A stretch of DNA of 64,000 nucleotides from Rhizobiales bacterium Y(2018) (GTDB taxonomy: Bacteria > Pseudomonadota > Alphaproteobacteria > Rhizobiales > Aestuariivirgaceae), in assembly GCA_005502925.1 (NCBI GenBank), contig SCPD01000002.1, forward strand, positions 434,001-498,000, given 5' to 3'. The notes below the pieces were generated by a model, which did no database searches, was not told where the DNA came from, and saw only the letters and a program-made list of their open reading frames with translations. The position numbers and the translations under genes were made by a program. This document shows positions 1 through 64,000 of this stretch, one piece after another (the first letter of the stretch is position 1; each line of letters opens with the position of its first letter).

Positions 1-70
1 CTTCGAGATCGGCGACAAGGTGGCGGTCGGCTGGCCGCCCGATGCCGCTTTGATTCTCGCCAAGGATTGA
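1..70 (+). CDS. ABC transporter ATP-binding protein, C-terminal end (partial)
   Basis: The last 22 codons of a gene entering from the left edge are read in the frame starting at base 2 and end at TGA 68-70. The residues (IGDKVAVGWPPDAALIL) look like the end of the TOBE domain of a PotA-type ATPase, where a basic/hydrophobic strand is followed by W-x-P-x-D-A. A polyamine-type binding protein and two permeases follow on the same strand, so this is inferred to be the ATPase of that importer. Too little is present for a firmer call. Confidence 0.7.
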   Translation, partial: FEIGDKVAVGWPPDAALILAKD

Positions 71-101
71 GTGCGTAGAAAGAACAAACAAGGAGGAAAC
101 A

Positions 102-1250
102 ATGGCAGACGACAAGATCATTACGTCGCAGAAATTCATGGAAGAACTGCGCCGTTTTCAGAAGGGCTCGGTCACCCGCCGCCATTTTCTCGGCGTCACC
201 GGCTTAGGTCTGGCGACAGCGGTATTGGGCGGCGCCATACCGGGTCTCAAGCCCCGCAAGGCCTATGCGGCCTTGTCCGGCACGGTGAATCTCACCACCT
301 GGCCCAACTACCACAATCAGGAAAATCTCGACGCCTTCACCAAGAAGACCGGCGTCACCATCAATATGAATGTGTTCGGCTCGAATGAGGAGATGCTGGC
401 CAAGCTTCAGGCGGGCTCGACCGGCTGGGATGTTTTCGTGCCGACCAACTATACGATCAGCACCTATAAGGGCCTCGACCTCATCGAGCCGCTCGATCTC
501 AAGCTGCTGCCCAACTACGACGTCGCCACGCAAGACCAGCGCTTCACCTCGGAAGGCACGATCGACGGCACCGTCTATGCCGTGCCGAAGAATTGGGGCA
601 CCACCGGCTTCGTCATCAACACCAAGAACGTCACCCAGAATCCAACGAGCTGGAAGGAGTTCTGGGACCTGGCCAAGGGGCCGCTCACCGGCCGTGTGAT
701 GGTGCATGACTATCAGCTCACCACCATCGGCAATGCACTCAAAGCTTTCGGCTATTCCTTCAATTCGAATGACGAGAAGCAATTGGCCGAGGCCGAGAAG
801 CTGTTGCTCGAGGCGAAGCCGCATCTCTTCGCCATCAATTCCGACTATCAGCCCTCGATGCGCAATGGCGATGCCTGGGTGTCGGTGGCCTGGACCGGCG
901 ATGCGACGCAGCTGCATCGCGACATGCCGGAGATCCAGTATGTGCTGGGCAAGGAAGGCGGCGAGATCTGGACGGACTATTTCGCCATTCCAAAGGGAGC
1001 CGCCAACAAGGACGCCGCTTATGCGCTGATCGACTGGCTGCTGACGCCCGAGATCAACGCCAAGGAAGTCCAGGCGCATGGCTATCCCTCGACCGATGCG
1101 CGCACCAATAAGCTGGTGTCGAAGGAGATGCTGGAGAATCCGATCCTCTATCCGGCCAAGGATCTGCTCACCAGTCTCGAATTCGGCGCCGCGGCGACAC
1201 TGACCAACCCGCTGCGCGCCGAGATCATGGCCCGCTTCAAGTCGGCTTGA
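102..1250 (+). CDS. PotD-like ABC transporter substrate-binding protein, Tat-exported
   Basis: This 382-residue protein begins 11 bases after a strong ribosome binding site (AGGAGG near 90). Residues 25-55 form a twin-arginine signal (TRRHFLG, a hydrophobic run, then a cleavage site near AYA). The mature part starts with LTTWPNYHNQENLDAF and has the two-lobed architecture of spermidine/putrescine-binding proteins (SBP family 8), with SNEEMLAKLQAG and DVFVPTNYTI as family blocks. It lies between the ATPase tail and two permeases. The substrate is probably a polyamine or related amine, but the binding-pocket acids were not checked by alignment. Export by Tat differs from the Sec-type second PotD-like protein in this window. 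Confidence 0.9.
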   Translation: MADDKIITSQKFMEELRRFQKGSVTRRHFLGVTGLGLATAVLGGAIPGLKPRKAYAALSGTVNLTTWPNYHNQENLDAFTKKTGVTINMNVFGSNEEMLAKLQAGSTGWDVFVPTNYTISTYKGLDLIEPLDLKLLPNYDVATQDQRFTSEGTIDGTVYAVPKNWGTTGFVINTKNVTQNPTSWKEFWDLAKGPLTGRVMVHDYQLTTIGNALKAFGYSFNSNDEKQLAEAEKLLLEAKPHLFAINSDYQPSMRNGDAWVSVAWTGDATQLHRDMPEIQYVLGKEGGEIWTDYFAIPKGAANKDAAYALIDWLLTPEINAKEVQAHGYPSTDARTNKLVSKEMLENPILYPAKDLLTSLEFGAAATLTNPLRAEIMARFKSA

Positions 1251-1258
1251 TGCCTGAG

Positions 1259-1294
1259 TTTCCCTTCTCCCGCTAGCAGGCGGGAGAAGGGAAA
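1259..1294. repeat. palindromic repeat / hairpin between binding protein and permease genes
   Basis: A perfect 15-bp inverted repeat (1259-1273 and 1280-1294, core CTTCTCCCGC/GCGGGAGAAG) surrounds a 6-base loop. The same core occurs at 36809-36832 and 36969-36992, so this is a member of a dispersed repeat family rather than a gene-specific site. In an ABC operon such a hairpin could protect upstream mRNA and keep the binding protein in excess; that is inference. Confidence 0.8.
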
Positions 1295-1311
1295 TATCTG
1301 CCAAGGTCTGC

Positions 1312-2181
1312 ATGTCCCAGCTCGCCCCCGCATCCCGATCGAAGACCGTCACCGCTCTCCTGGTGGCGCCGGCGGGGCTGTTCTTCTTCTTCCTGCTTGT
1401 CCTGCCGCTCATCGTCGTCATCATCTATTCCTTCGGCGCCCGCGCCGATGCCGGCGGTTATGCGCCCGCTTTCACCCTCGACAACTACGCCAACCTGCCG
1501 GCGCGCGGTCAGGCCTTCTTCAACACCCTGACGCTGGCGCCGCTGGGCACGCTGCTCACTGCGCTCTTCGCTTATCCCCTGGCCTATTTCCTGGCCGTCA
1601 AGGCGAGTCCCAAATCACGCACCCTGCTGCTCGTGCTCGTCATCGTGCCGTTCTGGACAAGCCAGCTTTTACGGTATTACGCCTGGATCATGATCCTGGG
1701 CTCCAAGGGCATTCCGAGCTGGCTCGCCTATCTGGGAATAACCGATCTGCGCATCATCAACACACCCTGGGCCGTGTTGATCGGCGCCGTCTATGGTTTC
1801 CTGCCCCTGATGGTGCTGCCGATCTATGTGAGTCTCGAAAAGCTCGACAAACGCCTCCTCGAGGCCTCCGCCGATCTCGGCGCCAATTCCTGGCGCAGCT
1901 TCCTGCAGGTGACGCTGCCTCTGTCGCTGCCGGGTGTCGCCACCGGCTCGATGCTCGTCTTCATCCTGCTGATGGGCGAATATATCCTCCCGCAGCTTCT
2001 CGGCGGCGGCAAAGTCTTCTTCATCGGCAATGCGCTGGTCGACCTCTTCCTGCAATCGCGCAACTGGCCCTTCGGCGCCGCCGTCTCGACCGCGCTCGTC
2101 GCCATCATGTTCGTGACTATCGTGATCTATATGCGCTTCGTTCTGAGCCGTGGCGATGTGCGCCGCGCCGCCTTGGTGTAG
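1312..2181 (+). CDS. ABC transporter permease, PotB-like
   Basis: A 289-residue integral membrane protein of the polyamine-importer permease family (binding-protein-dependent transport inner membrane component). Hydrophobic helices are evident from the N-terminal stretch (LLVAPAGLFFFFLLVLPLIVV) to the C-terminus. The EAA loop that docks onto the ATPase is visible as EASADLGANSWRSFLQVTLP near residues 185-205. It is followed after 3 bases by the second permease. It forms the translocation channel with the next gene. Confidence 0.92.
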   Translation: MSQLAPASRSKTVTALLVAPAGLFFFFLLVLPLIVVIIYSFGARADAGGYAPAFTLDNYANLPARGQAFFNTLTLAPLGTLLTALFAYPLAYFLAVKASPKSRTLLLVLVIVPFWTSQLLRYYAWIMILGSKGIPSWLAYLGITDLRIINTPWAVLIGAVYGFLPLMVLPIYVSLEKLDKRLLEASADLGANSWRSFLQVTLPLSLPGVATGSMLVFILLMGEYILPQLLGGGKVFFIGNALVDLFLQSRNWPFGAAVSTALVAIMFVTIVIYMRFVLSRGDVRRAALV

Positions 2182-2184
2182 CCC

Positions 2185-2991
2185 ATGCCCATGCGCCTCT
2201 ACGCCGTCTTCATCTACATCTTCCTCTACGCGCCCATCGCGCTGATCGCCTTCTTCTCCTTCAATGCCGGACGTTATGCGATGGACTGGCAGGGCTTCTC
2301 GCTCGACTGGTACGGCAAGGCCTTCACCAACCCGATCATCATCAAGGCGCTGGTGACCAGCCTCATCATCGCCGGCTGCACGTCCATCATCGCCACCACG
2401 GTGGGCACGCTCTGCGCGCTGGGTCTCGAGCGGATGAGGGGCTCGCTCCGGCAGCTCTTCGACGCGCTGATCTACATCGCCATCATGGTGCCGGGCGTGG
2501 TCATCGGCATATCGACGCTGATCGCCTTCGTGACCGTCTTCGACGCCGTCAATCCGGCGCTCGAGGCCATCGGCATGGCGCGCCTGCAGATGGGCCTGTG
2601 GACGGTGATCGCCGCCCATGTCCTGTTCAACCTCGCGGTGGTCGTCCTCATCATCAGGACCAGGCTCGCCGGCATGGACCGGAGCCTGGTCGAGGCATCC
2701 GAGGATCTCTATGCGACGCCCTTCGCCACTTTCCGGCAAGTGGTACTGCCGGCGCTGATGCCGTCTATCCTCGCCGGTCTGCTTCTGTCCTTCACTTTCT
2801 CATTTGAAGACTTCATCATCGCCTTCTTCGTTGCCGGTCCCAACACGACCTTGCCGATCTATGTCTTCTCCTCGATCAGGCGCGGCGTCACGCCCGAGAT
2901 CAATGCCATTGGCACGACCGTTCTCCTGACCTCGCTGGCGCTTCTGGTGCTGGCGCAGTTCCTCCTGCGCCCGAGCGCCAAGGCAAGGTAG
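2185..2991 (+). CDS. ABC transporter permease, PotC-like
   Basis: A 268-residue second permease of the same importer. The opening MRLYAVFIYIFLYAPIALIAFFSFNAGRYAMDWQGFSLDWYGKAF is the usual PotC start, and the EAA loop is visible as EASEDLYATPFATFRQVVLPAL near residues 170-190. It starts 3 bases after the preceding gene and is probably translationally coupled. A terminator-like hairpin follows at 3009-3040, so the operon ends here. Confidence 0.92.
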   Translation: MPMRLYAVFIYIFLYAPIALIAFFSFNAGRYAMDWQGFSLDWYGKAFTNPIIIKALVTSLIIAGCTSIIATTVGTLCALGLERMRGSLRQLFDALIYIAIMVPGVVIGISTLIAFVTVFDAVNPALEAIGMARLQMGLWTVIAAHVLFNLAVVVLIIRTRLAGMDRSLVEASEDLYATPFATFRQVVLPALMPSILAGLLLSFTFSFEDFIIAFFVAGPNTTLPIYVFSSIRRGVTPEINAIGTTVLLTSLALLVLAQFLLRPSAKAR

Positions 2992-3008
2992 CTCCCGAAA
3001 ACAGAACA

Positions 3009-3040
3009 GGCGGTCTGGTGGATGAGGTGGCCAGACCGCC
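3009..3040. terminator. bidirectional hairpin between convergent genes
   Basis: A perfect 10-bp stem (GGCGGTCTGG at 3009-3018, CCAGACCGCC at 3031-3040) with a 12-base loop lies between the end of the permease gene on the plus strand and the end of a small gene on the minus strand. No long T tract is present, so the termination strength is uncertain. Confidence 0.6.
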
Positions 3041-3086
3041 CGTCTCCCCGCGCCGCGCACACACATGGTTGGCGGCGAGAAATGCT

Positions 3087-3326
3087 CTACATCTTGATGA
3101 GGGCGAGGGCATCCTTCGCCGTGGCGACAGATTCCGTATGCTTGCCGGCGTCATGCTCGGCCTTCGCCTGGGTGATATGGTCGGTGATCTTCTGTTTGGC
3201 CACGTCGTCCTGTTTCGACATCTTCAAATTCTCCTCGGCCTGCTGGATCAGGCTAGGGCATTCGGCGGCGAAAGCGGGCACCGAAAGAGCCGACAGAATG
3301 GCGGCGGCGGCGAGTAGTGATTTCAT
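3087..3326 (-). CDS. small secreted protein, helical, function unknown
   Basis: A 79-residue protein. I chose the ATG at 3326 over longer in-frame starts because GGAGG sits about 6 bases upstream and because translation from there opens directly with a Sec signal peptide (MKSLLAAAAILSALSVPAFA). The mature ~60 residues are charged and probably all-helical (CPSLIQQAEENLKMSKQDDVAKQKITDHITQAKAEHDAGKHTES), with one cysteine. Proteins of this shape occur in Hyphomicrobiales without known function. I do not recognise a named family. Confidence 0.75.
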   Translation of the reverse strand: MKSLLAAAAILSALSVPAFAAECPSLIQQAEENLKMSKQDDVAKQKITDHITQAKAEHDAGKHTESVATAKDALALIKM

Positions 3327-3437
3327 CTCTGTATCCTCCATGTTGAGTTGGTCGTAGGTTTCCGGCCTTGTCAGTTGCGCGTGTGAGGCAGATGCCGTCA
3401 GGCCGGGACCAGCAGTGCCGGATGTCATTCTCTTTCG

Positions 3438-3866
3438 TTATCTTCCGCACTCTCCCGCCGTTAGCGTGGCATCCGCGACTTGCCGCTGGTCGGAATCGAG
3501 CGCGCCGTAGAAGGCCTCGTAGCGCGTCTTGAGAGCCGCCTTGGCCAAGAGTCGGGCGGTCAGGCGCTCCTTGAGAACCGCATCGTCGGAGCCCTCGATC
3601 GCCTGGGCGCCGCCCATCAGCTCGATCTCGGCTTCGCGCACGTCGCGTACGGCCTGGCGGTAGGTCTGCAGCGCCGCGACATAATCGGACCATGGGCCTG
3701 TCTGCGTGTTCTTGACGCCGAGCTCCGCCTTCACCTGCCGGATGCGCTCGGGTGAGCCGAGTTCGGATTGCGCCAACACAGTTGCCGGAAGGGCGGTGAG
3801 CGCCAGCGTCGAAACGAGACTCGCCACAATTCGCTGGAGATACCGGCGTCTGCTCGCGGAACTCAT
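3438..3866 (-). CDS. periplasmic LTXXQ/Spy-like protein
   Basis: A 142-residue protein whose ATG overlaps the stop of the upstream L,D-transpeptidase gene (ATGA), implying coupling. A signal peptide ends near ATVLAQ (residues 5-32). The mature part has a W-x-x-Y-x-x-AL block (PWSDYVAALQTYRQAV) and a C-terminal RYEAFYGALDSDQRQVADA segment, the spaced aromatic/LDxxQR pattern of the LTXXQ (Spy/CpxP-like) helical family of periplasmic chaperone or metal-stress proteins. The family call rests on pattern only. Placement next to a multicopper oxidase would suit an envelope-stress or copper role. Confidence 0.65.
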   Translation of the reverse strand: MSSASRRRYLQRIVASLVSTLALTALPATVLAQSELGSPERIRQVKAELGVKNTQTGPWSDYVAALQTYRQAVRDVREAEIELMGGAQAIEGSDDAVLKERLTARLLAKAALKTRYEAFYGALDSDQRQVADATLTAGECGR

Positions 3867-4630
3867 CGGTCGCTTCCTCGGTGGCTGCGGCCGGCCTGCG
3901 GGCCTTCCTGGGCGGCCACCCGCCGCGCCGAGGGCAGGACGACGACCTTGATGCCGATCGGAACGCGCTCGAAGAGATCGGCGACATCGGCATTCAGCAA
4001 TCTGATGCAACCGGAGGAGACGGCTTTGCCGATGCTTTGCGGCTGCGAGGTGCCGTGGATACGATAGAGCGTGTCGACCTCCCCCTGATAGAGATAGAGC
4101 GCCCGGGCGCCCAAGGGATTGTCGGGCCCGCCCGGCATGCCACTCGCCCATTGCGCCGCGAGATGGTCGCGCGCCACCATTTCCTTGGGCGGCACCCAGC
4201 GCGGCCATTTGGCCTTGCGCCGGATGACCGCGGCGCCCGACCATTCGAAGCCCTGTTTGCCGACGCCGATGCCATAGCGCTGCGCCCGTCCGCCGGGCAG
4301 CGTGAAATAGAGCTGGCGCGCATCGACATCGACGATGATCGTGCCCGGCACCTCGCTGGTCTCATAGGCGACTTCCTTGCGGCGGAAGCGGCGCGACACT
4401 TTGCGGACGTCGTCATGGACGATCGGGAACAGCTCCGCCTCGCCGTCGACCGGGAGGTTGGTCCGAGCTGTGTCCGGATGGCGTGCCGGCGCGGCGATAT
4501 CAGCCGTCGCGAAAGCGGGACGGCCGCCCGCGACGATCGTCGCGAGGCCGGCGAGGGAAGGAAGCAGGGCGCGCAACACCGCGCGCCGGCTCACTTGCGG
4601 CGTCCTTCGCAGTTTGGGCGGATTGGGCAT
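3863..4630 (-). CDS. L,D-transpeptidase (YkuD family), Tat-type signal
   Basis: A 255-residue periplasmic enzyme that would form 3-3 peptidoglycan cross-links or attach protein to peptidoglycan. I prefer ATG 4630 over 4642 because GAGG lies 6 bases upstream of it. A signal with SRRAVLR is followed by a hydrophobic stretch. The catalytic domain shows IIVDVDARQLYFTLPGG, then HGT (His about residue 192) and SSGCIRLLN, the catalytic Cys motif (Cys about 208). The more common SHGC form is SSGC here, a variant seen in other alphaproteobacterial members. It sits downstream of the multicopper oxidase gene. Confidence 0.9.
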   Translation of the reverse strand: MPNPPKLRRTPQVSRRAVLRALLPSLAGLATIVAGGRPAFATADIAAPARHPDTARTNLPVDGEAELFPIVHDDVRKVSRRFRRKEVAYETSEVPGTIIVDVDARQLYFTLPGGRAQRYGIGVGKQGFEWSGAAVIRRKAKWPRWVPPKEMVARDHLAAQWASGMPGGPDNPLGARALYLYQGEVDTLYRIHGTSQPQSIGKAVSSGCIRLLNADVADLFERVPIGIKVVVLPSARRVAAQEGPQAGRSHRGSDR

Positions 4631-4650
4631 CGGAAACCTCATTGTTGCGA

Positions 4651-6219
4651 TCAGGAAGTGACATATTGCGCCATCATGCCGGCATCTTCGTGCTCGAGGA
4701 TATGGCAGTGGAAGACGAAGGGTTTTCCCGCTTCCGTCTTGTGTTTGAAAGTGACGAGGATTTCAGCGGAGGAGCGCACCAGCACGGTGTCCTTGGCGCC
4801 CGCGACATGCTCCGGCGGCGGCGCACCGTCGAGGCTCAGGATGCGGAAGGATGCGCCATGGATGTGGAAGGGATGCGCCATCTCCGTGCTGCGCAGTTCC
4901 CATATCTCCGTTTCGCCGATCTTCATTTCCGCGTCTATGCGGGCCATGTCGAAAGGCGCACCGTTGATGCCCATCTTCATCCCCATATCGAGGCCGGATA
5001 GTCCCGTTCCACCCGCAGCAGCCATCTGGGAGTGATCCATGCCGGGCATTGCGCCGTTGTCGGTTGGCGGCCCGGCCGCGCTTGCGCCCTTGGTGAGGGT
5101 GTCATTGGCGGCCGCCATGCCGTCGAGCACGAAGCTGCGGCGCCGAACGGCCGCCGCGACAGCGGGGAACTCCGCATCCGCCAGCTGCTTCGGAATATAC
5201 TGATTGGCGCTGTTCATCGGACCGTTGGGCGCGAACAGCAACACTGGCGTGAGCGACGCCTCCGGACTGTCGGAGGTGTCGGGATAGGTCAGAAGGGGAA
5301 TGAGCTTGCCGTCGGAGAAGTCGACCAGAAGCTCATAACGCTCGCCGGGTGCGATGGTGATCTCGCTGACGGCCGCCGGTGCCGCGATGAAGCCATTGTC
5401 ATTGGCGATGACGTGCATGGGGCGCCGGTCGGCGAAGACGAGCCTGAAATTGCGGGCATTGGCGCCGTTGAGAAGACGCAGGCGAACGACGCCCGCCGGA
5501 ACCTCCGACCGGGGAGCCATGGCGCCGTTCACCAGGATCGTATTGTCGCGCGAACCGTGCTGGATCGCCGCGGGAGAATTATCGTAACTGAGCAAACCCT
5601 CGGCGCTGAATTCCCGGTCCTGCAGGATGAGCGGGATATCGTCGACGCCATAGCTTGTGGGCAGGCCGAGGCTTTGGGCGCTGCTGTCCTCGACATAGAG
5701 CAGGCCTGCGAGGCCATGATAGACTTGGCGCGCGGTGTCACCATGGGGATGTGGATGATACCAGAGGGTGGCGACCGGCTGATCTATCGTCAGAAAGGGT
5801 TGCCAGACATCGCCCGGCTCGATGGCATTGTGAGGCCCACCGTCGAGATCGGACGGCGTGAGCAGGCCGTGCGAATGGACGGTGGTCTGCCGGTCGAGCT
5901 TGTTGGCGACGGTCATCGTCACCGTATCGCCGCGATGCAGCCGCAGCGCTGGCCCCAGATAGGAACCGGAATAGCCGAAGGTGCGCGAGGCCGCTCCTTG
6001 TTGGAATTTCGTCGTTCCCGCCGTCGCTTCGAGCGTCACGACATTGCCGATGTCACGGCCGTCGATCAGGGGCGGCATGGGGAGCGGTGTGGTGAAGACA
6101 TCCGCGATGTCGCGCCCCGACCCGGAAAGACGGTTCACGGCGAAGAGAAACGAGGCGCCGAGCGCGGAAGCCCCGGCAATGCCCGAGGCTATGATCGCTC
6201 GCCGTGAGATATTCGTCAT
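4651..6219 (-). CDS. multicopper oxidase (CueO/CotA/FtsP type)
   Basis: A 522-residue cupredoxin-repeat oxidase with a Tat signal (SRRAII). All four copper-binding blocks are present: HSHG (115-118), WYHPHPHGD (153-161), HPFHIHG (449-455) and HCHILEHEDAGM (504-515), so the T1 and trinuclear sites look intact. A Met/His-rich segment (MPGMDHSQM at 391-399, then DMGMKMG) lies before the last domain, as in copper-responsive CueO-like enzymes that oxidise Cu(I). The next gene begins directly downstream and its upstream neighbour ends one base before this ATG. A periplasmic cuprous oxidase is the most likely role; laccase-like activity on phenolics is possible. Confidence 0.93.
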   Translation of the reverse strand: MTNISRRAIIASGIAGASALGASFLFAVNRLSGSGRDIADVFTTPLPMPPLIDGRDIGNVVTLEATAGTTKFQQGAASRTFGYSGSYLGPALRLHRGDTVTMTVANKLDRQTTVHSHGLLTPSDLDGGPHNAIEPGDVWQPFLTIDQPVATLWYHPHPHGDTARQVYHGLAGLLYVEDSSAQSLGLPTSYGVDDIPLILQDREFSAEGLLSYDNSPAAIQHGSRDNTILVNGAMAPRSEVPAGVVRLRLLNGANARNFRLVFADRRPMHVIANDNGFIAAPAAVSEITIAPGERYELLVDFSDGKLIPLLTYPDTSDSPEASLTPVLLFAPNGPMNSANQYIPKQLADAEFPAVAAAVRRRSFVLDGMAAANDTLTKGASAAGPPTDNGAMPGMDHSQMAAAGGTGLSGLDMGMKMGINGAPFDMARIDAEMKIGETEIWELRSTEMAHPFHIHGASFRILSLDGAPPPEHVAGAKDTVLVRSSAEILVTFKHKTEAGKPFVFHCHILEHEDAGMMAQYVTS

Positions 6220-6588
6220 CTAGCGGGCCTCGAACTGGGCTTGCAGCGTCTCGCCGCTCGCCAGCTCGACGAAAACCGAGATCGACGCGCCGAGGCGCAG
6301 CGGCGCGGGCAGGTTGGCCGACAGCCAGTTTTCGCCGTCGGGGGCGAGCGGAATGCGCAATTGCTGTTGCTGCTGGATGATGGTGGCGTAAGCGGCGCTG
6401 CCGGCGGCCCGGATCGGCTTCTGGCGTGCATCCGACAAAGCGAAGATGATCGAGTCATAGGCCGGTCCGCCGATGAACTCGATATGCCGGTTCGCCGCTT
6501 GGCTGAGCTGGCCGCCATTGATGCCTATGCCCGAATGGGCGAGCGCAGGCGAAGCCAGACCCGCGCAAAGTCCGAGACCAGCGCGCAT
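6220..6588 (-). CDS. small secreted protein, probable metal-homeostasis partner
   Basis: A 122-residue protein ending immediately before the multicopper oxidase ATG. The start at 6588 gives a compact signal peptide (MRAGLGLCAGLASPALA) and avoids reading through the palindromic repeat at 6590-6695, which the longer ORF from 6714 does. The mature protein begins HSGIGINGGQ and has alternating beta-strand-like segments ending VFVELASGETLQAQFEA. This resembles small periplasmic proteins with an N-terminal H-GG motif found beside copper and heavy-metal genes. The specific function is unknown. Confidence 0.65.
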   Translation of the reverse strand: MRAGLGLCAGLASPALAHSGIGINGGQLSQAANRHIEFIGGPAYDSIIFALSDARQKPIRAAGSAAYATIIQQQQQLRIPLAPDGENWLSANLPAPLRLGASISVFVELASGETLQAQFEAR

Positions 6589-6589
6589 C

Positions 6590-6695
6590 CCGGCGAAGTG
6601 GAATCGCTTCGCCGAAAAGGATGTGCGCCAGATCAATATTCTGGAGCAAATCCTTATCGCCAAAGTCGTCAACTTTGGCGGGATTTGCTCTAGGG
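6590..6695. repeat. palindromic intergenic repeat
   Basis: Two nested arms, GAGCAAATCC (6644-6653) with GGATTTGCTC (6681-6690) and CGCCAAAG (6658-6665) with CTTTGGCG (6673-6680), form a near-continuous stem interrupted by a 4-base bulge. This matches the look of the RPE-like repeats dispersed in Hyphomicrobiales genomes. It lies in the 5' leader of the oxidase operon. Confidence 0.75.
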
Positions 6696-6768
6696 ACCGG
6701 ATGGTGAAGTGCATAGCATGATCCTCGCTGAGACGGCGTTGCCCGAAGGCACGCCGGTCCCGTCGGGA

Positions 6769-7167
6769 TCAAGCGTGCCGGTAGTCGATGAGGATCGATC
6801 TCGGAGGGCGCTCGAGTCCGTTGCCCGCCAATGTGTCCGGCGACTGATCGGACAGGGGCAACGTCTCGTGCCGATGGAGGACAGCCATGTCGCCGATGCC
6901 GCTCGTAACGACAAAACCCGGCGCGCAGGTGAAACTGCAGCAGGCGATCTTGCCATGGGATGATGGAGCCTGCTTGTGCATGTCATCCGCGGCGCTGACC
7001 GTGGGCGCATTCGCCCCGGTGAGCCCAGCCGTGATCCCGTTGGCCGCCGGCAGGCAGGATGAGGAGCCGGCCTGCGCCGCGCCGGCGAACAGCAGGGCGA
7101 ATAGAATCATGACCGACAGGGATAAGGCCACCCCTTTGCGCCATGTTTCGTTGAGCCCTGTAGACAT
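6769..7167 (-). CDS. Cys/His-containing secreted protein, function unknown
   Basis: A 132-residue protein from ATG 7167; the longer ORF adds residues that read like non-coding sequence. There is an N-terminal hydrophobic signal (VALSLSVMILFALLFAGAAQAG). The mature part has a His/Cys patch (HKQAPSSHGKIACCSFTCAPG) and later HRHE, and ends ERPPRS. The Cys-Cys-x3-Cys arrangement could bind a soft metal, and the neighbours are a multicopper oxidase on one side and a rhodanese on the other. I do not recognise a named family. Confidence 0.6.
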   Translation of the reverse strand: MSTGLNETWRKGVALSLSVMILFALLFAGAAQAGSSSCLPAANGITAGLTGANAPTVSAADDMHKQAPSSHGKIACCSFTCAPGFVVTSGIGDMAVLHRHETLPLSDQSPDTLAGNGLERPPRSILIDYRHA

Positions 7168-7236
7168 CGTTTCCCTGAATGCCCGGTGCCTGTGGCGGAA
7201 TTCTGACAGCCAAAGCGCTCGGATATGACGGCAATC

Positions 7237-7273
7237 GCCTTGCGGCGTCAAGGCTCGACAGGCCGGCTGTCGA
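7237..7273. promoter_or_regulatory. two adjacent palindromes in divergent promoter
   Basis: GCCTTG-6-CAAGGC (7237-7254) is directly followed by TCGACAG-5-CTGTCGA (7255-7273) between the divergently transcribed Cys-rich protein gene and the rhodanese gene. Perfect dyads here could be operator sites, for instance for a metal-responsive regulator, but no such regulator is encoded nearby. They could also be one structured leader. Confidence 0.35.
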
Positions 7274-7359
7274 TCACGCCTAGATGATCGACTGCGTCAT
7301 TATGAAGTCTGGTCGAAGGTGCGGGCCTGGCCTTGGCTTCGGCAAACGAGGAGGTGATC

Positions 7360-7788
7360 TTGAACCCGTTTTCGAAGCCTCGGCTCTTGCCGGTCATCGT
7401 CTTGCTGGCATGCGGTCTCGCTTTGCCATGGGCGCCGGTCCGTGCCTTTGCGCAGGATGCAAGCGAGCAGGGATATGTCACTTTGCGCAGCGCCGAACTC
7501 GCCACGATGCTGGCTGCCAAGGATTTTCTCCTGGTCAATGTCCATGTGCCCTATGAGGGCGAGATCGAGCAGACCGATGCCTTCATCGCTTTCGACAAGA
7601 TCGGAGAGACGGCAACGGCGCTTCCGGACGACAAGAATGCGAGGATCGTTCTTTATTGCCTGAGCGGCCGGATGAGCGAAATCGCGGCAAACGAACTCGC
7701 GCGCCTTGGATATAGGCGTGTATCGCATTTGGCCGGCGGCATGCGCGACTGGCAAGCGACCGGTTTCAGGGTCATCGAGAAGAAGTGA
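7360..7788 (+). CDS. secreted rhodanese-domain protein
   Basis: A 142-residue protein with a signal peptide (hydrophobic run ending APVRAFAQ) and one rhodanese domain. The active-site loop is CLSGRMS, with the persulfide-forming Cys followed by a loop containing Arg. The family landmarks LLVNVHVPYEGEI and HLAGGMRDWQATGF are present. I chose TTG 7360 because GGAGG lies 5 bases upstream; a TTG at 7333 is in frame but has no binding site. It probably handles sulfane sulfur or thiols in the periplasm, and could relate to the copper-stress genes beside it. Confidence 0.85.
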   Translation: MNPFSKPRLLPVIVLLACGLALPWAPVRAFAQDASEQGYVTLRSAELATMLAAKDFLLVNVHVPYEGEIEQTDAFIAFDKIGETATALPDDKNARIVLYCLSGRMSEIAANELARLGYRRVSHLAGGMRDWQATGFRVIEKK

Positions 7789-8045
7789 CTCAAATAGTAC
7801 AGGGGGCGCGCCAGTATCGGCAAACAAAAAGATAAATTGTAGTTTTATCCCACGCGGTAATTTTGTTTCCGCACAGTACTTTTGTTCGCGCATAGTATTA
7901 AAGTCGTAGAATGTGAAGTAATCGCGTTTCACTATTGCTGGAAAAAAGGAAAAATACATATATTATTAAGCGCGCTTATCTAGAGTTTTCATGTAAATCG
8001 CATTCGGGCTTTGGGGGCAGGCCGGAGAATGGTTCGGGAGGAGCC

Positions 8046-8867
8046 ATGAACCGACATGACCCTGAAGTAGCTGCCGCTTTCGCGGCGGATCTCTCGGACG
8101 TTGCATCCGCGCCGGGACGAGACCATGGCGGCATTCAATCCGTAGATATCGGCATGAGCGTGCTCAAGGCCCTGGCCGTGGCCAAGGGTCCGATGTCGTT
8201 GAAGGAAATCGGCGCGGCCTGCGGCATGGCGCCGAGCAAGGCGCATCGCTATCTGCACAGTCTGGTCGCCGGCGGCCTCGTGGCGCAACAGAAGCGATCG
8301 GGAAAATATGATCTTGGCCTCTTCGCCCTGCGTCTCGGCGTATCCGCCATTCGCCGCATCGACGTCGTCAACCGGGCCAGCGATCATCTCGAGGACCTGG
8401 TCGACCAATTGGCCATGCCCGCCCATATCGCGATCTGGAGCCATGAAGGACCGATCGCCGTGCGCTGGCAGCGCACCGCCGATTCGCTGATCTCTCCTGA
8501 TGTGTTGGGCTCGACTTTCCCACTGCTGCGTTCGGCCACCGGAAACGTCTTCCTGAGCTACATGCCGGAACGTATCACCCAGCCCTTCGTCGATGCCGAA
8601 ATCCAGAAGGAAAGCGAGCTCGAGGACGCCATAGCGTTCGATGTCGAGGGTATAATCCGCACGGTGCGCGAGCAGGGCTATGCCATGGCGCTGGGTACAT
8701 TCGTGCCGAACTATATCGGCATCTGCGCGCCGATCGTGAATTGGGACGAAGAGATCTGCGCGGCGGTGACGGTCGTTGGCCGGCTGACCCGCGATCCCGA
8801 GCAGCGCCGTGCGGCTGCCATGCGGCTGACGTCCTTCTGCAAGACCTTGTCGGCCGCTACCCGCTAG
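8046..8867 (+). CDS. IclR-family transcriptional regulator
   Basis: A 273-residue regulator from ATG 8046, which has a GGGAGGA site upstream. The N-terminal winged helix-turn-helix is SVLKALAVAKGPMSLKEIGAACGMAPSKAHRYLHSLVAGGLV (about residues 38-80), followed by an IclR effector domain (GAF-like) to the C-terminus. The nearest genes face other ways, so its target is not obvious. The 257-base gap upstream (7789-8045) is unusually AT-rich for this window and probably holds its promoter. Confidence 0.9.
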   Translation: MNRHDPEVAAAFAADLSDVASAPGRDHGGIQSVDIGMSVLKALAVAKGPMSLKEIGAACGMAPSKAHRYLHSLVAGGLVAQQKRSGKYDLGLFALRLGVSAIRRIDVVNRASDHLEDLVDQLAMPAHIAIWSHEGPIAVRWQRTADSLISPDVLGSTFPLLRSATGNVFLSYMPERITQPFVDAEIQKESELEDAIAFDVEGIIRTVREQGYAMALGTFVPNYIGICAPIVNWDEEICAAVTVVGRLTRDPEQRRAAAMRLTSFCKTLSAATR

Positions 8868-8907
8868 AGCCCTTCCGGTTTTGATCGAATTTGGCGGGAA
8901 GCGCTCT
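8866..8907. repeat. palindromic repeat/terminator over the end of the IclR gene
   Basis: AGAGCCCTTCC (8866-8876) pairs with GGAAGCGCTCT (8897-8907) at 10 of 11 positions. The left arm begins inside the stop codon of the upstream gene. The AGAGC...GCTCT arms are typical of Hyphomicrobiales intergenic repeats and the position suits transcription termination. Confidence 0.6.
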
Positions 8908-8940
8908 GAGCATCGCCTTTCCGGCTTGCGTGCCGGGTCG

Positions 8941-10617
8941 TCATTGGACGACGACCGCGTTGTTGCAACGCACGCCATGCACCGTGACATCGGCTTCGCC
9001 GAGCTTGATGCCGAGCGTGGTGAGCGCCGTATAGACGATCTTGTCCAGTGCCGGTGTCACCGGCGCGACCAGCGCGCGCACCAGGTCCTTGAGCTGCCGG
9101 GTCAGGATACCGAGCAGATCGGGCAAGCCAAGTATATCGACGCCGAGATCGAGCTCACTCGCCAGAGAGGAGACGAGCGTTTCGGTGTAGTTCTGGGTGA
9201 CCGCCGATTTGAAGCGCTGCTCGGCGATGTCGGATGCGTTGAAGACCAGATTCTGCGCTGTGTTGTTGCCGACATTGACATGAGCGCTGGCCGTGATGCG
9301 CGCCAGATTCAGCGCATTGACGATGACCGCAGATCGGACCGACGGCGTGTCGTTGACGGCGGTGAAGTTGCTGACGTCTCCGATCCAGGCATTGAGGATG
9401 CCGGGTTGCGTCGCGACGGTGACTTGATTGCCGGCAGGTGTCGCGCCGCAGGTGACGTTTGTCAGGCGGCCTTCCGCATAAGCGACGTCGATGAAGATGG
9501 GAAGCCTGATGGCGGTGCCGGCAAGGAGCCCCGTGCCGCCGATCTCCACGCTGAGCTTCAACCGCGTCTGCGCGGTGCGCACGAAGGCGCCCTTTTCACC
9601 GACCGTGATCCACGAGGAATGCTGCGGCGGCTCGCCGATCACCAGGCTGAGCTGGGTATTGGTCAGCCCCGGAATGGTGGCGCCGAGATTGACGTCGACT
9701 TGATGGTTGCCATTGGCGACCAGGGCCAGTGCATTGACCAATTGCAGGGCGTTGACGGCGGCGGCGAGTCCATATTGCGTGGAGGTGCTGACCTGCGCGG
9801 TGGCTGCTTTGCCGAGATCGAGCATGCGGGAGAGATTGATGGATGTCGTGCTGTCGATGGAGCGGGCGAGATCCTCGAGGGTGCGCGCGACGTCGAGCTT
9901 GCTGTCGGCCCGGGCCGTCTTCGCCATGGCGTTGAGGATCTGACCGGCCTTCACATTGGCATCGAGCACGTCGCGATAGGAACCGGCATGGATGTCCGCA
10001 TCGATCGCCAGCTGATCGAGGAATTTGAGCAGGTCGATATTGACGTCGGCCAGGCCGCGATAATCCATGACCCGCAGATTCACATTGCCGCCCAGCATCT
10101 GGCCCAGCAGCGCATTGATGATGCCGCCTTCGAGCGACAGGAGGCGCGAGCCGATGGAGAAGGCGGCTTGCGACGGACGGGTGGCGATCGCCGCAGCGGC
10201 GATCTCCACATTGGCCGCATTGGTGAAGACGCGTCCAAAATAGACGGGCGACGGCGCCCGGGCGACCACGCGCGCGGCATTGATCGGCTGCTGGTTGGCA
10301 ACGAAACGCAGCGCCTGCGCCTTGGCCGGATCGGGGTCGTAATTCCCGGTCTCGACGACGAGCGAGTTGAGCGTCCAGCGCCCATTGTCGGTGAAGGTCG
10401 AGCGCGCCGCCAGCGTGGCGTTGGCCGTATTGCTGGCTGCGGCGATCGCGGCGAGATCCGCCGCCCCCTGCAGCCTGCGGCTGTCATAGTGGAAAGAGGC
10501 GACATCCACCGCGATGGCGGCGAATCCGAGCAAGACCGTCAGGATGACCGCGGTAATGACCGCGACCGCGCCTTGCTCCGACCGTAGGAACGGTCGAAGC
10601 CTATGCCGAAATGTCAT
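8941..10617 (-). CDS. tadG: TadG-like Flp pilus assembly protein
   Basis: A 558-residue protein. The N-terminal QGAVAVITAVILTVLLGFAAIAVDVASFHY (about 15-45) is the TadE/TadG pilin-like helix with an acidic residue inside the hydrophobic segment, followed by a large extracytoplasmic domain (SRRLQGAADLAAIAAAS onward). The ATG at 10617 shares one base with the upstream tadE stop (TGATG), so the two are coupled; a TTG one codon earlier is possible. TadG proteins support adhesive Flp/Tad pili or related surface structures. No tadABC motor genes are in the window. Confidence 0.82.
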   Translation of the reverse strand: MTFRHRLRPFLRSEQGAVAVITAVILTVLLGFAAIAVDVASFHYDSRRLQGAADLAAIAAASNTANATLAARSTFTDNGRWTLNSLVVETGNYDPDPAKAQALRFVANQQPINAARVVARAPSPVYFGRVFTNAANVEIAAAAIATRPSQAAFSIGSRLLSLEGGIINALLGQMLGGNVNLRVMDYRGLADVNIDLLKFLDQLAIDADIHAGSYRDVLDANVKAGQILNAMAKTARADSKLDVARTLEDLARSIDSTTSINLSRMLDLGKAATAQVSTSTQYGLAAAVNALQLVNALALVANGNHQVDVNLGATIPGLTNTQLSLVIGEPPQHSSWITVGEKGAFVRTAQTRLKLSVEIGGTGLLAGTAIRLPIFIDVAYAEGRLTNVTCGATPAGNQVTVATQPGILNAWIGDVSNFTAVNDTPSVRSAVIVNALNLARITASAHVNVGNNTAQNLVFNASDIAEQRFKSAVTQNYTETLVSSLASELDLGVDILGLPDLLGILTRQLKDLVRALVAPVTPALDKIVYTALTTLGIKLGEADVTVHGVRCNNAVVVQ

Positions 10618-11057
10618 CAATATCCTCCGATGCGGACGACCGCCGTCCTTTGGATGACGGCCGACGGCATCGGGAAAAAGCCGCTCGTCATCTGAAGGGG
10701 TAGATTGGAAATATCGGTGCGCAGCGTGACGCTGTAGCGGGTCGGATCGCCCGGGAAAGGAGCGGTCGTGACCGTGATGGTGCTGCGACTGAGCAGCCGA
10801 TAGTTCGGGCTCGATTGGGCGACATAATTGGTGACGATGGTCTGCCGCTCGGTGGCCGAAACGCCGGCGACCGAAGCCCGCGCCGCGTCGGCCGTCAGCT
10901 CTTGCAGGCTGCTGACCGCACTGAAATAAATGCCATAGGCAGAGATGCCGAACAAAATCATGATCAGGACCGGCGCAATCATTGCGAACTCGATCGCCGC
11001 CACGCCGCGGCAGTCCTTCCCCATTTGTTTATTCCAGGCCATGCAAGACAAACCCAT
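10617..11057 (-). CDS. tadE: TadE-like pseudopilin
   Basis: A 146-residue protein with the TadE signature GVAAIEFAMIAPVLIMILFGISAYG near residues 17-45 (prepilin-like G/E motif with Glu at the fifth position of the mature helix) and a beta-rich C-terminal part. It precedes tadG with a one-base overlap. The start is uncertain: ATGs at 11057, 11042 and 11024 are in frame and none has a convincing binding site. Confidence 0.85.
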   Translation of the reverse strand: MGLSCMAWNKQMGKDCRGVAAIEFAMIAPVLIMILFGISAYGIYFSAVSSLQELTADAARASVAGVSATERQTIVTNYVAQSSPNYRLLSRSTITVTTAPFPGDPTRYSVTLRTDISNLPLQMTSGFFPMPSAVIQRTAVVRIGGY

Positions 11058-11396
11058 CCACCAATGATGTAACGTAAGCTAGGAAGTATACTCTAACGAA
11101 CGCCAAGTGAAACGCAGCCAAGCTGCCTTAAATACTGTGAAAACTTGAAATGTTCCGGACGCATCCGAAGTAGAAGACGATCGTAGATTGCAGTCTGACC
11201 GCAGTTTGTTCCGGTAGTATTTGGAATTTCACCGACAAGTCGAAGTATTGATGAAAATGGCGAGATCGTTTCTGCAAAGGTGAATATCTGAGGGGTCATT
11301 CGGGCCGCCAATATTGAGCGATTATTAACCATGGGAGCGGGTTTTGCCGCCGCGCTGGCGGCTTGTAAGCGTCGCTAGGCCGTGCAAACTGGCGTC
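11058..11396. other. 339-base intergenic region with tadE and response-regulator promoters
   Basis: This divergent gap is AT-richer than its surroundings. The only clear structure is a GCCGCC-5-GGCGGC hairpin at 11346-11362, just upstream of the response-regulator start. A 79-codon minus-strand ORF (11093-11332) has no binding site and no recognisable features. No RNA gene is evident. Confidence 0.5.
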
Positions 11397-12104
11397 ATGC
11401 AGCCTTTGCGCTTCCTCATCGTTGACGATCATCCGCTTTTCCTCGAGGCCCTGGAGATGGCCCTCCACGTCGCCTTCCCGGCCGCTCGGGTGGAAACGGC
11501 CGATTCGATCACGGCGGCGCATCTTGTGCTGGCCAGGGGAGCCAGGCCGGATCTCATTCTCCTCGACCTCAAAATGCCGGACATTGCCGGTTTCGAGGGC
11601 GTCGTCAGCCTGAAGGCCGCGAGCCCCCGTACGCCGCTCTGCGTCATATCCTCGATGTCGGGCCAGGAAATCGTGCATCAGCTCCGCGATCTCGGCGCCG
11701 CGGGTTTCATCAACAAGAGCGAGAAGCGGGAGAAGATCATCACCGCCGTGCGGCAACTGATCGACGGCAAGGATCATTTCGGCGCCGCCGCCGAACACCT
11801 GGTGGCAGCTGGCGCACCGGCACATCAGCGCGAGCTCGAGATCCTGGCGCGCCTGCGCGAGCTCACCCCGCAACAATACAGGGTCCTGACCCTCATCTGC
11901 GAAGGCAAGCTCAACAAGCAGATCGCCTTCGAGCTCGACATCGTCGAGACGACGGTGAAGGCGCATATCACCTCGATTTTCAAGAAGCTCGCCATTCACA
12001 ATCGCACCCAGGCGGTGCTGATCATGCAGAAGCTCAAATTGCAGGGCCTCATCGTGGATCAGCCGGAGTCCGTCATGGAACAAGAGCGCCGCCATGCCGG
12101 CTAG
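11397..12104 (+). CDS. NarL/FixJ-type response regulator
   Basis: A 235-residue two-domain regulator. The receiver has VDDH (acidic pair at 10-11), the phospho-acceptor Asp57 in LLDLKMP, and Lys107 in FINKSE. The C-terminal LuxR-type HTH (about 156-212) is LTPQQYRVLTLICEGKLNKQIAFELDIVETTVKAHI with its usual spacing. A GTG at 11382 is an alternative start. It overlaps the FIST gene by 11 bases, so the response regulator, FIST protein and hybrid kinase are one operon, and the kinase is its probable partner. Confidence 0.93.
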   Translation: MQPLRFLIVDDHPLFLEALEMALHVAFPAARVETADSITAAHLVLARGARPDLILLDLKMPDIAGFEGVVSLKAASPRTPLCVISSMSGQEIVHQLRDLGAAGFINKSEKREKIITAVRQLIDGKDHFGAAAEHLVAAGAPAHQRELEILARLRELTPQQYRVLTLICEGKLNKQIAFELDIVETTVKAHITSIFKKLAIHNRTQAVLIMQKLKLQGLIVDQPESVMEQERRHAG

Positions 12105-13257
12105 GCAAGGCTTCTCTGCGCAGGCCGATCCCGACGCCGCGGTGGCCGAACTCTTGAGTCGCATCAAGCAACCGGACATGACGCTGGTGATCCTGTTCGC
12201 TTCGCCGAGTTATGATCGCGATGCGCTGGCGGAAGCGATCCGCCGCCGGTTGCCGGGGACGCCCGTCATCGGCTGCACCACGGCGGGCGAGATCACGTCG
12301 GAGGGCTATCGCGAGAACACGTTGACCGGCGTCAGCCTCTGTGGCGCCGACTACCGCGCCAGCATCCGCCTCATCGAGGACCTCGACCGCTTCCGCATGG
12401 AAGCGGGCAATTTCGTCGTGCAGGATCTCTTCGCCGATCTGGGATTGGCACCCCTGTCGGCGCGCGCCATTCCCCACCAGGTTTTCGCCATGCTGCTCAT
12501 CGACGGCATGAGCCGGCAGGAGGAAGTGGTCGTCTCCTCGATCAGCCGCTTCCTCGATCCGGTGCCGCTGTTCGGCGGCTCGGCCGGCGACGGGCTGGAT
12601 TTCGGCACGACCTGGGTGTTTGCCGACGGCGCCTTTCACACCAACGCCGCCGTCCTGGCGCTGATCGAGACGGATTGCCCGTTCAGTGTGTTCAAGCTCG
12701 ATCATTTCCGTCCCACCGACAAGAAGATGGTGGTGACCGAGGCCGATCCGGTTCGCCGGCTGGTGACCGAGATCAATGCCGAGCCCGCCGCCCCGGCCTA
12801 TGCGAAGATGGTCGGTCTCGACGAGCATCAGCTCAATCCGATGACCTTTGCCGCCTATCCCGTCGTCGTGAGGGTCGGCGGCGAATATCACGTGCGCTCG
12901 ATCCAGAAGGTCGAGGAGGACGGCTCGCTGCGCTTCTATTGCGGCATCGACGAAGGCCTCGTGCTGACCGTCGCCGACGGCGACGACATCGCGCGCAATC
13001 TCGATTCCGCTTTGACGAAGCTCGCCGCCGAGCTGGGCTCGCTCGATCTCATCTTGGGCTTCGACTGCATCCTGCGCCGGCTCGAGGCCGAGCAGAAGCA
13101 GAGGAAGCTCGATGTGTCGCAGGTGCTCAAGCGCCACGGCGTCGTCGGCTTCAGCACCTATGGCGAGCAATACCGCTCGATGCATGTCAACCAGACCTTC
13201 ACCGGCGTCGCCATCGGCCGGGCCAGGCGCAAAGTGGACGAACGCCGGGTTCCATGA
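12094..13257 (+). CDS. FIST-domain sensor protein, NosP-like
   Basis: A 387-residue protein with FIST_N (about 25-225: VILFASPSYD, VIGCTTAGEI, LFGGSAGDGLDF) and FIST_C (about 230-375: LNPMTFAAYPVVV, EQYRSMHVNQTFTGVAIG) domains. FIST proteins are cytosolic small-molecule sensors. The gene sits directly upstream of a NahK-type kinase (ATGA overlap), the arrangement of Pseudomonas nosP-nahK, where NosP is a haem-containing nitric oxide sensor that modulates the kinase. Several His residues are available, but haem binding cannot be judged from sequence here. Confidence 0.88.
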   Translation: MPARQGFSAQADPDAAVAELLSRIKQPDMTLVILFASPSYDRDALAEAIRRRLPGTPVIGCTTAGEITSEGYRENTLTGVSLCGADYRASIRLIEDLDRFRMEAGNFVVQDLFADLGLAPLSARAIPHQVFAMLLIDGMSRQEEVVVSSISRFLDPVPLFGGSAGDGLDFGTTWVFADGAFHTNAAVLALIETDCPFSVFKLDHFRPTDKKMVVTEADPVRRLVTEINAEPAAPAYAKMVGLDEHQLNPMTFAAYPVVVRVGGEYHVRSIQKVEEDGSLRFYCGIDEGLVLTVADGDDIARNLDSALTKLAAELGSLDLILGFDCILRRLEAEQKQRKLDVSQVLKRHGVVGFSTYGEQYRSMHVNQTFTGVAIGRARRKVDERRVP

Positions 13258-15488
13258 CGCGAGAGCCGGAAAGGTTGGAAGATCGTCTGCGCAAGCTCGA
13301 AAAGATCAACCGCGCTTTGATGAGCCGCGTCGAGCGTTCGACCGATTTCTCTGGCAACGGCTTTTCCCTGTTCCAGACGGCGATCGTGCTCGAAGGCCAA
13401 GTCAGCGCCCGCACCAGCGATCTCAAGCGCACTTTGGAGGATCTGTCGGATGCCTATGCGCGGCTCGAGGACGCGCGTGACGAGGCCGAGACCGCCAAGC
13501 AGAATCTGACATCGGCGATCGAGGCGGTGAGTGAGGGTTTCGCGCTGTTCGATGACGCCGAAGACCTGGTGATGTGCAATGCGCCGTTCCGGGCACTCTT
13601 GCCCGATATCGCCGCAAGGCTGGTGCCCGGCACACCCTTTGCGCGCATCGCCGACTATTTTTCGCAGAGCCGATATCTCGTCCTCGATCAGCAGCGCAAT
13701 GCCGAGGCGTGGCGGGCGGCCCGCACGGAACTCTTCCGCAAGCCGCATGCCGCCTTCATCCAGCAGCTTTCTGGCGACCGCTGGATCCAGGTCTCCAACA
13801 AAAAGACGGAGACCGGCGCCACCGTCGTCTTCCAGACTGACATCACCGATATCGTGCGGGGCGAACGTTTACGGCGCGAGCGCGAACTCGACGAGCAGGC
13901 GCAGCTCCTGCAGGCGACCCTCGATCATCTGCCGCAGGGCATCTGCATGTTCTCGCGCGATTTGCGCCTCAAGGCGTGGAATCATCGTTTTGTAGACCTT
14001 TTGAGCTTGCCCGTGCGCCTCGTCGTGCCCTTGGCCGGCTTCGATCGTCTGTGGGACTGGCTCGGCAAGTCGGTCTTTGCCTTCGATCCGGCTGGTGCGG
14101 GCAGGGTTGCCGACTGGATGCGCAATCCGTCCGCCGATCTCGATCCTATCGAGCTGACCAAGAGCGACGGCACGATCCTCAGCGTCAGCGGCAATGTCAC
14201 GCCCGACGGCGGCATCGTGGTGAGCTTTGCCGATGTCACCGCCGCACGCCGCGCCAGCGACGCCCTGCGTGAGGCGAAGGAGACGCTGGAGGAGCGGGTC
14301 GAGGAGCGTACCGCCGCCTTGACCCGCGAAGTGCTGGAGCGGCGCGCCATCGAAGTCGAATTGATCAACGCGCGGGATAAGGCTCAAGATCTCACCAAGA
14401 GCAAGACGCGTTTCCTCGCGGCGGCGAGCCATGACGTGCTGCAGCCGCTCAATGCCGCGCGGATCTTTCTGTCGCTCCTGAGCGGAACCGGCCTCGATAC
14501 GCGCCAGCTTCATTTCGCCGGCAAGGTGGACATGGCCTTCGGCTCCGTCGAGGAGGTGCTGGGCACGCTGCTCGATATTTCCCGGTTCGACAGCGGCAGC
14601 GTCGAAGCCAATATCGTGCCGCTCTCGGTGGCCGAGATCCTGACCACGCTGACCGCCGAATTCCAGCCTTTGGCCGACCAGAAGCAGCTCAAGCTGCGCT
14701 GCGTGCCGACGGGGCTGTTCGGCCTGAGCGATGCCAGGCTTTTGCGCCAGATCGTGCAGAACCTGATCTCCAATGCCATCCGCTATACAGCGCAGGGCGG
14801 TGTGCTGATCGGGGCGCGGCGGCGCGGCGCCATGATCTCGCTCCAGGTCTGGGACACCGGCCTTGGGATTCCGGAGGACAAGCGCGACTTCATCTTCGAG
14901 GAGTTCCGCCGTCTCGGCCGGGATCTGCCCGACGCGCCCAAGGGCGCGGGGCTCGGTCTCGCCATCGTGCGGCGCGTCGCCAGGCTTCTGGATCACCGTA
15001 TCGAGGTCGTCTCCGAGCTCGGCAGAGGTTCCTGCTTTGCGATCGAGTTTCCGGCCTGTCCGGCGCCGCAGCGTGAAGCCAGGCCGCCGATGGCGATGGA
15101 ACGGCTGCCGGTGGATCTGGCGAGCTTCACCGCCATCGTCATCGAGAACGATCTCGTCATCCTCGAAGGCATGATGGAGCTGCTGCAGGAGCGTGGCATG
15201 CGCGCCATTCCGGCGGTATCGGCGGCCGAGGCGCTGGAGACTTTGCAGAGCCTCGACAAGACGCCGGATCTCATCATCGCGGATTATCATCTCGACCAGG
15301 GAACCGGCAGCGAGGCGATCGCGGCCTTGCGCAATGCGGTCGGTCACCAGATCCCAGCCATCGTGGTGACGGCGGACCATACGGCCAAGGTGCAGGCCGA
15401 GATCCGCGACAGCGGCATCGCCTATCTGCGCAAGCCGATCAAGACGGCCGACCTCTTCGCCCTCATCCATAAGGTGATCGCGGGGTAG
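13254..15488 (+). CDS. hybrid sensor histidine kinase, NahK-like
   Basis: A 744-residue cytosolic hybrid kinase with no membrane segment. In order: coiled-coil (about 40-90), PAS-like domain (90-200), second PAS-like domain (215-335), coiled-coil, then HisKA with H-box ASHDVLQPLNAARIF (His393), HATPase (N-box QNLISNAIRYT about 502-512, G1 DTGLGIP 534-540, G2 GAGLGLAI 564-571), and a C-terminal receiver with Asp677 (IADYHLD) and Lys727. The HDVLQPLNAA box is characteristic of the NahK/ErcS' group. The start ATG overlaps the FIST stop by 4 bases. Signal input is probably via the FIST partner and the PAS domains. Confidence 0.92.
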   Translation: MTREPERLEDRLRKLEKINRALMSRVERSTDFSGNGFSLFQTAIVLEGQVSARTSDLKRTLEDLSDAYARLEDARDEAETAKQNLTSAIEAVSEGFALFDDAEDLVMCNAPFRALLPDIAARLVPGTPFARIADYFSQSRYLVLDQQRNAEAWRAARTELFRKPHAAFIQQLSGDRWIQVSNKKTETGATVVFQTDITDIVRGERLRRERELDEQAQLLQATLDHLPQGICMFSRDLRLKAWNHRFVDLLSLPVRLVVPLAGFDRLWDWLGKSVFAFDPAGAGRVADWMRNPSADLDPIELTKSDGTILSVSGNVTPDGGIVVSFADVTAARRASDALREAKETLEERVEERTAALTREVLERRAIEVELINARDKAQDLTKSKTRFLAAASHDVLQPLNAARIFLSLLSGTGLDTRQLHFAGKVDMAFGSVEEVLGTLLDISRFDSGSVEANIVPLSVAEILTTLTAEFQPLADQKQLKLRCVPTGLFGLSDARLLRQIVQNLISNAIRYTAQGGVLIGARRRGAMISLQVWDTGLGIPEDKRDFIFEEFRRLGRDLPDAPKGAGLGLAIVRRVARLLDHRIEVVSELGRGSCFAIEFPACPAPQREARPPMAMERLPVDLASFTAIVIENDLVILEGMMELLQERGMRAIPAVSAAEALETLQSLDKTPDLIIADYHLDQGTGSEAIAALRNAVGHQIPAIVVTADHTAKVQAEIRDSGIAYLRKPIKTADLFALIHKVIAG

Positions 15489-15495
15489 CGAGGGG

Positions 15496-15792
15496 TCAGG
15501 CGGCAGCCTTCGCGGTCGGGATTTTCTTTATTTCGTCAGCCAGCTTCTGCTGCGCTTCCCAGAGATCGCGGGCTTGCTGCATGCGCAGCCAGATTTCCGG
15601 CCCATTGCCGCAGAATTTTCCAATTCGCACCGCCATTTCCGGGGTGATTGGGGCGGTCTCGTTGAGTATCTTGTGCAGCATCTGGCGTGAAATGCGCAGC
15701 GCCTCAGCGGCAGCGGAAATGCTGATGCCGAGTTCTGGAATAACATCCTCTCTGAGGATGGCGCCCGGATGCGTGGGCTTGCGAGTGCTCAT
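15496..15792 (-). CDS. higA: HigA-type antitoxin
   Basis: A 98-residue protein with an Xre-type HTH: THPGAILREDVIPELGISISAAAEALRISRQMLHKILN and the HigA hallmark PITPEMAVRIGKFCGNGPEIWLRMQ. ATG 15792 has GGAG 6 bases upstream; ATG 15813, immediately after the toxin stop, is the alternative. The toxin-first order matches higBA loci. It neutralises HigB and should repress the shared promoter. Confidence 0.93.
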   Translation of the reverse strand: MSTRKPTHPGAILREDVIPELGISISAAAEALRISRQMLHKILNETAPITPEMAVRIGKFCGNGPEIWLRMQQARDLWEAQQKLADEIKKIPTAKAAA

Positions 15793-15813
15793 CTGACGCT
15801 CCGTTGTCGGCAT

Positions 15814-16092
15814 TCAGTGATATTGTTCAAAATCCACATTGTACGCATCGCCTTCCTCGAATTCGAAAGTTATGCACCATGGTCCGTTGACATGGATCGT
15901 GTAACGCTTGGGATCGAAGCCCTTCAAAGCGTGGAAATTGAAACTCGGGATATTCATGTCCTCCGGCTTCGCCGCCATTTTCAAGGCGTCGAGCCTTCGG
16001 ATGATGCGGGAATGAAAGCTCGGCTGAATGTGACGGGTATTCCCCGCCGCATCAAGTTCTCGAAGTCCTTTGTGCTTCCAGCTTCTGATCAT
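15814..16092 (-). CDS. higB: HigB-type mRNA interferase toxin
   Basis: A 92-residue RelE/HigB-fold protein: MIRSWKHKGLRELDAAGNTRHIQ at the N-terminus, LHALKG-like FHALKGFDPKRYTIHVNG in the middle and the C-terminal WCITFEFEEGDAYNVDFEQYH, the usual HigB ending. HigB toxins cleave ribosome-bound mRNA. ATG 16092 was chosen because upstream in-frame sequence is the promoter region and does not look coding. The antitoxin gene follows directly. Confidence 0.93.
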   Translation of the reverse strand: MIRSWKHKGLRELDAAGNTRHIQPSFHSRIIRRLDALKMAAKPEDMNIPSFNFHALKGFDPKRYTIHVNGPWCITFEFEEGDAYNVDFEQYH

Positions 16093-16094
16093 GA

Positions 16095-16121
16095 TGTAAA
16101 CTATCAGATTACATGTGTCAA
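16095..16121 (-). promoter_or_regulatory. higBA promoter and autoregulatory operator candidate
   Basis: Read on the minus strand, TTGACA (16121-16116) is a consensus -35 box, and a TGTAA-9-TTACA inverted repeat (16095-16113) covers the spacer and -10 position immediately before the higB ATG. HigA-type antitoxins normally bind such dyads. The closeness of the -10 region to the ATG would imply a very short or absent leader. Confidence 0.55.
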
Positions 16122-16172
16122 GTAATGATTTACAGATCTTCCTGAAGCGAGATTCAATCTTTATCCATTTGG

Positions 16173-16865
16173 TTATTCTCCATTGATCGTGAAGTGCCGG
16201 CAGACATTCCGCAGCGGGCATTCGCCGCATAGCGGCGCGCGGTGACGGCAGATCTTCTGCCCGTGCGACTTCATCAGCCAGTGAAGCTGATAGTGGTCGC
16301 GTTCGGTCCAGTCATTGGGAATGAGGCCGTTGAGCAGGCGATGGGCGTGGGCGAAACCCGCTTTTGCGGAAACGAGCCCCAGGCGTTTGGCGAGCCTGAG
16401 AATATGCGTGTCGACGACGAAGATCGGCTTGCGCAGGCTGCTGAAATTGAGGGTCGCGGCGGCGATCTTGGGGCCGACGCCGGGCAGGTTCTGCAGCCAT
16501 CGCCATGCAATGTCGACCGGCCAGTCCGCCAGGAAGCCGAGATCAAGTGTGCGGCGTTGCCCGTGAAGCCTGTGCAGAGTGGCAAGGAGGTGCTCGGCCT
16601 TGATGGGCGCGTATTGAACTTCGCCCAGGAGGGTGATGATGGCGGCGGGCTTGGCCGACAGCATCATCTCCCAGCGTGGAAAGCGGGCGCAGAGCCGGGT
16701 GAAGGCGTCGGCCGCAACCTCGTCGCGGGTGCGCGAGCCGATGAAGGAGATGACGAACTGCTCGGTCGGCTGGTAGCGCCCCTCGCCTTCGAGGAGGCCA
16801 TGAAGCGGGGTGAGGCCCTGGCGGATCAGCGGCAGGATCGGGTCGGGGAATAGTGAGAGCTGCAT
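16173..16865 (-). CDS. HhH-GPD DNA glycosylase, endonuclease III-like
   Basis: A 230-residue base-excision repair enzyme. The helix-hairpin-helix is LPGVGPKIAAAT with the catalytic-type Lys, the catalytic Asp is in VVDTHILRLAKRLGL, and the C-terminal iron-sulfur motif is C-x6-C-x2-C-x5-C (CRHRAPLCGECPLRNVC). The start has GGAGG just upstream. It follows dnaE2 by 17 bases on the same strand and so probably belongs to the SOS operon. It is divergent enough from Nth (PxxGPK hairpin, atypical N-terminus) that substrate preference is uncertain. Confidence 0.88.
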   Translation of the reverse strand: MQLSLFPDPILPLIRQGLTPLHGLLEGEGRYQPTEQFVISFIGSRTRDEVAADAFTRLCARFPRWEMMLSAKPAAIITLLGEVQYAPIKAEHLLATLHRLHGQRRTLDLGFLADWPVDIAWRWLQNLPGVGPKIAAATLNFSSLRKPIFVVDTHILRLAKRLGLVSAKAGFAHAHRLLNGLIPNDWTERDHYQLHWLMKSHGQKICRHRAPLCGECPLRNVCRHFTINGE

Positions 16866-16882
16866 GATGCCTCCGCGAATGG

Positions 16883-19800
16883 CTAGTGGAAGTCCCGGCT
16901 CTTGATGAGGGCGGGTGGCGCGGTGTCGAACAGATCGCCTTGCCGCAGCGTGCGAAGGTCCACGGTGAGGTCGATGAAACGTTCGGCAACGACATGGATG
17001 ACGAGGCCTTCGCGCTGCAGCCGCCCGGTGATGGCGAGGAATTCACCGGTCATCACCACGCGCCGGTTCTCCGCCAGCACCTGAGGCCAGACGATGATAT
17101 TGGCGATGCCGGTCTCGTCTTCGAGGGTGATGAAAACGACACCCTTGGCGGTGCTGGGCATCTGCCGCATGAGGACGAGGCCCGCGACGGTGACCTTGCG
17201 GTTCTGCTTCAGGGTCGGGTCACGATGCGCCGCGCTGGTGATGGCGCCGAGCTTCGTGAGATCGCTGCGGAAGAAGCTGCAGGGATGAGCCTTGAGCGAC
17301 AGGCCGGTCGTTCCGTAATCGTCCATCACCTCCTCGCTGAGCTGCATCTCGGGCAGAGCGACGGAAGGCTCGTGGAAGAGCCCGTCTTCCATATGCGGCG
17401 CGAAGAGCGGCAGATTGCTCTCCTGAGCCGAGCCTGGCGCCTTTTCCAGATCGATATCGAGCCGGCTCAGGCGCCGCATCGCCCACAGCGCATTGCGGCG
17501 GTCGAGACCTAATGAGGTGAGCGCATCGGCTTCCGCGAGCCTTTCCAGCGTGAAGCGCGAGACGCCGCTGCGCCGCGCCACTTGCTCGAGGCCTGAATAA
17601 CCGTTGCCGCGCTTGGCGATGAGTTGCTTCTCGATCTCTTCTTCCTTGAGACCGGAAACCTGACGGAAGCCGAGCCGCACCGCCGAGCGGGTGTCCGAGG
17701 TGCCTTCGAGCGTGCAGTCCCAGTGGCTTTCATTGATGTCGACCGGCAGCACTTCGACATCATGCTCGCGCGCATCGCGCACCAGTTGTGCCGGCTGATA
17801 GAAGCCCATGGGCTGACTGTTGAGGATGGCGGCGCAGAACACATCCGGATGGTGGCATTTGATATAGGCCGAGGCATAGACGAGAAGAGCGAAGCTCGCC
17901 GCATGGCTTTCCGGGAAGCCATATTCGCCGAAGCCCTCGATCTGGCTGAAGCAGCGTCCGGCAAAATCCGGATCATAACCGCGTGCGACCATGCCGGTGA
18001 CGAATTTATCACGAAAAGTGCTGACCGTGCCGTTGTTGCGGAAAGTCGCCATCGAGCGCCGCAGGCGGTCGGCGTCGTCATGTGAAAAGCCTGCTGCGGT
18101 GATGGCGATCTGCATCGCCTGCTCCTGAAAGAGGGGCACGCCGAGAGTTCGTTTGAGGACCTCTTCCAATTCATTCGCCGGGAGGCCTGGACCCGGTGAC
18201 GGATAGACGACTTCCTCTTTGCCGTCGCGCCGCTTGAGATAGGGATGCACCATATTGCCCTGGATCGGGCCCGGCCTGACGATCGCCACTTCGATGACGA
18301 GATCGTAGAATTCCTTCGGCTTGAGCCGCGGCAGCATCGACATCTGCGCCCGGCTTTCGACCTGGAACACGCCGACGGAATCGGCCTTCGACAGCATGTC
18401 ATAGGTCGCCTTGTCTTCATAAGGCAGGTCGTCGAGCGTGTAATAGGGTTTGCGATAGCGGATGCGCAGCATTTCGAGAGCTTTTCTGAGGCAGCTCAGC
18501 ATGCCGAGCGCCAGCACATCCACCTTCATGAGGCCCAACGCGTCGATATCGTCCTTGTCCCATTCGATGAAGGTGCGGTCGTCCATCGCGGCATTGCCAA
18601 TGGGCACGGTCTCGCACAGCGGCTTCTGGGTGAGTACGAAGCCGCCGACATGCTGGGACAGATGGCGCGGAAAACCGATGAGCTCATTGGCGAGGCCGAC
18701 GGCCTGGCGGATCTTCTCATTGTCGGGATCGAAGCCGGCTTCCCGCACATATTGATCGGGCATATGGCTGCCATAACCCCAGATCGTCTTGGCGAGTGCC
18801 GAAGTGACGTCCGGCGTCAGGCCCATCACCTGGCCCACTTCGCGAATGGCGCGGCGTGAGCGGTAATGAATGACGGTGGCGCAGATGGCGGCACGCTCGC
18901 GTGTATAACGGTCATATATATGCTGGATGACTTCCTCGCGCCGTTCATGCTCGAAATCGACATCGATATCGGGCGGCTCTTTGCGCGCCTGTGAGATGAA
19001 GCGCGAGAACAGGAGCTTGGTCGAGCGCGGATTGACCTCGGTGACGCCGAGACAATAACAAACCGTGCTGTTCGCCGCCGAGCCGCGTCCCTGACAGAGA
19101 ATATATTTGCTGCGGGCGAAGGCGACTACATCATGCACGGTGAGGAAATAACGGGCATAATCGAGCTCCTCGATGATGCGCAATTCCTGACGGATATTCT
19201 GGGCGACATCTTCGGGCACCTCTCCCTTGTAACGCTTGGCCGCCCCCTTCCAGGTGAGGTCGGTGAGATGTTCCTGCGGCGTCTTGCCGGGCGGCACCGG
19301 CTCGTCGGGATATTCATATTTGAGATGGCCCAGGGAAAACCGGCATCGCGCGGCAATCTCGGCGCTGCGTTGGACGGCGTCCTCATAGCCGGTAAAGAGA
19401 TGCAGCATCTCCGCTTCCGATTTGAGATGACGCTCGGCATTGGCGTAAAGCCGGAAGCCCGCTTCGGCGATGGTGCATTTCTCGCGGATACAGGTCAGCA
19501 CATCGGCGAGTGGGCGCCGTTCCGGCCGATGATAGTGAACGTCATTGAGAGCGACGAGCGGTGTGCCATGCCACCTCGCGCAATCGGCGAGGCGGGCGAA
19601 ACGCTGCTTCTCGTCGCCTCTATGGTGATGAATGGCGCCGAGAAAGACGCGCCCCGGCGCCGCTTCGGCAAGCTTGGCGAGCTGTGCCAAGAAAGCGTCA
19701 TCCAGCTTGTCGGGGGGCAGCACGATCAGCATCTGGCCGTCGCTCGCGGCGCAGATCTCATCGAGAGTGATATGGCATTCGGCTTTTTTGGCCCGGATGT

Positions 19801-20086
19801 TTCCTGTCGTCAGCAGCCGGCAGAGACGGCCATAGGCATCACGGTTGGTCGGATAGGTGAGCACTTCGAAACTGTCGACCGTGACGAGGCGTACGCCGGG
19901 AAGATATTGAATCTTGCGATCTTTGGCTTCCACATGGGCCCGTACCACGCCGGCGAAGCTGTTGCGGTCGGCGAGGCCGATGGCGGCGAGGCCGAGCTCA
20001 TCGGCGCACTTGACCATTTCATGCGGATGCGAGGCGCCGCGCAGGAAGGAATAATTGCTGGTGACGGCGAGCTCGGCATAGGCCAT
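16883..20086 (-). CDS. dnaE2: error-prone DNA polymerase III alpha, DnaE2 (ImuC)
   Basis: A 1067-residue replicative-type polymerase of the damage-induced class. The N-terminal PHP domain begins [19 protein letters not shown] (short spacing typical of DnaE2). The palm contains PDIDVD (372-377) with the catalytic Asp residues. The finger and HhH regions follow, and an OB-fold lies near the C-terminus ([21 protein letters not shown]). It works with ImuA and ImuB in mutagenic translesion synthesis. It starts 9 bases after imuB, and the operon is behind an SOS box. Confidence 0.96.
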
Positions 20087-20095
20087 GGCGGCACC

Positions 20096-21649
20096 TCACG
20101 CGAAGAAGCCATGAACGAACCAGCGCGGCGTAGTGCTCTCGCGCCCATAGAGACCGTCGCGATAAAGCCAGAAACGCTGCCCGGCCGTGTTCTCGACGCA
20201 ATAATAATCGCGCGTCAACGCGAAAGCGCTGCTGCGCCACCATTCGGGAGCGATGCGCTCGGGGCCAAGGGCTGCGGCGACATCATGAAGCTTGCCGCGC
20301 CAGCGGAAGCGCCGCGGCGGCCCGTCGGGAATCAGCGCAGTGACTTCCGCCGGCTCCGCCTGAGGCAGGAGCAGAGAGGGGCGGGCGCGTTCCATGTCAT
20401 GAGGCCAACTGGTTTTCGAGTTGTCCGCTTTGACAAGGATTTCAGCGCGCTCCGGAATATGGCTTTCGACCGGCTTGATGTGCCGCACGCTGTCGGCGCC
20501 GAGACGTTGGCGCAGCGCATCGAGCAGACGCGTTTGAGCTTTTGTATTTTCCTGGTTGTCGCGAGACGCGGCGAGGTCGCCTTGCTCACTCTGCAAGATC
20601 TCGGCGGACGCGATGGAGAGGCTGACGCAGTCGAAGCCGAAGCCGGCTTCGAGCCCGCGCGTCAGGCTGTCGAGCTTGAGGGTGATAAGACGCGTGACAT
20701 GGGCGGGATCGCGCGTCGGCGCCGCAAGCCCCAGATCGAGCTGCCGCATGTCGCCATCGACGCGATAAAGACCGAGCCGCAAGGACCGGATGCCGACGCC
20801 GTCCCGTTCGAGGGAGGGAATAAGACCTTCCATCAATTTGCGCGCGATGGCGACAACGATCTCCTGGGTGAAGATCGGGTCGAGAAAGGAGCGCCGCGCA
20901 TCATAGACAGGGGGCGGCGTTATATAATGCAGGGCCTCCGGCCTTGCGCCCAGCGCCTGGTCGAGGCGGGTGAGCAATTCCTTTTCGAAACGTGCCGCGA
21001 AGGGCGCGCGCGGCGCATCGACCAGCATGCCGATGCGCTTGAAGCCGAGGCGGTGCAGGGCTTCATGGGTTTCGGATCCGAGCCGCAAGGCCTTGATGGG
21101 AAGGGACTTCAGCGCGTCTTTCTCTTGCCCGTCCGGCAAAATGAGGGGCGGAACCGAAGCATGATGCGCCAGCGCCCAAGCGGCGCCCGGCGTGCCGGCA
21201 ATGGCGCAGCGCGCGGTGAGACCGAATTTGCGCAGACGTTTGACGATGTCCTTGAGCAAAGCTTCTTCGCCGCCGAAGAGATGTGACGCCCCCGTGATGT
21301 CGAGGAAGAAACCGTCACTGCCATTCTCCAGGCCCCAAGGCGCGACGGACGGCGTATAACGCGTCGCCCACAAGGCCAGGCGGCGCAAGGCGCGCGCATC
21401 CTTGTCGGCCTCGAGGGGACGCGCCTGCAAAAGGCCGCCCGCTTTGGCGCGCGCATCGCTCAAGCCCTGGCCGGCGAAGAGACCGATTTTCTCGGCGGGC
21501 GGATTCGTGGCGGCGATGCGTGGGCCGCCCGACGCATCGAGGGTCAGAACGAAAGGCCGGTCAGATGCTATCTCGCCGGAGGACGCCTGCGCCGTCAGAA
21601 AGCGCAGGATCGGCCATCGCGGCAGCCAGACTGAAACGATGCGACGCAT
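20096..21649 (-). CDS. imuB: ImuB, Y-family polymerase-like mutasome subunit
   Basis: A 517-residue protein starting at ATG 21649 (MRRIVSVWLPRWPILRFL). The longer ORF upstream is imuA read in another frame. The Y-family polymerase fold is recognisable (LDASGGPRIAATNPPAEKIGLFAGQGLSDARA, then ITGASHLFGGEEALL), but the catalytic acids of active Y-family enzymes are not evident, as known for ImuB, which acts as a scaffold linking DnaE2 and the beta clamp. It overlaps imuA by 89 bases. Confidence 0.94.
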   Translation of the reverse strand: MRRIVSVWLPRWPILRFLTAQASSGEIASDRPFVLTLDASGGPRIAATNPPAEKIGLFAGQGLSDARAKAGGLLQARPLEADKDARALRRLALWATRYTPSVAPWGLENGSDGFFLDITGASHLFGGEEALLKDIVKRLRKFGLTARCAIAGTPGAAWALAHHASVPPLILPDGQEKDALKSLPIKALRLGSETHEALHRLGFKRIGMLVDAPRAPFAARFEKELLTRLDQALGARPEALHYITPPPVYDARRSFLDPIFTQEIVVAIARKLMEGLIPSLERDGVGIRSLRLGLYRVDGDMRQLDLGLAAPTRDPAHVTRLITLKLDSLTRGLEAGFGFDCVSLSIASAEILQSEQGDLAASRDNQENTKAQTRLLDALRQRLGADSVRHIKPVESHIPERAEILVKADNSKTSWPHDMERARPSLLLPQAEPAEVTALIPDGPPRRFRWRGKLHDVAAALGPERIAPEWWRSSAFALTRDYYCVENTAGQRFWLYRDGLYGRESTTPRWFVHGFFA

Positions 21650-22352
21650 GTAACCACTCCAACACCCACTCACCACTCGAACCATTGCGGCAGCGCTCCA
21701 GCGCCACCCGCCAGCTTGTCGCCAGAAGACCGCCCGTCGCATCGCGCCGGGCCGGCGCCGCGGCGACGCGCCAGCGCGTTTCGGCGGCACTGGCCGCCGT
21801 CGATCCGGGCGGCCGCAGCACCAGCAGCGGCCGCTTCGCCTCGCGCGCCGCAAGGCTCAGGCGCTGGCTCGTCTTGAGATCGAAATTCTGCGCGATGAGC
21901 CCTAGCGTGACGGGGACGGCGCCTGAGCGCAAAGTCTCCTCGATCGCCCAAAAGGCTTCCGTGTCATGGCGCGCCTCGACCAGTGTGAGGCGGCCGGGAT
22001 CGAGGCCGAGTCCGTTCAAGCCATGACCATATAATTGGCCAGTCGCTGCAAGGCTCTGCGCCGAGCTGATGACGAAGACGGGGCCTGAGGGACTGGCTGA
22101 AACCGTGAGGGCTGCGAGAAAACCGAAGGCCGCCGGCAGGTCTTCCGGCGTGGCGGCATGGACCTCATGCAGGCTTTCGAGCGACAGACCTTGCCGGGGC
22201 AGATTTTTGTCGAGCGGAAGCCCGAAGGAGAAGAACCGGCTCTTGCCCGTGCGGGGGAGAGGCGGGGTCAGAAACCGGCGCAATTCCTCCAGGCTGGCAG
22301 GCCTTGCAGGCCGCCGGCGGGCAGGGGAAAGGGGCGCCGAGACAGGGATCAT
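21561..22352 (-). CDS. imuA: ImuA, SulA/RecA-related mutasome protein
   Basis: A 263-residue protein of the ImuA family, first gene of the imuA-imuB-dnaE2 operon. The N-terminal LSLESLHEVHAATPEDLPAAFGFLAAL and the RecA-like core GPVFVISSAQSLAATGQLYGHGLNGLGLDPGRLTLVEARHDTEAFWAIEETLRSGAV are characteristic. ImuA interacts with RecA and ImuB. It starts 13 bases from the SOS box. Confidence 0.93.
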   Translation of the reverse strand: MIPVSAPLSPARRRPARPASLEELRRFLTPPLPRTGKSRFFSFGLPLDKNLPRQGLSLESLHEVHAATPEDLPAAFGFLAALTVSASPSGPVFVISSAQSLAATGQLYGHGLNGLGLDPGRLTLVEARHDTEAFWAIEETLRSGAVPVTLGLIAQNFDLKTSQRLSLAAREAKRPLLVLRPPGSTAASAAETRWRVAAAPARRDATGGLLATSWRVALERCRNGSSGEWVLEWLHASHRFSLAAAMADPALSDGAGVLRRDSI

Positions 22353-22364
22353 CAGGAAAGACTA

Positions 22365-22379
22365 GAACAAAAAAAGAAC
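22365..22379 (-). promoter_or_regulatory. LexA (SOS) box upstream of imuA
   Basis: GAAC-N7-GAAC at 22365-22379 is an exact match to the alphaproteobacterial LexA operator (GTTC-N7-GTTC on the other strand) and lies 13 bases upstream of imuA. It indicates DNA-damage induction of imuA-imuB-dnaE2 and probably the glycosylase gene. Confidence 0.9.
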
Positions 22380-22452
22380 ACAAACAATACAGAAGGGGTC
22401 TGACGTAGCGGTCAGTTTATCCCTCTGGAATCGTTCACTTTTGTTCCGCGTT

Positions 22453-23397
22453 CTATTCCTGCGGACCGCGCGCTTGCATCAAGGGCGTTGGATCTGTCGC
22501 TGGCGTTGGGATGGCGATGCCGATGCGGGCGAGGGTATAACGCACCCGGCGTAAGGCTTCGCGCGCCTTGGCGCCGAGCTTCACCGCGACTCCGGCGGCA
22601 AGCGTGTCGATCACCGCCAGATGCGCGTAGCGCGACGGCGTCGGCACCAGCACATTGTCGCCCTCGGCGATGGTGATGGCGATGACGATATCGGCGACCT
22701 GAGCCAGTGGCGTTCCCGGCCGCGTCAGCACGATGGTGCGGGCGCCGAACGATCGCGCGATCTCGATCGCCTCGATCACCGGCTTCGAGCGGCCGCTATT
22801 GGAAATCGCGAAAGCGGTGTCGCCGGGTTTCAAGGTCGCGGCCGACATGCGCTGCTGATGGCCGTCGCTATAGGCGGAGACCGGAATCCCGAGCCGGAAC
22901 AGGCGCAGTTTCGCATCCTCGATCATGGCGGCCGATCCGCCGCCTTGCCCATAGAGATCGATCCGCCGGCTTTCGGCCAGAGCATCGATCGCCAGGCCGA
23001 TCGTCTTGGTGTCGAGCTGGTCGAGACATTCGCGCACCGCGCCCGCCGCCCGCATCATGATCGTCTGGGCGAGCTGGCCGATATCGTCGTCGAAAGCGCG
23101 GTCCGATTTGAGATAGGCCGAGGCCACGGTGAGCGTGGTGGCGAGCCTGATCTTGAATTCGGCGAAGGAACCGCAGCCAACCGAGCGGCAGAAGCGCGTG
23201 ACGGTCGGCTGGCTGACCTTCGCCTTCTTGGCGAGATCGGCGATGGTCAGGCGCGTGGCCGCTTCATAATCGCGTCCCACAATGACGGCGACGCGCCGCT
23301 CGGACGGCGACAATTCGCCTTCGATGCGCTCGATGCGCGAGACGATGTCGATCGCCGGAGGCTGTTCCGATGCTTTTTCGCCGCGCCGCTGCACCAT
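22453..23397 (-). CDS. MurR/RpiR-family transcriptional regulator (HexR-like)
   Basis: A 314-residue regulator with an N-terminal HTH_6 domain (about 20-95: LSPSERRVAVIVGRDYEAATRLTIADLAKKAKVSQPTVTRFCRSVGCGSFAEFKIRLA) and a C-terminal SIS sugar-phosphate-binding domain (about 125-270: IDLYGQGGGSAAMIEDAKLRLFRLGI, FAISNSGRSKPVIEAIEIARSFGA). It diverges from an ABC importer operon, with two HexR-type dyads between. A phosphorylated sugar or sugar acid is the likely effector. Confidence 0.92.
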   Translation of the reverse strand: MVQRRGEKASEQPPAIDIVSRIERIEGELSPSERRVAVIVGRDYEAATRLTIADLAKKAKVSQPTVTRFCRSVGCGSFAEFKIRLATTLTVASAYLKSDRAFDDDIGQLAQTIMMRAAGAVRECLDQLDTKTIGLAIDALAESRRIDLYGQGGGSAAMIEDAKLRLFRLGIPVSAYSDGHQQRMSAATLKPGDTAFAISNSGRSKPVIEAIEIARSFGARTIVLTRPGTPLAQVADIVIAITIAEGDNVLVPTPSRYAHLAVIDTLAAGVAVKLGAKAREALRRVRYTLARIGIAIPTPATDPTPLMQARGPQE

Positions 23398-23429
23398 GAT
23401 CCTGTCCTGTGGTTGCGGGTCCCCGTTCT

Positions 23430-23444
23430 CGTAATTAAATTACA
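23430..23444. promoter_or_regulatory. HexR/RpiR-type operator candidate 1
   Basis: CGTAATTAAATTACA contains a perfect 6-1-6 dyad and matches the HexR consensus TGTARTWWWAYTACA at 14 of 15 positions. It is 32 bases upstream of the RpiR start codon, which suits autoregulation. Confidence 0.65.
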
Positions 23445-23547
23445 GGCTTTTGACGGTTGGGCAAGTGCGAGACGCTTGTGCGCCGCAACTTTCTTCATTT
23501 GCCGCGATTTGAATGTCGAATGTTTTCGACATGGCTATTGCGAATTC

Positions 23548-23562
23548 TGAAATTTTGTAACA
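23548..23562. promoter_or_regulatory. HexR/RpiR-type operator candidate 2
   Basis: TGAAATTTTGTAACA matches the same consensus at about 12 of 15 positions and lies in front of the ABC operon, so a single RpiR protein could control both directions. Confidence 0.45.
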
Positions 23563-23618
23563 TGATTTGAGAAAATAACGATAAGCGGCGAGTCAAACCT
23601 CACCGCGGGCCAGGAAAC

Positions 23619-24449
23619 ATGATGGATGCGACGCCCATGCGCAACGTAGCCGGCGCTTCGGACAAGAAGGCGCCCAAGATGGTCATTGCGGGCGCCACCA
23701 AATATTATCAGACCCGCACCGGCTCGGTGCATGCGCTCGACAATGTGTCGCTCGATGTGCGGGACGGCGAGTTCCTCTGCATATTGGGGCCATCGGGCTG
23801 CGGAAAATCGACCTTGCTCTGGTCGATGGGCGGCCTGCATGGTCTGACCGATGGTGAGATCAGGCTCGGCGCCGAAAAGATCATCAAGCCGCATCCCGAG
23901 ATCGCGATGATCTTCCAGGATGCCAATCTACTCCCCTGGCGCAATCTCGCCGCCAATATCGCTTTGCCTTTCGAGCTCAAGCGCAAGCCGGTCGATCAGC
24001 AGCGCATCGACATGCTGCTGAAGCGCGTCAATCTCTGGGGCTTCGAATCGAAGTTCCCGCGCGAATTGTCAGGCGGCATGCAGCAGCGCGCCTCGATCGT
24101 GCGCAGCCTGTCGGTCAACCCGTCGCTGCTCCTGATGGACGAGCCCTTCGGCGCGCTCGATGCCTTCACCCGCGACGAGATGAACCTGCTCATCCAGGAA
24201 ATCTGGATGGAGACCGGCAAGACCATCGTCTTCATCACGCATTCCATCTCCGAGGCGATCTTCCTCGCCGACCGCGTCGTCGTGATGTCGGCGCGCCCGG
24301 GGCGCATCGCCTCCGTCTTCGACATCGACATACCGCGCCCGCGTCCGGTCGACATCCAGACGCGGCCCGATTTCATCGAACGTGTTTTGCATATCAAGGC
24401 GAGCATCGATCACGGCCGCAGCCCCAGCGAGGGGCTGGCGATTACCTAA
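23619..24449 (+). CDS. ABC transporter ATP-binding protein (TauB/SsuB/NrtD type)
   Basis: A 276-residue ATPase with Walker A GPSGCGKST (57-65), Q-loop FQDANLLPW, signature LSGGMQQRASIVRSL, Walker B LLLMDEPFGALD and switch His in FITHSISEA. The QDANLLPWRNLAANI and THSISEA forms are typical of nitrate/sulfonate/taurine-type importers. It is the first gene of the operon divergent from the RpiR gene, with permease and binding protein following. Confidence 0.93.
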   Translation: MMDATPMRNVAGASDKKAPKMVIAGATKYYQTRTGSVHALDNVSLDVRDGEFLCILGPSGCGKSTLLWSMGGLHGLTDGEIRLGAEKIIKPHPEIAMIFQDANLLPWRNLAANIALPFELKRKPVDQQRIDMLLKRVNLWGFESKFPRELSGGMQQRASIVRSLSVNPSLLLMDEPFGALDAFTRDEMNLLIQEIWMETGKTIVFITHSISEAIFLADRVVVMSARPGRIASVFDIDIPRPRPVDIQTRPDFIERVLHIKASIDHGRSPSEGLAIT

Positions 24450-24491
24450 GCAGCAGGCAGGATCGGGACATCGCTCAAGGGAGGAATGGAA

Positions 24492-25343
24492 GTGGATAAG
24501 GCGCTGGGCGACAAAATTCCGGAATTCAACCGGAAGAAGGCCGGCGGAGGCGGCGACGGCGTCGGCCTGTCCGGCACGTCACTGGGACTCGGCGATCACC
24601 GCACCAAGCTCGAGACGCTCACCATTATCCTGGTCGCGGTGGTCATCATCGGCGGTGCCGAATTGCTGCTCAAATGGTTCGGCGTTCCGCAATATGTGCT
24701 CCCCACTCCGAGCCTGATCATCATGGCGCTGTTCACCGAATGGGGCTTCATCTGGCCGCATCTCCTCGTCACGCTGTATGAACTGCTGGTCGGTTTCGCC
24801 ATCGGCGCCTCGATCGGATTCGTTCTCGCCGCCGTCATCACCCAGTTCCCCTTCGTCGAGAAGATCGTCACACCTTATATCCTGCTGCTCGTCACCACGC
24901 CGATGCTGGCGCTGGTGCCGCTGCTCATCCTCAAGCTCGGCTTCGGCAGCGAGCCGCGTATCATCGCGGTGGCGCTGGCTTCGGGCCCGATGGTAATGAT
25001 CAATTCGGCGACCGGTTTCCGGCGCGTCGATCTCGCCAAGATCGCGCTCGCCCGCTCCTTCGGCGCCTCGACCTTCCAGATCTTCACCAAGATCCGCATC
25101 CCGATGGCGATGCCGATGATCATCGTCGGCCTGATGGTCGGCTCGATCTTCGGACTTCTCACCACGGTCGGCGCCGAGATGGTGGGTGGCGCCGAGGGCC
25201 TCGGCAACCGGCTCACTTATTATTCGGCCTTGATCCGCATGCCGCAATTCTTCGCCATCATTCTCATCCTCGCCATTATCGGCATCTCGATCTATGTGCT
25301 TTTCTATTGGATCGGCAAGAAATGGGCGAGTTGGGAGACGTGA
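24492..25343 (+). CDS. ABC transporter permease (TauC/SsuC type)
   Basis: A 283-residue permease with six hydrophobic segments, preceded by a Gly-rich, charged N-terminal cytoplasmic extension of about 40 residues. The EAA-like loop is FRRVDLAKIALARSFGASTFQIFTKIRIPMAMPMIIVG. GTG 24492 is preferred because AAGGGAGG lies 7 bases upstream, while the ATG at 24486 is only one base from it. The substrate follows the binding protein downstream. Confidence 0.92.
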   Translation: MDKALGDKIPEFNRKKAGGGGDGVGLSGTSLGLGDHRTKLETLTIILVAVVIIGGAELLLKWFGVPQYVLPTPSLIIMALFTEWGFIWPHLLVTLYELLVGFAIGASIGFVLAAVITQFPFVEKIVTPYILLLVTTPMLALVPLLILKLGFGSEPRIIAVALASGPMVMINSATGFRRVDLAKIALARSFGASTFQIFTKIRIPMAMPMIIVGLMVGSIFGLLTTVGAEMVGGAEGLGNRLTYYSALIRMPQFFAIILILAIIGISIYVLFYWIGKKWASWET

Positions 25344-25400
25344 AAATACAGAGAAGTGCGTGAACAACAACACGACAGCCTATAACGGAGGAAACCAGAC

Positions 25401-26522
25401 ATGACTCAGATGATGATTGGACGGCGCCGCCTGTTGAGCCTGACCGCCGCTGGCGTTTCGGTCGCGGCCTTGGGCGGCCTTGGCTCCCGCAAGGCCTATG
25501 CGGCCGACACGGTACGCTGGGTATCACCGCGCGGCACCGTCGAGGTGCTCGACGACTATCCCTATTGGGTCGGCAAGAAGTTCGGCTATTTCGGCGACAT
25601 CGAGACGACGCTCGAACCGGGCCCCTCCGATGCGACGGCCTGCGTCAAGCTCGTCGACCAGAACCAGGCCGATATGGGTTATCCCTCGCCGGGCGTCTTC
25701 TCGCTCGGTCTCGCCCAGGGCATCCCGCTCGTCTCCGTCTTCCAGATGGGCGGCGCCGATGTGTTCGACTTCGCCTTCCGCAAAGGCGAGAAGCCGGCCG
25801 ACATCAAGGGCCTCGAAGGCAAGACGATCGTGCTGGGTTCGGCCGGCTGGCAGTCGATCTGCGATCCGATGCTGAAGGCGGCCGGCGTCGACATCACCAA
25901 GGTGAAATATGTCGATGGCGGCTGGCCGGCCTGGGGCACCGTGCTCTCGCAGGGCAATGGCGATGCCGCTCTGTCGTGGGAAGGCTGGCGCGCACAGTGG
26001 AAGGGGCAGGGCCTCGACTTCGATTACTTCCTCGGCCGCGACTTCTCCAAGCTGCCCGCCAACAGCTTCGTCATCCGCAAGGCGGATTTCGAGGATGCGG
26101 CGAAGAAGGATGTCTATGCCCGTTATCTGAAGGGCTGGGCCGCCGGTCTCGAATTCGGCCGCATTAATCCGCGCGCCGCGACGCAGATCGTGATGGAGCA
26201 GTTCCCGGGTCTGTCCTCGCAGATGAACCCGGCGGTGGCGACCGAATCCATGATGCAGCTCGCCAATGTCTTTGGCGGCCGCTGGGAAGAGCGCAAGAAA
26301 TGGGGCTACCACATTCCGGAAAGCTGGCAGCTCTTCTTCGACACCGCCAAGGGGATCGGCCAGATCACGGGCGACTTCAAGGTCGATGAAGTGGTGAAGA
26401 ACGATCTCGTCGACGCCGCCAACGGCTTCGACGCCGCCAAGGTTAAGGCCGATGCCGATGGCTTCGCCCTCTCCGACGACTACAAGAAAGTGAATGTCGA
26501 AGAGATCCAGAAGGCCATCTGA
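25401..26522 (+). CDS. ABC transporter substrate-binding protein (NMT1/SsuA-like), Tat-exported
   Basis: A 373-residue protein with a twin-arginine signal (GRRRLLSLTAAG to KAYAA). The mature protein has the NMT1/THI5-like fold: WVGKKFGYFGDIETTLEPG, VKLVDQNQADMGYPSPGVF and GLEGKTIVLGSAGWQSICDPMLKAAGVD. GGAGG is upstream of the ATG. The ligand cannot be read from the sequence; the downstream sugar-type dehydrogenases make a simple sulfonate less likely than the transporter subfamily would suggest. Confidence 0.92.
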   Translation: MTQMMIGRRRLLSLTAAGVSVAALGGLGSRKAYAADTVRWVSPRGTVEVLDDYPYWVGKKFGYFGDIETTLEPGPSDATACVKLVDQNQADMGYPSPGVFSLGLAQGIPLVSVFQMGGADVFDFAFRKGEKPADIKGLEGKTIVLGSAGWQSICDPMLKAAGVDITKVKYVDGGWPAWGTVLSQGNGDAALSWEGWRAQWKGQGLDFDYFLGRDFSKLPANSFVIRKADFEDAAKKDVYARYLKGWAAGLEFGRINPRAATQIVMEQFPGLSSQMNPAVATESMMQLANVFGGRWEERKKWGYHIPESWQLFFDTAKGIGQITGDFKVDEVVKNDLVDAANGFDAAKVKADADGFALSDDYKKVNVEEIQKAI

Positions 26523-26538
26523 CCTTAATCGATAAAGC

Positions 26539-26564
26539 GGCGGCGGCTGAGACAGGCCGCCGCC
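26539..26564 (+). terminator. hairpin after the ABC transporter genes
   Basis: A 9-bp GC-only stem (26539-26547 and 26556-26564, loop TGAGACAG) lies 17 bases after the binding-protein stop. A second small stem-loop (TAAAGCC-TGAT-GGCTTTA, 26574-26591) follows. No clear T tract is present, so it may attenuate rather than end transcription into the catabolic genes. Confidence 0.55.
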
Positions 26565-26627
26565 AACCTGATCTAAAGCCTGATGGCTTTAGGAAGGACG
26601 CCATCACGCTTTATTTTTCTTGCTTGC

Positions 26628-26672
26628 GCATGATCTTTCCGGAAAACCGCTTCGCACTTTTCCGGATCATGC
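26628..26672. repeat. palindromic intergenic repeat
   Basis: GCATGATC-TTTCCGGAAAA (26628-26646) faces TTTTCCGGATCATGC (26658-26672) across an 11-base spacer. This GCATGATC...TTTTCCGGA palindrome is a well-known repeat in Hyphomicrobiales genomes. It sits in the gap before the VOC gene. Confidence 0.75.
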
Positions 26673-26696
26673 TCGAGCCATCCGGAGAGAGGGCCC

Positions 26697-27032
26697 ATGT
26701 TCGTCTTCGACCATGTCGGCATCACCACCACTTTGCCCCAGCCTGACGAGAATTGGGTGGAGCAGAGCCGCGTGTGGGTGACCAATCCGCGCAATCACCC
26801 CGAGCATATCGAGTTTTTGCGTTACGCCGAAGGCACGACCGTGCCCGATGCCGTCCGTAACAATCCGCATATCGCCTTCCGGGTCGACGACCTCGCACCG
26901 CACATAGAAGGGCAGGAGATTCTGATCCCGCCTTTCATCGTCGGTGATTTCCTGGAAGTCGTCTTCATCCGCAAGCACAACACCGTCTTCGAATATATGC
27001 ATTATCTGAAGGAAGGCTGGTTCGGGAACTGA
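26697..27032 (+). CDS. VOC-superfamily (glyoxalase-like) small protein
   Basis: A 111-residue single-module protein of the vicinal oxygen chelate fold. It begins FDHVGITTT (candidate metal His), continues with HPEHIEFLRY and PHIAFRVDDL, and ends with VVFIRKHNTVFEYMHYL (candidate metal Glu). GGAGAG precedes the ATG. It could be an isomerase, epimerase or lyase acting in the pathway of the neighbouring dehydrogenases. The exact reaction is not inferable. Confidence 0.75.
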   Translation: MFVFDHVGITTTLPQPDENWVEQSRVWVTNPRNHPEHIEFLRYAEGTTVPDAVRNNPHIAFRVDDLAPHIEGQEILIPPFIVGDFLEVVFIRKHNTVFEYMHYLKEGWFGN

Positions 27033-27051
27033 ACCGGCCATATCTCCCATC

Positions 27052-28239
27052 ATGAGTTATCGGGCCATCTATAGCTATGCCTGGGACCTGGCTGAAGCCG
27101 GGGTCGGCAGGGCCGTGGATCAATTCCTGAAGCTCGGCCTCGATACTGTGACCTATGCCGGCAGCTATCACGCCGGAAAGTTTCTGAGGCCGCATGGACG
27201 GACGGGCAAGGTCTACTTCCCGCAAGACGGCACGGTCTATTTCCATGCCGATCACGCGCGTTACGGCGCAATCAAGCCGGTCGCGAACTACCTGCTCAAG
27301 GAATGCGATGTCCTGCGCGAGCTGACGGATGATAAACGTCTGGCGGTCAATGTGTGGCTGGTCCTGCTGCACAATACGCTGCTCGGCAGCGCCAATCCCT
27401 CCTCCACCGTCACCAATGCCTTCGGCGACAAATACATCTACAATCTGTGCCCCTCGGCGCCCGCCGCGCGCGCTTATGCGGTGGGCCTCTGCAAGGACGT
27501 GACCGAAAGCTACGATGTCTCAGGCATCTCGCTGGAGACGCCGGGCTTTCTCCCTTACGCGCATGGCTATCACCATGAATTCGCGCTCAACACGCCCAAT
27601 CGCTGGCTCGACGGCATGCTCGGCCTGTGTTTCTGCGATCATTGCGTGAAAGGGGCGAGCAAGGCCGGCATCGACGCGGCGCGCCTGAAGGCGGAAGTCG
27701 CGCGCGATGTAAGCGATTATCTCGGAAGCGATTTGGACTTCCCCGCCGACATGGCGGAAGCCTTCTGGCACGCCGACATGCTGGACGATAATGGACTCGG
27801 TGCCTTCCTGCGCTGGCGGATGAGTGTGGTTACATCGCTCATCGCCGAAATCCGCGCAAGCGTGCGCAAAGATGTCAATGTCGGCGTCATTCCCTCGGTG
27901 GCGCGCCCGACCGGCGGCGCCTGGTATGAGGGCAGTGACCTGAAAGGCCAGGCGGAGGCGGCCGGCATCATCGAGGCCTGCTTCTATGAGCCGGGTGCGC
28001 AGCGGGTGAAGGCCGATCTCTTCGACATCAAGCGACGGTTGCGCGGCAAGGGCAAATTGCGCGGCATCCTGCGGCCGGCCTACCCCGATTTCACCGGCGA
28101 AGCTGAATTTCTCGCCGCGATCGAAGCGCTGGTCTCGGGCGGCGTCAACGAGCTTGCTTTCTACAATTGGGGCCATTTGCGTGAGGCCAATGTCGGCCGG
28201 ATCGCCAAGGCCATGAAAATTCTGGATGGGTACGCATGA
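27052..28239 (+). CDS. TIM-barrel-like protein of unknown function, possible glycoside-hydrolase relative
   Basis: A 395-residue protein that I cannot assign to a named family. Its alternating helix/strand pattern suggests a TIM barrel (VDQFLKLGLDTVTYAGSYHAG; AVGLCKDVTESYDVSGISLETP; ITSLIAEIRASVRKDVNVGVIP; AIEALVSGGVNELAFYNWG). The segment SLETPGF followed by LCFCDHCVKGA recalls the Glu and C-x-C-x2-C arrangement of GH42-like and other GH-related barrels, but this is inference. There is no signal peptide, so it is cytosolic. It overlaps the SDR gene by 4 bases (ATGA) and sits with VOC, SDR and two Gfo/Idh/MocA genes, so it probably processes the imported compound. Confidence 0.7.
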   Translation: MSYRAIYSYAWDLAEAGVGRAVDQFLKLGLDTVTYAGSYHAGKFLRPHGRTGKVYFPQDGTVYFHADHARYGAIKPVANYLLKECDVLRELTDDKRLAVNVWLVLLHNTLLGSANPSSTVTNAFGDKYIYNLCPSAPAARAYAVGLCKDVTESYDVSGISLETPGFLPYAHGYHHEFALNTPNRWLDGMLGLCFCDHCVKGASKAGIDAARLKAEVARDVSDYLGSDLDFPADMAEAFWHADMLDDNGLGAFLRWRMSVVTSLIAEIRASVRKDVNVGVIPSVARPTGGAWYEGSDLKGQAEAAGIIEACFYEPGAQRVKADLFDIKRRLRGKGKLRGILRPAYPDFTGEAEFLAAIEALVSGGVNELAFYNWGHLREANVGRIAKAMKILDGYA

Positions 28240-29021
28240 GCTTCAAGGGAAAAGTTGTCGCCGTTACCGGTGCCGCGGGTGGCATCGGCCAGGCGGTCTG
28301 CCGGTACTTCGCCGGCGAGGGCGCGGTGATCGCCGCTATCGACAAGAAGGACACCGTCATCTCCTTCGCCGATGAGCTGAAGCGTGACGGCGTGAAGACC
28401 GCGCACGCCGTGGCCGATATCGGCGATGCCGCTTCGGTGGCCAAGGCCTTCGTTCATCTCGCCGCCGAGCTCGGCCCGGTCGACATCCTCATCAACAATG
28501 CCGGCTACTCGGATCACCCGACCCTGGCGCGCACCGATCCCAAGGGCTGGCAGGCCGATATGAACGGCAATCTCAACGGCGCCTATAATTGCGCCCATGC
28601 CGTGCTGCCCGGCATGCAGGAGAAACGCCAGGGCTCGATCATCGCGGTCGGCTCGGTCAATGGCTTGTCGGCGCTGGGCGATCCCGCTTACAGCGCGGCG
28701 AAAGCCGGCATGATCTCGCTCACCCGATCGCTGGCGCTCGAATATGGCCGTTATGGCATCCGCTCCAATATCGTGCTGCCGGCGACGGTGCGTACACCCT
28801 TGTGGGACGCGCGTGCGAAGAAGGACCCGAAAGTCCTGGCGACGCTCACCCGCTGGTATCCGCTGGGGCGGATCGTCGAGCCCATCGATGTGGCGAAGGC
28901 CATTGGCTTCCTCGCCTCCGACGCGGCGGCGGCCATTACAGGCGTCGCGCTGCCGGTCGATTGCGGTCTGACATCCGGCAATATCGTCATGACGCGTGAA
29001 CTGACGCTCGAAGATTTTTGA
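28236..29021 (+). CDS. SDR-family NAD(P)-dependent oxidoreductase
   Basis: A 261-residue classical short-chain dehydrogenase. It shows TGAAGGIGQ (11-19), NNAG (87-90), Ser140 and the Y-x3-K pair Tyr152/Lys156. The C-terminal block is DAAAAITGVALPVDCGLTSGN. It is coupled to the preceding gene. It would oxidise or reduce a hydroxyl/carbonyl of the imported substrate or its product. Confidence 0.93.
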   Translation: MSFKGKVVAVTGAAGGIGQAVCRYFAGEGAVIAAIDKKDTVISFADELKRDGVKTAHAVADIGDAASVAKAFVHLAAELGPVDILINNAGYSDHPTLARTDPKGWQADMNGNLNGAYNCAHAVLPGMQEKRQGSIIAVGSVNGLSALGDPAYSAAKAGMISLTRSLALEYGRYGIRSNIVLPATVRTPLWDARAKKDPKVLATLTRWYPLGRIVEPIDVAKAIGFLASDAAAAITGVALPVDCGLTSGNIVMTRELTLEDF

Positions 29022-29031
29022 GGGAAAACAG

Positions 29032-30039
29032 ATGGACAGATTGCGCATTGGTGTCATCGGTCTGGGTTGGTTCGGCGAAATCCATTGCGACACCATTGTC
29101 GGTGTTCCCAATCTGGAGCTCGCCGCTTTGTGCACCCGCAAACCCGACCGTCTGGCTGAGCTCGCTAAAAAGTATGGGGTCAAGAAGACCTACCGCGATT
29201 ATCGCGACATGCTGGCCGATCCCGACATCGATGCCGTGTCGATCGTGACCATGTGGGACCAGCATACCGAGCCCGCCATTGCGGCACTCGAGGCCGGCAA
29301 GCATGTTTTCCTCGAAAAGCCGATGGCCTCGACGGTCGCCGACTGCAATAAAATCATCGCGGCGTCGAAGCGATCAAAGGGCATTCTGCTTGTCGGCCAT
29401 ATCTGCCGCTTCAATCCGCGCTATCGCATGGCGAAGCAGGCGATCGCCGCCGGAAAGATCGGCAAGATCGTCGCCATGAGTTCCAGGCGCAACATCCCCG
29501 CCGCCTGGACGCCCGAGATCCTCAACAAGATCGGGCCGATCGTCGGCGATGCCATCCACGATACGGACCTCATGCTGTGGTTCACTGGCGACCGGATCGT
29601 CAGCGCCTATGCCCAGACGGTCGATGTGCGCGGCCTCAAATTCCCGGATATCGGCCAGACCATGTATCGCTTCGCCGGCGGCGCCTCAGCGACGCTCGAA
29701 ACGGTCTGGTGCATGCCGGAAAAGACGCCTTTCGACATCGACGAGCGCCTGTCGATCATCGGCACCGAGGGCATCATCCATGTCCAGGACACCTTCCCCA
29801 ATCTCGGCATCGTGTCGAAGGACAAGCTGCACAGCCCCGACACGACCTATTGGCCGGAATTCGACGGCGTGCGCGGCGGGGCGCTGCGCGATGAGTTTGC
29901 TTATTTCGCCACTTGCGCCTTGAATGGAAAGACGCCGAGCATGGGGCGGCCGGAAGATGCGGCCGCGGCCCTTGAGGCGACGCTCGCGGCGGAAGAATCG
30001 GCGCGCACCGGCAATGTGATCAGGATCGGAGGAAACTAG
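29032..30039 (+). CDS. Gfo/Idh/MocA-family oxidoreductase
   Basis: A 335-residue NAD(P)-dependent dehydrogenase. The N-terminal Rossmann fold is LRIGVIGLGWFGEIHCDTI with the downstream EKPMA motif (Lys of EKP). The catalytic-region HDTDLMLWF carries the conserved Asp/His type block. Family members oxidise sugars, cyclitols or glycosides (often at C3). The gene is 2 bases from a second family member, an arrangement common in sugar or inositol catabolism. Confidence 0.92.
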   Translation: MDRLRIGVIGLGWFGEIHCDTIVGVPNLELAALCTRKPDRLAELAKKYGVKKTYRDYRDMLADPDIDAVSIVTMWDQHTEPAIAALEAGKHVFLEKPMASTVADCNKIIAASKRSKGILLVGHICRFNPRYRMAKQAIAAGKIGKIVAMSSRRNIPAAWTPEILNKIGPIVGDAIHDTDLMLWFTGDRIVSAYAQTVDVRGLKFPDIGQTMYRFAGGASATLETVWCMPEKTPFDIDERLSIIGTEGIIHVQDTFPNLGIVSKDKLHSPDTTYWPEFDGVRGGALRDEFAYFATCALNGKTPSMGRPEDAAAALEATLAAEESARTGNVIRIGGN

Positions 30040-30041
30040 AC

Positions 30042-31085
30042 ATGGCAAATAAACGGGTTTTGGTGGTCGGCCTCGGCAATATGGGCATGAGCCACGCGCT
30101 CGCCTATACGCGTATTCCGGGCTTCGAGGTGGTGGGCGTGTGCGAAAGGCGCATCGCGAAGCGGGAGCTTCCCGAGGCGCTGAAGGACGCGAAGAAATTC
30201 TCCGATTTCGATACGGCGCTGAAAGAGCTCAAGCCCGATGTCGTGTCGATCAACACGCTGCCTGATACCCATGCTGATTTCGCCATCAAGTCGATGGAAG
30301 CGGGCGCTCATGTCTTCGTCGAAAAGCCGCTCGCCGATTCGGTCGCCAATGCCGAGAAGGTGGTGGAGACGGCAAAGCGCACCAAGCGCAAGCTGGTGAT
30401 CGGCTATATCCTGCGCCATCACCCGTCCTGGATCAAATTCATCGAGATCGCCAGGAAGCTCGGCACGCCTCTGGTCTTCCGCATGAATCTCAACCAGCAG
30501 TCCAATGGCGAGACCTGGGAATGGCACAAGCGCCTGATGGACAGCTTCCCGCCGATCGTCGATTGCGGCGTGCATTATGTCGATGTCATGTGCCAGATGA
30601 CCAAGGCCAAGCCCACCAAGGTGCATGCGATCGGAACGCGACTTACTGATGAAGTGGTCAAGCAGAATTATGGCATGCTGCAGGTGTCGTTCGATGACGG
30701 CTCGGTCGGCTGGTATGAGGCCGGCTGGGGCCCGATGATGAGCGAGACGGCGTTCTTCGTGAAGGACGTGATCGGCCCCAAGGGCTCGGTGTCGATCGTG
30801 ATGGCCGAGACTGCCGGTGCCGTGAAGTCCGACGACATCAACGCCCACACCAAGACCAACCAGATCCTTTGGCATCATGCCGACATGTCGAAGCCCGATG
30901 AGCGCATCGACATGACGGATGAACCTGATCATGACGGCCTGTGCGAGCGCGAGCAGCGTTATCTCCTGAAGGCGATCGAGGAGAATATCGATCTCACCGA
31001 TCATATGAATGACGGTGTGAAGAGCCTGAAGATCGTCGTCGCCGCCGACCGGTCGATTCATGAGGGCCAGGTCGTCACCCTGTAA
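30042..31085 (+). CDS. Gfo/Idh/MocA-family oxidoreductase (second copy)
   Basis: A 347-residue family member, clearly diverged from its neighbour. It has VLVVGLGNMGMSHALAY at the N-terminus, VEKPLADS with the EKP Lys, and GVHYVDVMCQM in the substrate domain. A good GGAGG site precedes the ATG. It ends 5 bases before the convergent MocR gene, so this is the last gene of the cluster. Confidence 0.92.
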   Translation: MANKRVLVVGLGNMGMSHALAYTRIPGFEVVGVCERRIAKRELPEALKDAKKFSDFDTALKELKPDVVSINTLPDTHADFAIKSMEAGAHVFVEKPLADSVANAEKVVETAKRTKRKLVIGYILRHHPSWIKFIEIARKLGTPLVFRMNLNQQSNGETWEWHKRLMDSFPPIVDCGVHYVDVMCQMTKAKPTKVHAIGTRLTDEVVKQNYGMLQVSFDDGSVGWYEAGWGPMMSETAFFVKDVIGPKGSVSIVMAETAGAVKSDDINAHTKTNQILWHHADMSKPDERIDMTDEPDHDGLCEREQRYLLKAIEENIDLTDHMNDGVKSLKIVVAADRSIHEGQVVTL

Positions 31086-31090
31086 CGGTC

Positions 31091-32569
31091 TTAACCGGCC
31101 TTGCGCAGCACCGCCTTAAGCCGCGCGAGGCCTCTCGGCACGGCCGCCGTCTCGACCGCCGCATAACCGAGAATGAGGCCCTGAAGCCCGGGGCCGTGAT
31201 GATAGTGCTCGGACAGCGGCGTCACGCCGAACGAAGCTTCGCTCGCCAGATCGGCGATGTGCTTGTCCTTGAGACCCTTGCGCAGCTTCCACACCGTCTG
31301 CAGGCCGGATTTGCCGTCGATCGGCGTCAGCCATTCGCCGAGTTGCTCTTCGACCCGGGCGACGAAGCTGGCGCGCCGCGTTCCATAAATACGTTTCATG
31401 CGGCGCAGATGTTTGGCGAAATGTCCTTGCTCGATGAAGTCGGACAAGGCGGCCTGCAGGAACAAGGGCGCGCTTTTGCCGGAGAGGAACAGCGCTTTGT
31501 TCATCCGCTCATCGAGTGCGCGCGGCAGCACCATGAAGCCGATGCGCAGCGACGGAAACAAAGTCTTGGCGAAAGTGCCGACATAAATCGTGCGGCCATT
31601 GCCGTCAGCGCCCTGCATCGCCGGCACCGGCTTGTTGGTGAAGCGGTATTCGCTATCGAAATCGTCCTCGATGATCCAGGCATTGGCGGCCTCGGCGAGC
31701 TCGATGACCTTGAGGCGCTGCTCCATGCGCATGGTGAGGCCGAGCGGGAACTGGCAGGAAGGTGTGAGATAGATGAGCCGTGGCCGGGTCTTCGCGATGT
31801 CGGGCAATAGCCAGCCCGTCTCATCGACGGGAAGCGGCAGCAGCCTTGCGCCGGCGGCGAGAAAGGCGCCTTGGGCGCCCGTATAGCCAGGTTCCTCGAG
31901 CAATACCGCATCGCCCGGATCGAGGAAGAGGCGGGCGAGGAGATCGAGCGCGCCTTGCGCGCCGGTGGTGACGATGACCTGCTCCGGCGTGCAGCACACG
32001 CCGCGCGCCGCTTCGAGATAATTGGCGATGGCCGCGCGCAACGGTGCATAGCCGGTGAAGCTGTGATAGCCGAATATATCGTCGGCGCTGGGCCGCAGCC
32101 TCTGCGTCAGAAGCCGGCGCCAGGTGGCGAAGGGAAAATTCTTCACATCCGGCAGGCCCGGCTGGAAGAGGATCTGGCTCGCCGGGCTGGAGCGATGCGT
32201 CTGCTCGAGCAGCACATGGCCGCGCGCCGACAGGCTGTCGGCCATGTCCGGCAGGCGCGCCGCGGATCTCGATGATTTGTCGAGCGGCAGCTGCGCGACC
32301 CTGGCGCGGGCGCCATGCCGGGTCTCGATATAACCTTCCGCTTCGAGCTGCTCATAGACCGCGATGACGGTGTTACGGGCGATGCCGAGATCGCCGGCGA
32401 GCGCCCGGGTGGCGGGCAGGTTCGTGCCGGGACGCAGGGTTCGCTTCAGGATGAGCGCGCGCATCTGCCGGTAGAGCTGCTGGTACTGCGGAGCGCCGGC
32501 CTTCCGGTCGAGCAGGATCAGGTCGAGAAGGACGGAAGGTCCCGCCAAAGTGGTTCTAACTTTTCGCAT
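31091..32569 (-). CDS. MocR-type regulator (GntR HTH fused to aminotransferase fold)
   Basis: A 492-residue PLP-dependent regulator. The N-terminal GntR winged helix (about 25-95) is YQQLYRQMRALILKRTLRPGTNLPATRALAGDLGIARNTVIAVYEQLEAEGYI. The C-terminal part (about 130-490) is a fold-type I aminotransferase domain with EDDFDSEYRF (301-310) and the PLP Lys335 in TFAKTLFPSL. It diverges from an aminotransferase-amidase operon that it presumably controls, as GabR and PdxR do. Confidence 0.93.
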   Translation of the reverse strand: MRKVRTTLAGPSVLLDLILLDRKAGAPQYQQLYRQMRALILKRTLRPGTNLPATRALAGDLGIARNTVIAVYEQLEAEGYIETRHGARARVAQLPLDKSSRSAARLPDMADSLSARGHVLLEQTHRSSPASQILFQPGLPDVKNFPFATWRRLLTQRLRPSADDIFGYHSFTGYAPLRAAIANYLEAARGVCCTPEQVIVTTGAQGALDLLARLFLDPGDAVLLEEPGYTGAQGAFLAAGARLLPLPVDETGWLLPDIAKTRPRLIYLTPSCQFPLGLTMRMEQRLKVIELAEAANAWIIEDDFDSEYRFTNKPVPAMQGADGNGRTIYVGTFAKTLFPSLRIGFMVLPRALDERMNKALFLSGKSAPLFLQAALSDFIEQGHFAKHLRRMKRIYGTRRASFVARVEEQLGEWLTPIDGKSGLQTVWKLRKGLKDKHIADLASEASFGVTPLSEHYHHGPGLQGLILGYAAVETAAVPRGLARLKAVLRKAG

Positions 32570-32574
32570 CGCTC

Positions 32575-32603
32575 TGGTTCTTCTTATAAGACCACATCGA
32601 CCA
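32575..32603. promoter_or_regulatory. candidate MocR operator repeats
   Basis: The 72-base gap between the MocR gene and the aminotransferase gene contains TGGTT (32575-32579), the palindrome CTTATAAG (32583-32590) and two direct GACCA repeats 9 bases apart (32590-32594, 32599-32603). MocR proteins such as GabR use paired direct and inverted half-sites. The assignment is tentative. Confidence 0.35.
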
Positions 32604-32641
32604 TAGGCTCTTTCCCGACGAGGTGAAAGGAGCGCAACGCC

Positions 32642-34006
32642 ATGGAACGCAAGACGAAGGACGCGGCCAACTCACGCGATCTGGCGAGTCTGGCCTATCA
32701 GCACACCTTGTTTTCGATGGTGCCGCAGAGCGAAGTCCAGAGCGACGGTCCCTGCATCTATGTCGAGGGCAAAGGCGTCCATGTCACCGATCATGAGGGC
32801 CGCCAATTGCTCGACATGATGAGCTCCACGTCGCGGGCCAATTCGCTGGGCTACGGCAACGAGGAGATCGCCCGCGCGATGTATGAGCAGGCCCTGCGCA
32901 TGCATTACTCAGGCACGACCCGTTTCCTGAGCGAGCCGACCGTCACGCTTGCCGCGAAGATTGCCGAACTGGCGCCGGGCCGTCTGTCGAAAGTCTGCTT
33001 CGTCAGCGGCGGCTCGGAGGCGACCGAGACCGCCCTCAAGCTCGCCCGGCAATATCAGCAGAACACCGGCAAGCCGCGGGCCTTCAAGGTCATCTCGCGC
33101 TGGAACGCCTATCACGGCTCGACGCTGGGGGCACTTTCGGTCACCGACTGGCTGAATGTGCGCGATATTCCGGATCCGCGCGCGGTGGGCCACAGCTTCG
33201 TCGCCAATCCGATGTGCTATCGCAATCCCTATGGGATGAGCGAAGAAGATTATGCCGATCACTGCGCCAGCCATCTCGAGCGCCAGATCCAGTTCGAAGG
33301 TCCTGACCTGGTGGCCGCCTTTATCGCCGAGCCGATCATGCAGGCGAATGGTGTGCAGATCCCGACCAAGAGCTATCTGCAGAAAGTGCGCGAGATCTGC
33401 ACCCGTTATGGCGTGCTTCTCATCATCGATGAGGTGATCACCGGCTTCGGGCGCACCGGAAACTGGTTCGCCAGCGAGCATTTCGGCATCGAGCCGGACA
33501 TCATGACCATGGCCAAGGCGATGAGCGCCGGTTATGCGCCCTTAGGCGCCGTCATGACGCGCGACGAGATCGCCGATGCGCTGCCGGTCTTCCGCCATGT
33601 CCATACCTTCTCCGGCCATGCGGTGGCCTGTGCCGCCGCCAATGCGGTGATCGCCATCAAAGAGCGTGAAGGCCTCATTCCACGGGCGGCCAAGATTGGC
33701 GCCGAATTCGGCGCCAATCTCGCCGAAGCCGTCGCCCATCTCCCGATCGTCGGCGATGTGCGGGGTTTAGGGCTCTGGCATGCCGTCGATTTCACCCGCG
33801 ACAAGCAGACCAGGGTGGCCTTCACCGACGATACGGTGAAGGCGGTGGTGCGCCGCATGCGTGACCTGGGCGTGGTGGTCAGCGCCATCGGCTCGGCCCT
33901 GGAGATCGCCCCGCCGCTCATCGTCGGCAAGGAGCATCTCGACCGCACGGTGGCCGTCTGCGCGCAGGCCATTGCGGAAGTCGCGAAGGAGCGAGGACTC
34001 GCCTGA
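32642..34006 (+). CDS. class III aminotransferase
   Basis: A 454-residue PLP-dependent omega-type aminotransferase. PLP contacts are visible: [15 protein letters not shown] (phosphate-binding), Asp263 in [11 protein letters not shown] and Lys292 in [11 protein letters not shown]. It shares one base with the following amidase gene (TGATG). A MocR regulator diverges from it. Family members use amines or beta/gamma-amino acids, or are glutamate-1-semialdehyde aminomutase-like; the amidase next door suggests the amine comes from hydrolysis of an amide. Confidence 0.93.
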
Positions 34007-35496
34007 TGGTCCTCTACAATGAATATGCGCGCCTCGGCGCCGCACAAATGGCGCTGCTCGTCAGGCGGCGTGAGCTCTCGCCGGTCGAGCTTGTCGAGAC
34101 GGCGATCCAGGTGATCGAGGCGCGTAATCCGAGCCTCAATGCCATCGTGATTTCGGGTTTCGACGACGCGCGCAAACGGGCGCGGGAAGCCGAAGCGGCG
34201 GTGGTGAGGGGCGAGGCGCTCGGCCCTCTCCATGGCGTCCCGGTCGCCATGAAGGACTGCTTCGACTTCAAGCCCGGCTGGGTGAACACCTTTGGCGGTG
34301 TGCCGGCGCTTAAAGGTTATGTCGCGAGCAACTACTGCAATTTCGCCGAACGCATGGAGCGCGCCGGCGCCGTCATCGTCGGCAAGACCAACAGCCCGGC
34401 CTTGGGCTTTCGCGGCACCTGCGACAATTATCTGTTCGGGCCGACGCGCAACCCGTTCAATACCGCCAAGAATTCCGGCGGCTCATCGGGTGGCAGCGGC
34501 GCCGCAGTCGCCGACGGTTTGGTGCCTTTGGCCGAGGGTACCGATGGCGGCGGCTCGATCCGTATCCCCGCTTCCTGGTGCGGCGTTTATGGCTACAAGG
34601 CCTCTTTCGGCCGTGTGCCCAATGTCACGCGGCCCAATGCCTTCGCGACGACCTCGCCTTACATCTATGAGGGCCCCATCACCCGCACGGTCGAGGATGC
34701 GGCATTGGGCATGGAAGTGCTCGGCGGCTATGACGCCCGCGATCCCAACAGTCTCGACGGCTCAGTCGATTATCTGGGCGCACTTCGGCGCGGCATCCGC
34801 GGCCGCAAGATCGCGTATAGTCCCGATTACGGCATCTTCCCGATCGATCCACGCGTACGCAAGGTGGTGGACGCGGCGGTGAAGGCCTTTGCCGAGCTCG
34901 GCGCCCATGTCGAAGAGGTGAAGCTCGCTATTCCTTATGCGCAGAAGGAATTGAGCGATCTCTGGTGCCGCTTCTCGGCTCACAATGCGCTCCAGGCCAT
35001 CGCTTATTTCAAGACCCTGGGTGTCGATCTCGAAGGCAAGGACAGTTCCGGCCTGCCGCCAGAGCTGCATCACTGGCTCGATATCGCCAGGCGTCAGTCG
35101 GCTCAGGACTGGCTCAATGATCATCACATGCGCACCGGCGTCTATGAGGCGATCGAAGCGGTGATGGCGCGCTATGACTTCCTCGTCACCCCGACACTTG
35201 CCGCTTTGCCGGTCGACAACGCCACGGACGGCAACACGGTCGGTCCTCGCGAGATCAATGGCGAGGCGGTCGATCCGCTGATCGGCTGGTGCTGCACTTA
35301 TATCCAGAACTACACCGGCCATCCGGCGGCAACCGTTCCGGCCGGCCTCGCCGAGGGCAATCTGCCGGTTGGCATGCAGATCGCCGGTCGCCGCTTCGCC
35401 GATGAGGATGTGTTCGCGGCGAGTGCTGCCTTCGAACGCGCGCGCCCCTGGATCCAAACCTACGACATCTGCGCCGGACGATCGCTGGCGACCTAA
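34006..35496 (+). CDS. amidase-signature-family amidohydrolase
   Basis: A 496-residue amidase. The Ser-cisSer-Lys triad is visible as Lys83 (VAMKDCF), Ser160 in GGSSGGSGAA and the nucleophile Ser184 in GTDGGGSIRIPAS. The C-terminal YIQNYTGHPAATVPAGL block is typical. It lacks a signal peptide. It is coupled to the aminotransferase gene and precedes a sugar-type ABC importer, so it probably hydrolyses an imported amide. Confidence 0.94.
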   Translation: MVLYNEYARLGAAQMALLVRRRELSPVELVETAIQVIEARNPSLNAIVISGFDDARKRAREAEAAVVRGEALGPLHGVPVAMKDCFDFKPGWVNTFGGVPALKGYVASNYCNFAERMERAGAVIVGKTNSPALGFRGTCDNYLFGPTRNPFNTAKNSGGSSGGSGAAVADGLVPLAEGTDGGGSIRIPASWCGVYGYKASFGRVPNVTRPNAFATTSPYIYEGPITRTVEDAALGMEVLGGYDARDPNSLDGSVDYLGALRRGIRGRKIAYSPDYGIFPIDPRVRKVVDAAVKAFAELGAHVEEVKLAIPYAQKELSDLWCRFSAHNALQAIAYFKTLGVDLEGKDSSGLPPELHHWLDIARRQSAQDWLNDHHMRTGVYEAIEAVMARYDFLVTPTLAALPVDNATDGNTVGPREINGEAVDPLIGWCCTYIQNYTGHPAATVPAGLAEGNLPVGMQIAGRRFADEDVFAASAAFERARPWIQTYDICAGRSLAT

Positions 35497-35501
35497 ACGA
35501 A

Positions 35502-35521
35502 AGGCCGCGTCCAAGCGGCCT
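35502..35521 (+). terminator. hairpin between amidase and binding-protein genes
   Basis: AGGCCGC-GTCCAA-GCGGCCT (35502-35521) begins 5 bases after the amidase stop. It has no T tract. It may partly separate the enzyme genes from the transporter genes that follow 24 bases later. Confidence 0.5.
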
Positions 35522-35544
35522 CGCTATAACTCAAGGAGGAAAGT

Positions 35545-36759
35545 ATGTTGAGAAAGTGCTTGTCATCTATTCTATTGGCTACCGCTCTGTGTAGCGGAAC
35601 GGCCTATGCCGGCGATGTCCGTTTCGTCGTCCCGCCTTATTCGAGCGAGACCGAGCCGTTCTTCAAGGAAGTGGAGAAGGATTTCGAAGCCGCCAATCCC
35701 GGCATCAATCTCGTTCTCGAATTCACGTCGTGGGAGACGCTGAACCAGAAGCTCACCACCGATATTGCCGCCGGCTCGCCGCCCGATCTCGCTTTGATCG
35801 GCACGCGGTCGCTCACCGACTACGCCGCGCAAGGCGTCGCCGAGCCGCTCGACGCCCATATGACGCCAGCCTTCAAGGAGGTGTTCATCGAGTCCTTTTT
35901 CTCGCCATCGATGATCGACGGCAAGCTCATGGGCCTGCCTTTCGCCGCTTCGGCCCGGGCGATGATCGTCAATAAGGAACTGTTCGAGAAGGCCGGCGCC
36001 AAGCCACCCACGACCTGGGACGAGTTCATGGGTGCGGCCCGCCAGATCTCCAAACTGCCCGGAACTTATGGCTTCGGTCTGCAGGGGCAGGGCGTGGAGG
36101 TCGATGCTTATTATTTCTATGCGCTCTTCTCTTTTGGCGGCCGCATCCTGAAGGAAGATGGCATGAGCGCGCTGAATTCGCCGGAAGCGATCGCCGCTGC
36201 GCAATCCTACAAGCAGCTGATCGATGACGGCGCCACCCAGCCGACGCCGACGAGCTACGGCGAGGCCGAGACCTTCGCTTTGTTCAAGCAGGGCAAGGTC
36301 GGCATGGTCTTTACCTTCCCGATGCTGATCCCGCAGATCAAGAAGGAAGCGCCGAATCTCAAATATGAGGTGCTGCCCATCCCGGTGAAAACGACATCGG
36401 CGACCTATGGCATCACCGATACTCTGATGATGTTTTCCGGCGCCAAATCCAAGGATGAAGCCTGGAAGGTGATCGAGTTCCTCTATCAGGACAAATACCG
36501 TGCCGCCTTCGACGAACGCGAGGGTTTGTTGCCGGTGACCAAGGCGGTGGCCGCGTCCGACTATTATCAGAAGGACCCTGATATGAAGGCCTTCACCGCA
36601 CTTCTACCGGTCGCGCATTTCGCTCCGCTGATCCCGAATTTCGATCAGATCGCCGACATCACGGTGCGTGCGCTGCAGCGGGTCTATCTGGGCGAGGAGA
36701 CGCCTGAGGTCGCGCTCAACCGCGCCGCCACGGAGATCGACGTGCTGCGGAAGAAATGA
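35545..36759 (+). CDS. ABC transporter substrate-binding protein, carbohydrate type (SBP family 1)
   Basis: A 404-residue secreted binding protein. A Sec signal (LSSILLATALCSGTAYAG) is followed by FVVPPYSSETEPFFKEVEKDFEAANPGINLVLEFTSWETLNQKLTTDIAAGSPPDLALIG, the characteristic opening of family 1 sugar/glycerol-phosphate binding proteins. AAGGAGG precedes the ATG. Its neighbours (amidase, aminotransferase) point to a nitrogen-containing ligand such as an amino sugar or glycosyl amide; this is inference. Confidence 0.93.
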   Translation: MLRKCLSSILLATALCSGTAYAGDVRFVVPPYSSETEPFFKEVEKDFEAANPGINLVLEFTSWETLNQKLTTDIAAGSPPDLALIGTRSLTDYAAQGVAEPLDAHMTPAFKEVFIESFFSPSMIDGKLMGLPFAASARAMIVNKELFEKAGAKPPTTWDEFMGAARQISKLPGTYGFGLQGQGVEVDAYYFYALFSFGGRILKEDGMSALNSPEAIAAAQSYKQLIDDGATQPTPTSYGEAETFALFKQGKVGMVFTFPMLIPQIKKEAPNLKYEVLPIPVKTTSATYGITDTLMMFSGAKSKDEAWKVIEFLYQDKYRAAFDEREGLLPVTKAVAASDYYQKDPDMKAFTALLPVAHFAPLIPNFDQIADITVRALQRVYLGEETPEVALNRAATEIDVLRKK

Positions 36760-36806
36760 GCACGGCTCTCTCACACCCACCCCTTCTCCTGCTTATGGCT
36801 TGGTTT

Positions 36807-36857
36807 CCCCTTCTCCCGCTTGCGGGAGAAGGTGGCCGAAGGCCGGATGAGGGTGTT
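36807..36857. repeat. REP-like palindromic repeat, copy 1 of an inverted pair
   Basis: This 51-base unit contains an 11-bp stem (36809-36819 with 36822-36832) and a short GGCC-GAA-GGCC hairpin (36834-36844). Copy 2 lies inverted at 36943-36994. It is in the gap between the binding protein and the first permease. Confidence 0.85.
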
Positions 36858-36942
36858 CTCTCAGCTTCTATGCGACTGCAGGCATGGGAGGAGTTGAAGC
36901 TTCGTCATTTTGTTCTCCTGAAGAGCTGTCGTGAGTTGAACC

Positions 36943-36994
36943 AACACCCTCATCCGCCCTATCGGGCACCTTCTCCCGCAAGCGGGAGAAGGGG
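36943..36994. repeat. REP-like palindromic repeat, copy 2, inverted
   Basis: This is the reverse complement of 36807-36857 apart from the small internal hairpin, which is GCCC-TATC-GGGC here, so base changes in both arms keep the pairing. A fragment of the same core recurs at 37076-37088. The whole gap 36760-37108 (349 bases) holds no gene; it consists of these repeats and their flanks. Confidence 0.85.
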
Positions 36995-37108
36995 AAATGA
37001 GGGTGAGTTCTGAGTCTCGGCATGAGAGAACGCGTCTCCAATCCCATTCTTCTTTACCCGGGCGGCCCTGCGAAAGCGGGAGAAGGGGGCCTCAGGGGCA
37101 TCTTCCGG

Positions 37109-37978
37109 ATGTTCCGTGTGAGCCGCGCCTTCTGGCTGATCCTGCCCGGCCTCCTGCTGACCGCTCTGGTCATCGGCCTGCCCATTCTGATCCTGATCTG
37201 GACCGCCTTCCACGAAGTGAGCCGCTTCGGCGTCCTGCTCTCATTCAATGGCTTTGCCAATTTCGCCGATGTTTTCGCCGATCCGCTTTTCTATGCCGCG
37301 CTGCTGCGCACCATCGTCTGGACCGCTGCGGTGGTTCTCGGAACGCTGCTGCTGTCGCTGCCGGTGGCGCTCATCCTTAATGAGGATTTCGCCGGCCGTG
37401 GCTTCGCCCGGCTGCTGATCCTTTTGCCCTGGTCGGTCTCGCTCACCATGACGGCGGTGGTCTGGCGCTGGGCGCTCAATGGCCAGTCGGGCCTGTTCAA
37501 CCATTTGCTGCTGCAACTGGGTATCATCGATACGCCGATCGAATGGCTCGGCACCGCGCCTCTGGCCTTCACCGTGCAGATCGCCATCGCGATACTGGTG
37601 TCGATCCCCTTCACCGTCACCTTGCTGCTCGGTGGCCTGTCGTCAATCGCCGGTGATGTCTATGAAGCAGGCGCCGTCGACGGGGCAACCGGCTGGAAGA
37701 GCTTCCGCCACATTACCTTGCCGCTGCTCAAGCCCTTCGTGAATATCGCGATCGTGCTGAATGTGATCTATGTCTTCAACTCCTTCCCGATCATCTGGGT
37801 CCTGACCCAGGGCGGGCCGGCCGACGGCACCGACATCCTGGTGACCTATCTCTACAAGCTCGCCTTCAAGTTCGGCCAGCTCGGCAAGGCTTCCGTCGTC
37901 TCGCTGATGATGTTTGCCGTGCTCCTCATCTTCACCGTCGTTTATGCGGCGCTGCAGATGCGCCGCGAGGAGGCCTGA
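37109..37978 (+). CDS. sugar-type ABC transporter permease (MalF/UgpA family)
   Basis: A 289-residue permease. The EAA loop is visible as [25 protein letters not shown] (about residues 190-212) and the N-terminal helix as [30 protein letters not shown] 37109 gives the usual family start; an in-frame ATG at 37022 would add 29 residues translated from repeat sequence (37076-37088). Neither has a convincing binding site. No ATPase gene lies in this operon. Confidence 0.88.
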
Positions 37979-37980
37979 TC

Positions 37981-38823
37981 ATGGGTCTGTTCACGCGCTC
38001 GCGCCCGATCCGCAGCCTTCTATGCTGGTTGCTGCTGGCGCCGCTGATCGCGCTCAATCTGTTTCCCTTCGCGGTGATGCTGTCGACCGCCTTGCGCCCG
38101 CGCGATGAGATTTTCATCAACCCACAGCGCTGGCTGCCCTCCAGGCTCGCCGTCGAGAATTTTTCCGACATGTGGACAAGCGTCGACTATGGCGCGGCGG
38201 TGCTGAACAGTCTTTATGTCGCCGCGGCGTCGGTGGCGCTGGTTCTGCTTGTCGGCATTCCGTCGGCCTATGCCTTGTCACGCTACGATTTCCGCTGGAA
38301 GCGCAAATATCAGCTTTTCCTGCTCATCACCCAGATGGTCTCGCCGATCGTCCTGGCGCTCGGCCTGTTCCGGCTGTTCGTCTGGCTCGGCTGGATCGAT
38401 TCTCTCGATCCGGTGGCGATCGTCGTCGCCGCCTTCAATCTGGCCTTCTCGGTGATGATGCTGTTCAACTATTTCTCGACCATCCCGCGCGATATCGAGG
38501 AGGCGGCCTGGATCGATGGCGCCAGCGCCACGACCTCGCTCATCCGCATCTTTTTACCCCTGGCGCTGCCGGCCTTGAGTGTCACGGCGATGTTCACCTT
38601 CGTCGAGGTGTGGAACGAATTCGTGATCACTTTGACTTTGGTCCGAAGTTCGGAGCATTTCACCTTGCCGCTCGAGGTGCATGCCCTGGCCTCCAATCTC
38701 TATGAGCTCAAATGGCACCACATCATGGCCGCCGTGCTGGTCGCCACGCTGCCGGTCACCGTTCTGTTCATGTGGCTGCAGCGTTATCTGGTCGGCGGCA
38801 TGACTGCCGGTGCGGTCAAATAA
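37981..38823 (+). CDS. sugar-type ABC transporter permease (MalG/UgpE family)
   Basis: A 280-residue second permease, 2 bases after the first, with GAGGAGG upstream. The EAA loop is EEAAWIDGASATTSLIRIFLPLALPALSVTAMF and the C-terminus WLQRYLVGGMTAGAVK is the usual MalG-type ending. With the previous two genes it makes an importer that must borrow an ATPase encoded elsewhere. Confidence 0.93.
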   Translation: MGLFTRSRPIRSLLCWLLLAPLIALNLFPFAVMLSTALRPRDEIFINPQRWLPSRLAVENFSDMWTSVDYGAAVLNSLYVAAASVALVLLVGIPSAYALSRYDFRWKRKYQLFLLITQMVSPIVLALGLFRLFVWLGWIDSLDPVAIVVAAFNLAFSVMMLFNYFSTIPRDIEEAAWIDGASATTSLIRIFLPLALPALSVTAMFTFVEVWNEFVITLTLVRSSEHFTLPLEVHALASNLYELKWHHIMAAVLVATLPVTVLFMWLQRYLVGGMTAGAVK

Positions 38824-38829
38824 TTCTGA

Positions 38830-39846
38830 CTAGAGCCACTTGTTCTTGCGGAAGCGGTAAAAGAGGAAACCGCAGAGTGCCACGATGACGCCGATCACGG
38901 CGAAATAGCCATATTGCCATTTGAGCTCGGGCATATGGTCGAAATTCATGCCGTAGATGCCGGCGATGGCCGTCGGCACCGCGAGGATCGCCGCCCAGGC
39001 AGCGAGCTTGCGGGTGATGGTTCCTTGCTGCGCCTGGCCCATCATCAGGCTCGCTTCGAAGGCGAAAGCCAGCACCTCGCGCAGTGAATCGACGCTTTCG
39101 CGGATACGCTGCACATGGTCGGTGACATCGCGGAAATGCGGCCGCATCTCGGCATCGATCGGCAGCAATTCGGCATGTTCGAGCCGGCGGCAGATATCGA
39201 CCAGCGGCACGACGGCATTGCGCAGTTTGAGCAGATCGCGCCGCAGCGCATAGAGCCGGCGCACCTGTTCGGTGCTGATCGACTCATGCAGGACCTTGTC
39301 CTCCAGCCCCTCGATCTCATGGCGCACGGTCTCCAGCACCGGCATGTAATTGTCGACGATGAAATCGAGGATCTTGTAGAGAATGTAGTCCTCGCCATGC
39401 GACAGCATCGTCGGGCAGGACTCGCAATGGGCGCGCACCGTCGAATAGGTCGCCGATGCGCCGTGGCGGACCGACACGATATAGCCGCGCCCGATAAAGA
39501 GATGCGTCTCGCCGAAGGCGATCTTGCCCTCGACCATCTGGGCCGTGCGCGCCACGATGAAGAGCGCGTCGCCATATTCCTCGATCTTGGGATGCTGATG
39601 CGCCTTCTCGGCATCCTCAATGGCGAGGGGATGCAGATTGAGCTGCTCGCTCACCCGGGCGAGGAGGTCGCCGCTCGGCTCGAACAGGCCGATCCATACG
39701 ACATGGCCGGGCTTCTTGCGCCATTTGCCGGCATCGTCGATCTCGATGTCGCTGACACGTTTGCCCTTGGCATAAACACCGGCGGCGACGACGCCGGGTT
39801 CGAGCTTGGGCGGGGCTTTGGGCGGCACTTGGTCTGGCATGGCCAA
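38830..39846 (-). CDS. corA: CorA-family magnesium/divalent-cation transporter
   Basis: A 338-residue protein with a long cytoplasmic domain, a helical stalk, and two C-terminal membrane helices. The selectivity motif GMN is at 299-301 (AIAGIYGMNFDHMPEL), followed by the second helix and a basic C-terminus (RFRKNKWL). The gene faces the sugar importer and has no evident functional tie to it. Confidence 0.95.
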   Translation of the reverse strand: MAMPDQVPPKAPPKLEPGVVAAGVYAKGKRVSDIEIDDAGKWRKKPGHVVWIGLFEPSGDLLARVSEQLNLHPLAIEDAEKAHQHPKIEEYGDALFIVARTAQMVEGKIAFGETHLFIGRGYIVSVRHGASATYSTVRAHCESCPTMLSHGEDYILYKILDFIVDNYMPVLETVRHEIEGLEDKVLHESISTEQVRRLYALRRDLLKLRNAVVPLVDICRRLEHAELLPIDAEMRPHFRDVTDHVQRIRESVDSLREVLAFAFEASLMMGQAQQGTITRKLAAWAAILAVPTAIAGIYGMNFDHMPELKWQYGYFAVIGVIVALCGFLFYRFRKNKWL

Positions 39847-39877
39847 GCACTAGCGAAACCGGCCGCGTTACGCAACT

Positions 39878-40813
39878 TTACCTCAGTCTTTCGATGCCGC
39901 TGGCGGCCGAGCGCACCGCTTCGAGGTCGCGCGTGAAATGCTCCTCGGTCTCGGCTCTCGACACCATCAGATGCTGGCGCATCAAGGCGGAGGCCCAGGC
40001 CTGGTCGCCGGCGAGCAGGGCGTCGAGAATGGCGACATGTTCCAGCATCGAGGCACGGATGCGTTCGATGCGGGAATAGCTGAAGAATTCGGCGAGCCGG
40101 CGCAGCCGGTTCTGTCGCCTTATGATGTCGACGATGAGATCGTTACGGCTGCCGCGCGCCACGACCTCATGGAATGTCGCGTCAAATTCGAAGATCTCAC
40201 GCCAAGACGAGTCTTCCGAGAGGGCGGCGAGAGCTGTCTGATGATCGGCCCTTAGTCTTTCGAGTGCCGGCCGGTCGATGACATAAAGGCGATCGATGAG
40301 GAGCGCCGGCTCGATGATGCCGCGCAGGTGATAGCTCTTCAGCATCTGGTCGCTGTTGAACTCGAGCATCGTCCAGCCTTTGCCGGGCAAGGGTTCGGCG
40401 AGGCCTTCGCGCATCAGCCGGCGCAGCACCTGCAGGACTTCGCCACGCCCGGCCTTGTAATGGCGCATCAACGCGCTTTCGGTGGCGGGGGCAGGGACTT
40501 CGTTCAGGATGATATCGCGCAGCAAGCGGCCATAGAGGCCTGCCGCTTCTTCGCCGGGGTTCATGCTGTCGGCGGCCGCGGGCGGCATCTGCAGCACCGT
40601 ATAGCCGCCGAGCGCATGTGGATGGAGAACGCCTTCGCTCACCAGATGCTGGAGTGCGGCGCGGATCGGGGTGCGCGATACCCCTAATTCGCGCGACAGC
40701 ACCGCCTCGCGAACCCGGATCTTGTCGCCTTGATCCTGATTGCGGACCCATTCGCTGATCCGGCTGACGAGCTCGGTCTGGAGCTCACTTTTGAGCCTTT
40801 TGGCACTGTCCAT
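39878..40813 (-). CDS. GntR-family regulator with FCD effector domain
   Basis: A 311-residue regulator. The winged helix (about 10-75) is ELVSRISEWVRNQDQGDKIRVREAVLSRELGVSRTPIRAALQHLVSEGVL. A second, partly degenerate HTH-like segment (ALMRHYKAGRGEVLQVLRRLMREGLAEPL) is followed by an FCD-like all-helical domain with FDATFHEVVARGSRN. It diverges from the polyamine-type importer operon and has a perfect operator dyad right at its start codon. Confidence 0.9.
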   Translation of the reverse strand: MDSAKRLKSELQTELVSRISEWVRNQDQGDKIRVREAVLSRELGVSRTPIRAALQHLVSEGVLHPHALGGYTVLQMPPAAADSMNPGEEAAGLYGRLLRDIILNEVPAPATESALMRHYKAGRGEVLQVLRRLMREGLAEPLPGKGWTMLEFNSDQMLKSYHLRGIIEPALLIDRLYVIDRPALERLRADHQTALAALSEDSSWREIFEFDATFHEVVARGSRNDLIVDIIRRQNRLRRLAEFFSYSRIERIRASMLEHVAILDALLAGDQAWASALMRQHLMVSRAETEEHFTRDLEAVRSAASGIERLR

Positions 40814-40814
40814 T

Positions 40815-40829
40815 TATGTACTTTACATA
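40815..40829. promoter_or_regulatory. GntR operator candidate in divergent promoter
   Basis: TATGTA-CTT-TACATA is a perfect 6-3-6 inverted repeat one base upstream of the GntR start codon and 85 bases upstream of the ATPase gene. FCD-type GntR regulators usually bind short dyads of this size, so it is a good candidate for repression of both directions. Confidence 0.65.
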
Positions 40830-40913
40830 GTTCAAAAGACATTATAGCATATCTGTATCGCAAGGAAATGCCGTTAGAAGCATTTAAATGCAAACAGGGA
40901 GTGGCGCTGCGGG

Positions 40914-42029
40914 ATGAGGCAGGTCTCCGAACAAGAAGTGCTGCGCGTCGATGGCGCGCGCAAGACCTTTCGTACGCCGGAAAGCGGCGTGGTGACGCCG
41001 CTCGACGGCATCACTTTGTCGATCCGCAACAACGAGTTTCTGACCCTGCTCGGGCCGTCGGGCTGCGGCAAGACGACCTTGCTCAAGACCATCGCCGGCT
41101 TCGAGGAGCTGGACGAGGGCGAGATCTTTCTCGAAGGCCGCGCCATGAGCGCCGTGCCGGCGCATCGCCGGCCCTTCAACACCGTGTTCCAGAACTATGC
41201 GCTGTTCCCGCATATGACGGTCGCCGGCAATGTCGGTTATGGCCTGCAGGTGGCGGGTGTGAAGCGGGGCGAGGAGACGGCGCGGGTCACCGACGTGCTG
41301 CGCCTCGTCGGTTTGAGCGGGCTCGAGCGGCGCAAGCCCGCGCAGTTGTCGGGTGGCCAGCAGCAGCGTGTGGCCTTGGCGCGCGCACTGATCAACCGGC
41401 CGCGGGTGCTGCTTCTCGATGAATCCTTGTCGGCGCTCGACCGCAAATTGCGCCAGTCGATGCAGATCGAGCTCAAGAATCTGCAGAACACCGTCGGCAT
41501 TACCTTCATCTTCGTCACCCACGACCAGGAAGAGGCGCTCACCATGTCCGACCGCATCGCGGTCATGGACAAAGGCCGCATCCTCCAGCTCGGCACGCCG
41601 GCGGAAATCTATGACACGCCGAAAAACCGCTTTGTCGCCGGCTTCATCGGCACCAGCAACATCTTCAGCGGCACGCTGGCGAAGGACGGCGGCACGTCGC
41701 GCGTCGAGATCGAAAGCGGCCCGGCCATTGCCGTGACGGCGGATGGTTTCGCCGCGGGCGACAAGGTCGATGTCATGCTGCGGCCCGAGCATTTCGCGCT
41801 TGCCTCCGGCAGGAATGGCGCCGGCGGCAGTCTCGAGGCGGTGATCGAGAATATCGTCTTTGTCGGCACTGATCTGCATCTTCATGGCCGCCTCGCCAAT
41901 GGCCTGCCGGTGGTGGCGCTCGAACGCCATGCCCGTGGTGCCGGTGCTCTGTCGCTGGCGCCCGGCCAGACGGTCACGCTGCATTATCAGGCGACCGCGC
42001 CTCATCTCATGAAGAGCCAGGCGGTGTGA
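40914..42029 (+). CDS. potA: polyamine-type ABC transporter ATP-binding protein (PotA-like)
   Basis: A 371-residue ATPase with Walker [10 protein letters not shown] (47-55), Q-loop [13 protein letters not shown], signature [15 protein letters not shown], Walker [13 protein letters not shown], switch [15 protein letters not shown] and a C-terminal TOBE domain. Note DES rather than DEP after Walker B. It is the first gene of a complete PotABCD-like importer. Confidence 0.93.
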
Positions 42030-42952
42030 TGGCGGAGGGCGGCACCATAAGCAGCCAGAGGCGGAAGGCGCTTTTCGTCCTCCTGACGCCCATCACCCTT
42101 CTGCTCGGCGCCTTCTTCCTGATCCCGCTCGGCATCATGGTGGTCTACAGCTTCCTCGAACCCGGCCTCTATGGCGGCGTCGTCTGGTCTTTCTATCCCT
42201 ATAATTACGGCCGCATCTTCGGCTGGCCCTTGGGCGGCGGCGAGGAATTCGAGCCGCTTTACATCCAGATTATCCTGAACTCGCTTTATTACGCCGCCCT
42301 CACCGTCATCGTCACGCTGGTCGTCTGCTATCCGGTGGCGTTCTGGGTGAGCCGCATGGGGCCGATGGCCAAGAACATCGTGCTGTTCGCCATCACGCTG
42401 CCTTTCTTCGCCAATCTCCTGGTGCGCATCTATGCCTGGCTGCTCCTGCTGCGTCCGACCGGCGCCGTCAACACGGCGCTGATGTCGCTTGGGCTGATTG
42501 ATCAGCCGCTCAACATGATCTTCACCGAATTCGCGGTGATCGTCGGTCTCGTCTATGTGCTGACACCTTTCATGTTCCTGCCCATCTATGCGAGCGTCGA
42601 ACGGCTCGACTGGTCGCTGGTGCAGGCCTCGCAGGATCTGGGCGCCACGCCGTTTCAGACTTTCCGGCGCGTGATCCTGCCTTTGACCGCGCCGGGCATC
42701 GCCGGCGGCTGCGTCATCGTCTTCATCCCGGCGCTCGGCAATTTCATCGTGCCGTCCTTCCTCGGCGGCTCCAAGGTGCAGATGACCGGCAATGTCATCG
42801 AGCGCCAGTTCCTTCAGGCGCGCAACTGGCCCTTCGGCTCGACGCTGGCGATGATCGTGATGGCGAGTGTCCTGCTTCTGGTGCTGGCCTACACATTGTG
42901 GATGCGCCGCGCCGCCAACAATGAACGCCTCGCGGGGGCCGGCCATGTCTAA
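42029..42952 (+). CDS. potB: polyamine-type ABC transporter permease (PotB-like)
   Basis: A 307-residue permease. ATG 42029 shares a base with the ATPase stop (TGATG); a GTG at 42026 is in frame. It shows FLIPLGIMVVYSF near the N-terminus and the EAA loop VQASQDLGATPFQTFRRVILPLTAPGIAGG (about 200-228). It overlaps the next gene by 8 bases. Confidence 0.93.
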   Translation: MAEGGTISSQRRKALFVLLTPITLLLGAFFLIPLGIMVVYSFLEPGLYGGVVWSFYPYNYGRIFGWPLGGGEEFEPLYIQIILNSLYYAALTVIVTLVVCYPVAFWVSRMGPMAKNIVLFAITLPFFANLLVRIYAWLLLLRPTGAVNTALMSLGLIDQPLNMIFTEFAVIVGLVYVLTPFMFLPIYASVERLDWSLVQASQDLGATPFQTFRRVILPLTAPGIAGGCVIVFIPALGNFIVPSFLGGSKVQMTGNVIERQFLQARNWPFGSTLAMIVMASVLLLVLAYTLWMRRAANNERLAGAGHV

Positions 42953-43781
42953 GCGCCGCTTCTCATCGGGCTGGACGGCGCTCCATATCTATGGCGCGGC
43001 CTTCCTCATCTTTCTTTATGCGCCTCTGGCCCTGATCACTGTCTATTCCTTCAATTCCAACGCCCTCAACATGGCGGTGTGGACCGGTTTCACCTTCGAT
43101 TGGTACCGCACCTTGTTCGGCATGCAGCCGGCGGGTGCGGCCTTCGACGCCGCCTTCACCGAAAATCCCGACCGCCTCCTGGGCGTCCTGCGCAACAGCC
43201 TGATCGTCGCTTTGTCGGCGAGCGCCATCTCGACCGTCATTGGAACGGCGACCGCGCTCGCCACCGCGCGTTATGACTTCATCGGCAAGCGCATCTATCA
43301 GGCTCTGCTGTTCATGCCGATGATCATGCCCGACATCGTGCTCGGCATAGCGCTGTTGATCTTCTTCGTCGGCGTCGGCTTCAAGCTGAGCCTCGCCACC
43401 ATCATCATCGGCCACTGCACCTTCCTGTCGAGTTATGTCTATATCATCGTGGCGGCGCGCCTTGCCGGCATGGACAACACGCTCGAAGTCGCTTCCGCCG
43501 ATCTGGGCGCGGGGCCGGTCACGACCTTCAGGCGGGTGACCTTGCCCTTGATCATGCCAGGCGTGATCGGAGGCTTCCTGCTCGCCTTCATCATCTCGCT
43601 CGATGACGTCGTCATCACCTATTTCATCGCCGGCGTCGATACCCAGACCTTGCCGCTCTTCATCCTCGCCATGGTCCGGCGCGGGATAAGACCGCAGATC
43701 AATGCTTTGGCCGTGCTGCTGATCATGTTCTCCTTCGTGGTGGCGAGCGCCGGCCTCTATTTCAGATCGCGTAGAAACTAG
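42945..43781 (+). CDS. potC: polyamine-type ABC transporter permease (PotC-like)
   Basis: A 278-residue permease from ATG 42945 (MSKRRFSSG), since the longer frame upstream overlaps potB. It shows FLIFLYAPLALITVYSFNSN, a periplasmic loop slightly longer than usual (FGMQPAGAAFDAAFTENPDRLLG), and the EAA loop VASADLGAGPVTTFRRVTLPLIMPGVIGG. Confidence 0.93.
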   Translation: MSKRRFSSGWTALHIYGAAFLIFLYAPLALITVYSFNSNALNMAVWTGFTFDWYRTLFGMQPAGAAFDAAFTENPDRLLGVLRNSLIVALSASAISTVIGTATALATARYDFIGKRIYQALLFMPMIMPDIVLGIALLIFFVGVGFKLSLATIIIGHCTFLSSYVYIIVAARLAGMDNTLEVASADLGAGPVTTFRRVTLPLIMPGVIGGFLLAFIISLDDVVITYFIAGVDTQTLPLFILAMVRRGIRPQINALAVLLIMFSFVVASAGLYFRSRRN

Positions 43782-43800
43782 AAAGAAAGAGGAGGAAGTG

Positions 43801-44838
43801 ATGAAGTGGCTGAAGAACATCGCATTGACGGGCGCGGCTCTTATGGCGCTGGCGGCGGGTCCGGCGCAGGCCGCCGGCGAGCTGCATCTCTATAACTGGG
43901 GCGACTACATAAATCCTGAGATCATCGACAAATTCTCCAGGGAATATGATGTGAAGGTGTCGCTCGACACCTACTCGACCAATGAGGAGATGCTGGCCAA
44001 GATCCAGGCCGGCGCCACCGGTTATGATCTCGTCTGGCCATCGGTCCATATGGCCGACATCATGGTCCAGCTTGGTCTCGTCGAGGAGAGCAAGATCAAC
44101 CAGTCCAAGGGCTTCGAGAACATCGATCCCGGCGCGTTGCGCGCCAAGCAGGACCCCAAGGCCGATTTCTGCCTGCCCTATGCCTGGGGCCCGGTCGGCA
44201 TCTTCTACAACAAGACGGTCGCCGGACAGGACTTCAAGTCGTGGAAGGATCTGTTCGACTATGCCGCGAAGAATCCCGGCCGCGTGACATTGCTCGACGA
44301 TCTGCGCGAGACGCTCGGCATCGGCCTGATTATGAATGGCAAGTCGGTGAACACCCGCGATCCCGCCGACATCAAGCTCGCCGAGGAATTCATCCTCAAG
44401 CAGAAGCCCAATATCGCGGCCTTCCGTTATGACGTGATCCCGCTGATCGAAGGCGGCGACATGGCGGCGTCGCATTATTATGTCGGCGGCGTTCTCTATG
44501 TGAACAAGCGGCCGAACGACCTGGGCTTCGTGATCCCCGAGGAAGGGGCGACGATGTACCAGGAGAATGTGTGCATGCTGAAGACGGCGCCCAACAAGGA
44601 TAACGCCAAGCTCTTCATGGAATTTCTGCTGCGCCCCGAGATCGCCGCGCAGAACTCCACCATGCTGACCAATGGTGTGGTCAACAAGGCGGCGCTCGAA
44701 TTGCTGCCGCCCGAGCTCAAGAACAATCCCGCGATCAACCCGCCGCCCGAGGTGCGCGCGAAACTGCAGATATTCGAGGATCTTGGCGCCGACCTGAAGG
44801 TCTATGACCGGGCCTGGTCGCGCATCAAGGCGAACTAG
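43801..44838 (+). CDS. potD: polyamine-type ABC transporter substrate-binding protein (PotD-like), Sec-exported
   Basis: A 345-residue protein from ATG 43801, with GGAGG 7-8 bases upstream. A Sec signal (ALTGAALMALAAGPAQAAG) is followed by ELHLYNWGDYINPEIIDKFSREYDVKVSLDTYSTNEEMLAKIQAGATGYDLVWPS, the classical PotD/PotF opening. A following aminotransferase suggests that the imported amine is transaminated. The name rests on family membership; the actual ligand is unverified. Confidence 0.92.
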   Translation: MKWLKNIALTGAALMALAAGPAQAAGELHLYNWGDYINPEIIDKFSREYDVKVSLDTYSTNEEMLAKIQAGATGYDLVWPSVHMADIMVQLGLVEESKINQSKGFENIDPGALRAKQDPKADFCLPYAWGPVGIFYNKTVAGQDFKSWKDLFDYAAKNPGRVTLLDDLRETLGIGLIMNGKSVNTRDPADIKLAEEFILKQKPNIAAFRYDVIPLIEGGDMAASHYYVGGVLYVNKRPNDLGFVIPEEGATMYQENVCMLKTAPNKDNAKLFMEFLLRPEIAAQNSTMLTNGVVNKAALELLPPELKNNPAINPPPEVRAKLQIFEDLGADLKVYDRAWSRIKAN

Positions 44839-44878
44839 ACGTCGAAGGTGTGAGGGCGGGAGAGAAAGCTCTCCATAT

Positions 44879-44990
44879 CCCTCACGCTGAGGTGCGAGCG
44901 CAGCGAGCCTCGAAGCGTCCATCAGGATAGAGCGAGTCTACTGCGCCGACCCTTCGAGGCCCGGCTTCGCCGGGCACCTCAGGGTGAAGG
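44879..44990. repeat. inverted pair of palindromic repeats
   Basis: Two units face each other: CACGCTGAGGTGC (44883-44895) pairs with GCACCTCAGGGTG (44974-44986) at 12 of 13 positions, and CCTCGAAG (44908-44915) pairs with CTTCGAGG (44952-44959). The right unit has an internal GCCCGG-CTTCG-CCGGGC hairpin (44959-44975). This repeat type is common in Alphaproteobacteria. It separates potD from the aminotransferase gene. Confidence 0.75.
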
Positions 44991-45074
44991 TGAGATGAAG
45001 ATCGCCCCGGTTCGCCGGGGCGAACGGGAAACCATTGTCCAGTGCCAAGAGGCCATTGAGCCGGGAGCAAGCAA

Positions 45075-46433
45075 ATGAGCAGACGCAATTATCCAAGTGC
45101 CTTCATGCATCCCTTCTCGCATATACCGACGCTCGCGGAGGAGGGGCCGGTCATCATCGACAGGGGCGAGGGCGTCTATATCTATGACGACCGCGGCCGC
45201 AAATATCTGGAAGGCAATTCGGGCCTGTGGAATGTCGTGCTCGGCTTCGACAACAAGAAGCTGATCGAGACGGCGCAACGCGCTTACGCCAAGCTTCCCG
45301 CCTATCACGCTTTCTTCGGCCGCGTCGGCCAGGCGGCGCTCGATCTCTCCGAGCGTGTCGTCAAGCTGGCGCCGATGGAAGCGAACCGCGTCTTCTATGC
45401 GAATTCCGGTTCCGAGGCGAATGACACGGTGGTGAAGCTTTTGTGGTTCCTGGCGGAGCAGGAAGGTAAGCCGCATCGCCGCCTGCTGCTCAGCCGCAAG
45501 AACGCCTATCACGGCATGACGGTGATCACCGCGAGCCTCACCGGCAAGGACTACGTGAAGTCGGCCTCGGGCCTCCCGGTGAAGGAGGTGCGCCATCTCA
45601 CTTGTCCACATCACTGGCGCGAAGCTCTGCCGAAGGAGAGCGAAACGGATTTCTCGGCCCGTCTGGCGCTCGAGCTCGAGCAGACGATCCGCAATACCGG
45701 CCCCGACTATATCGCCGGCTTCTTCGCCGAGCCGGTGATGGGCGCGGGCGGTGTCATTCCTCCTCCCGAAGGTTATTTCCAGGCCATCCAGCCGGTGCTC
45801 AAGAAATACGGCATTCCGCTCATCGCCGATGAGGTGATCTGCGGCTTCGGCCGCACCGGCGAATTCTGGGGTTCGCAGAAATACGGCATGAAGCCCGATA
45901 TCGTGGTGGCGTCCAAGGTCATCACCGCCGGCTTCTTCCCGATGGGCGCCATTATCCTCTCGCCGGAAATGACGGAGCGGATCGACAAGGCTTCGGCAAA
46001 ATATGAGGAGCTGCCGACGGGCTTCACCACCGGCGCGCATCCGGTCGGCTGCGCCATCGCCATGGCGGCGCTGGATGAGATCGAAGGCGGCGCCTTCGCC
46101 AATGTGAAGGCCCGGTCGCCGGAATTCCAGAAGCAGCTGCGCGCCATGGCCGATCACCCGATGGTGGGCGAAGCACGTGGCGTCGGCCTGATGGGCGCGC
46201 TCGAAATGGTGGCCGACAAGAAGACCAAAACGCCTTTCACCGGCAATCTCGATGTCAGCGAGCGTGTGTCGCGCCAGGCCTTGAAAAACGGGCTGATCTG
46301 CCGCCCGCTCGGCGCATCGATCGTACTGGCGCCGCCCTTCATCATCACGGATGCGCAGATATCGGAATTGTTCGGTATCCTGCGCAAGACGTTGGATGAA
46401 GTGCATCGCGATATCACCAAGAAAGCGGCGTGA
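45075..46433 (+). CDS. class III (omega) aminotransferase
   Basis: A 452-residue PLP enzyme of the omega-amino-acid/putrescine aminotransferase group. It has NSGSEANDTVVKLLWF (phosphate contact), the YHGMTV motif, Asp252 in IADEVICGFGR and Lys281 in VVASKVITAGFFPMG. The N-terminal FMHPFSHIPTLAEEGPVII is typical of pyruvate- or glutamate-dependent diamine and beta-alanine aminotransferases. It lies between PotABCD-like genes and the DMFase-like pair, so it likely deaminates the imported amine or a hydrolysis product. Confidence 0.93.
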   Translation: MSRRNYPSAFMHPFSHIPTLAEEGPVIIDRGEGVYIYDDRGRKYLEGNSGLWNVVLGFDNKKLIETAQRAYAKLPAYHAFFGRVGQAALDLSERVVKLAPMEANRVFYANSGSEANDTVVKLLWFLAEQEGKPHRRLLLSRKNAYHGMTVITASLTGKDYVKSASGLPVKEVRHLTCPHHWREALPKESETDFSARLALELEQTIRNTGPDYIAGFFAEPVMGAGGVIPPPEGYFQAIQPVLKKYGIPLIADEVICGFGRTGEFWGSQKYGMKPDIVVASKVITAGFFPMGAIILSPEMTERIDKASAKYEELPTGFTTGAHPVGCAIAMAALDEIEGGAFANVKARSPEFQKQLRAMADHPMVGEARGVGLMGALEMVADKKTKTPFTGNLDVSERVSRQALKNGLICRPLGASIVLAPPFIITDAQISELFGILRKTLDEVHRDITKKAA

Positions 46434-46477
46434 GCCGTTCCTCACGTGCCTTTTCCTTCCCCCCTTGCGCGGAAGGT

Positions 46478-46568
46478 GGCTCCCACGGCCCAAGCCGTGG
46501 GAGCCGAATGGGGGTCGGGTGCTCCAGCAGAATTGAAGAAGAAGATTCTGAGGGACCACCCGACCCCC
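46478..46568. repeat. composite hairpin repeat
   Basis: A perfect 12-bp stem GGCTCCCACGGC/GCCGTGGGAGCC (46478-46505, loop CCAA) is followed by a 12-bp inverted repeat GGGGGTCGGGTG/CACCCGACCCCC (46510-46521, 46557-46568) and then a CGGTCC-TTC-GGACCG hairpin (46573-46587). The unit fills most of the 216-base gap between the aminotransferase gene and the DMFase-like small subunit. Confidence 0.8.
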
Positions 46569-46649
46569 ACCCCGGTCCTTCGGACCGACCCTCCCCGCAA
46601 GGGGGAGGGAGAAAAATGTATGAGCCTGGGCGTAAGATAAGGAACGAGC

Positions 46650-46979
46650 ATGGCGCGTTATCAGATCATGGCGGACGATGTGCCCTTCGCGCGGGAATTC
46701 ATGGCCGATCCTTTCGGTTATCGAAGTCCCGGCCTGCAGCGGGTGCTCAATGTCATGCGCGGCCTTGGGCCTAAAGGCAAATATGTCATTCTCTGCACGG
46801 AGCCGTACCGGCGCTGGCAGCTTGCCCGGCTGCCGGCGCGGCGGGGCGAGCCCATCGAAGCGGTCGAGGGCGTCGATTATGACGATCTCGCCACCGCAGA
46901 GCGCGATGTCTTCCTGCGGCGCTGGCATGATCTCGGCGGCCCTGACTTGCCCTTGGAACTTCTGACGATGCGGCGCTGA
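46650..46979 (+). CDS. N,N-dimethylformamidase small-subunit-like protein (module A)
   Basis: A 109-residue protein whose paralogue is at 62306-62608. Shared residues include AREF-x2-PFG, LQR-x-LN, the (I/V)-x-CT-x-P-x3-W-x-LAR segment, EP and the C-terminal AE-x-D-x-F-x2-RW. Both are directly followed by the large subunit, as in N,N-dimethylformamidase (DmfA1/DmfA2), which hydrolyses dimethylformamide to dimethylamine and formate. It starts with AAGGA upstream and ends 3 bases before the large-subunit gene. The amide substrate is unknown. Confidence 0.75.
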   Translation: MARYQIMADDVPFAREFMADPFGYRSPGLQRVLNVMRGLGPKGKYVILCTEPYRRWQLARLPARRGEPIEAVEGVDYDDLATAERDVFLRRWHDLGGPDLPLELLTMRR

Positions 46980-46982
46980 CCC

Positions 46983-49172
46983 ATGCTTTCTCTCATTGCC
47001 TATACGAACACACTGAGTGCCGCGCCCGGCGAGACGATCGCCGTGAAAGTCGGTTCCTATGGCGCGCGGACCTATCGCGCCGATCTGCGCCGCATCATCC
47101 AGGGTGACCGTCATCCCGATGCGCCGGGCTATAAGGACGAAGCGATCGCGCTCGATCTCGGCGGCGAACGAACCGCACGCCGTCAGGCAATCCGTGCGGG
47201 TTCCTATGTCCGGATCGCGGATCGTGGCGGCGTGCTCGCGGATATCAAGAGTTTCACCCTGGCGGTTCCGGTTCTGCCGACGCTCATCGGCGAGACGGAG
47301 CGGACGATCTTCCATCTCACCGGCATCGACCTCGAAGTGCTGATCGACGCGGAAGGCCGTTCCTGCGTAAAGCTTGGCGACGCGCGGCTGACGCTCGCAG
47401 CACCACTGGCCGTCAAGCAGTGGACGCTCCTGATCCTGTCCTTCGACAAAGGCGAGCTGCGTCTCTCGGCCTTGACCCGAGAGAGCGAGATAATCACGAC
47501 GGGCAAGACTTCCGCCACGCTGCGCCGGAATGGCCCTGTCGGCGTGATGATCGCGGCCCGAGCGCCGGGAGAAAACCATTTCGACGGCAAGATCGATTCA
47601 CCCGTTCTGTTCAGCCGCGCGCTCGAGCCTTTGGAAACCATGGCGCGGCTGGCGCTGCCGCAGAATTTGAGCCGCTTGCCGGATCTCGTCGCCTTCTGGG
47701 ATTTCTCCCGCAGCATCGACGGCACCGAGGTGATCGACGCGTCGCCGCATCAGCTTCATGGCAAGACGGCGCAATGCCCGGCGCGCGCCATGACCGGCTG
47801 GCGCTGGGCCGGTCAATGCCAGGACTGGCGTCAGATCCCGGAGCTCTATTCGGCGATCCATTTCCACGCCGACGACATGACGGATGCCGAATGGCAGACC
47901 GATTTCGAGGTGACGCTGCCGAAGAGCCTCAAAAGCGGCCTCTATGCCATCCGCCTCGCGCCCGACGGCGATGAAGCGCAGGCCTATCATTGCGTCTTCG
48001 CGGTGCGACCGCCGCGAGCAACGCCCTCCGGCAACACGGTCTGCTTCCTGCTGCCGACGGCGAGCTATCTCGCTTACGCCAATCATCGGCTCGGTCTCGA
48101 CGTGCCGGGCACCGAAGTGGGCATGGGCCGTCTCGTCGAGATCGACCGGCATCATGCCTTTCTGCAGGAACATCCCGAGCTCGGTTTCTCCTTCTATGAA
48201 GTCCATGGCGATGGCAGTGGCGTTTTCCATTCCTCGCGCAACCGGCCGGTCGTCGATTTGCAGCCCGGCGTCAAAGGTTTCCTCGGCGGCCTCGGCTCCA
48301 ATGTCTGGCAGCTCACCGCCGATACCCACATCACCGGCTGGCTCGAGCATCAGGGCGTCACCTATGATGTGATCACCGATGAGGATCTGCATCGCGACGG
48401 CCTCTCCCTCTTGCGCCAGTACAATGTGGTGCTGACCGGCACCCATCCCGAATATCATTCGCTTCAGATGATCGACGCGTTGCAGGGCTTCGTCGATCGC
48501 GGCGGCCGGCTCATGTATCTGGGCGGCAATGGTTTCTATTGGCGCATCTCCTTCAGCGACGCGCATCCGGGCGTCATCGAATGCCGCCGCTCGGAAGCGG
48601 GCATCAGGCCCTGGGAGCCGGGGCAGGGGCAGTTCCATCATGCCTTCACCGGCGAATATGGCGGCCTGTGGCGGCGTAACGGCCGGCCTTCGACCGAGCT
48701 TGCCGGTCTCATCATGAGCTCGCAGGGTTTTGATCTCTCCGAGCCTTATGAATTGTCCGCGGCCGCCACAGATTCACGCGCCGATTTCATCTTCGACGGG
48801 ATAGATCGCACGCCGGGCCGCAAATTCGGCGCCTTCGGCCTGTCGGGCGGTGGCGCCGCCGGCATGGAGATCGATCGTGCCGACTTCGGATTGGGCACGC
48901 CTCGCAATGCGCTCATTCTCGGCAGCTCGAAGAGACACACCGACATCTATCTGATGACGCCCGAGGACATGCTCGACCCCACACCCGATATGTCGGGCAC
49001 ACAGAATGATACGATCCGCGCGGACCTCGTCTATTTCGAGAAGGAAGGCGGCGGCGCCGTCTTCTCTGTCGGCTCGATTGCCTGGGCCGGCGCCATGGCC
49101 TGGAACAGCTATGACAACGAGGTCGCGCGGATGACCTGGAATGTGCTCCGGCGCTTCGACAAGAAGGGTTAA
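46983..49172 (+). CDS. N,N-dimethylformamidase large-subunit-like protein (module A)
   Basis: A 729-residue protein, close to the length of known DMFase large subunits. The N-terminal region (about 85-240) looks like a concanavalin/LamG-type beta sandwich, and the C-terminal part (about 345-729) is an amidotransferase-like alpha/beta domain. The family uses a mononuclear iron held by two tyrosines and a carboxylate; candidates here are Tyr365 (YLAYANH), Tyr405 (FSFYEVHGDGSG) and Glu490 in THPEYHS, to be confirmed by alignment. Homologues occur widely with unknown amide substrates. Here the context is an amine importer and aminotransferase. It ends in a 4-base convergent overlap with the IclR gene. 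Confidence 0.82.
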   Translation: MLSLIAYTNTLSAAPGETIAVKVGSYGARTYRADLRRIIQGDRHPDAPGYKDEAIALDLGGERTARRQAIRAGSYVRIADRGGVLADIKSFTLAVPVLPTLIGETERTIFHLTGIDLEVLIDAEGRSCVKLGDARLTLAAPLAVKQWTLLILSFDKGELRLSALTRESEIITTGKTSATLRRNGPVGVMIAARAPGENHFDGKIDSPVLFSRALEPLETMARLALPQNLSRLPDLVAFWDFSRSIDGTEVIDASPHQLHGKTAQCPARAMTGWRWAGQCQDWRQIPELYSAIHFHADDMTDAEWQTDFEVTLPKSLKSGLYAIRLAPDGDEAQAYHCVFAVRPPRATPSGNTVCFLLPTASYLAYANHRLGLDVPGTEVGMGRLVEIDRHHAFLQEHPELGFSFYEVHGDGSGVFHSSRNRPVVDLQPGVKGFLGGLGSNVWQLTADTHITGWLEHQGVTYDVITDEDLHRDGLSLLRQYNVVLTGTHPEYHSLQMIDALQGFVDRGGRLMYLGGNGFYWRISFSDAHPGVIECRRSEAGIRPWEPGQGQFHHAFTGEYGGLWRRNGRPSTELAGLIMSSQGFDLSEPYELSAAATDSRADFIFDGIDRTPGRKFGAFGLSGGGAAGMEIDRADFGLGTPRNALILGSSKRHTDIYLMTPEDMLDPTPDMSGTQNDTIRADLVYFEKEGGGAVFSVGSIAWAGAMAWNSYDNEVARMTWNVLRRFDKKG

Positions 49173-49942
49173 GCCGCGAACATCGAATAGCTGAAGTCGA
49201 TCGCCGATTCCAATTTCTGTATCACCGGCCGCATCAGATCGAGGACGGTCTCGATATGCTGCGGGCTCATGCGTGGCGAGATCGAGCTGACGCTGATCGA
49301 CGCGAAAGGCTTGCGTGATTTGTCGCGGATCGCCATGGAAAGCGTCGTCACGCCGAGATCGGCGATGTTGCGAACGACATGGCCCCGCGCGCGTGCATCC
49401 CGCACCTGCTCGAGCACCTGTTCGACGGTCTTGCCGTGATGCGGATATTTCTCGGCATTGGCCTCGACAATGCGCGCCACTTGCTCCTCCGGCATCGCCG
49501 ACATCACGGCGAGACCGCCGGCGCCGACGCCTATGGGCCGGCGCAGGCCGACATCCGTCACCAGCGCCTTGACCGGAAAGGCCCCTGACATCCGGCTCAC
49601 GCAGATCATGTCGTCGCCGCTGATCTTGGAGAAGAAGACGGTGTCGCCGGTCTGCTCGGCCAGATCCTCGGTCGTCTTTTTATAGAGCGACTGCAGATCG
49701 AAGCGCGGCGCCGCCGTAAGTCCGAGATCGTAGATCAGGGGACCCAGGAAATAGCGCCGGTCATTCGACTGCTGGAAGGTGAGGCCGGATTCGCTGAAAG
49801 CCCGCAGCATGCGGTGCACGGTCGGGACGGTGAGGCCGGTTGCTGCGGAAAGCTCGGTGAGGCTGCTGCCGGCGCGGTTGCGTTCCGCCACCGCCTTCAG
49901 CACCGCTACCGCCCGATAGATGCTTTGCGCGCCTTGCTCCAT
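49169..49942 (-). CDS. IclR-family transcriptional regulator
   Basis: A 257-residue regulator with an N-terminal winged helix (SIYRAVAVLKAVAERNRAGSSLTELSAATGLTVPTVHRMLRAFSESGL, about 7-56) and a C-terminal effector domain (DTVFFSKISGDDMICVSRM, GAGGLAVMSAMPEEQVARI). It diverges from the PrpB-TctCBA-hpa operon, with two matching dyads between, and is the likely repressor or activator of that operon. Confidence 0.93.
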   Translation of the reverse strand: MEQGAQSIYRAVAVLKAVAERNRAGSSLTELSAATGLTVPTVHRMLRAFSESGLTFQQSNDRRYFLGPLIYDLGLTAAPRFDLQSLYKKTTEDLAEQTGDTVFFSKISGDDMICVSRMSGAFPVKALVTDVGLRRPIGVGAGGLAVMSAMPEEQVARIVEANAEKYPHHGKTVEQVLEQVRDARARGHVVRNIADLGVTTLSMAIRDKSRKPFASISVSSISPRMSPQHIETVLDLMRPVIQKLESAIDFSYSMFAA

Positions 49943-49950
49943 CTCAGACT

Positions 49951-49963
49951 TCCATAATATGGA
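49951..49963. promoter_or_regulatory. IclR operator candidate 1
   Basis: TCCAT-AAT-ATGGA is a perfect 5-3-5 dyad 9 bases upstream of the IclR start codon. An almost identical copy is at 50045-50057, before the PrpB-like gene, so the pair flanks the 111-base divergent promoter region. Confidence 0.6.
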
Positions 49964-50044
49964 TTAAAGAATTCTCTGCGTGCTGGTTGACCGTCAAATT
50001 CTTTTCATATACGCAGAAACTCGAAGATGTCGCAGAATAATACT

Positions 50045-50057
50045 TCCACAATATGGA
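50045..50057. promoter_or_regulatory. IclR operator candidate 2
   Basis: TCCAC-AAT-ATGGA differs from the first site by one base. It spans the ATG at 50053, which argues that this ATG is not the true start of the downstream gene. Confidence 0.55.
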
Positions 50058-50067
50058 GTCAATAGTC

Positions 50068-50976
50068 GTGCTCACCAATGTTCCCTCGCGCGTATCCGCC
50101 GGTGCCCGTTTCCGCCAAGCCCTGGCCGAGGAGAAGCCGCTTCAGATCATGGGCACGATCAACGCCTATACGGCGCTGATGGCCAAAAGCGTCGGCTACC
50201 GGGCGCTCTATCTCGCGGGCGCCGGTGTCGCGAACGCCTCCTTTGGCCTGCCCGATCTCGGCATCACCACCATCAATGACGTGCTGACCGACCTGCGCCG
50301 CGTCTCGGACTCGGCCGATCTGCCGGTTCTCGTCGATGTCGATACCGGCTTCGGCGGCGCCTATTCCATTGCTCGGCTGGTGCGCGGTCTCATCAAGGAC
50401 GGCGCCGGCGCCATGCATATGGAAGACCAGGTGGCGCTCAAGCGCTGCGGCCACCGCCCCGGCAAGGAGATCGTCAGCCAGAGTGAGATGCTCGACCGCA
50501 TCAAGGCGGCGGTCGATGCGCGCTATGACGAGGACTTCGTGATCGTCGCGCGCACCGATGCGCTTGCCCTCGAAGGCCTCAATGGCGCGATCGACCGTGC
50601 CTCGGCCTATGTGGAGGCGGGCGCCGACATGATCTTCGCCGAAGCCTTCACCGAGCTCGTCCAATATACGAAGCTCGCCAAGGCGCTCAATCGCCCGCAT
50701 GCGGTTCTGGCCAATATCACCGAATTCTCCAAGACGCCCAATTTCACCACCGGGGAATTGCGCGATGCCGGCGTCTCCGCCGCGCTTTACCCGCTGTCGG
50801 CGGCACGCGCGATGAATGCCGCGGCCCTCAATGTCTATCAGACCATCCGCAGCCAGGGCACGCAGAAAGACATCCTCGGCACGATGCAGACGCGTGAGGA
50901 GCTCTACAGCTATCTCAACTACCACGCATACGAAAAGAAGATCGACGAATTGTTCGCCGCCAAGAAAGGCGCCTGA
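50068..50976 (+). CDS. isocitrate lyase/PEP mutase family lyase, PrpB-like
   Basis: A 302-residue TIM-barrel lyase. GTG 50068 is preferred over ATG 50053 because GGAG lies 9 bases before it and the ATG is inside an operator-like dyad. Family blocks include [41 protein letters not shown] (metal Asp) and the active-site [13 protein letters not shown], which is the 2-methylisocitrate lyase form. No prpC or prpD is nearby, so it may act on another 2-methylmalate-, oxaloacetate- or isocitrate-like acid delivered by the TctCBA transporter. Confidence 0.88.
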
Positions 50977-51005
50977 CCGGCGCTGACAAAATGGGAGAGA
51001 GACAC

Positions 51006-51980
51006 ATGAAGCAAATGATCCAGAAAACATTGGGCATCGCCGCGCTGTTGGCCGGCATCGCGATGGGTGCATCGACGGCGCTTGCCGATTATCCCGAGCA
51101 GCCGATCCGCCTGATCGTGCCGTTCTCGGCCGGCGGCGGCACTGACATCACCGCGCGTATCGTCGCCGAGGACATGTCGAAGACCTTGGGCCAGCCCGTG
51201 CTCGTCGACAACCGGCCGGGCGCCCAGGGCATCGTCGGCACCAAGGAAGCGGCGGGCGCCAAGCCTGACGGCTACACGATGGTCTTCGTGCTGCAGGCCA
51301 CGCTGGCGCTCAATCCGAGCCTCTATTCGGCAACCAACTACGATCCCGTCAAGGATTTCGAGCCGATCGGCCAGATCTCGGAATCGCCTTATGTCGTCGT
51401 GGTTCATCCCAATCTCGGCGTGAAGACTTTGGCCGAGCTCATCGCCAAGGCCAAGGCGGCACCAGGCAGCATCAATTTCGCCAGCGGTGCGGCGGCCTCC
51501 TTCCTGGCTTCCCGTCTGATGCAGCAGGCGGTCGGCGTCGAGCTCACCCACATTCCCTATAATGGTTCAGGCCCCGCGATCACCGACCTACTCTCCGGCC
51601 GTGTGAGCCTGATGCTCAGCAGCCCGGTTTCCGTCCTGCCGCACATCAAGGCCGGCAAGCTGATCCCGCTCGCCGTGACCGGTGCTAAACGTTCGCCGTC
51701 GCTGCCCGATCTGCCGACCGTCGCCGAGCTCGGCTATCCGAATTTCGAAGTCTCTGGCTGGTATGGCTTCGCCGCCCCCGCCGGCACGCCCAAGGAGTTC
51801 ATCGACAAGCTCAACCAGGCGCTCGTCCAGGCGCTGGCCAAGCCGGAAGTCCAGGCCGGTCTCGAAAAGTCGGGTGTCGAAGGCAAGGCGAGCTCGCCGG
51901 AAGAGCTGAAGGCACTGATCGCCAGCGAGCTCACGCGCTGGACCGCGATGATCAAGGAAGCCGGCATTCAGCCTGAATGA
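51006..51980 (+). CDS. tctC: TctC/Bug-family substrate-binding protein
   Basis: A 324-residue periplasmic protein from ATG 51006 (GGGAGAGAG upstream). The signal is GIAALLAGIAMGASTALA, then YPEQPIRLIVPFSAGGGTDITARIVAEDMSKTLGQPVLVDNRPGAQGIVG, the hallmark of tripartite tricarboxylate transporter receptors. These bind carboxylates or aromatic acids. It precedes a hydroxymuconate isomerase, tctB and tctA. Confidence 0.94.
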   Translation: MKQMIQKTLGIAALLAGIAMGASTALADYPEQPIRLIVPFSAGGGTDITARIVAEDMSKTLGQPVLVDNRPGAQGIVGTKEAAGAKPDGYTMVFVLQATLALNPSLYSATNYDPVKDFEPIGQISESPYVVVVHPNLGVKTLAELIAKAKAAPGSINFASGAAASFLASRLMQQAVGVELTHIPYNGSGPAITDLLSGRVSLMLSSPVSVLPHIKAGKLIPLAVTGAKRSPSLPDLPTVAELGYPNFEVSGWYGFAAPAGTPKEFIDKLNQALVQALAKPEVQAGLEKSGVEGKASSPEELKALIASELTRWTAMIKEAGIQPE

Positions 51981-52053
51981 TCACACGGCGAAGGGCGCGC
52001 TCCGGTGGCGGAGCGTGCCCGCCCGTCAGCCCAACATATCTCTGGAGTAGAAA

Positions 52054-52452
52054 TTGCCTCATATCTGGATCGAGACCTCCGCCAATATCGCCGATGAGCC
52101 GGAAGTGCGGGCGCTCAAGGACTGTGTCTACCAGGCGGCTCTCGCCACCGGCCTTTTCCCGCTCGGCGGCATTCGCCTGCGCTTTCAGGTGATCGACGAT
52201 TACATCATCGGCGACGGCCATCCTGACAACAGCTTCGTGCATGTCGTGCTCAGGATCGGCGTTGGCCGCGACGCGGAGACCAAGCGGAAATCGGCGGAAG
52301 CGGTCTTTCAGAAATTATGCGACCTCCTGGCGGCGCTGCAGCAGCGCCGCCCGCTCGCTGTAGCTTTTGAGCTCCAGGAGATGCATCCTGAGCTGAATTT
52401 CAAGTTCAACAATCTGCACGAACATATAAAGCGCCGGCAAGAGTCGAACTGA
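52054..52452 (+). CDS. hpaF: 5-carboxymethyl-2-hydroxymuconate isomerase-like protein (HpaF family)
   Basis: A 132-residue protein with the CHMI/tautomerase N-terminal Pro after the initiator (TTG start, GGAG upstream; MPHIWIETSANI). The length and the FELQEMHPELNFKFNNLHEHI ending match HpaF. The enzyme tautomerises 5-carboxymethyl-2-hydroxymuconate in homoprotocatechuate degradation. It is inserted between tctC and tctB, which ties transport to this pathway. Confidence 0.85.
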   Translation: MPHIWIETSANIADEPEVRALKDCVYQAALATGLFPLGGIRLRFQVIDDYIIGDGHPDNSFVHVVLRIGVGRDAETKRKSAEAVFQKLCDLLAALQQRRPLAVAFELQEMHPELNFKFNNLHEHIKRRQESN

Positions 52453-52487
52453 CCGCATCCGGCTGGATTTCATCGGGAGGAATGAAG

Positions 52488-52928
52488 ATGAAGGCGACGA
52501 GGGACCTGATCGCGGGGCTGATGTTTTCCGGCATCGGGCTCGCGGCATTGATCATCGCCCGCAACTATCCCTTTGGAACGACGCTCAATATGGGGGCTGG
52601 ATATTTCCCGACGATCGTGTCGGCACTCATTCTGGCTTTCGGCGTCATTCTCGTCATTCAGGAAATGATCAAGGGCAATGGTCCGGCGCTCGGCGACATC
52701 GCCTGGCAGCCGCTCTTCATCATAACCGGCGCCGTCATCGGTTTTGCGTTGCTGATCGATACGGGTGGCCTGATCCCCGCGGTGGCCTTTCTCGTCGCGG
52801 TGAGCTGGTTCGCCGATCCGGCGCGGAAGTGGCGTCATCTGCCGATCCAGATCGTCGTCGGCATCCTCGTGCCCATTCTCATTTTCCGCGTCGGCCTCAA
52901 AATGCCGATCAATCTCTGGGCATTCTGA
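52488..52928 (+). CDS. tctB: tripartite tricarboxylate transporter small membrane subunit TctB
   Basis: A 146-residue protein with four predicted membrane helices (GLMFSGIGLAALIIA, YFPTIVSALILAFGVILVI, LFIITGAVIGFALLI, IQIVVGILVPILIF) and the conserved GAGYFP motif. ATG 52488 is 7 bases from GGGAGG, better than the ATG at 52482. It shares a base with tctA (TGATG). Confidence 0.92.
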   Translation: MKATRDLIAGLMFSGIGLAALIIARNYPFGTTLNMGAGYFPTIVSALILAFGVILVIQEMIKGNGPALGDIAWQPLFIITGAVIGFALLIDTGGLIPAVAFLVAVSWFADPARKWRHLPIQIVVGILVPILIFRVGLKMPINLWAF

Positions 52929-54427
52929 TGATCGACGGACTCCTGCTCGGCTTTCACGTCGCCTTTTCGTTCGACAATCTCCTTTATTGCCTGATCGGCG
53001 TGACGCTCGGCACCTTCATCGGCATGCTGCCGGGGGTCGGACCGCTGGTCACCATCGCGATGCTGCTGCCGATGACCTATGGGCTGCCGCCGGAAGGCTC
53101 GCTGATCATGCTAGCCGGCATCTATTACGGCGCCTCTTATGGCGGATCCTCGACCGCCATCCTGGTCAACTTGCCGGGCGAATCCTCTTCCGTCGTCACC
53201 TGCCTCGACGGCTATCAGATGGCGAAGAAGGGCCGTGCCGGAGCAGCTCTGGCGATCGCGGCCATCGGCTCTTTCGTGGCCGGCTGCATCGGCACGCTGG
53301 CGATCGCCTTGTTCGCTCCCTGGCTCGGCAGAGCCGCGCTGGATTTCGGCGCGGCGGAGTACACAGCCTTGATCGTCATGGCCTTGGTGGCGACGTCCGT
53401 GCTCGTCCAGGGCGCCTTCGTCAAAGGTCTCTTGATGGCGCTGCTCGGTATCCTGATCGGCCTCATCGGCATGGACACCAATTCCGGTGCGCTGCGTTAC
53501 ACTTTCGGCCTCACCCCGCTCATGGACGGCGTCAAGTTCGTCGTCGTGGCGGTCGGCATGTTCGCCTTCACCGAGATCATTACGCAGCTCAGGTCCTATA
53601 GCGCGCAGCCGGTCGAAGCGACCAAGGTCGACAGCCTGATGCCGACGCGTACGGAACTGACGGACTCGGCCCTGCCGATCCTGCGCGGCACCGGCATCGG
53701 CATGTTCTTCGGCATCCTGCCCGGCATCGGGCCGACGATGAGCTCCTTCGCCTCTTATTTGCTGGAAAAGCGGATAGCACGTGACCCTTCCCGCTTCGGC
53801 CACGGCGCCATCGAAGGCGTCGCCGGGCCGGAAGCGGCCAACAATGCCGCGGCGCAGACATCCTTCATCCCGACCCTGACGCTCGGTGTGCCGGGCAGCG
53901 CCACCATGGCGCTCATGCTCGGCGCCTTGATGATCCAGGGCATCACGCCCGGGCCCAATGTCATCACCGAGCGCCCGACCTTGTTCTGGGGGCTCGTCGC
54001 CAGCATGTGGATCGGCAATGTGCTGCTGGTGATCCTAAATCTACCGCTCATCCGCCTGTGGACGGCGCTGCTCAAGGTTCCCTATTCCTGGCTCTTTTCG
54101 CTGATCCTGATTCTGTCGTGCTTCGGCATCTATTCATTGGCAAACAGCCACTACGACGTTCTGCTCGGCGCCTTCTTCGGTGTGCTGGGTTATGTCTTCC
54201 TCAAGCTCGAATGTCCGCTGGCGCCCTTCATTCTGGGGCTCGTCCTCGGTCCGATGCTCGAGGAGAATGTACGCCGCGCCCTTCTCATTTCGCATGGCGA
54301 TCCCACCACCTTCATCGCCAGTCCGATCAGCATCAGCTTCCTCAGCGCGGCGATCCTGCTCGTAATTTGGATGCTCATCCCCGCGGTGCGGCGCCGCAAG
54401 GAGAAAATCGAGATCGAAACGAACTGA
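52928..54427 (+). CDS. tctA: tripartite tricarboxylate transporter large membrane subunit TctA
   Basis: A 499-residue polytopic protein. It shows LGTFIGMLPGVGPLVTIAMLLPMTYGL and a repeat of it, GMFFGILPGIGPTMSSFASYLLEKRIARDPSRFGHGAIEGVAGPEAANNA, the internal pseudo-duplication and signature of TctA. YYGASYGGSSTAILVNLPGE is the other family block. With TctC and TctB it forms a secondary carboxylate importer. Confidence 0.95.
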   Translation: MIDGLLLGFHVAFSFDNLLYCLIGVTLGTFIGMLPGVGPLVTIAMLLPMTYGLPPEGSLIMLAGIYYGASYGGSSTAILVNLPGESSSVVTCLDGYQMAKKGRAGAALAIAAIGSFVAGCIGTLAIALFAPWLGRAALDFGAAEYTALIVMALVATSVLVQGAFVKGLLMALLGILIGLIGMDTNSGALRYTFGLTPLMDGVKFVVVAVGMFAFTEIITQLRSYSAQPVEATKVDSLMPTRTELTDSALPILRGTGIGMFFGILPGIGPTMSSFASYLLEKRIARDPSRFGHGAIEGVAGPEAANNAAAQTSFIPTLTLGVPGSATMALMLGALMIQGITPGPNVITERPTLFWGLVASMWIGNVLLVILNLPLIRLWTALLKVPYSWLFSLILILSCFGIYSLANSHYDVLLGAFFGVLGYVFLKLECPLAPFILGLVLGPMLEENVRRALLISHGDPTTFIASPISISFLSAAILLVIWMLIPAVRRRKEKIEIETN

Positions 54428-54456
54428 CGCCCGCGTTTTTCTAGAAGGACCAGCCT

Positions 54457-55314
54457 ATGCGACTTTTGAGTTTTCGTGCCGGCGGCAAGGACCGTTTCGG
54501 CGCCGTGATCGATACGGGTGTCGTCGATCTCTCGGCGCGCCTGAAGCAGCAGAGCCTGCGCCAGCTCATTGCCGAGATGCCGCGCGCCGATATCCAGGCG
54601 GAGATCGCCAGAGCGAGCGCCGATTTCTCACTCGCTGAGATCGACTATCTTGTCCCGGTTCCCGATGCTGACAAGATCATCTGCGTCGGCGTCAACTATG
54701 CCGACCGCAATGCCGAATATAAGGACGGCTCCGAGCTTCCCAAATTCCCGAGCCTGTTCCTGCGCAGCCGCGGCTCCTTTGTCGGCCATGGCCAGCCTTT
54801 GCTGCTGCCGCCCGAGTCACCGCAATTCGACTATGAAGGCGAGATCGTCCTGGTGATCGGTAAAGGCGGGCGCCGCATCCCGGCGGAATCGGCGCTGGAC
54901 CATATTTTCGGCCTCACCATCTGCAATGAAGGCAGCGTGCGCGACTGGATGCGCCATGCCAAGTTCAACGTCACCCAGGGCAAGAACTTCCACGCCTCGG
55001 GCAGCATCGGCCCGTGGATCGAGGTTCTCGACGATCATGCCCCGCTTGCGGCGCTCGATATCCGGACCTGGGTCAATGACGAGCTGCGCCAGGAGGAGAG
55101 CATCGCCCGCATGATGTTCCCCTTCACCTATCTGATCAATTATATCTCGACCTTCATGGAGCTGATGCCGGGCGACATGATCGTGACCGGTACGCCGACC
55201 GGATCGGGCGCGCGCTTCGACCCGCCGCGTTATCTGGTCGACGGCGATGTGGTACGCGTCGCGGTGGCGGGCGTCGGAACGCTCGAAAACCGCGTCCAGG
55301 CGGAGAGACGATAG
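54457..55314 (+). CDS. fumarylacetoacetate hydrolase-family protein (HpaG-like half)
   Basis: A 285-residue single FAH-domain protein. The C-terminal fold shows IICVGVNYADRNAE, the metal-binding DYEGEIVLVIGK with the ESL-type Glu residues, GLTICNEGSVRDW, QGKNFHASGSIGPW and LMPGDMIVTGTPTGSG. In hpa clusters such proteins act as OPET decarboxylase or HHDD isomerase; E. coli HpaG is two such domains fused, but only one is present here. Ureidoglycolate lyase-like activity is an alternative. Confidence 0.88.
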   Translation: MRLLSFRAGGKDRFGAVIDTGVVDLSARLKQQSLRQLIAEMPRADIQAEIARASADFSLAEIDYLVPVPDADKIICVGVNYADRNAEYKDGSELPKFPSLFLRSRGSFVGHGQPLLLPPESPQFDYEGEIVLVIGKGGRRIPAESALDHIFGLTICNEGSVRDWMRHAKFNVTQGKNFHASGSIGPWIEVLDDHAPLAALDIRTWVNDELRQEESIARMMFPFTYLINYISTFMELMPGDMIVTGTPTGSGARFDPPRYLVDGDVVRVAVAGVGTLENRVQAERR

Positions 55315-55326
55315 AGGAGCATCTTC

Positions 55327-56130
55327 ATGATGACACCCGAACAGGTCACGGCGGCCGCCGCGGCACTCGACCAGGCCGAGCGCGACCGCCGTCAGATCGG
55401 CCTGTTGAGCCTCACGCATCCCGGCATCGATCTCGACGACGCCTATAAGATCCAGGCCGCCTGGATGGAGCGCAAGCAGGCGCAAGGCCATCGTCAGATA
55501 GGCTGGAAGATCGGGCTGACGTCGCGCGCGATGCAGCAGGCACTCAATATCGATACGCCCGATTCCGGCGTTCTCCTCGATTCCATGGCTTTCGACGACG
55601 GCGCCGTCATTCCGCCCGACCGCTTCATCCAGCCGCGCGTCGAGGCCGAAATCGCTTTCATCATGAAGTCATCCTTGCGCGGGCCGGGCGTGACACTCTT
55701 CGACGTGCTCGACGCGACCAATTACATTTCACCGGCGCTCGAGATCCTCGACACGCGCATCCTGCGCAGCGATCCTCAGACCGGCAAGATGCGGACCGTC
55801 TTCGACACCATTGCCGATAATGCCGCCAATGCCGGCATCGTGCTGGGCGGGCGGCCGCTGCGGCCGCTCGAATCCGATCTGCGCTGGCTTGGCGCTATCG
55901 TCTCGCGCAATGGCGCGGTCGAGGAGACGGGCCTCGCCGCCGGCGTCCTCAATCATCCGGCCCGTGGCATCGCCTGGCTGGCCAATCGCCTGTCGGCCTA
56001 TGGCGGTGAGATCGCCGCCGGGCAGGTGGTGCTCTCGGGCTCCTTCATTCGCCCGGTGGAATGTCCGCACGGCTCCACCGTTGTTGCCGATTTCGGCGCC
56101 CTGGGCAGCGTCAGCTGCCATTTCGCGTGA
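55327..56130 (+). CDS. hpaH: 2-oxo-hept-4-ene-1,7-dioate hydratase (HpaH-like)
   Basis: A 267-residue hydratase of the FAH/MhpD-related fold. [40 protein letters not shown] and [40 protein letters not shown] match HpaH. It converts the ring-cleavage intermediate into 2,4-dihydroxyhept-2-enedioate. It is followed 8 bases later by the aldolase, giving the expected order. Confidence 0.92.
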
Positions 56131-56138
56131 GGATGTCG

Positions 56139-56903
56139 ATGCCGGCCCCGCAGAACCAGTTCAAACAGCGCCTTCACGCGGGAGAGCGCCAGATCGGCCT
56201 GTGGCTTGGCCTCGCCGATCCTTATGCGGCGGAACTCATTGCCGGCGCCGGCTTCGACTGGCTGGTGATCGATGGCGAGCATGCGCCCAATGACCTGCGC
56301 TCGACACTTACGCAATTGCAGGCGCTGTCGGCGCATAGCGTCAGCGCCGTTTGCCGGCCACCGGCGGGTGAGAGTTGGATGATCAAGCAACTGCTCGATA
56401 TCGGCTGCCAGACGATTCTTGTCCCCATGGTCGAGACCGCCGAACAGGCAGAGGATCTGGTGCGCGCGGTCAAATATCCGCCGCGCGGCATAAGAGGCGT
56501 CGGCGCCGGCCTCGCCAGGGCGTCGCGTTTCAACGCCATCCCGGACTATCTGGTGACCGCCGACGAGCAGACCTGCCTGCTCCTCCAGCTAGAGACGCTT
56601 GCCGGCCTCGATCAGCTCGAGGCGATCGCGGCGGTCGACGGTGTCGACGGCATTTTTATCGGCCCTGCCGATCTCGCCGCCGATATGGGGCATCTGGGCC
56701 GGCCCGGCCAGGCGGAAGTCCAGGCGCGCGTCGAGGATGCCATCACCCGCATCGTCGCCACCGGCAAGGCCGCCGGCATCCTCACTTCGGATCAGCAGCT
56801 GGCGCGCCGCTATCTGGAACTCGGCGCCCGCTTCGTGGCGGTCGGCTCCGATATCGGTCTGATCGGTGCCGCCGCGCGCCAGCTCGCCGCCGCCTATCGC
56901 TGA
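56139..56903 (+). CDS. hpaI: HpcH/HpaI-family aldolase
   Basis: A 254-residue class II metal-dependent aldolase. It shows GLWLGLADPYAAELIAGAGFDWLVIDGEHAPND, VCRPPAGESWMIKQLLDIGCQTILVPMVETAEQAEDLVRA and DGIFIGPADLAADMG. It would cleave 4-hydroxy-2-oxoheptanedioate to pyruvate and succinate semialdehyde, the last step of the pathway. ATG 56139 has GAGG 6 bases upstream; ATG 56133 is the alternative. Confidence 0.93.
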   Translation: MPAPQNQFKQRLHAGERQIGLWLGLADPYAAELIAGAGFDWLVIDGEHAPNDLRSTLTQLQALSAHSVSAVCRPPAGESWMIKQLLDIGCQTILVPMVETAEQAEDLVRAVKYPPRGIRGVGAGLARASRFNAIPDYLVTADEQTCLLLQLETLAGLDQLEAIAAVDGVDGIFIGPADLAADMGHLGRPGQAEVQARVEDAITRIVATGKAAGILTSDQQLARRYLELGARFVAVGSDIGLIGAAARQLAAAYR

Positions 56904-56952
56904 CGCACGATCGTTCAAGACCGCCTTGACCGCCAGGGCCTAGCCTGGATTT

Positions 56953-57561
56953 GTGCTGCAGGATTTTTCCTTTTCCGGCCTTGCTACGTTGCTGGTCTCC
57001 GCCGCGGTGCTGATGGCCAGTCCGGGGCCGACCACCGTGAGCATCACCGCCACGGCGGCGGCTTTCGGCCTGCGGCGTTCGCTCGGCTATTGGGCCGGGG
57101 TCAATCTCGGCACCATCCTGGTGCTTTTGGCGGTCGCCCTCGGCGCCACCGCTCTTCTTCATGAAGTGCCGCACCTGTCTTTCGCCGTCAACCTCGCCGC
57201 CACGCTCTATATGTTCTATCTCGCCTGGCGCATCGCCACGGCGCCGCCTTTGTCCGTGGCTGCGGCGCCGGGAAGGGCGCCCGGGTGGTTGGCGGGCCTC
57301 AGCCTGGCGATCGCCAATCCCAAGGCCTATCTCGCCATTGGCGCCGTCTACGCCCAGTCGACCCTTGTGGCTGGGCGACCGCTGCCGGATGCGTTGCTCA
57401 AATGCGTAGTTCTCGCTGTCGCGATCATCGCCATCCATACGCTCTGGGCGCTCGCCGGATCGTCCCTCACCCGTATCCTCAGCCATCCGGTGGCGGCGCG
57501 GGCCATGAATATCGGCCTTGCCTGTCTTTTAATTCTGATCGTCCTGATCGGGTTCCTTTAG
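56953..57561 (+). CDS. LysE/RhtB-family exporter
   Basis: A 202-residue membrane protein starting at GTG 56953. The LysE family block SPGPTTVSITATAAAFGLRRSLGYWAGVNLG follows the first helix, and the pattern of five or six helices is evident, with AIANPKAYLAIG in the second half. It would export an amino acid or related metabolite. It follows the aldolase by 49 bases and may or may not belong to that operon. Confidence 0.88.
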   Translation: MLQDFSFSGLATLLVSAAVLMASPGPTTVSITATAAAFGLRRSLGYWAGVNLGTILVLLAVALGATALLHEVPHLSFAVNLAATLYMFYLAWRIATAPPLSVAAAPGRAPGWLAGLSLAIANPKAYLAIGAVYAQSTLVAGRPLPDALLKCVVLAVAIIAIHTLWALAGSSLTRILSHPVAARAMNIGLACLLILIVLIGFL

Positions 57562-57586
57562 GTCATGCATCTGTTGGCGTAGCGCT

Positions 57587-57604
57587 ACCCCCCAAATGGG
57601 GGGT
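57587..57604 (+). terminator. C/G hairpin after the LysE-family gene
   Basis: ACCCCCC-AAAT-GGGGGGT is a perfect 7-bp stem with a 4-base loop, 26 bases after the exporter stop. No T tract follows. Confidence 0.5.
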
Positions 57605-57679
57605 GCCGACTGGCGCTCGATTCACGCACGCTGCATGGCAGAGGGCTGGAGGCGGCCGGAAGGCCGACAGGAGATTGCA

Positions 57680-58159
57680 ATGGCGACACAAGTGCAGTTC
57701 GAGAGGGACTATGCGGCGTTCGGCAGTCAGGCGCGCCCGTTCGAGATGGATGACGCGGTGGGTTTCGTCATCGCGGAATTTTCGCTTCATGATGGCTGCC
57801 CGTTCTATCCGATCGGCGCCGTTCTCGGCGCCAAGATATCGACCGTCTGGCTGGGCGAGGGGGTGTCGCCCGAAGGCGATGAAAGCCATCATGCCATCAT
57901 CTTCAAGATGCGCGAGGACTATCCCTTCTTCGAGATCGTCATGCGCGGCAAGGACGGGGCGCGCTGGGGCGGCAGCCTCTATGGGCAGGCGCTGGAAGTG
58001 ACCGACGAGGTCATTGCCGGCCACCGTGTGCTCATCGTCACCGCCGATGACACGAAGGTGCGTTATGAATTCAATGCGCGCCTGGGGCAGTATATCAGCT
58101 GCATTTGCTGCGATGACGTGACGCCCACCCTGCGGATTGCCAGATCGCAGCTCCACTGA
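57680..58159 (+). CDS. hypothetical protein, 159 residues
   Basis: From ATG 57680 (GGAG upstream) the protein has no signal peptide or membrane segment and looks like a mixed alpha/beta soluble domain (FVIAEFSLHDGCPFYPIGAVLGAKISTVWLGEG, DESHHAIIFKMREDYPFFEIVMRGKDG, QYISCICCDD near the C-terminus). The Cys pair CICC could be functional. I do not recognise its family, and its neighbours do not suggest a role. Confidence 0.65.
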   Translation: MATQVQFERDYAAFGSQARPFEMDDAVGFVIAEFSLHDGCPFYPIGAVLGAKISTVWLGEGVSPEGDESHHAIIFKMREDYPFFEIVMRGKDGARWGGSLYGQALEVTDEVIAGHRVLIVTADDTKVRYEFNARLGQYISCICCDDVTPTLRIARSQLH

Positions 58160-58190
58160 CGGTTGATCCGAGCCTTCTCTTCGCTTTCCC

Positions 58191-58244
58191 GGCCGCTGCG
58201 GTCCCGCCTGATCGGTGATATAGATCAGGCCGCCCGCAGCGGCC
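58191..58244 (+). terminator. bipartite hairpin downstream of hypothetical gene
   Basis: An outer 11-bp stem (GGCCGCTGCGG 58191-58201 with CCGCAGCGGCC 58234-58244) encloses an internal loop and an inner 7-bp stem (CCTGATC 58207-58213 with GATCAGG 58223-58229). It lies 31 bases after the hypothetical gene's stop. It may be a terminator or a structured leader of the next operon. The rest of the 217-base gap is AT-rich near 58310-58370 and probably holds the transporter promoter. Confidence 0.5.
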
Positions 58245-58376
58245 TCGCCAGCACGCGCGCCTGCGCAAAACCGGATGGCGACCCTGCGCTTCACGCGGGT
58301 TGATTTGGCGCTTGCCTTAAGTCATCATGATAACATACATAATACTCATACAATGAATAATAACGAGGAAATGCCC

Positions 58377-59747
58377 ATGGAGAAACTGCGATTGGTCCTC
58401 GCCGGACTTTGCGCGCTGGTGCTGCTGGCGTTCAGCCAGGCGCTCGCCGCCGAACCGCCTGAAAAAGCCAAGATCGACTGGCAGCAATTCAAAGGCCAAT
58501 CGATCGAGCTCTTCCTTGTGAAGCACCCGTGGACCGATGCGATCGAGCCTTTCCTGCCGGAATTCGAGAAGCTCTCCGGCATCAAGCTTAATCTCACCAC
58601 GGTGGCCGAGGACGCTTATTGGGACAAGTCCCAGCTCGGCCTCGCCTCCACCAAGCCGCCTTTCGATGTCTTCTTCCTGTCGATGGGCCTCAATGGCTAC
58701 ACCGCCTACCAGAACAAGTGGCTGGCCAAGCTCAACGACGTGTTCGACAATCCCAAGCTGACCGACAAGGCCTGGTACCAGTATGAGGATTTCTCGCCCG
58801 CCGCGGCCTCGGCCTTCCATCTGCCGGACCCGTCGAGCCCCGACATGTACGGCGTGCCGATGTCGACCGAAGTCTACATGTTCTTCTACCGCAAGGACCT
58901 TTTCCAGGAGAACAACATCGACGTCGCCAGCCTCACCACGATGGACCAGTGGCTGGAGGCTCTGCGCAAGCTCAAGCTGCCGGAAGGCACCTATCCGGCC
59001 TCTTTGCGCGGTGGTGGTCTCGGCATCCTGGACGAGCTCAACGCCGTGGTCGCCAACAGCTGGGGCAATGCGCCCTATGCCAAGGACCGCTTCGTCTATT
59101 TCGACGACAAATGGGCGCCGCGCTTCACCGATCCCAAGGTGAAGGATGGTTTCGCCGACTGGGCCGAGCTGATGAAGATGTCGGCGCCGGGCGTCACCTC
59201 GTTCGACTGGTACGAGGCCACCACGCAATTCGCGCAAGGCAAGGCCGCCACCTTCGGGCCCGATGCGAGCCTCTTCGCCTCGATCTTTCTCGATCCCAAG
59301 CAGTCGACGGTTGCCGACAAGGTTGGTTTCAAGGCTCTGCCGGCGGGTTCGCCCGATGGCGCCCGCACCGCCATGTGGTCCTGGGGCCTGAGCATTCCGG
59401 AACGCTCCGAGAAGAAGGACGCCGCCTGGCTGTTCGTCCAATGGGCGACGAGCCCCTATATCGCCGCGCGCGTCGGCGAGAAGACCATGGCCTCGGCGCG
59501 CCAGTCGACCTGGGCCGATCCCGAATACCAGAAGAAGCTGCCTGAAGGCTTCGGCGCCGCGGTGGGTGAATCGCTGAAAGTGGCCCAGCCCTCGATCATG
59601 TATCTCGCCTCTGCCAACCAGGTGGTGCAGGGCATGCTCGACGCGCTGCATGCGATCTATCAGGGCACTCCGGTGGATGACGCGATGCAGGAGTTGCAGG
59701 ACAAGGCGACCGAGGTCGTCACGCAAGCCGGGCTCTACAAGCCGTAA
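58377..59747 (+). CDS. ABC transporter substrate-binding protein, sugar type (SBP family 1)
   Basis: A 456-residue secreted protein. ATG 58377 was chosen because GAGG lies 8 bases upstream and a Sec signal follows at once (LRLVLAGLCALVLLAFSQALA). The mature part shows FKGQSIELFLVKHPWTDAIEPFLPEFEKLSGIKLNLTTVAEDAYWDK, typical of family 1 solute-binding proteins. A T-tract terminator after the gene would keep this product in excess over the permeases. The ligand is unknown; the downstream SDR and amidohydrolase may process it. Confidence 0.92.
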   Translation: MEKLRLVLAGLCALVLLAFSQALAAEPPEKAKIDWQQFKGQSIELFLVKHPWTDAIEPFLPEFEKLSGIKLNLTTVAEDAYWDKSQLGLASTKPPFDVFFLSMGLNGYTAYQNKWLAKLNDVFDNPKLTDKAWYQYEDFSPAAASAFHLPDPSSPDMYGVPMSTEVYMFFYRKDLFQENNIDVASLTTMDQWLEALRKLKLPEGTYPASLRGGGLGILDELNAVVANSWGNAPYAKDRFVYFDDKWAPRFTDPKVKDGFADWAELMKMSAPGVTSFDWYEATTQFAQGKAATFGPDASLFASIFLDPKQSTVADKVGFKALPAGSPDGARTAMWSWGLSIPERSEKKDAAWLFVQWATSPYIAARVGEKTMASARQSTWADPEYQKKLPEGFGAAVGESLKVAQPSIMYLASANQVVQGMLDALHAIYQGTPVDDAMQELQDKATEVVTQAGLYKP

Positions 59748-59754
59748 ACAAGCT

Positions 59755-59798
59755 GGGCGCGGCGGATCATGTGTCCGCCCGCCCTTCCCCTCTTTTTT
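59755..59798 (+). terminator. intrinsic terminator/attenuator after the binding-protein gene
   Basis: A GC-rich stem (59755-59766 with 59774-59784, one bulged C, 7-base loop) is followed by a C/T-rich run ending in six T (59793-59798). This is the clearest Rho-independent signal in the window and lies between the binding protein and its permeases. Confidence 0.75.
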
Positions 59799-59824
59799 AG
59801 AAGCCTTTCTCTTTCCAGGCAGGC

Positions 59825-60694
59825 ATGAAGCGCCGCATCCCCATTCTTTTTCTGCTGCCCGCGGCCGCCGTCCTCTTTCTGATCGCCGCCTATCCCGTGG
59901 GCTTCGGCCTGTGGGCGGGCCTCCATCAATGGAACTGGGCGCTAGGCCAGGCCGAGAGCTGGAACTTCATCGGCCTCGACAACTACGCCCAGGTCTTCGC
60001 CAACAAGGCCTTCTGGAATTCGATCAAGGTCACCGTCACCTTCACGGCGATCGCCGTGACATTGCAGCTCATCCTCGGCCTCGGCATCGCTATCCTGCTG
60101 CACAACAACATGCGGGCATCGTGGTTCTTCCGCTCGGCGGTGGTCTTTCCGCTGATGGTGTCGGACATCGTCGCGGCGGTCATCTTCTCGACCATCCTCG
60201 ATCCCAATCTGGGGATACTCAATTATGCCTTGAGCGTGGTCGGGCTGCCGGGACCGAACTGGATCGGCAATCCGAACCTCGTCATCATCACTTTGTCGCT
60301 CGTCGATACCTGGTGGCAGACCGGCAATATCATTCTCATTCTGCTCGCCGGCATGACCAGCATTCCGCAAGACCGCATCGACATGGCCTCGATCGATGGC
60401 GCCAGCGGCTGGCGCATGTTCTTCCACATCACCTTGCCGGCGCTGAAGCCCTTCATCCTGGTGGCGCTCGTTTTCCGCACCATCGACGCACTTCGCGTCT
60501 TCGCGCTCGCCTGGGCCATCACCAAAGGCGGGCCGTTGCGGGCCACCGAAGTGTCGCAGCTCTATATTTTCAAGCAGGGCATCGGCGGCGCCTACAATAT
60601 GGGCTATGCCTCGGCCGCCGCCACGGTCTTCGCGATCTTCGTTGGCCTCGTTGCCGGCATCTATCTGCTCGCCATGCGGAGGACGCCGGCATGA
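59825..60694 (+). CDS. sugar-type ABC transporter permease (MalF/UgpA family)
   Basis: A 289-residue permease with IPILFLLPAAAVLFLIAAYPVGFGLW at the start and the EAA loop DMASIDGASGWRMFFHITLPALKPFILVALVF (about 182-212). It overlaps the next permease by 4 bases (ATGA). The operon has no ATPase gene in the window. Confidence 0.93.
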   Translation: MKRRIPILFLLPAAAVLFLIAAYPVGFGLWAGLHQWNWALGQAESWNFIGLDNYAQVFANKAFWNSIKVTVTFTAIAVTLQLILGLGIAILLHNNMRASWFFRSAVVFPLMVSDIVAAVIFSTILDPNLGILNYALSVVGLPGPNWIGNPNLVIITLSLVDTWWQTGNIILILLAGMTSIPQDRIDMASIDGASGWRMFFHITLPALKPFILVALVFRTIDALRVFALAWAITKGGPLRATEVSQLYIFKQGIGGAYNMGYASAAATVFAIFVGLVAGIYLLAMRRTPA

Positions 60695-61521
60695 GGATCA
60701 AGCGGCGAACCTTAGGCCAGATTGCTTCCTTCACCACCTTGGCGCTGATTTCAGTGGTTTTCCTGGCACCCGTCATCTGGATCGCGCTCACGGCGCTCAA
60801 GACGCAGCGCGAGGCGCTGGCTTTGCCGCCGGTCTGGTCCTTCACGCCGCAATGGCATAATTTCATCGAGGCCTGGCAGTCCAATGACTTCGCCAAGTCC
60901 TTCCTCATCACGACATCGGTATCGGTCTTCTCGGTGGCGCTGACGCTGGCGCTTTCGATTCCCTTAGGATACGTCCTGGCGCGTTATCGCCGCGGCTGGC
61001 TCTCGGCCTTCGAGGTCGCCATCATGGTGGTGCGCATGCTGCCGGAGATCCTGTTCATGCTGCCGCTTTATGTGATCTATCAGAAAACGGCTCTGTTCGA
61101 CACACAGATCGGCATCATCCTCGCCTTCCAGATCTTCAACATTCCCTATTGCGCCTGGCTCATCCGGCAATTCATCTCGGAAGTGCCGCCTGAGCTCGAC
61201 GAGGCGGCGCTGCTCGATGGCGCTTCACTTTGGCAGGTCCTGTGGTTCGTCATCGTGCCCACCATCCGGCCGGGCATCGTCGCGGCGGCGGTGTTGTCCT
61301 TCATTGCGGTCTGGACCAATCTGCTGTTGCCGCTGGCGCTCACCTATAGCGAGACGCCGATGGTCGCGACCACCATCGCCAATTTCAAGGGCTATGGCTC
61401 CTTCAACTGGCCGGTCATGGCGGCCGCCGCGATCATATCGCTGCTGCCGCAATTCATCTTTTTCCTTTTCGCGCAGAAATATATCGTCAAGGGCCTCACT
61501 CTTGGGGCGGTCAAAGGTTGA
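60691..61521 (+). CDS. sugar-type ABC transporter permease (MalG/UgpE family)
   Basis: A 276-residue permease from ATG 60691, chosen because the longer ORF upstream reads through the first permease in another frame. The EAA loop is [33 protein letters not shown] and the C-terminus [17 protein letters not shown] is the usual MalG ending. Confidence 0.93.
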
Positions 61522-61532
61522 TGGGAGACAGC

Positions 61533-62300
61533 ATGCTTGATTTGTTGAAAATGGATGGTCGCATCGCCGTGGTGACGGGCGCCGGCCAGGGCATGGGCAA
61601 GGAGATCGCCAAGGCACTGGCCTCGCTCGGCGCCACGGTCGTCGTCGCCGAGCTGTCGCCGAAGACGGGCGAGGCGACGGCGCGCGAGATCGTCGCTAAA
61701 GGTGGCAAGGCCGAATTCCGCCAGATGGACGTGCGTGACACCAAATCGGTCATTGCCGCCGCCGACTATATCAAGGAGCGGCATGGCCGCCTCGATATCG
61801 CCGTCAACAATGCCGGCATCGTCAAGAATGCAGCGACGCTCGAGACCTCGGATGCCGACTGGCTCGAGGTGATCGAGGTCAATCTCAATGGTGTGTTCCG
61901 CTGCTGCCGCGAATTCGGCCGGCTGATGGTGGCGCAGAACAAGGGCGTCATCGTCAACATGTCGTCGAACAGCGCCGTCATCGTCGACCGCCCGCAAGTG
62001 CAACCCGCCTACAATGCCTCGAAGGCCGGCGTGTCGCAGCTCACCAAGTCGCTCGCCGTCGAATGGGCGCCGCATAATATCCGCGTCAATGCGATCGCGC
62101 CCGGTTATATCGACACCGCGCTCACCGATGCGGGCAAGGGCCAGGCCGAATGGATCAAGTTCTGGATGAGCATGACGCCGATGAACCGCTTCGGTAAGCC
62201 GGAAGAAGTGGCGCCCTTGGCCGCCTTTCTCGCCTCCGATGCCGCGAGCTACATCACCGGCGCCGTCTATCTCATCGATGGCGGCTACACGGTCTGGTAG
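61533..62300 (+). CDS. SDR-family NAD(P)-dependent oxidoreductase
   Basis: A 255-residue classical SDR with TGAGQGMG (15-22), NNAG (92-95), a Ser in NMSSNS and Tyr160/Lys164 (YNASK), ending [23 protein letters not shown] 61533 has GGGAG 5 bases upstream; TTG 61518 and ATG 61521 are other in-frame starts. The acidic residue in VVVAELSP after beta-2 suggests NAD preference. It follows the permeases directly. Confidence 0.93.
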
Positions 62301-62305
62301 GCCCG

Positions 62306-62608
62306 ATGTTCAAGGTGGATCCGAGCCGCATCGATCTGGCACGCGAATTCAGGGCGAAGCCCTTTGGCCGTCACAGCGACGAACTGCAGCGCATCCTCAA
62401 TTTCTTCCGCTCCGACCCGGTGGCCCATAATTTCTGCGTGGTCTGCACCAGGCCGCACCAGGAATGGGCGCTGGCCCGTTTCAGGGCGACAAGTCGCGAG
62501 CCGGTCGATCTCTTGGGCCCCGTCTATGGCTCGCTCGAAGACGCCGAATGGGACATCTTCAAATTGCGCTGGCGCCGCCATACCGGCCAGGCGTTGGAGA
62601 TCGATTGA
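62306..62608 (+). CDS. N,N-dimethylformamidase small-subunit-like protein (module B)
   Basis: A 100-residue paralogue of 46650-46979. It has IDLAREFRAKPFGRHSDELQRILN, FCVVCTRPHQEWALARF and EDAEWDIFKLRW, aligning with the module A protein throughout. It starts 5 bases after the SDR gene and is separated from its large subunit by the inverted repeat at 62632-62733. Confidence 0.75.
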   Translation: MFKVDPSRIDLAREFRAKPFGRHSDELQRILNFFRSDPVAHNFCVVCTRPHQEWALARFRATSREPVDLLGPVYGSLEDAEWDIFKLRWRRHTGQALEID

Positions 62609-62631
62609 TGCACGCGGCCACTCCTCATTTT

Positions 62632-62733
62632 CGTCATCCCGGCGAAAGCCGGGATCCCCTAAATGCGTTCCGAACCAACAGTTGCGCCCGGCTTGCGCCT
62701 ATTCAATGGATCCCGGCTTTCGCCGGGATGACG
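62632..62733. repeat. 102-base element with perfect 26-bp inverted ends
   Basis: The ends 62632-62657 and 62708-62733 are exact reverse complements over 26 bases, and each arm is itself a hairpin (CCCGGC-GAAA-GCCGGG core). The 50-base middle has no coding content. The unit is of the GTCATCCCGGC repeat type widespread in Alphaproteobacteria. It separates the two subunit genes of module B. Confidence 0.88.
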
Positions 62734-62744
62734 GGAAAAGGGGC

Positions 62745-64000
62745 ATGATCGAAATCCTTGGCTATACCGATCGCCTGGCGGTGCGTCCCGGCGAGACCAT
62801 CGAATTCAAGGTCAGCCGTGAGACGGGCGCGGGCCCCTATCGCGCCGATATCGTGCGGCTGCGCTGCGGCGACGACCGTCCGGGCGGACCCGGCTTCCAG
62901 GAAGAGCTTGTCGCCGACGCCGTGGTGAATGGCGATTATCAGGGCCGCAAGCAGGAGATCAATTGCGGTTCGTATGTCAACGTCCCGCCGACCGCCGCTT
63001 TCAATGCGCTTGCAGGCTTCGAGCTCAGCTGCCTCATCTGGCCGACCTTGCCAGGGGTTGGCGAGCAGACGGTAATGGGAAGATGGTCGGGCGAGTGCGA
63101 TGAGGGCACGGGGTATGCCTTGTCCATCGGCAGCGACGGCAAGCCTTGCTTGCGCTTCGGCGCCAACGGAAGAATCTGGCGGCTGGTCTTTCCGGTTCCG
63201 GTTACCGCGCGGCGCTGGTACCGGCTGACCGCGCGTGTAGATTCGAAGACATCCGAAGCCCGGCTTCTCTGCGTGCCGCTCGAGGAACGCTGGGGCGATC
63301 ATCCGGTCGTCCCTTCCAGCGCCAGATCGTCTATCAAAGTAGTGACGGAAACGGACACACCTTTCACCATCGCGGCGCATCTCATCCGCGACGAAAGACG
63401 AGGCTGGCGCGGAGCCGGGCACTTCAACGGCAAGATCGAAGCGCCGGAGCTGCGTGACGGCGACGACCGTCTCGTTGCGCGCTGGGATTTCGCCCAGGAC
63501 ATTTCCGGCATCGCCATTCGCGATACCGGCCCGCACAGGCTCGACGGCGCCTGCATCAATCTGCCGACCCGCGCGATGACCGGCCATAACTGGACGGCCG
63601 AAGTGATGAACTGGCGCCAGCGGCCCGAGGAATATGCGGCGATCCATTTTCATGAGGACGATCTTTATGACTGCGCCTGGGACACCGATTTCACCTGGAC
63701 CATTCCTCAGACTCTGAAGAGCGGCATCTATGCAGCCCGTCTGTGTACGGGAGCGGCGGAGGATTATGTGCCCTTTTTCGTCCTGCCACCCAAAGGCCAA
63801 GCCACGGCGCCCGTCGCGTTCCTGGCGTCGAGCGCCACCTATCTCGCTTATGCCAATAGTCACGATCACTACGAGGATCCGGTCGCCGAACGCTGCCACG
63901 GTTTGGCGGTCCTGAGCCCGGCCGATCTATTCCTGATGCAGCGGCGTGATTTCGGGCTGTCGACTTATGATCATCACCGCGACGGCAGCGGTTCCTGCTG
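62745..64000 (+). CDS. N,N-dimethylformamidase large-subunit-like protein (module B), partial at right edge
   Basis: The reading frame is open for 418 codons from ATG 62745 to the window end. It aligns with the module A large subunit: PGETIEFKVSRETGAGPYRADIVRL, RAMTGHNWTAEVMNWRQRPEEYAAIHFHEDDL, LKSGIYAARL, TYLAYANS and LSTYDHHRDGSG, retaining the two candidate iron-ligand tyrosines. The predicted carboxylate ligand would lie beyond the edge. The beta-sandwich region (about 85-245) is more diverged and slightly longer, which may alter substrate range. The binding site is weak, probably because of the repeat just upstream. Confidence 0.8.
   Translation, partial: MIEILGYTDRLAVRPGETIEFKVSRETGAGPYRADIVRLRCGDDRPGGPGFQEELVADAVVNGDYQGRKQEINCGSYVNVPPTAAFNALAGFELSCLIWPTLPGVGEQTVMGRWSGECDEGTGYALSIGSDGKPCLRFGANGRIWRLVFPVPVTARRWYRLTARVDSKTSEARLLCVPLEERWGDHPVVPSSARSSIKVVTETDTPFTIAAHLIRDERRGWRGAGHFNGKIEAPELRDGDDRLVARWDFAQDISGIAIRDTGPHRLDGACINLPTRAMTGHNWTAEVMNWRQRPEEYAAIHFHEDDLYDCAWDTDFTWTIPQTLKSGIYAARLCTGAAEDYVPFFVLPPKGQATAPVAFLASSATYLAYANSHDHYEDPVAERCHGLAVLSPADLFLMQRRDFGLSTYDHHRDGSGSC

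Follow-up and report, generated by a model that had tools for sequence, protein, structure and literature searches.

A dimethylformamidase-type gene pair embedded in a CUT1 importer operon, with a permease-fused paralogue in the same genome

Introduction

Dimethylformamidase (DMFase) has been known chiefly for its role in solvent degradation. A 64,000-nucleotide stretch of Rhizobiales bacterium Y(2018) (G000:C22:434001-498000; here called the window) carries two gene pairs of this type, modules A and B, each beside an ABC importer of a different kind. What does an amide hydrolase do inside an importer operon, as in module B, and how do the two modules relate to each other? No importer coupling of DMFase is proposed in the accessible parts of two papers (PMC4543880, PMC10308929), and we recognized no importer-linked or permease-fused DMFase relatives in the open-access literature, a scope that excludes most subscription journals. 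The importer-embedded form, above all a permease-fused paralogue described below, is a variant worth following.

Results

Both amidase genes of module B lie inside a CUT1 importer operon

Module B reaches the right-hand edge of the window, and its right side was read from the same genome's contig (locus L009). The operon comprises seven genes on the plus strand, in the order binding protein, two permeases, SDR, small subunit, large subunit, and ATPase. The first encodes an SBP_bac_1 solute-binding protein (58275..59747; Pfam SBP_bac_1, E 5.4e-32), whose closest match among solved chains, 4rya (a sorbitol binding protein by name; E 5.2e-25), is a distant relative only. It is followed by permease 1 (59825..60694; BPD_transp_1, E 1.8e-11), permease 2 (60691..61521; BPD_transp_1, E 9.5e-21), the SDR (61518..62300; adh_short_C2, E 2.4e-73), a 100-aa protein of the DMFase small-subunit family (62306..62608), and the large subunit (DMFA2_C, E 9.1e-94), which starts at 62745, fills the window to 64000, and runs on to window-equivalent 64919. 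The UgpC/MalK-type ATPase lies outside the window (window-equivalent 64933-66000, plus strand), begins 13 nt after the large-subunit gene, contains OB_MalK and TOBE_2, and passes the curated UgpC subfamily cut-off (495.2 versus 432 bits). Gaps between genes are 78 nt or less, except for 136 nt at the repeat-bearing junction of small and large subunits. The CUT1 gene set (SBP_bac_1, two BPD_transp_1 permeases, UgpC/MalK-type ATPase) is thus complete in one operon, and because importer genes and SDR lie upstream and the ATPase directly downstream, both amidase genes are inside it. Other CUT1 importers (UgpC/MalK-type ATPase, polyol binding protein 4rya) have the same importer parts; in the B operon, unlike these, genes for an amide hydrolase and an SDR stand between those for the permeases and the ATPase.

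In the original prediction, the large-subunit gene of B was cut by the window edge. It proved whole, encoding 724 aa (L009:8746-10920) in a single frame with no stop or frameshift, which rules out truncation or frameshift beyond 64000. This frame is also open backwards into the small-subunit gene, an annotation trap. When the best 25 of 238 NCBIfam models were considered, the SDR passed only the broad subfamily PRK07231 (230 versus 215 bits) and no equivalog.

The whole operon is collinear, at about 94% nucleotide identity, in Aestuariivirga sp. YIM B02566 (locus L022), the window's nearest named relative here, whose genus belongs to Hyphomicrobiales; the small subunits are 99% and the large subunits 92% identical. 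Among the relatives compared, this is the only close relative of B with the same operon; the next (L077; 63% over the best segment) has an SBP_bac_8 protein upstream and not the B operon. Our gene caller was simple (longest ORF weighted by codon GC) and missed permease 2 in both L009 and L022; its presence in L022 was confirmed separately from the gene caller. The large subunit of L077 is spread over two overlapping ORFs of 224 and 448 aa (L077:9983-12000), either a real split or an assembly error.

Between the small- and large-subunit genes of B is a palindromic repeat at 62632..62733 (arms 62632-62664 and 62701-62733, 33 nt each), of a type that occurs repeatedly across the genome (most of 76 matches). 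In L022, which lacks the repeat, the stop codon TAG of the small-subunit gene and the start codon ATG of the large-subunit gene abut, so that the repeat in B is most simply a recent insertion. By separating the subunit genes, it could upset the balance of small and large subunits.

Two further observations concern the flanks of the operon. A 187-aa gene directly before it (window 57596-58159) has no Pfam or NCBIfam match. To the right of the window, L009:11989-18729 resembles a guanidino-acid catabolic cluster, with genes for a 5-guanidino-2-oxopentanoate decarboxylase-type enzyme, a GlcD-like FAD oxidase, DinB, an agmatinase-type enzyme, an IclR-type regulator, and SBP_bac_8.

Active site and predicted fold place module B in the DMFase family

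The large subunit of B matched the solved DMFase chain 6lvb_A over its full length (B residues 2-720 on 4-758; E 1.9e-147). According to the accessible text of PMC7686228, Tyr399, Tyr440, and Glu521 of DMFase are iron ligands and His519 and Asn547 are catalytic. Equivalents of all five were present in B, and the same residues were kept in A and in three other paralogues of the genome (residues are numbered after 6LVB by motif, the reference row being dmfA2 of P. aminophilus). The columns were nearly invariant (Y399, H519, and N547, 117/118 rows each; Y440 and E521, 118/118 rows each); the sole departures were one large-subunit copy of locus L189 (Tyr399 and His519) and locus L133 (Asn547). The small subunit of B matched only weakly in a single-sequence PDB search (E 0.026). 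A small-subunit profile built from 37 sequences matched 6lvb_B with an E value of 6.4e-14, and the AlphaFold2 model of the B protein (pLDDT 90.7) had 6lvb_B as its best Foldseek match (E 2.1e-5; TMq 0.79). Family, intact active-site residues, predicted small-subunit fold, and gene order can thus all be read from the sequence of B, and by these testable features of sequence and predicted fold the gene pair is a new putative member of the DMFase family.

The DMFase of Paracoccus (DmfA1A2, 6LVB) is like B in having two subunits in the same order, a full-length large subunit, the iron ligands, His519, Asn547, and the predicted small-subunit fold. In contrast to that enzyme, B is embedded in an ABC importer/SDR operon. 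On pAMI2 a LuxR-family activator, DmfR, is encoded beside dmfA1A2, whereas no LuxR-family activator was found among the module B neighbors typed by Pfam and NCBIfam (among these, LysE, DinB, SBP, and the operon genes could be assigned); the nearest regulator found around B is of the IclR type (L009:16680-17606). The small subunit of B is also about 30 N-terminal residues shorter than that of DMFase, with matches starting at residue 37-43 of 6lvb_B. A final difference concerns the substrate pocket. Phe693 of 6LVB narrows the DMF pocket and has been linked to poor hydrolysis of larger amides (PMC7686228, accessible text). In this column B has Ala, A has Asp, and dmfA2 of P. aminophilus has Phe, which occurs in 35 of 118 rows. 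Given Ala in place of Phe693, the substrate of B is probably larger than DMF.

The large-subunit family also includes the N-acetyl-(R)-beta-phenylalanine acylase (8HUY, 8I59, 8I5A), and from this PDB name we take the DMFase family not to be limited to DMF. No chain of these three entries matched the small-subunit profile. Module A is nearer to the acylase 8huy (451 bits) than to DMFase, whereas B is nearer to DMFase.

Modules A and B are separate old lineages

Module A, also on the plus strand, begins with importer genes for an ATPase (40914..42029; ABC_tran and TOBE_2), permease 1 (42026..42952; BPD_transp_1, E 5.2e-14), permease 2 (42867..43781, ORF start uncertain; BPD_transp_1, E 4.3e-11), and a solute-binding protein (43798..44838; SBP_bac_8, E 1.1e-32) whose best NCBIfam model was PotD at 184.8 bits, below the cut-off of 582. 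A class-III aminotransferase (45075..46433; Aminotran_3, E 1.2e-79) precedes the small subunit (46650..46979; similar to that of B; 6lvb_B, E 0.0012) and the large subunit (46983..49172; DMFA2_C, E 2.4e-90; best solved match 8huy). The original prediction held that one two-gene module recurs 15.6 kb away with different partners and has diverged, and this account stood up in each part. The small-subunit genes start 15,656 nt apart, both subunits align (small, 36% identical, E about 1e-17; large, 42%), and a Pot-type importer with an aminotransferase at A is matched at B by a sugar-type importer (SBP_bac_1 and two BPD_transp_1 permeases) with an SDR. Small and large subunits also co-diverged, as had been proposed for checking: Mantel r was 0.60 over 93 pairs (0 of 2000 permutations as high), falling to 0.33 in the more distant half, and the nearest large-subunit relative was within the three nearest small-subunit relatives in 72 of 93 pairs.

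On the large-subunit tree (built with FastTree; its branches are long, the placement of L020 and L152 is poor, and L077, with its split gene, was omitted), A grouped with four plasmid copies (support 100*), namely those of Pseudorhizobium (L148), a Rhodobacteraceae bacterium (L149), Burkholderia (L135), and Rhizobium (L147), and B was placed elsewhere. The importers of these partners are Pot-type in L148 and L149 and polar amino acid type in L135; no ABC gene is listed near L147. D-amino acid dehydrogenase and alanine racemase genes are nearby in L148 and L135. The congeners G001 and G002 both keep A, and nothing in them matches B at more than 46% identity. The two flanks of the B segment, at 57.5 kb and 69.6 kb in window coordinates, are separated by 1.5 kb in G001 as against 12.1 kb here; within the G002 stretch examined, collinearity was limited to the left flank. 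We therefore suggest that B was gained, or kept, separately from A, and their nearness seems incidental. A local tandem duplication that diverged later would account for the occurrence of the same gene pair twice within 16 kb. However, given 42% identity between the large subunits, the grouping of A with the plasmid copies away from B, and the congeners with A alone, we regard such an origin as highly improbable; the modules are not recent identical duplicates, and by their sequences A and B are best described as separate old lineages. The segment between A and a LysE-type gene (window 49172-56902) is missing there from G001 and G002 too; it holds IclR, PEP-mutase-type, TctA, FAA-hydrolase, and HpcH/HpaI aldolase genes and looks insertion-prone.

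A paralogue of the same genome is fused to an importer permease

On another contig (C36), the genome encodes a family member whose small subunit forms a single chain with the permease of its Liv-type importer. The LivM::small fusion (L019:11027-12664, G000:C36, minus strand) is 545 aa long, with BPD_transp_2 at 128-389 and the DMFase small-subunit domain at its C terminus (residues about 457-545), and the large-subunit gene follows it. Of 397 genomes drawn from the order, 16 carry the same fusion (those of G146 and G252 being cut by contig ends); it also occurs in two congeners, on a Rhizobium plasmid (L154), and, in wider draws of 385 and 398 genomes, in G418 and G1084. A large subunit follows the fusion in 15 of the 16 genomes, the exception being the G252 stretch; in G239 and G254, LivM and the small subunit are separate neighboring genes. 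Of 13 wider stretches, 9 showed no small subunit other than the fused domain, 3 had an additional free small subunit beside a large-subunit gene, and 1 had a free small subunit about 5 kb beyond its large subunit. The linker EKGGE..PEEA.E was conserved in all 18 aligned fusions (G200 and G252 were left out). Basic residues lie just after the last hydrophobic stretch of the fused LivM, which suggests that the small-subunit domain is a cytosolic tail.

Several candidate readings were rejected. An internal start yielding a free small subunit from the fusion was discarded, since the ATG after a Shine-Dalgarno-like stretch is replaced in 6 of 18 sequences (by GTG in one). Long small-subunit frames in GTDB loci were stop-to-stop frames whose upstream parts were, by eye, not protein-like; of these loci, only L019 had a LivM domain in frame. 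The Halalkalicoccus small subunit annotated as "inner-membrane translocator" is a 180-aa gene with no fusion, and the long frame of G703/L197, which has no LivM domain by profile or Pfam, was not counted. As a separate observation, locus L189 (G260:C1) has two large subunits (4784-7102 and 7583-9901) beside a LivM fusion; in the copy at 7583 an iron-ligand Tyr is replaced by Phe and the catalytic His by Arg, and it looks like a dead copy.

The LivM::small paralogue (L019 and relatives) and B belong to the same enzyme family, occur in the same genome, and lie in importer operons; they differ in that the paralogue has a branched-chain amino acid (Liv) type importer with the small subunit within the permease chain, whereas B is unfused and has a CUT1 importer. 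In the predicted fusion protein, the coupling of importer and amidase is physical, and this suggests that DMFase-type enzymes can cooperate with dedicated importers. We put forward as a tentative idea that the amidase docks on the importer and that B is an unfused form of the LivM::small principle, assembling with its CUT1 importer. Docking is the new, testable part of this proposal: with a permease::small fusion whose linker is conserved between distant genomes, the coupling of uptake and amide cleavage becomes directly testable.

Importer proximity is partly a general trait of catabolic amidases

The original prediction had envisaged the module beside other ABC importers, and a survey bore this out. 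Relatives were found in 64 of 347 genomes drawn from the window's order, with at least 99 matches (a lower bound, at most three candidates being scored per genome); 60 were taken as stretches, and left out were 6 from the window's genus, 14 from fusion loci, and 19 more. Family-wide, importers of seven classes recur; we typed these on the basis of annotation, Pfam, or gene arrangement. Nine of 18 annotated plasmid loci (19 in all, picked from the best-ranked matches and not at random) had same-strand ABC importer genes adjoining the module, of the Dpp (three), Pot (three), PAAT, Liv fusion, and CUT2 classes by this typing. Over 31 typed tips and 8 importer labels, one of which lumps three untyped loci, the FastTree tree required at least 10 label changes, compared to a shuffled minimum of 13, which would mean that the importer was switched repeatedly, with some inheritance. 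The accompanying idea in the original prediction, that the family supplies interchangeable amidases for different imported amides, is more speculative.

The strength of the association depended on the control. Within the window's order, ABC genes were found in the same run for 16/38 clusters versus 14/166 random control genes (P = 2.5e-6) and within 5 kb for 28/38 clusters versus 25/99 control genes; the random controls came from 40 other stretches of these contigs, for the most part at a distance of about 100 kb, and these P values treat neighboring control genes as independent, which they are not. Compared to ordinary amidases (PF01425; 19 of 20 loci used, one having no amidase call), the excess was not significant either in the same run (16/38 versus 5/19; P = 0.38) or within 5 kb (28/38 versus 9/19; P = 0.077); PF03069 was too rare to serve as a control. 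Within the same stretches, ABC genes were enriched at the gene level (41/149 versus 57/429; P = 1.3e-4), and with a gap of 250 the comparison gave P = 0.82 for runs of at least 3 genes (16/38 versus 18/48) and P = 0.034 for runs of at least 2 genes (16/38 versus 24/106). In the GTDB set, the corresponding counts were 31/135 versus 46/572 at the gene level and 11/46 versus 12/74 at the operon level (P = 0.34). The ABC profiles catch exporter ATPases too, alike in all sets, and the 14 matches at fusion loci are outside the 60 counted stretches. Since the PF01425 control left no significant excess and the within-stretch controls were mixed, importer proximity is partly a general trait of catabolic amidases; what speaks specifically for importer coupling is the fusion, together with the nested operon.

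Module B probably hydrolyzes an amide imported by its own transporter

Considering these data together, we think it likely, on sequence grounds, that B is a cytosolic mononuclear-iron DMFase-type amide hydrolase dedicated to a compound imported by its own CUT1 transporter. In the mechanism that we infer, the binding protein would capture an amide-bearing, probably hydroxylated compound, which the CUT1 importer would bring into the cytosol. There, Fe(III), with two Tyr and one Glu as its ligands, would polarize the amide carbonyl, and water would cleave the C-N bond with the assistance of His and Asn; the large subunit would be catalytic and the small subunit stabilizing. The SDR would then oxidize a hydroxyl of one product or act next to it. 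CUT1 binding proteins usually take sugars or polyols, not amides. That the substrate is specifically a hydroxylated amide is a suggestion we make with reservation. SDR genes are likewise next to the large-subunit gene in Variovorax (L144), A. larrymoorei (L136), L097, and L063, and L136 and L063 have a DSD1-family or alanine-racemase-fold PLP enzyme as well; the SDRs of B, L136, and L144 are mutually only 29-35% identical. SDR genes were not enriched in large-subunit runs (3/135 versus 8/572 genes; P = 0.45), so that the argument for an SDR step comes from B itself. If importer and amidase have a common substrate, the ligands of the easily purified binding proteins would reveal the family's role.

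Two other functions were weighed. B could be a true dimethylformamidase or small-formamide hydrolase, with the CUT1 importer a bystander; the full-length homology and the identical iron ligands fit such an enzyme, and DMF would probably need no importer. However, the pocket residue Phe693 is replaced, B is only 39.4% identical to DmfA2 of pAMI2 and falls outside the branch that holds it, the tested neighbors include no LuxR-type activator of the kind found with dmfA1A2, and the amidase sits between permease and ATPase genes of one operon. We consider this improbable. Somewhat less improbable, though still unlikely, is an N-acyl amino acid or amine acylase resembling 8huy that feeds guanidino- or arginine-type catabolic genes on the right. 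A solved family member has such activity by its PDB name, and within 8 kb to the right are genes for the 5-guanidino-2-oxopentanoate decarboxylase-type enzyme (629.6 bits, cut-off 500), the agmatinase-type enzyme (182.8 bits, cut-off 174.3), and an SBP_bac_8 protein. On the other hand, DMFase is a better match to B than 8huy is (495.9 versus 459.1 bits), the genes for the decarboxylase and the agmatinase run in the opposite direction to B, and G001, which lacks B, has the agmatinase region.

Other family members

Beyond A and B, the genome has three more full-size members and one short relative. In addition to the member on C36, C9 carries small and large subunits followed by an aminoglycoside 3-N-acetyltransferase family gene; at C34 no small subunit was found, and an NMT1-type binding protein adjoins. 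The short relative, on C11 (L021:8158-9771), is a 537-aa DMFA2_C protein whose gene immediately follows that for the ATPase in an importer operon of the SBP_bac_1 type; no small subunit was found at this locus.

In four Binatia loci (L069, L070, L071, and L082), large subunits occur without a recognized small subunit, and a 206-aa gene that precedes each might replace it. A second dmfA1-dmfA2-like locus of Paracoccus aminophilus, on pAMI5, was not found to be linked to DMF use in the accessible parts of PMC4543880, and relatives with other substrates are therefore to be expected. The DMFase-like modules of this plasmid (L133) and of a Rhodococcus plasmid (L146) lie near a gene for an AmiS/UreI family channel, a possible further amide uptake partner for these modules.
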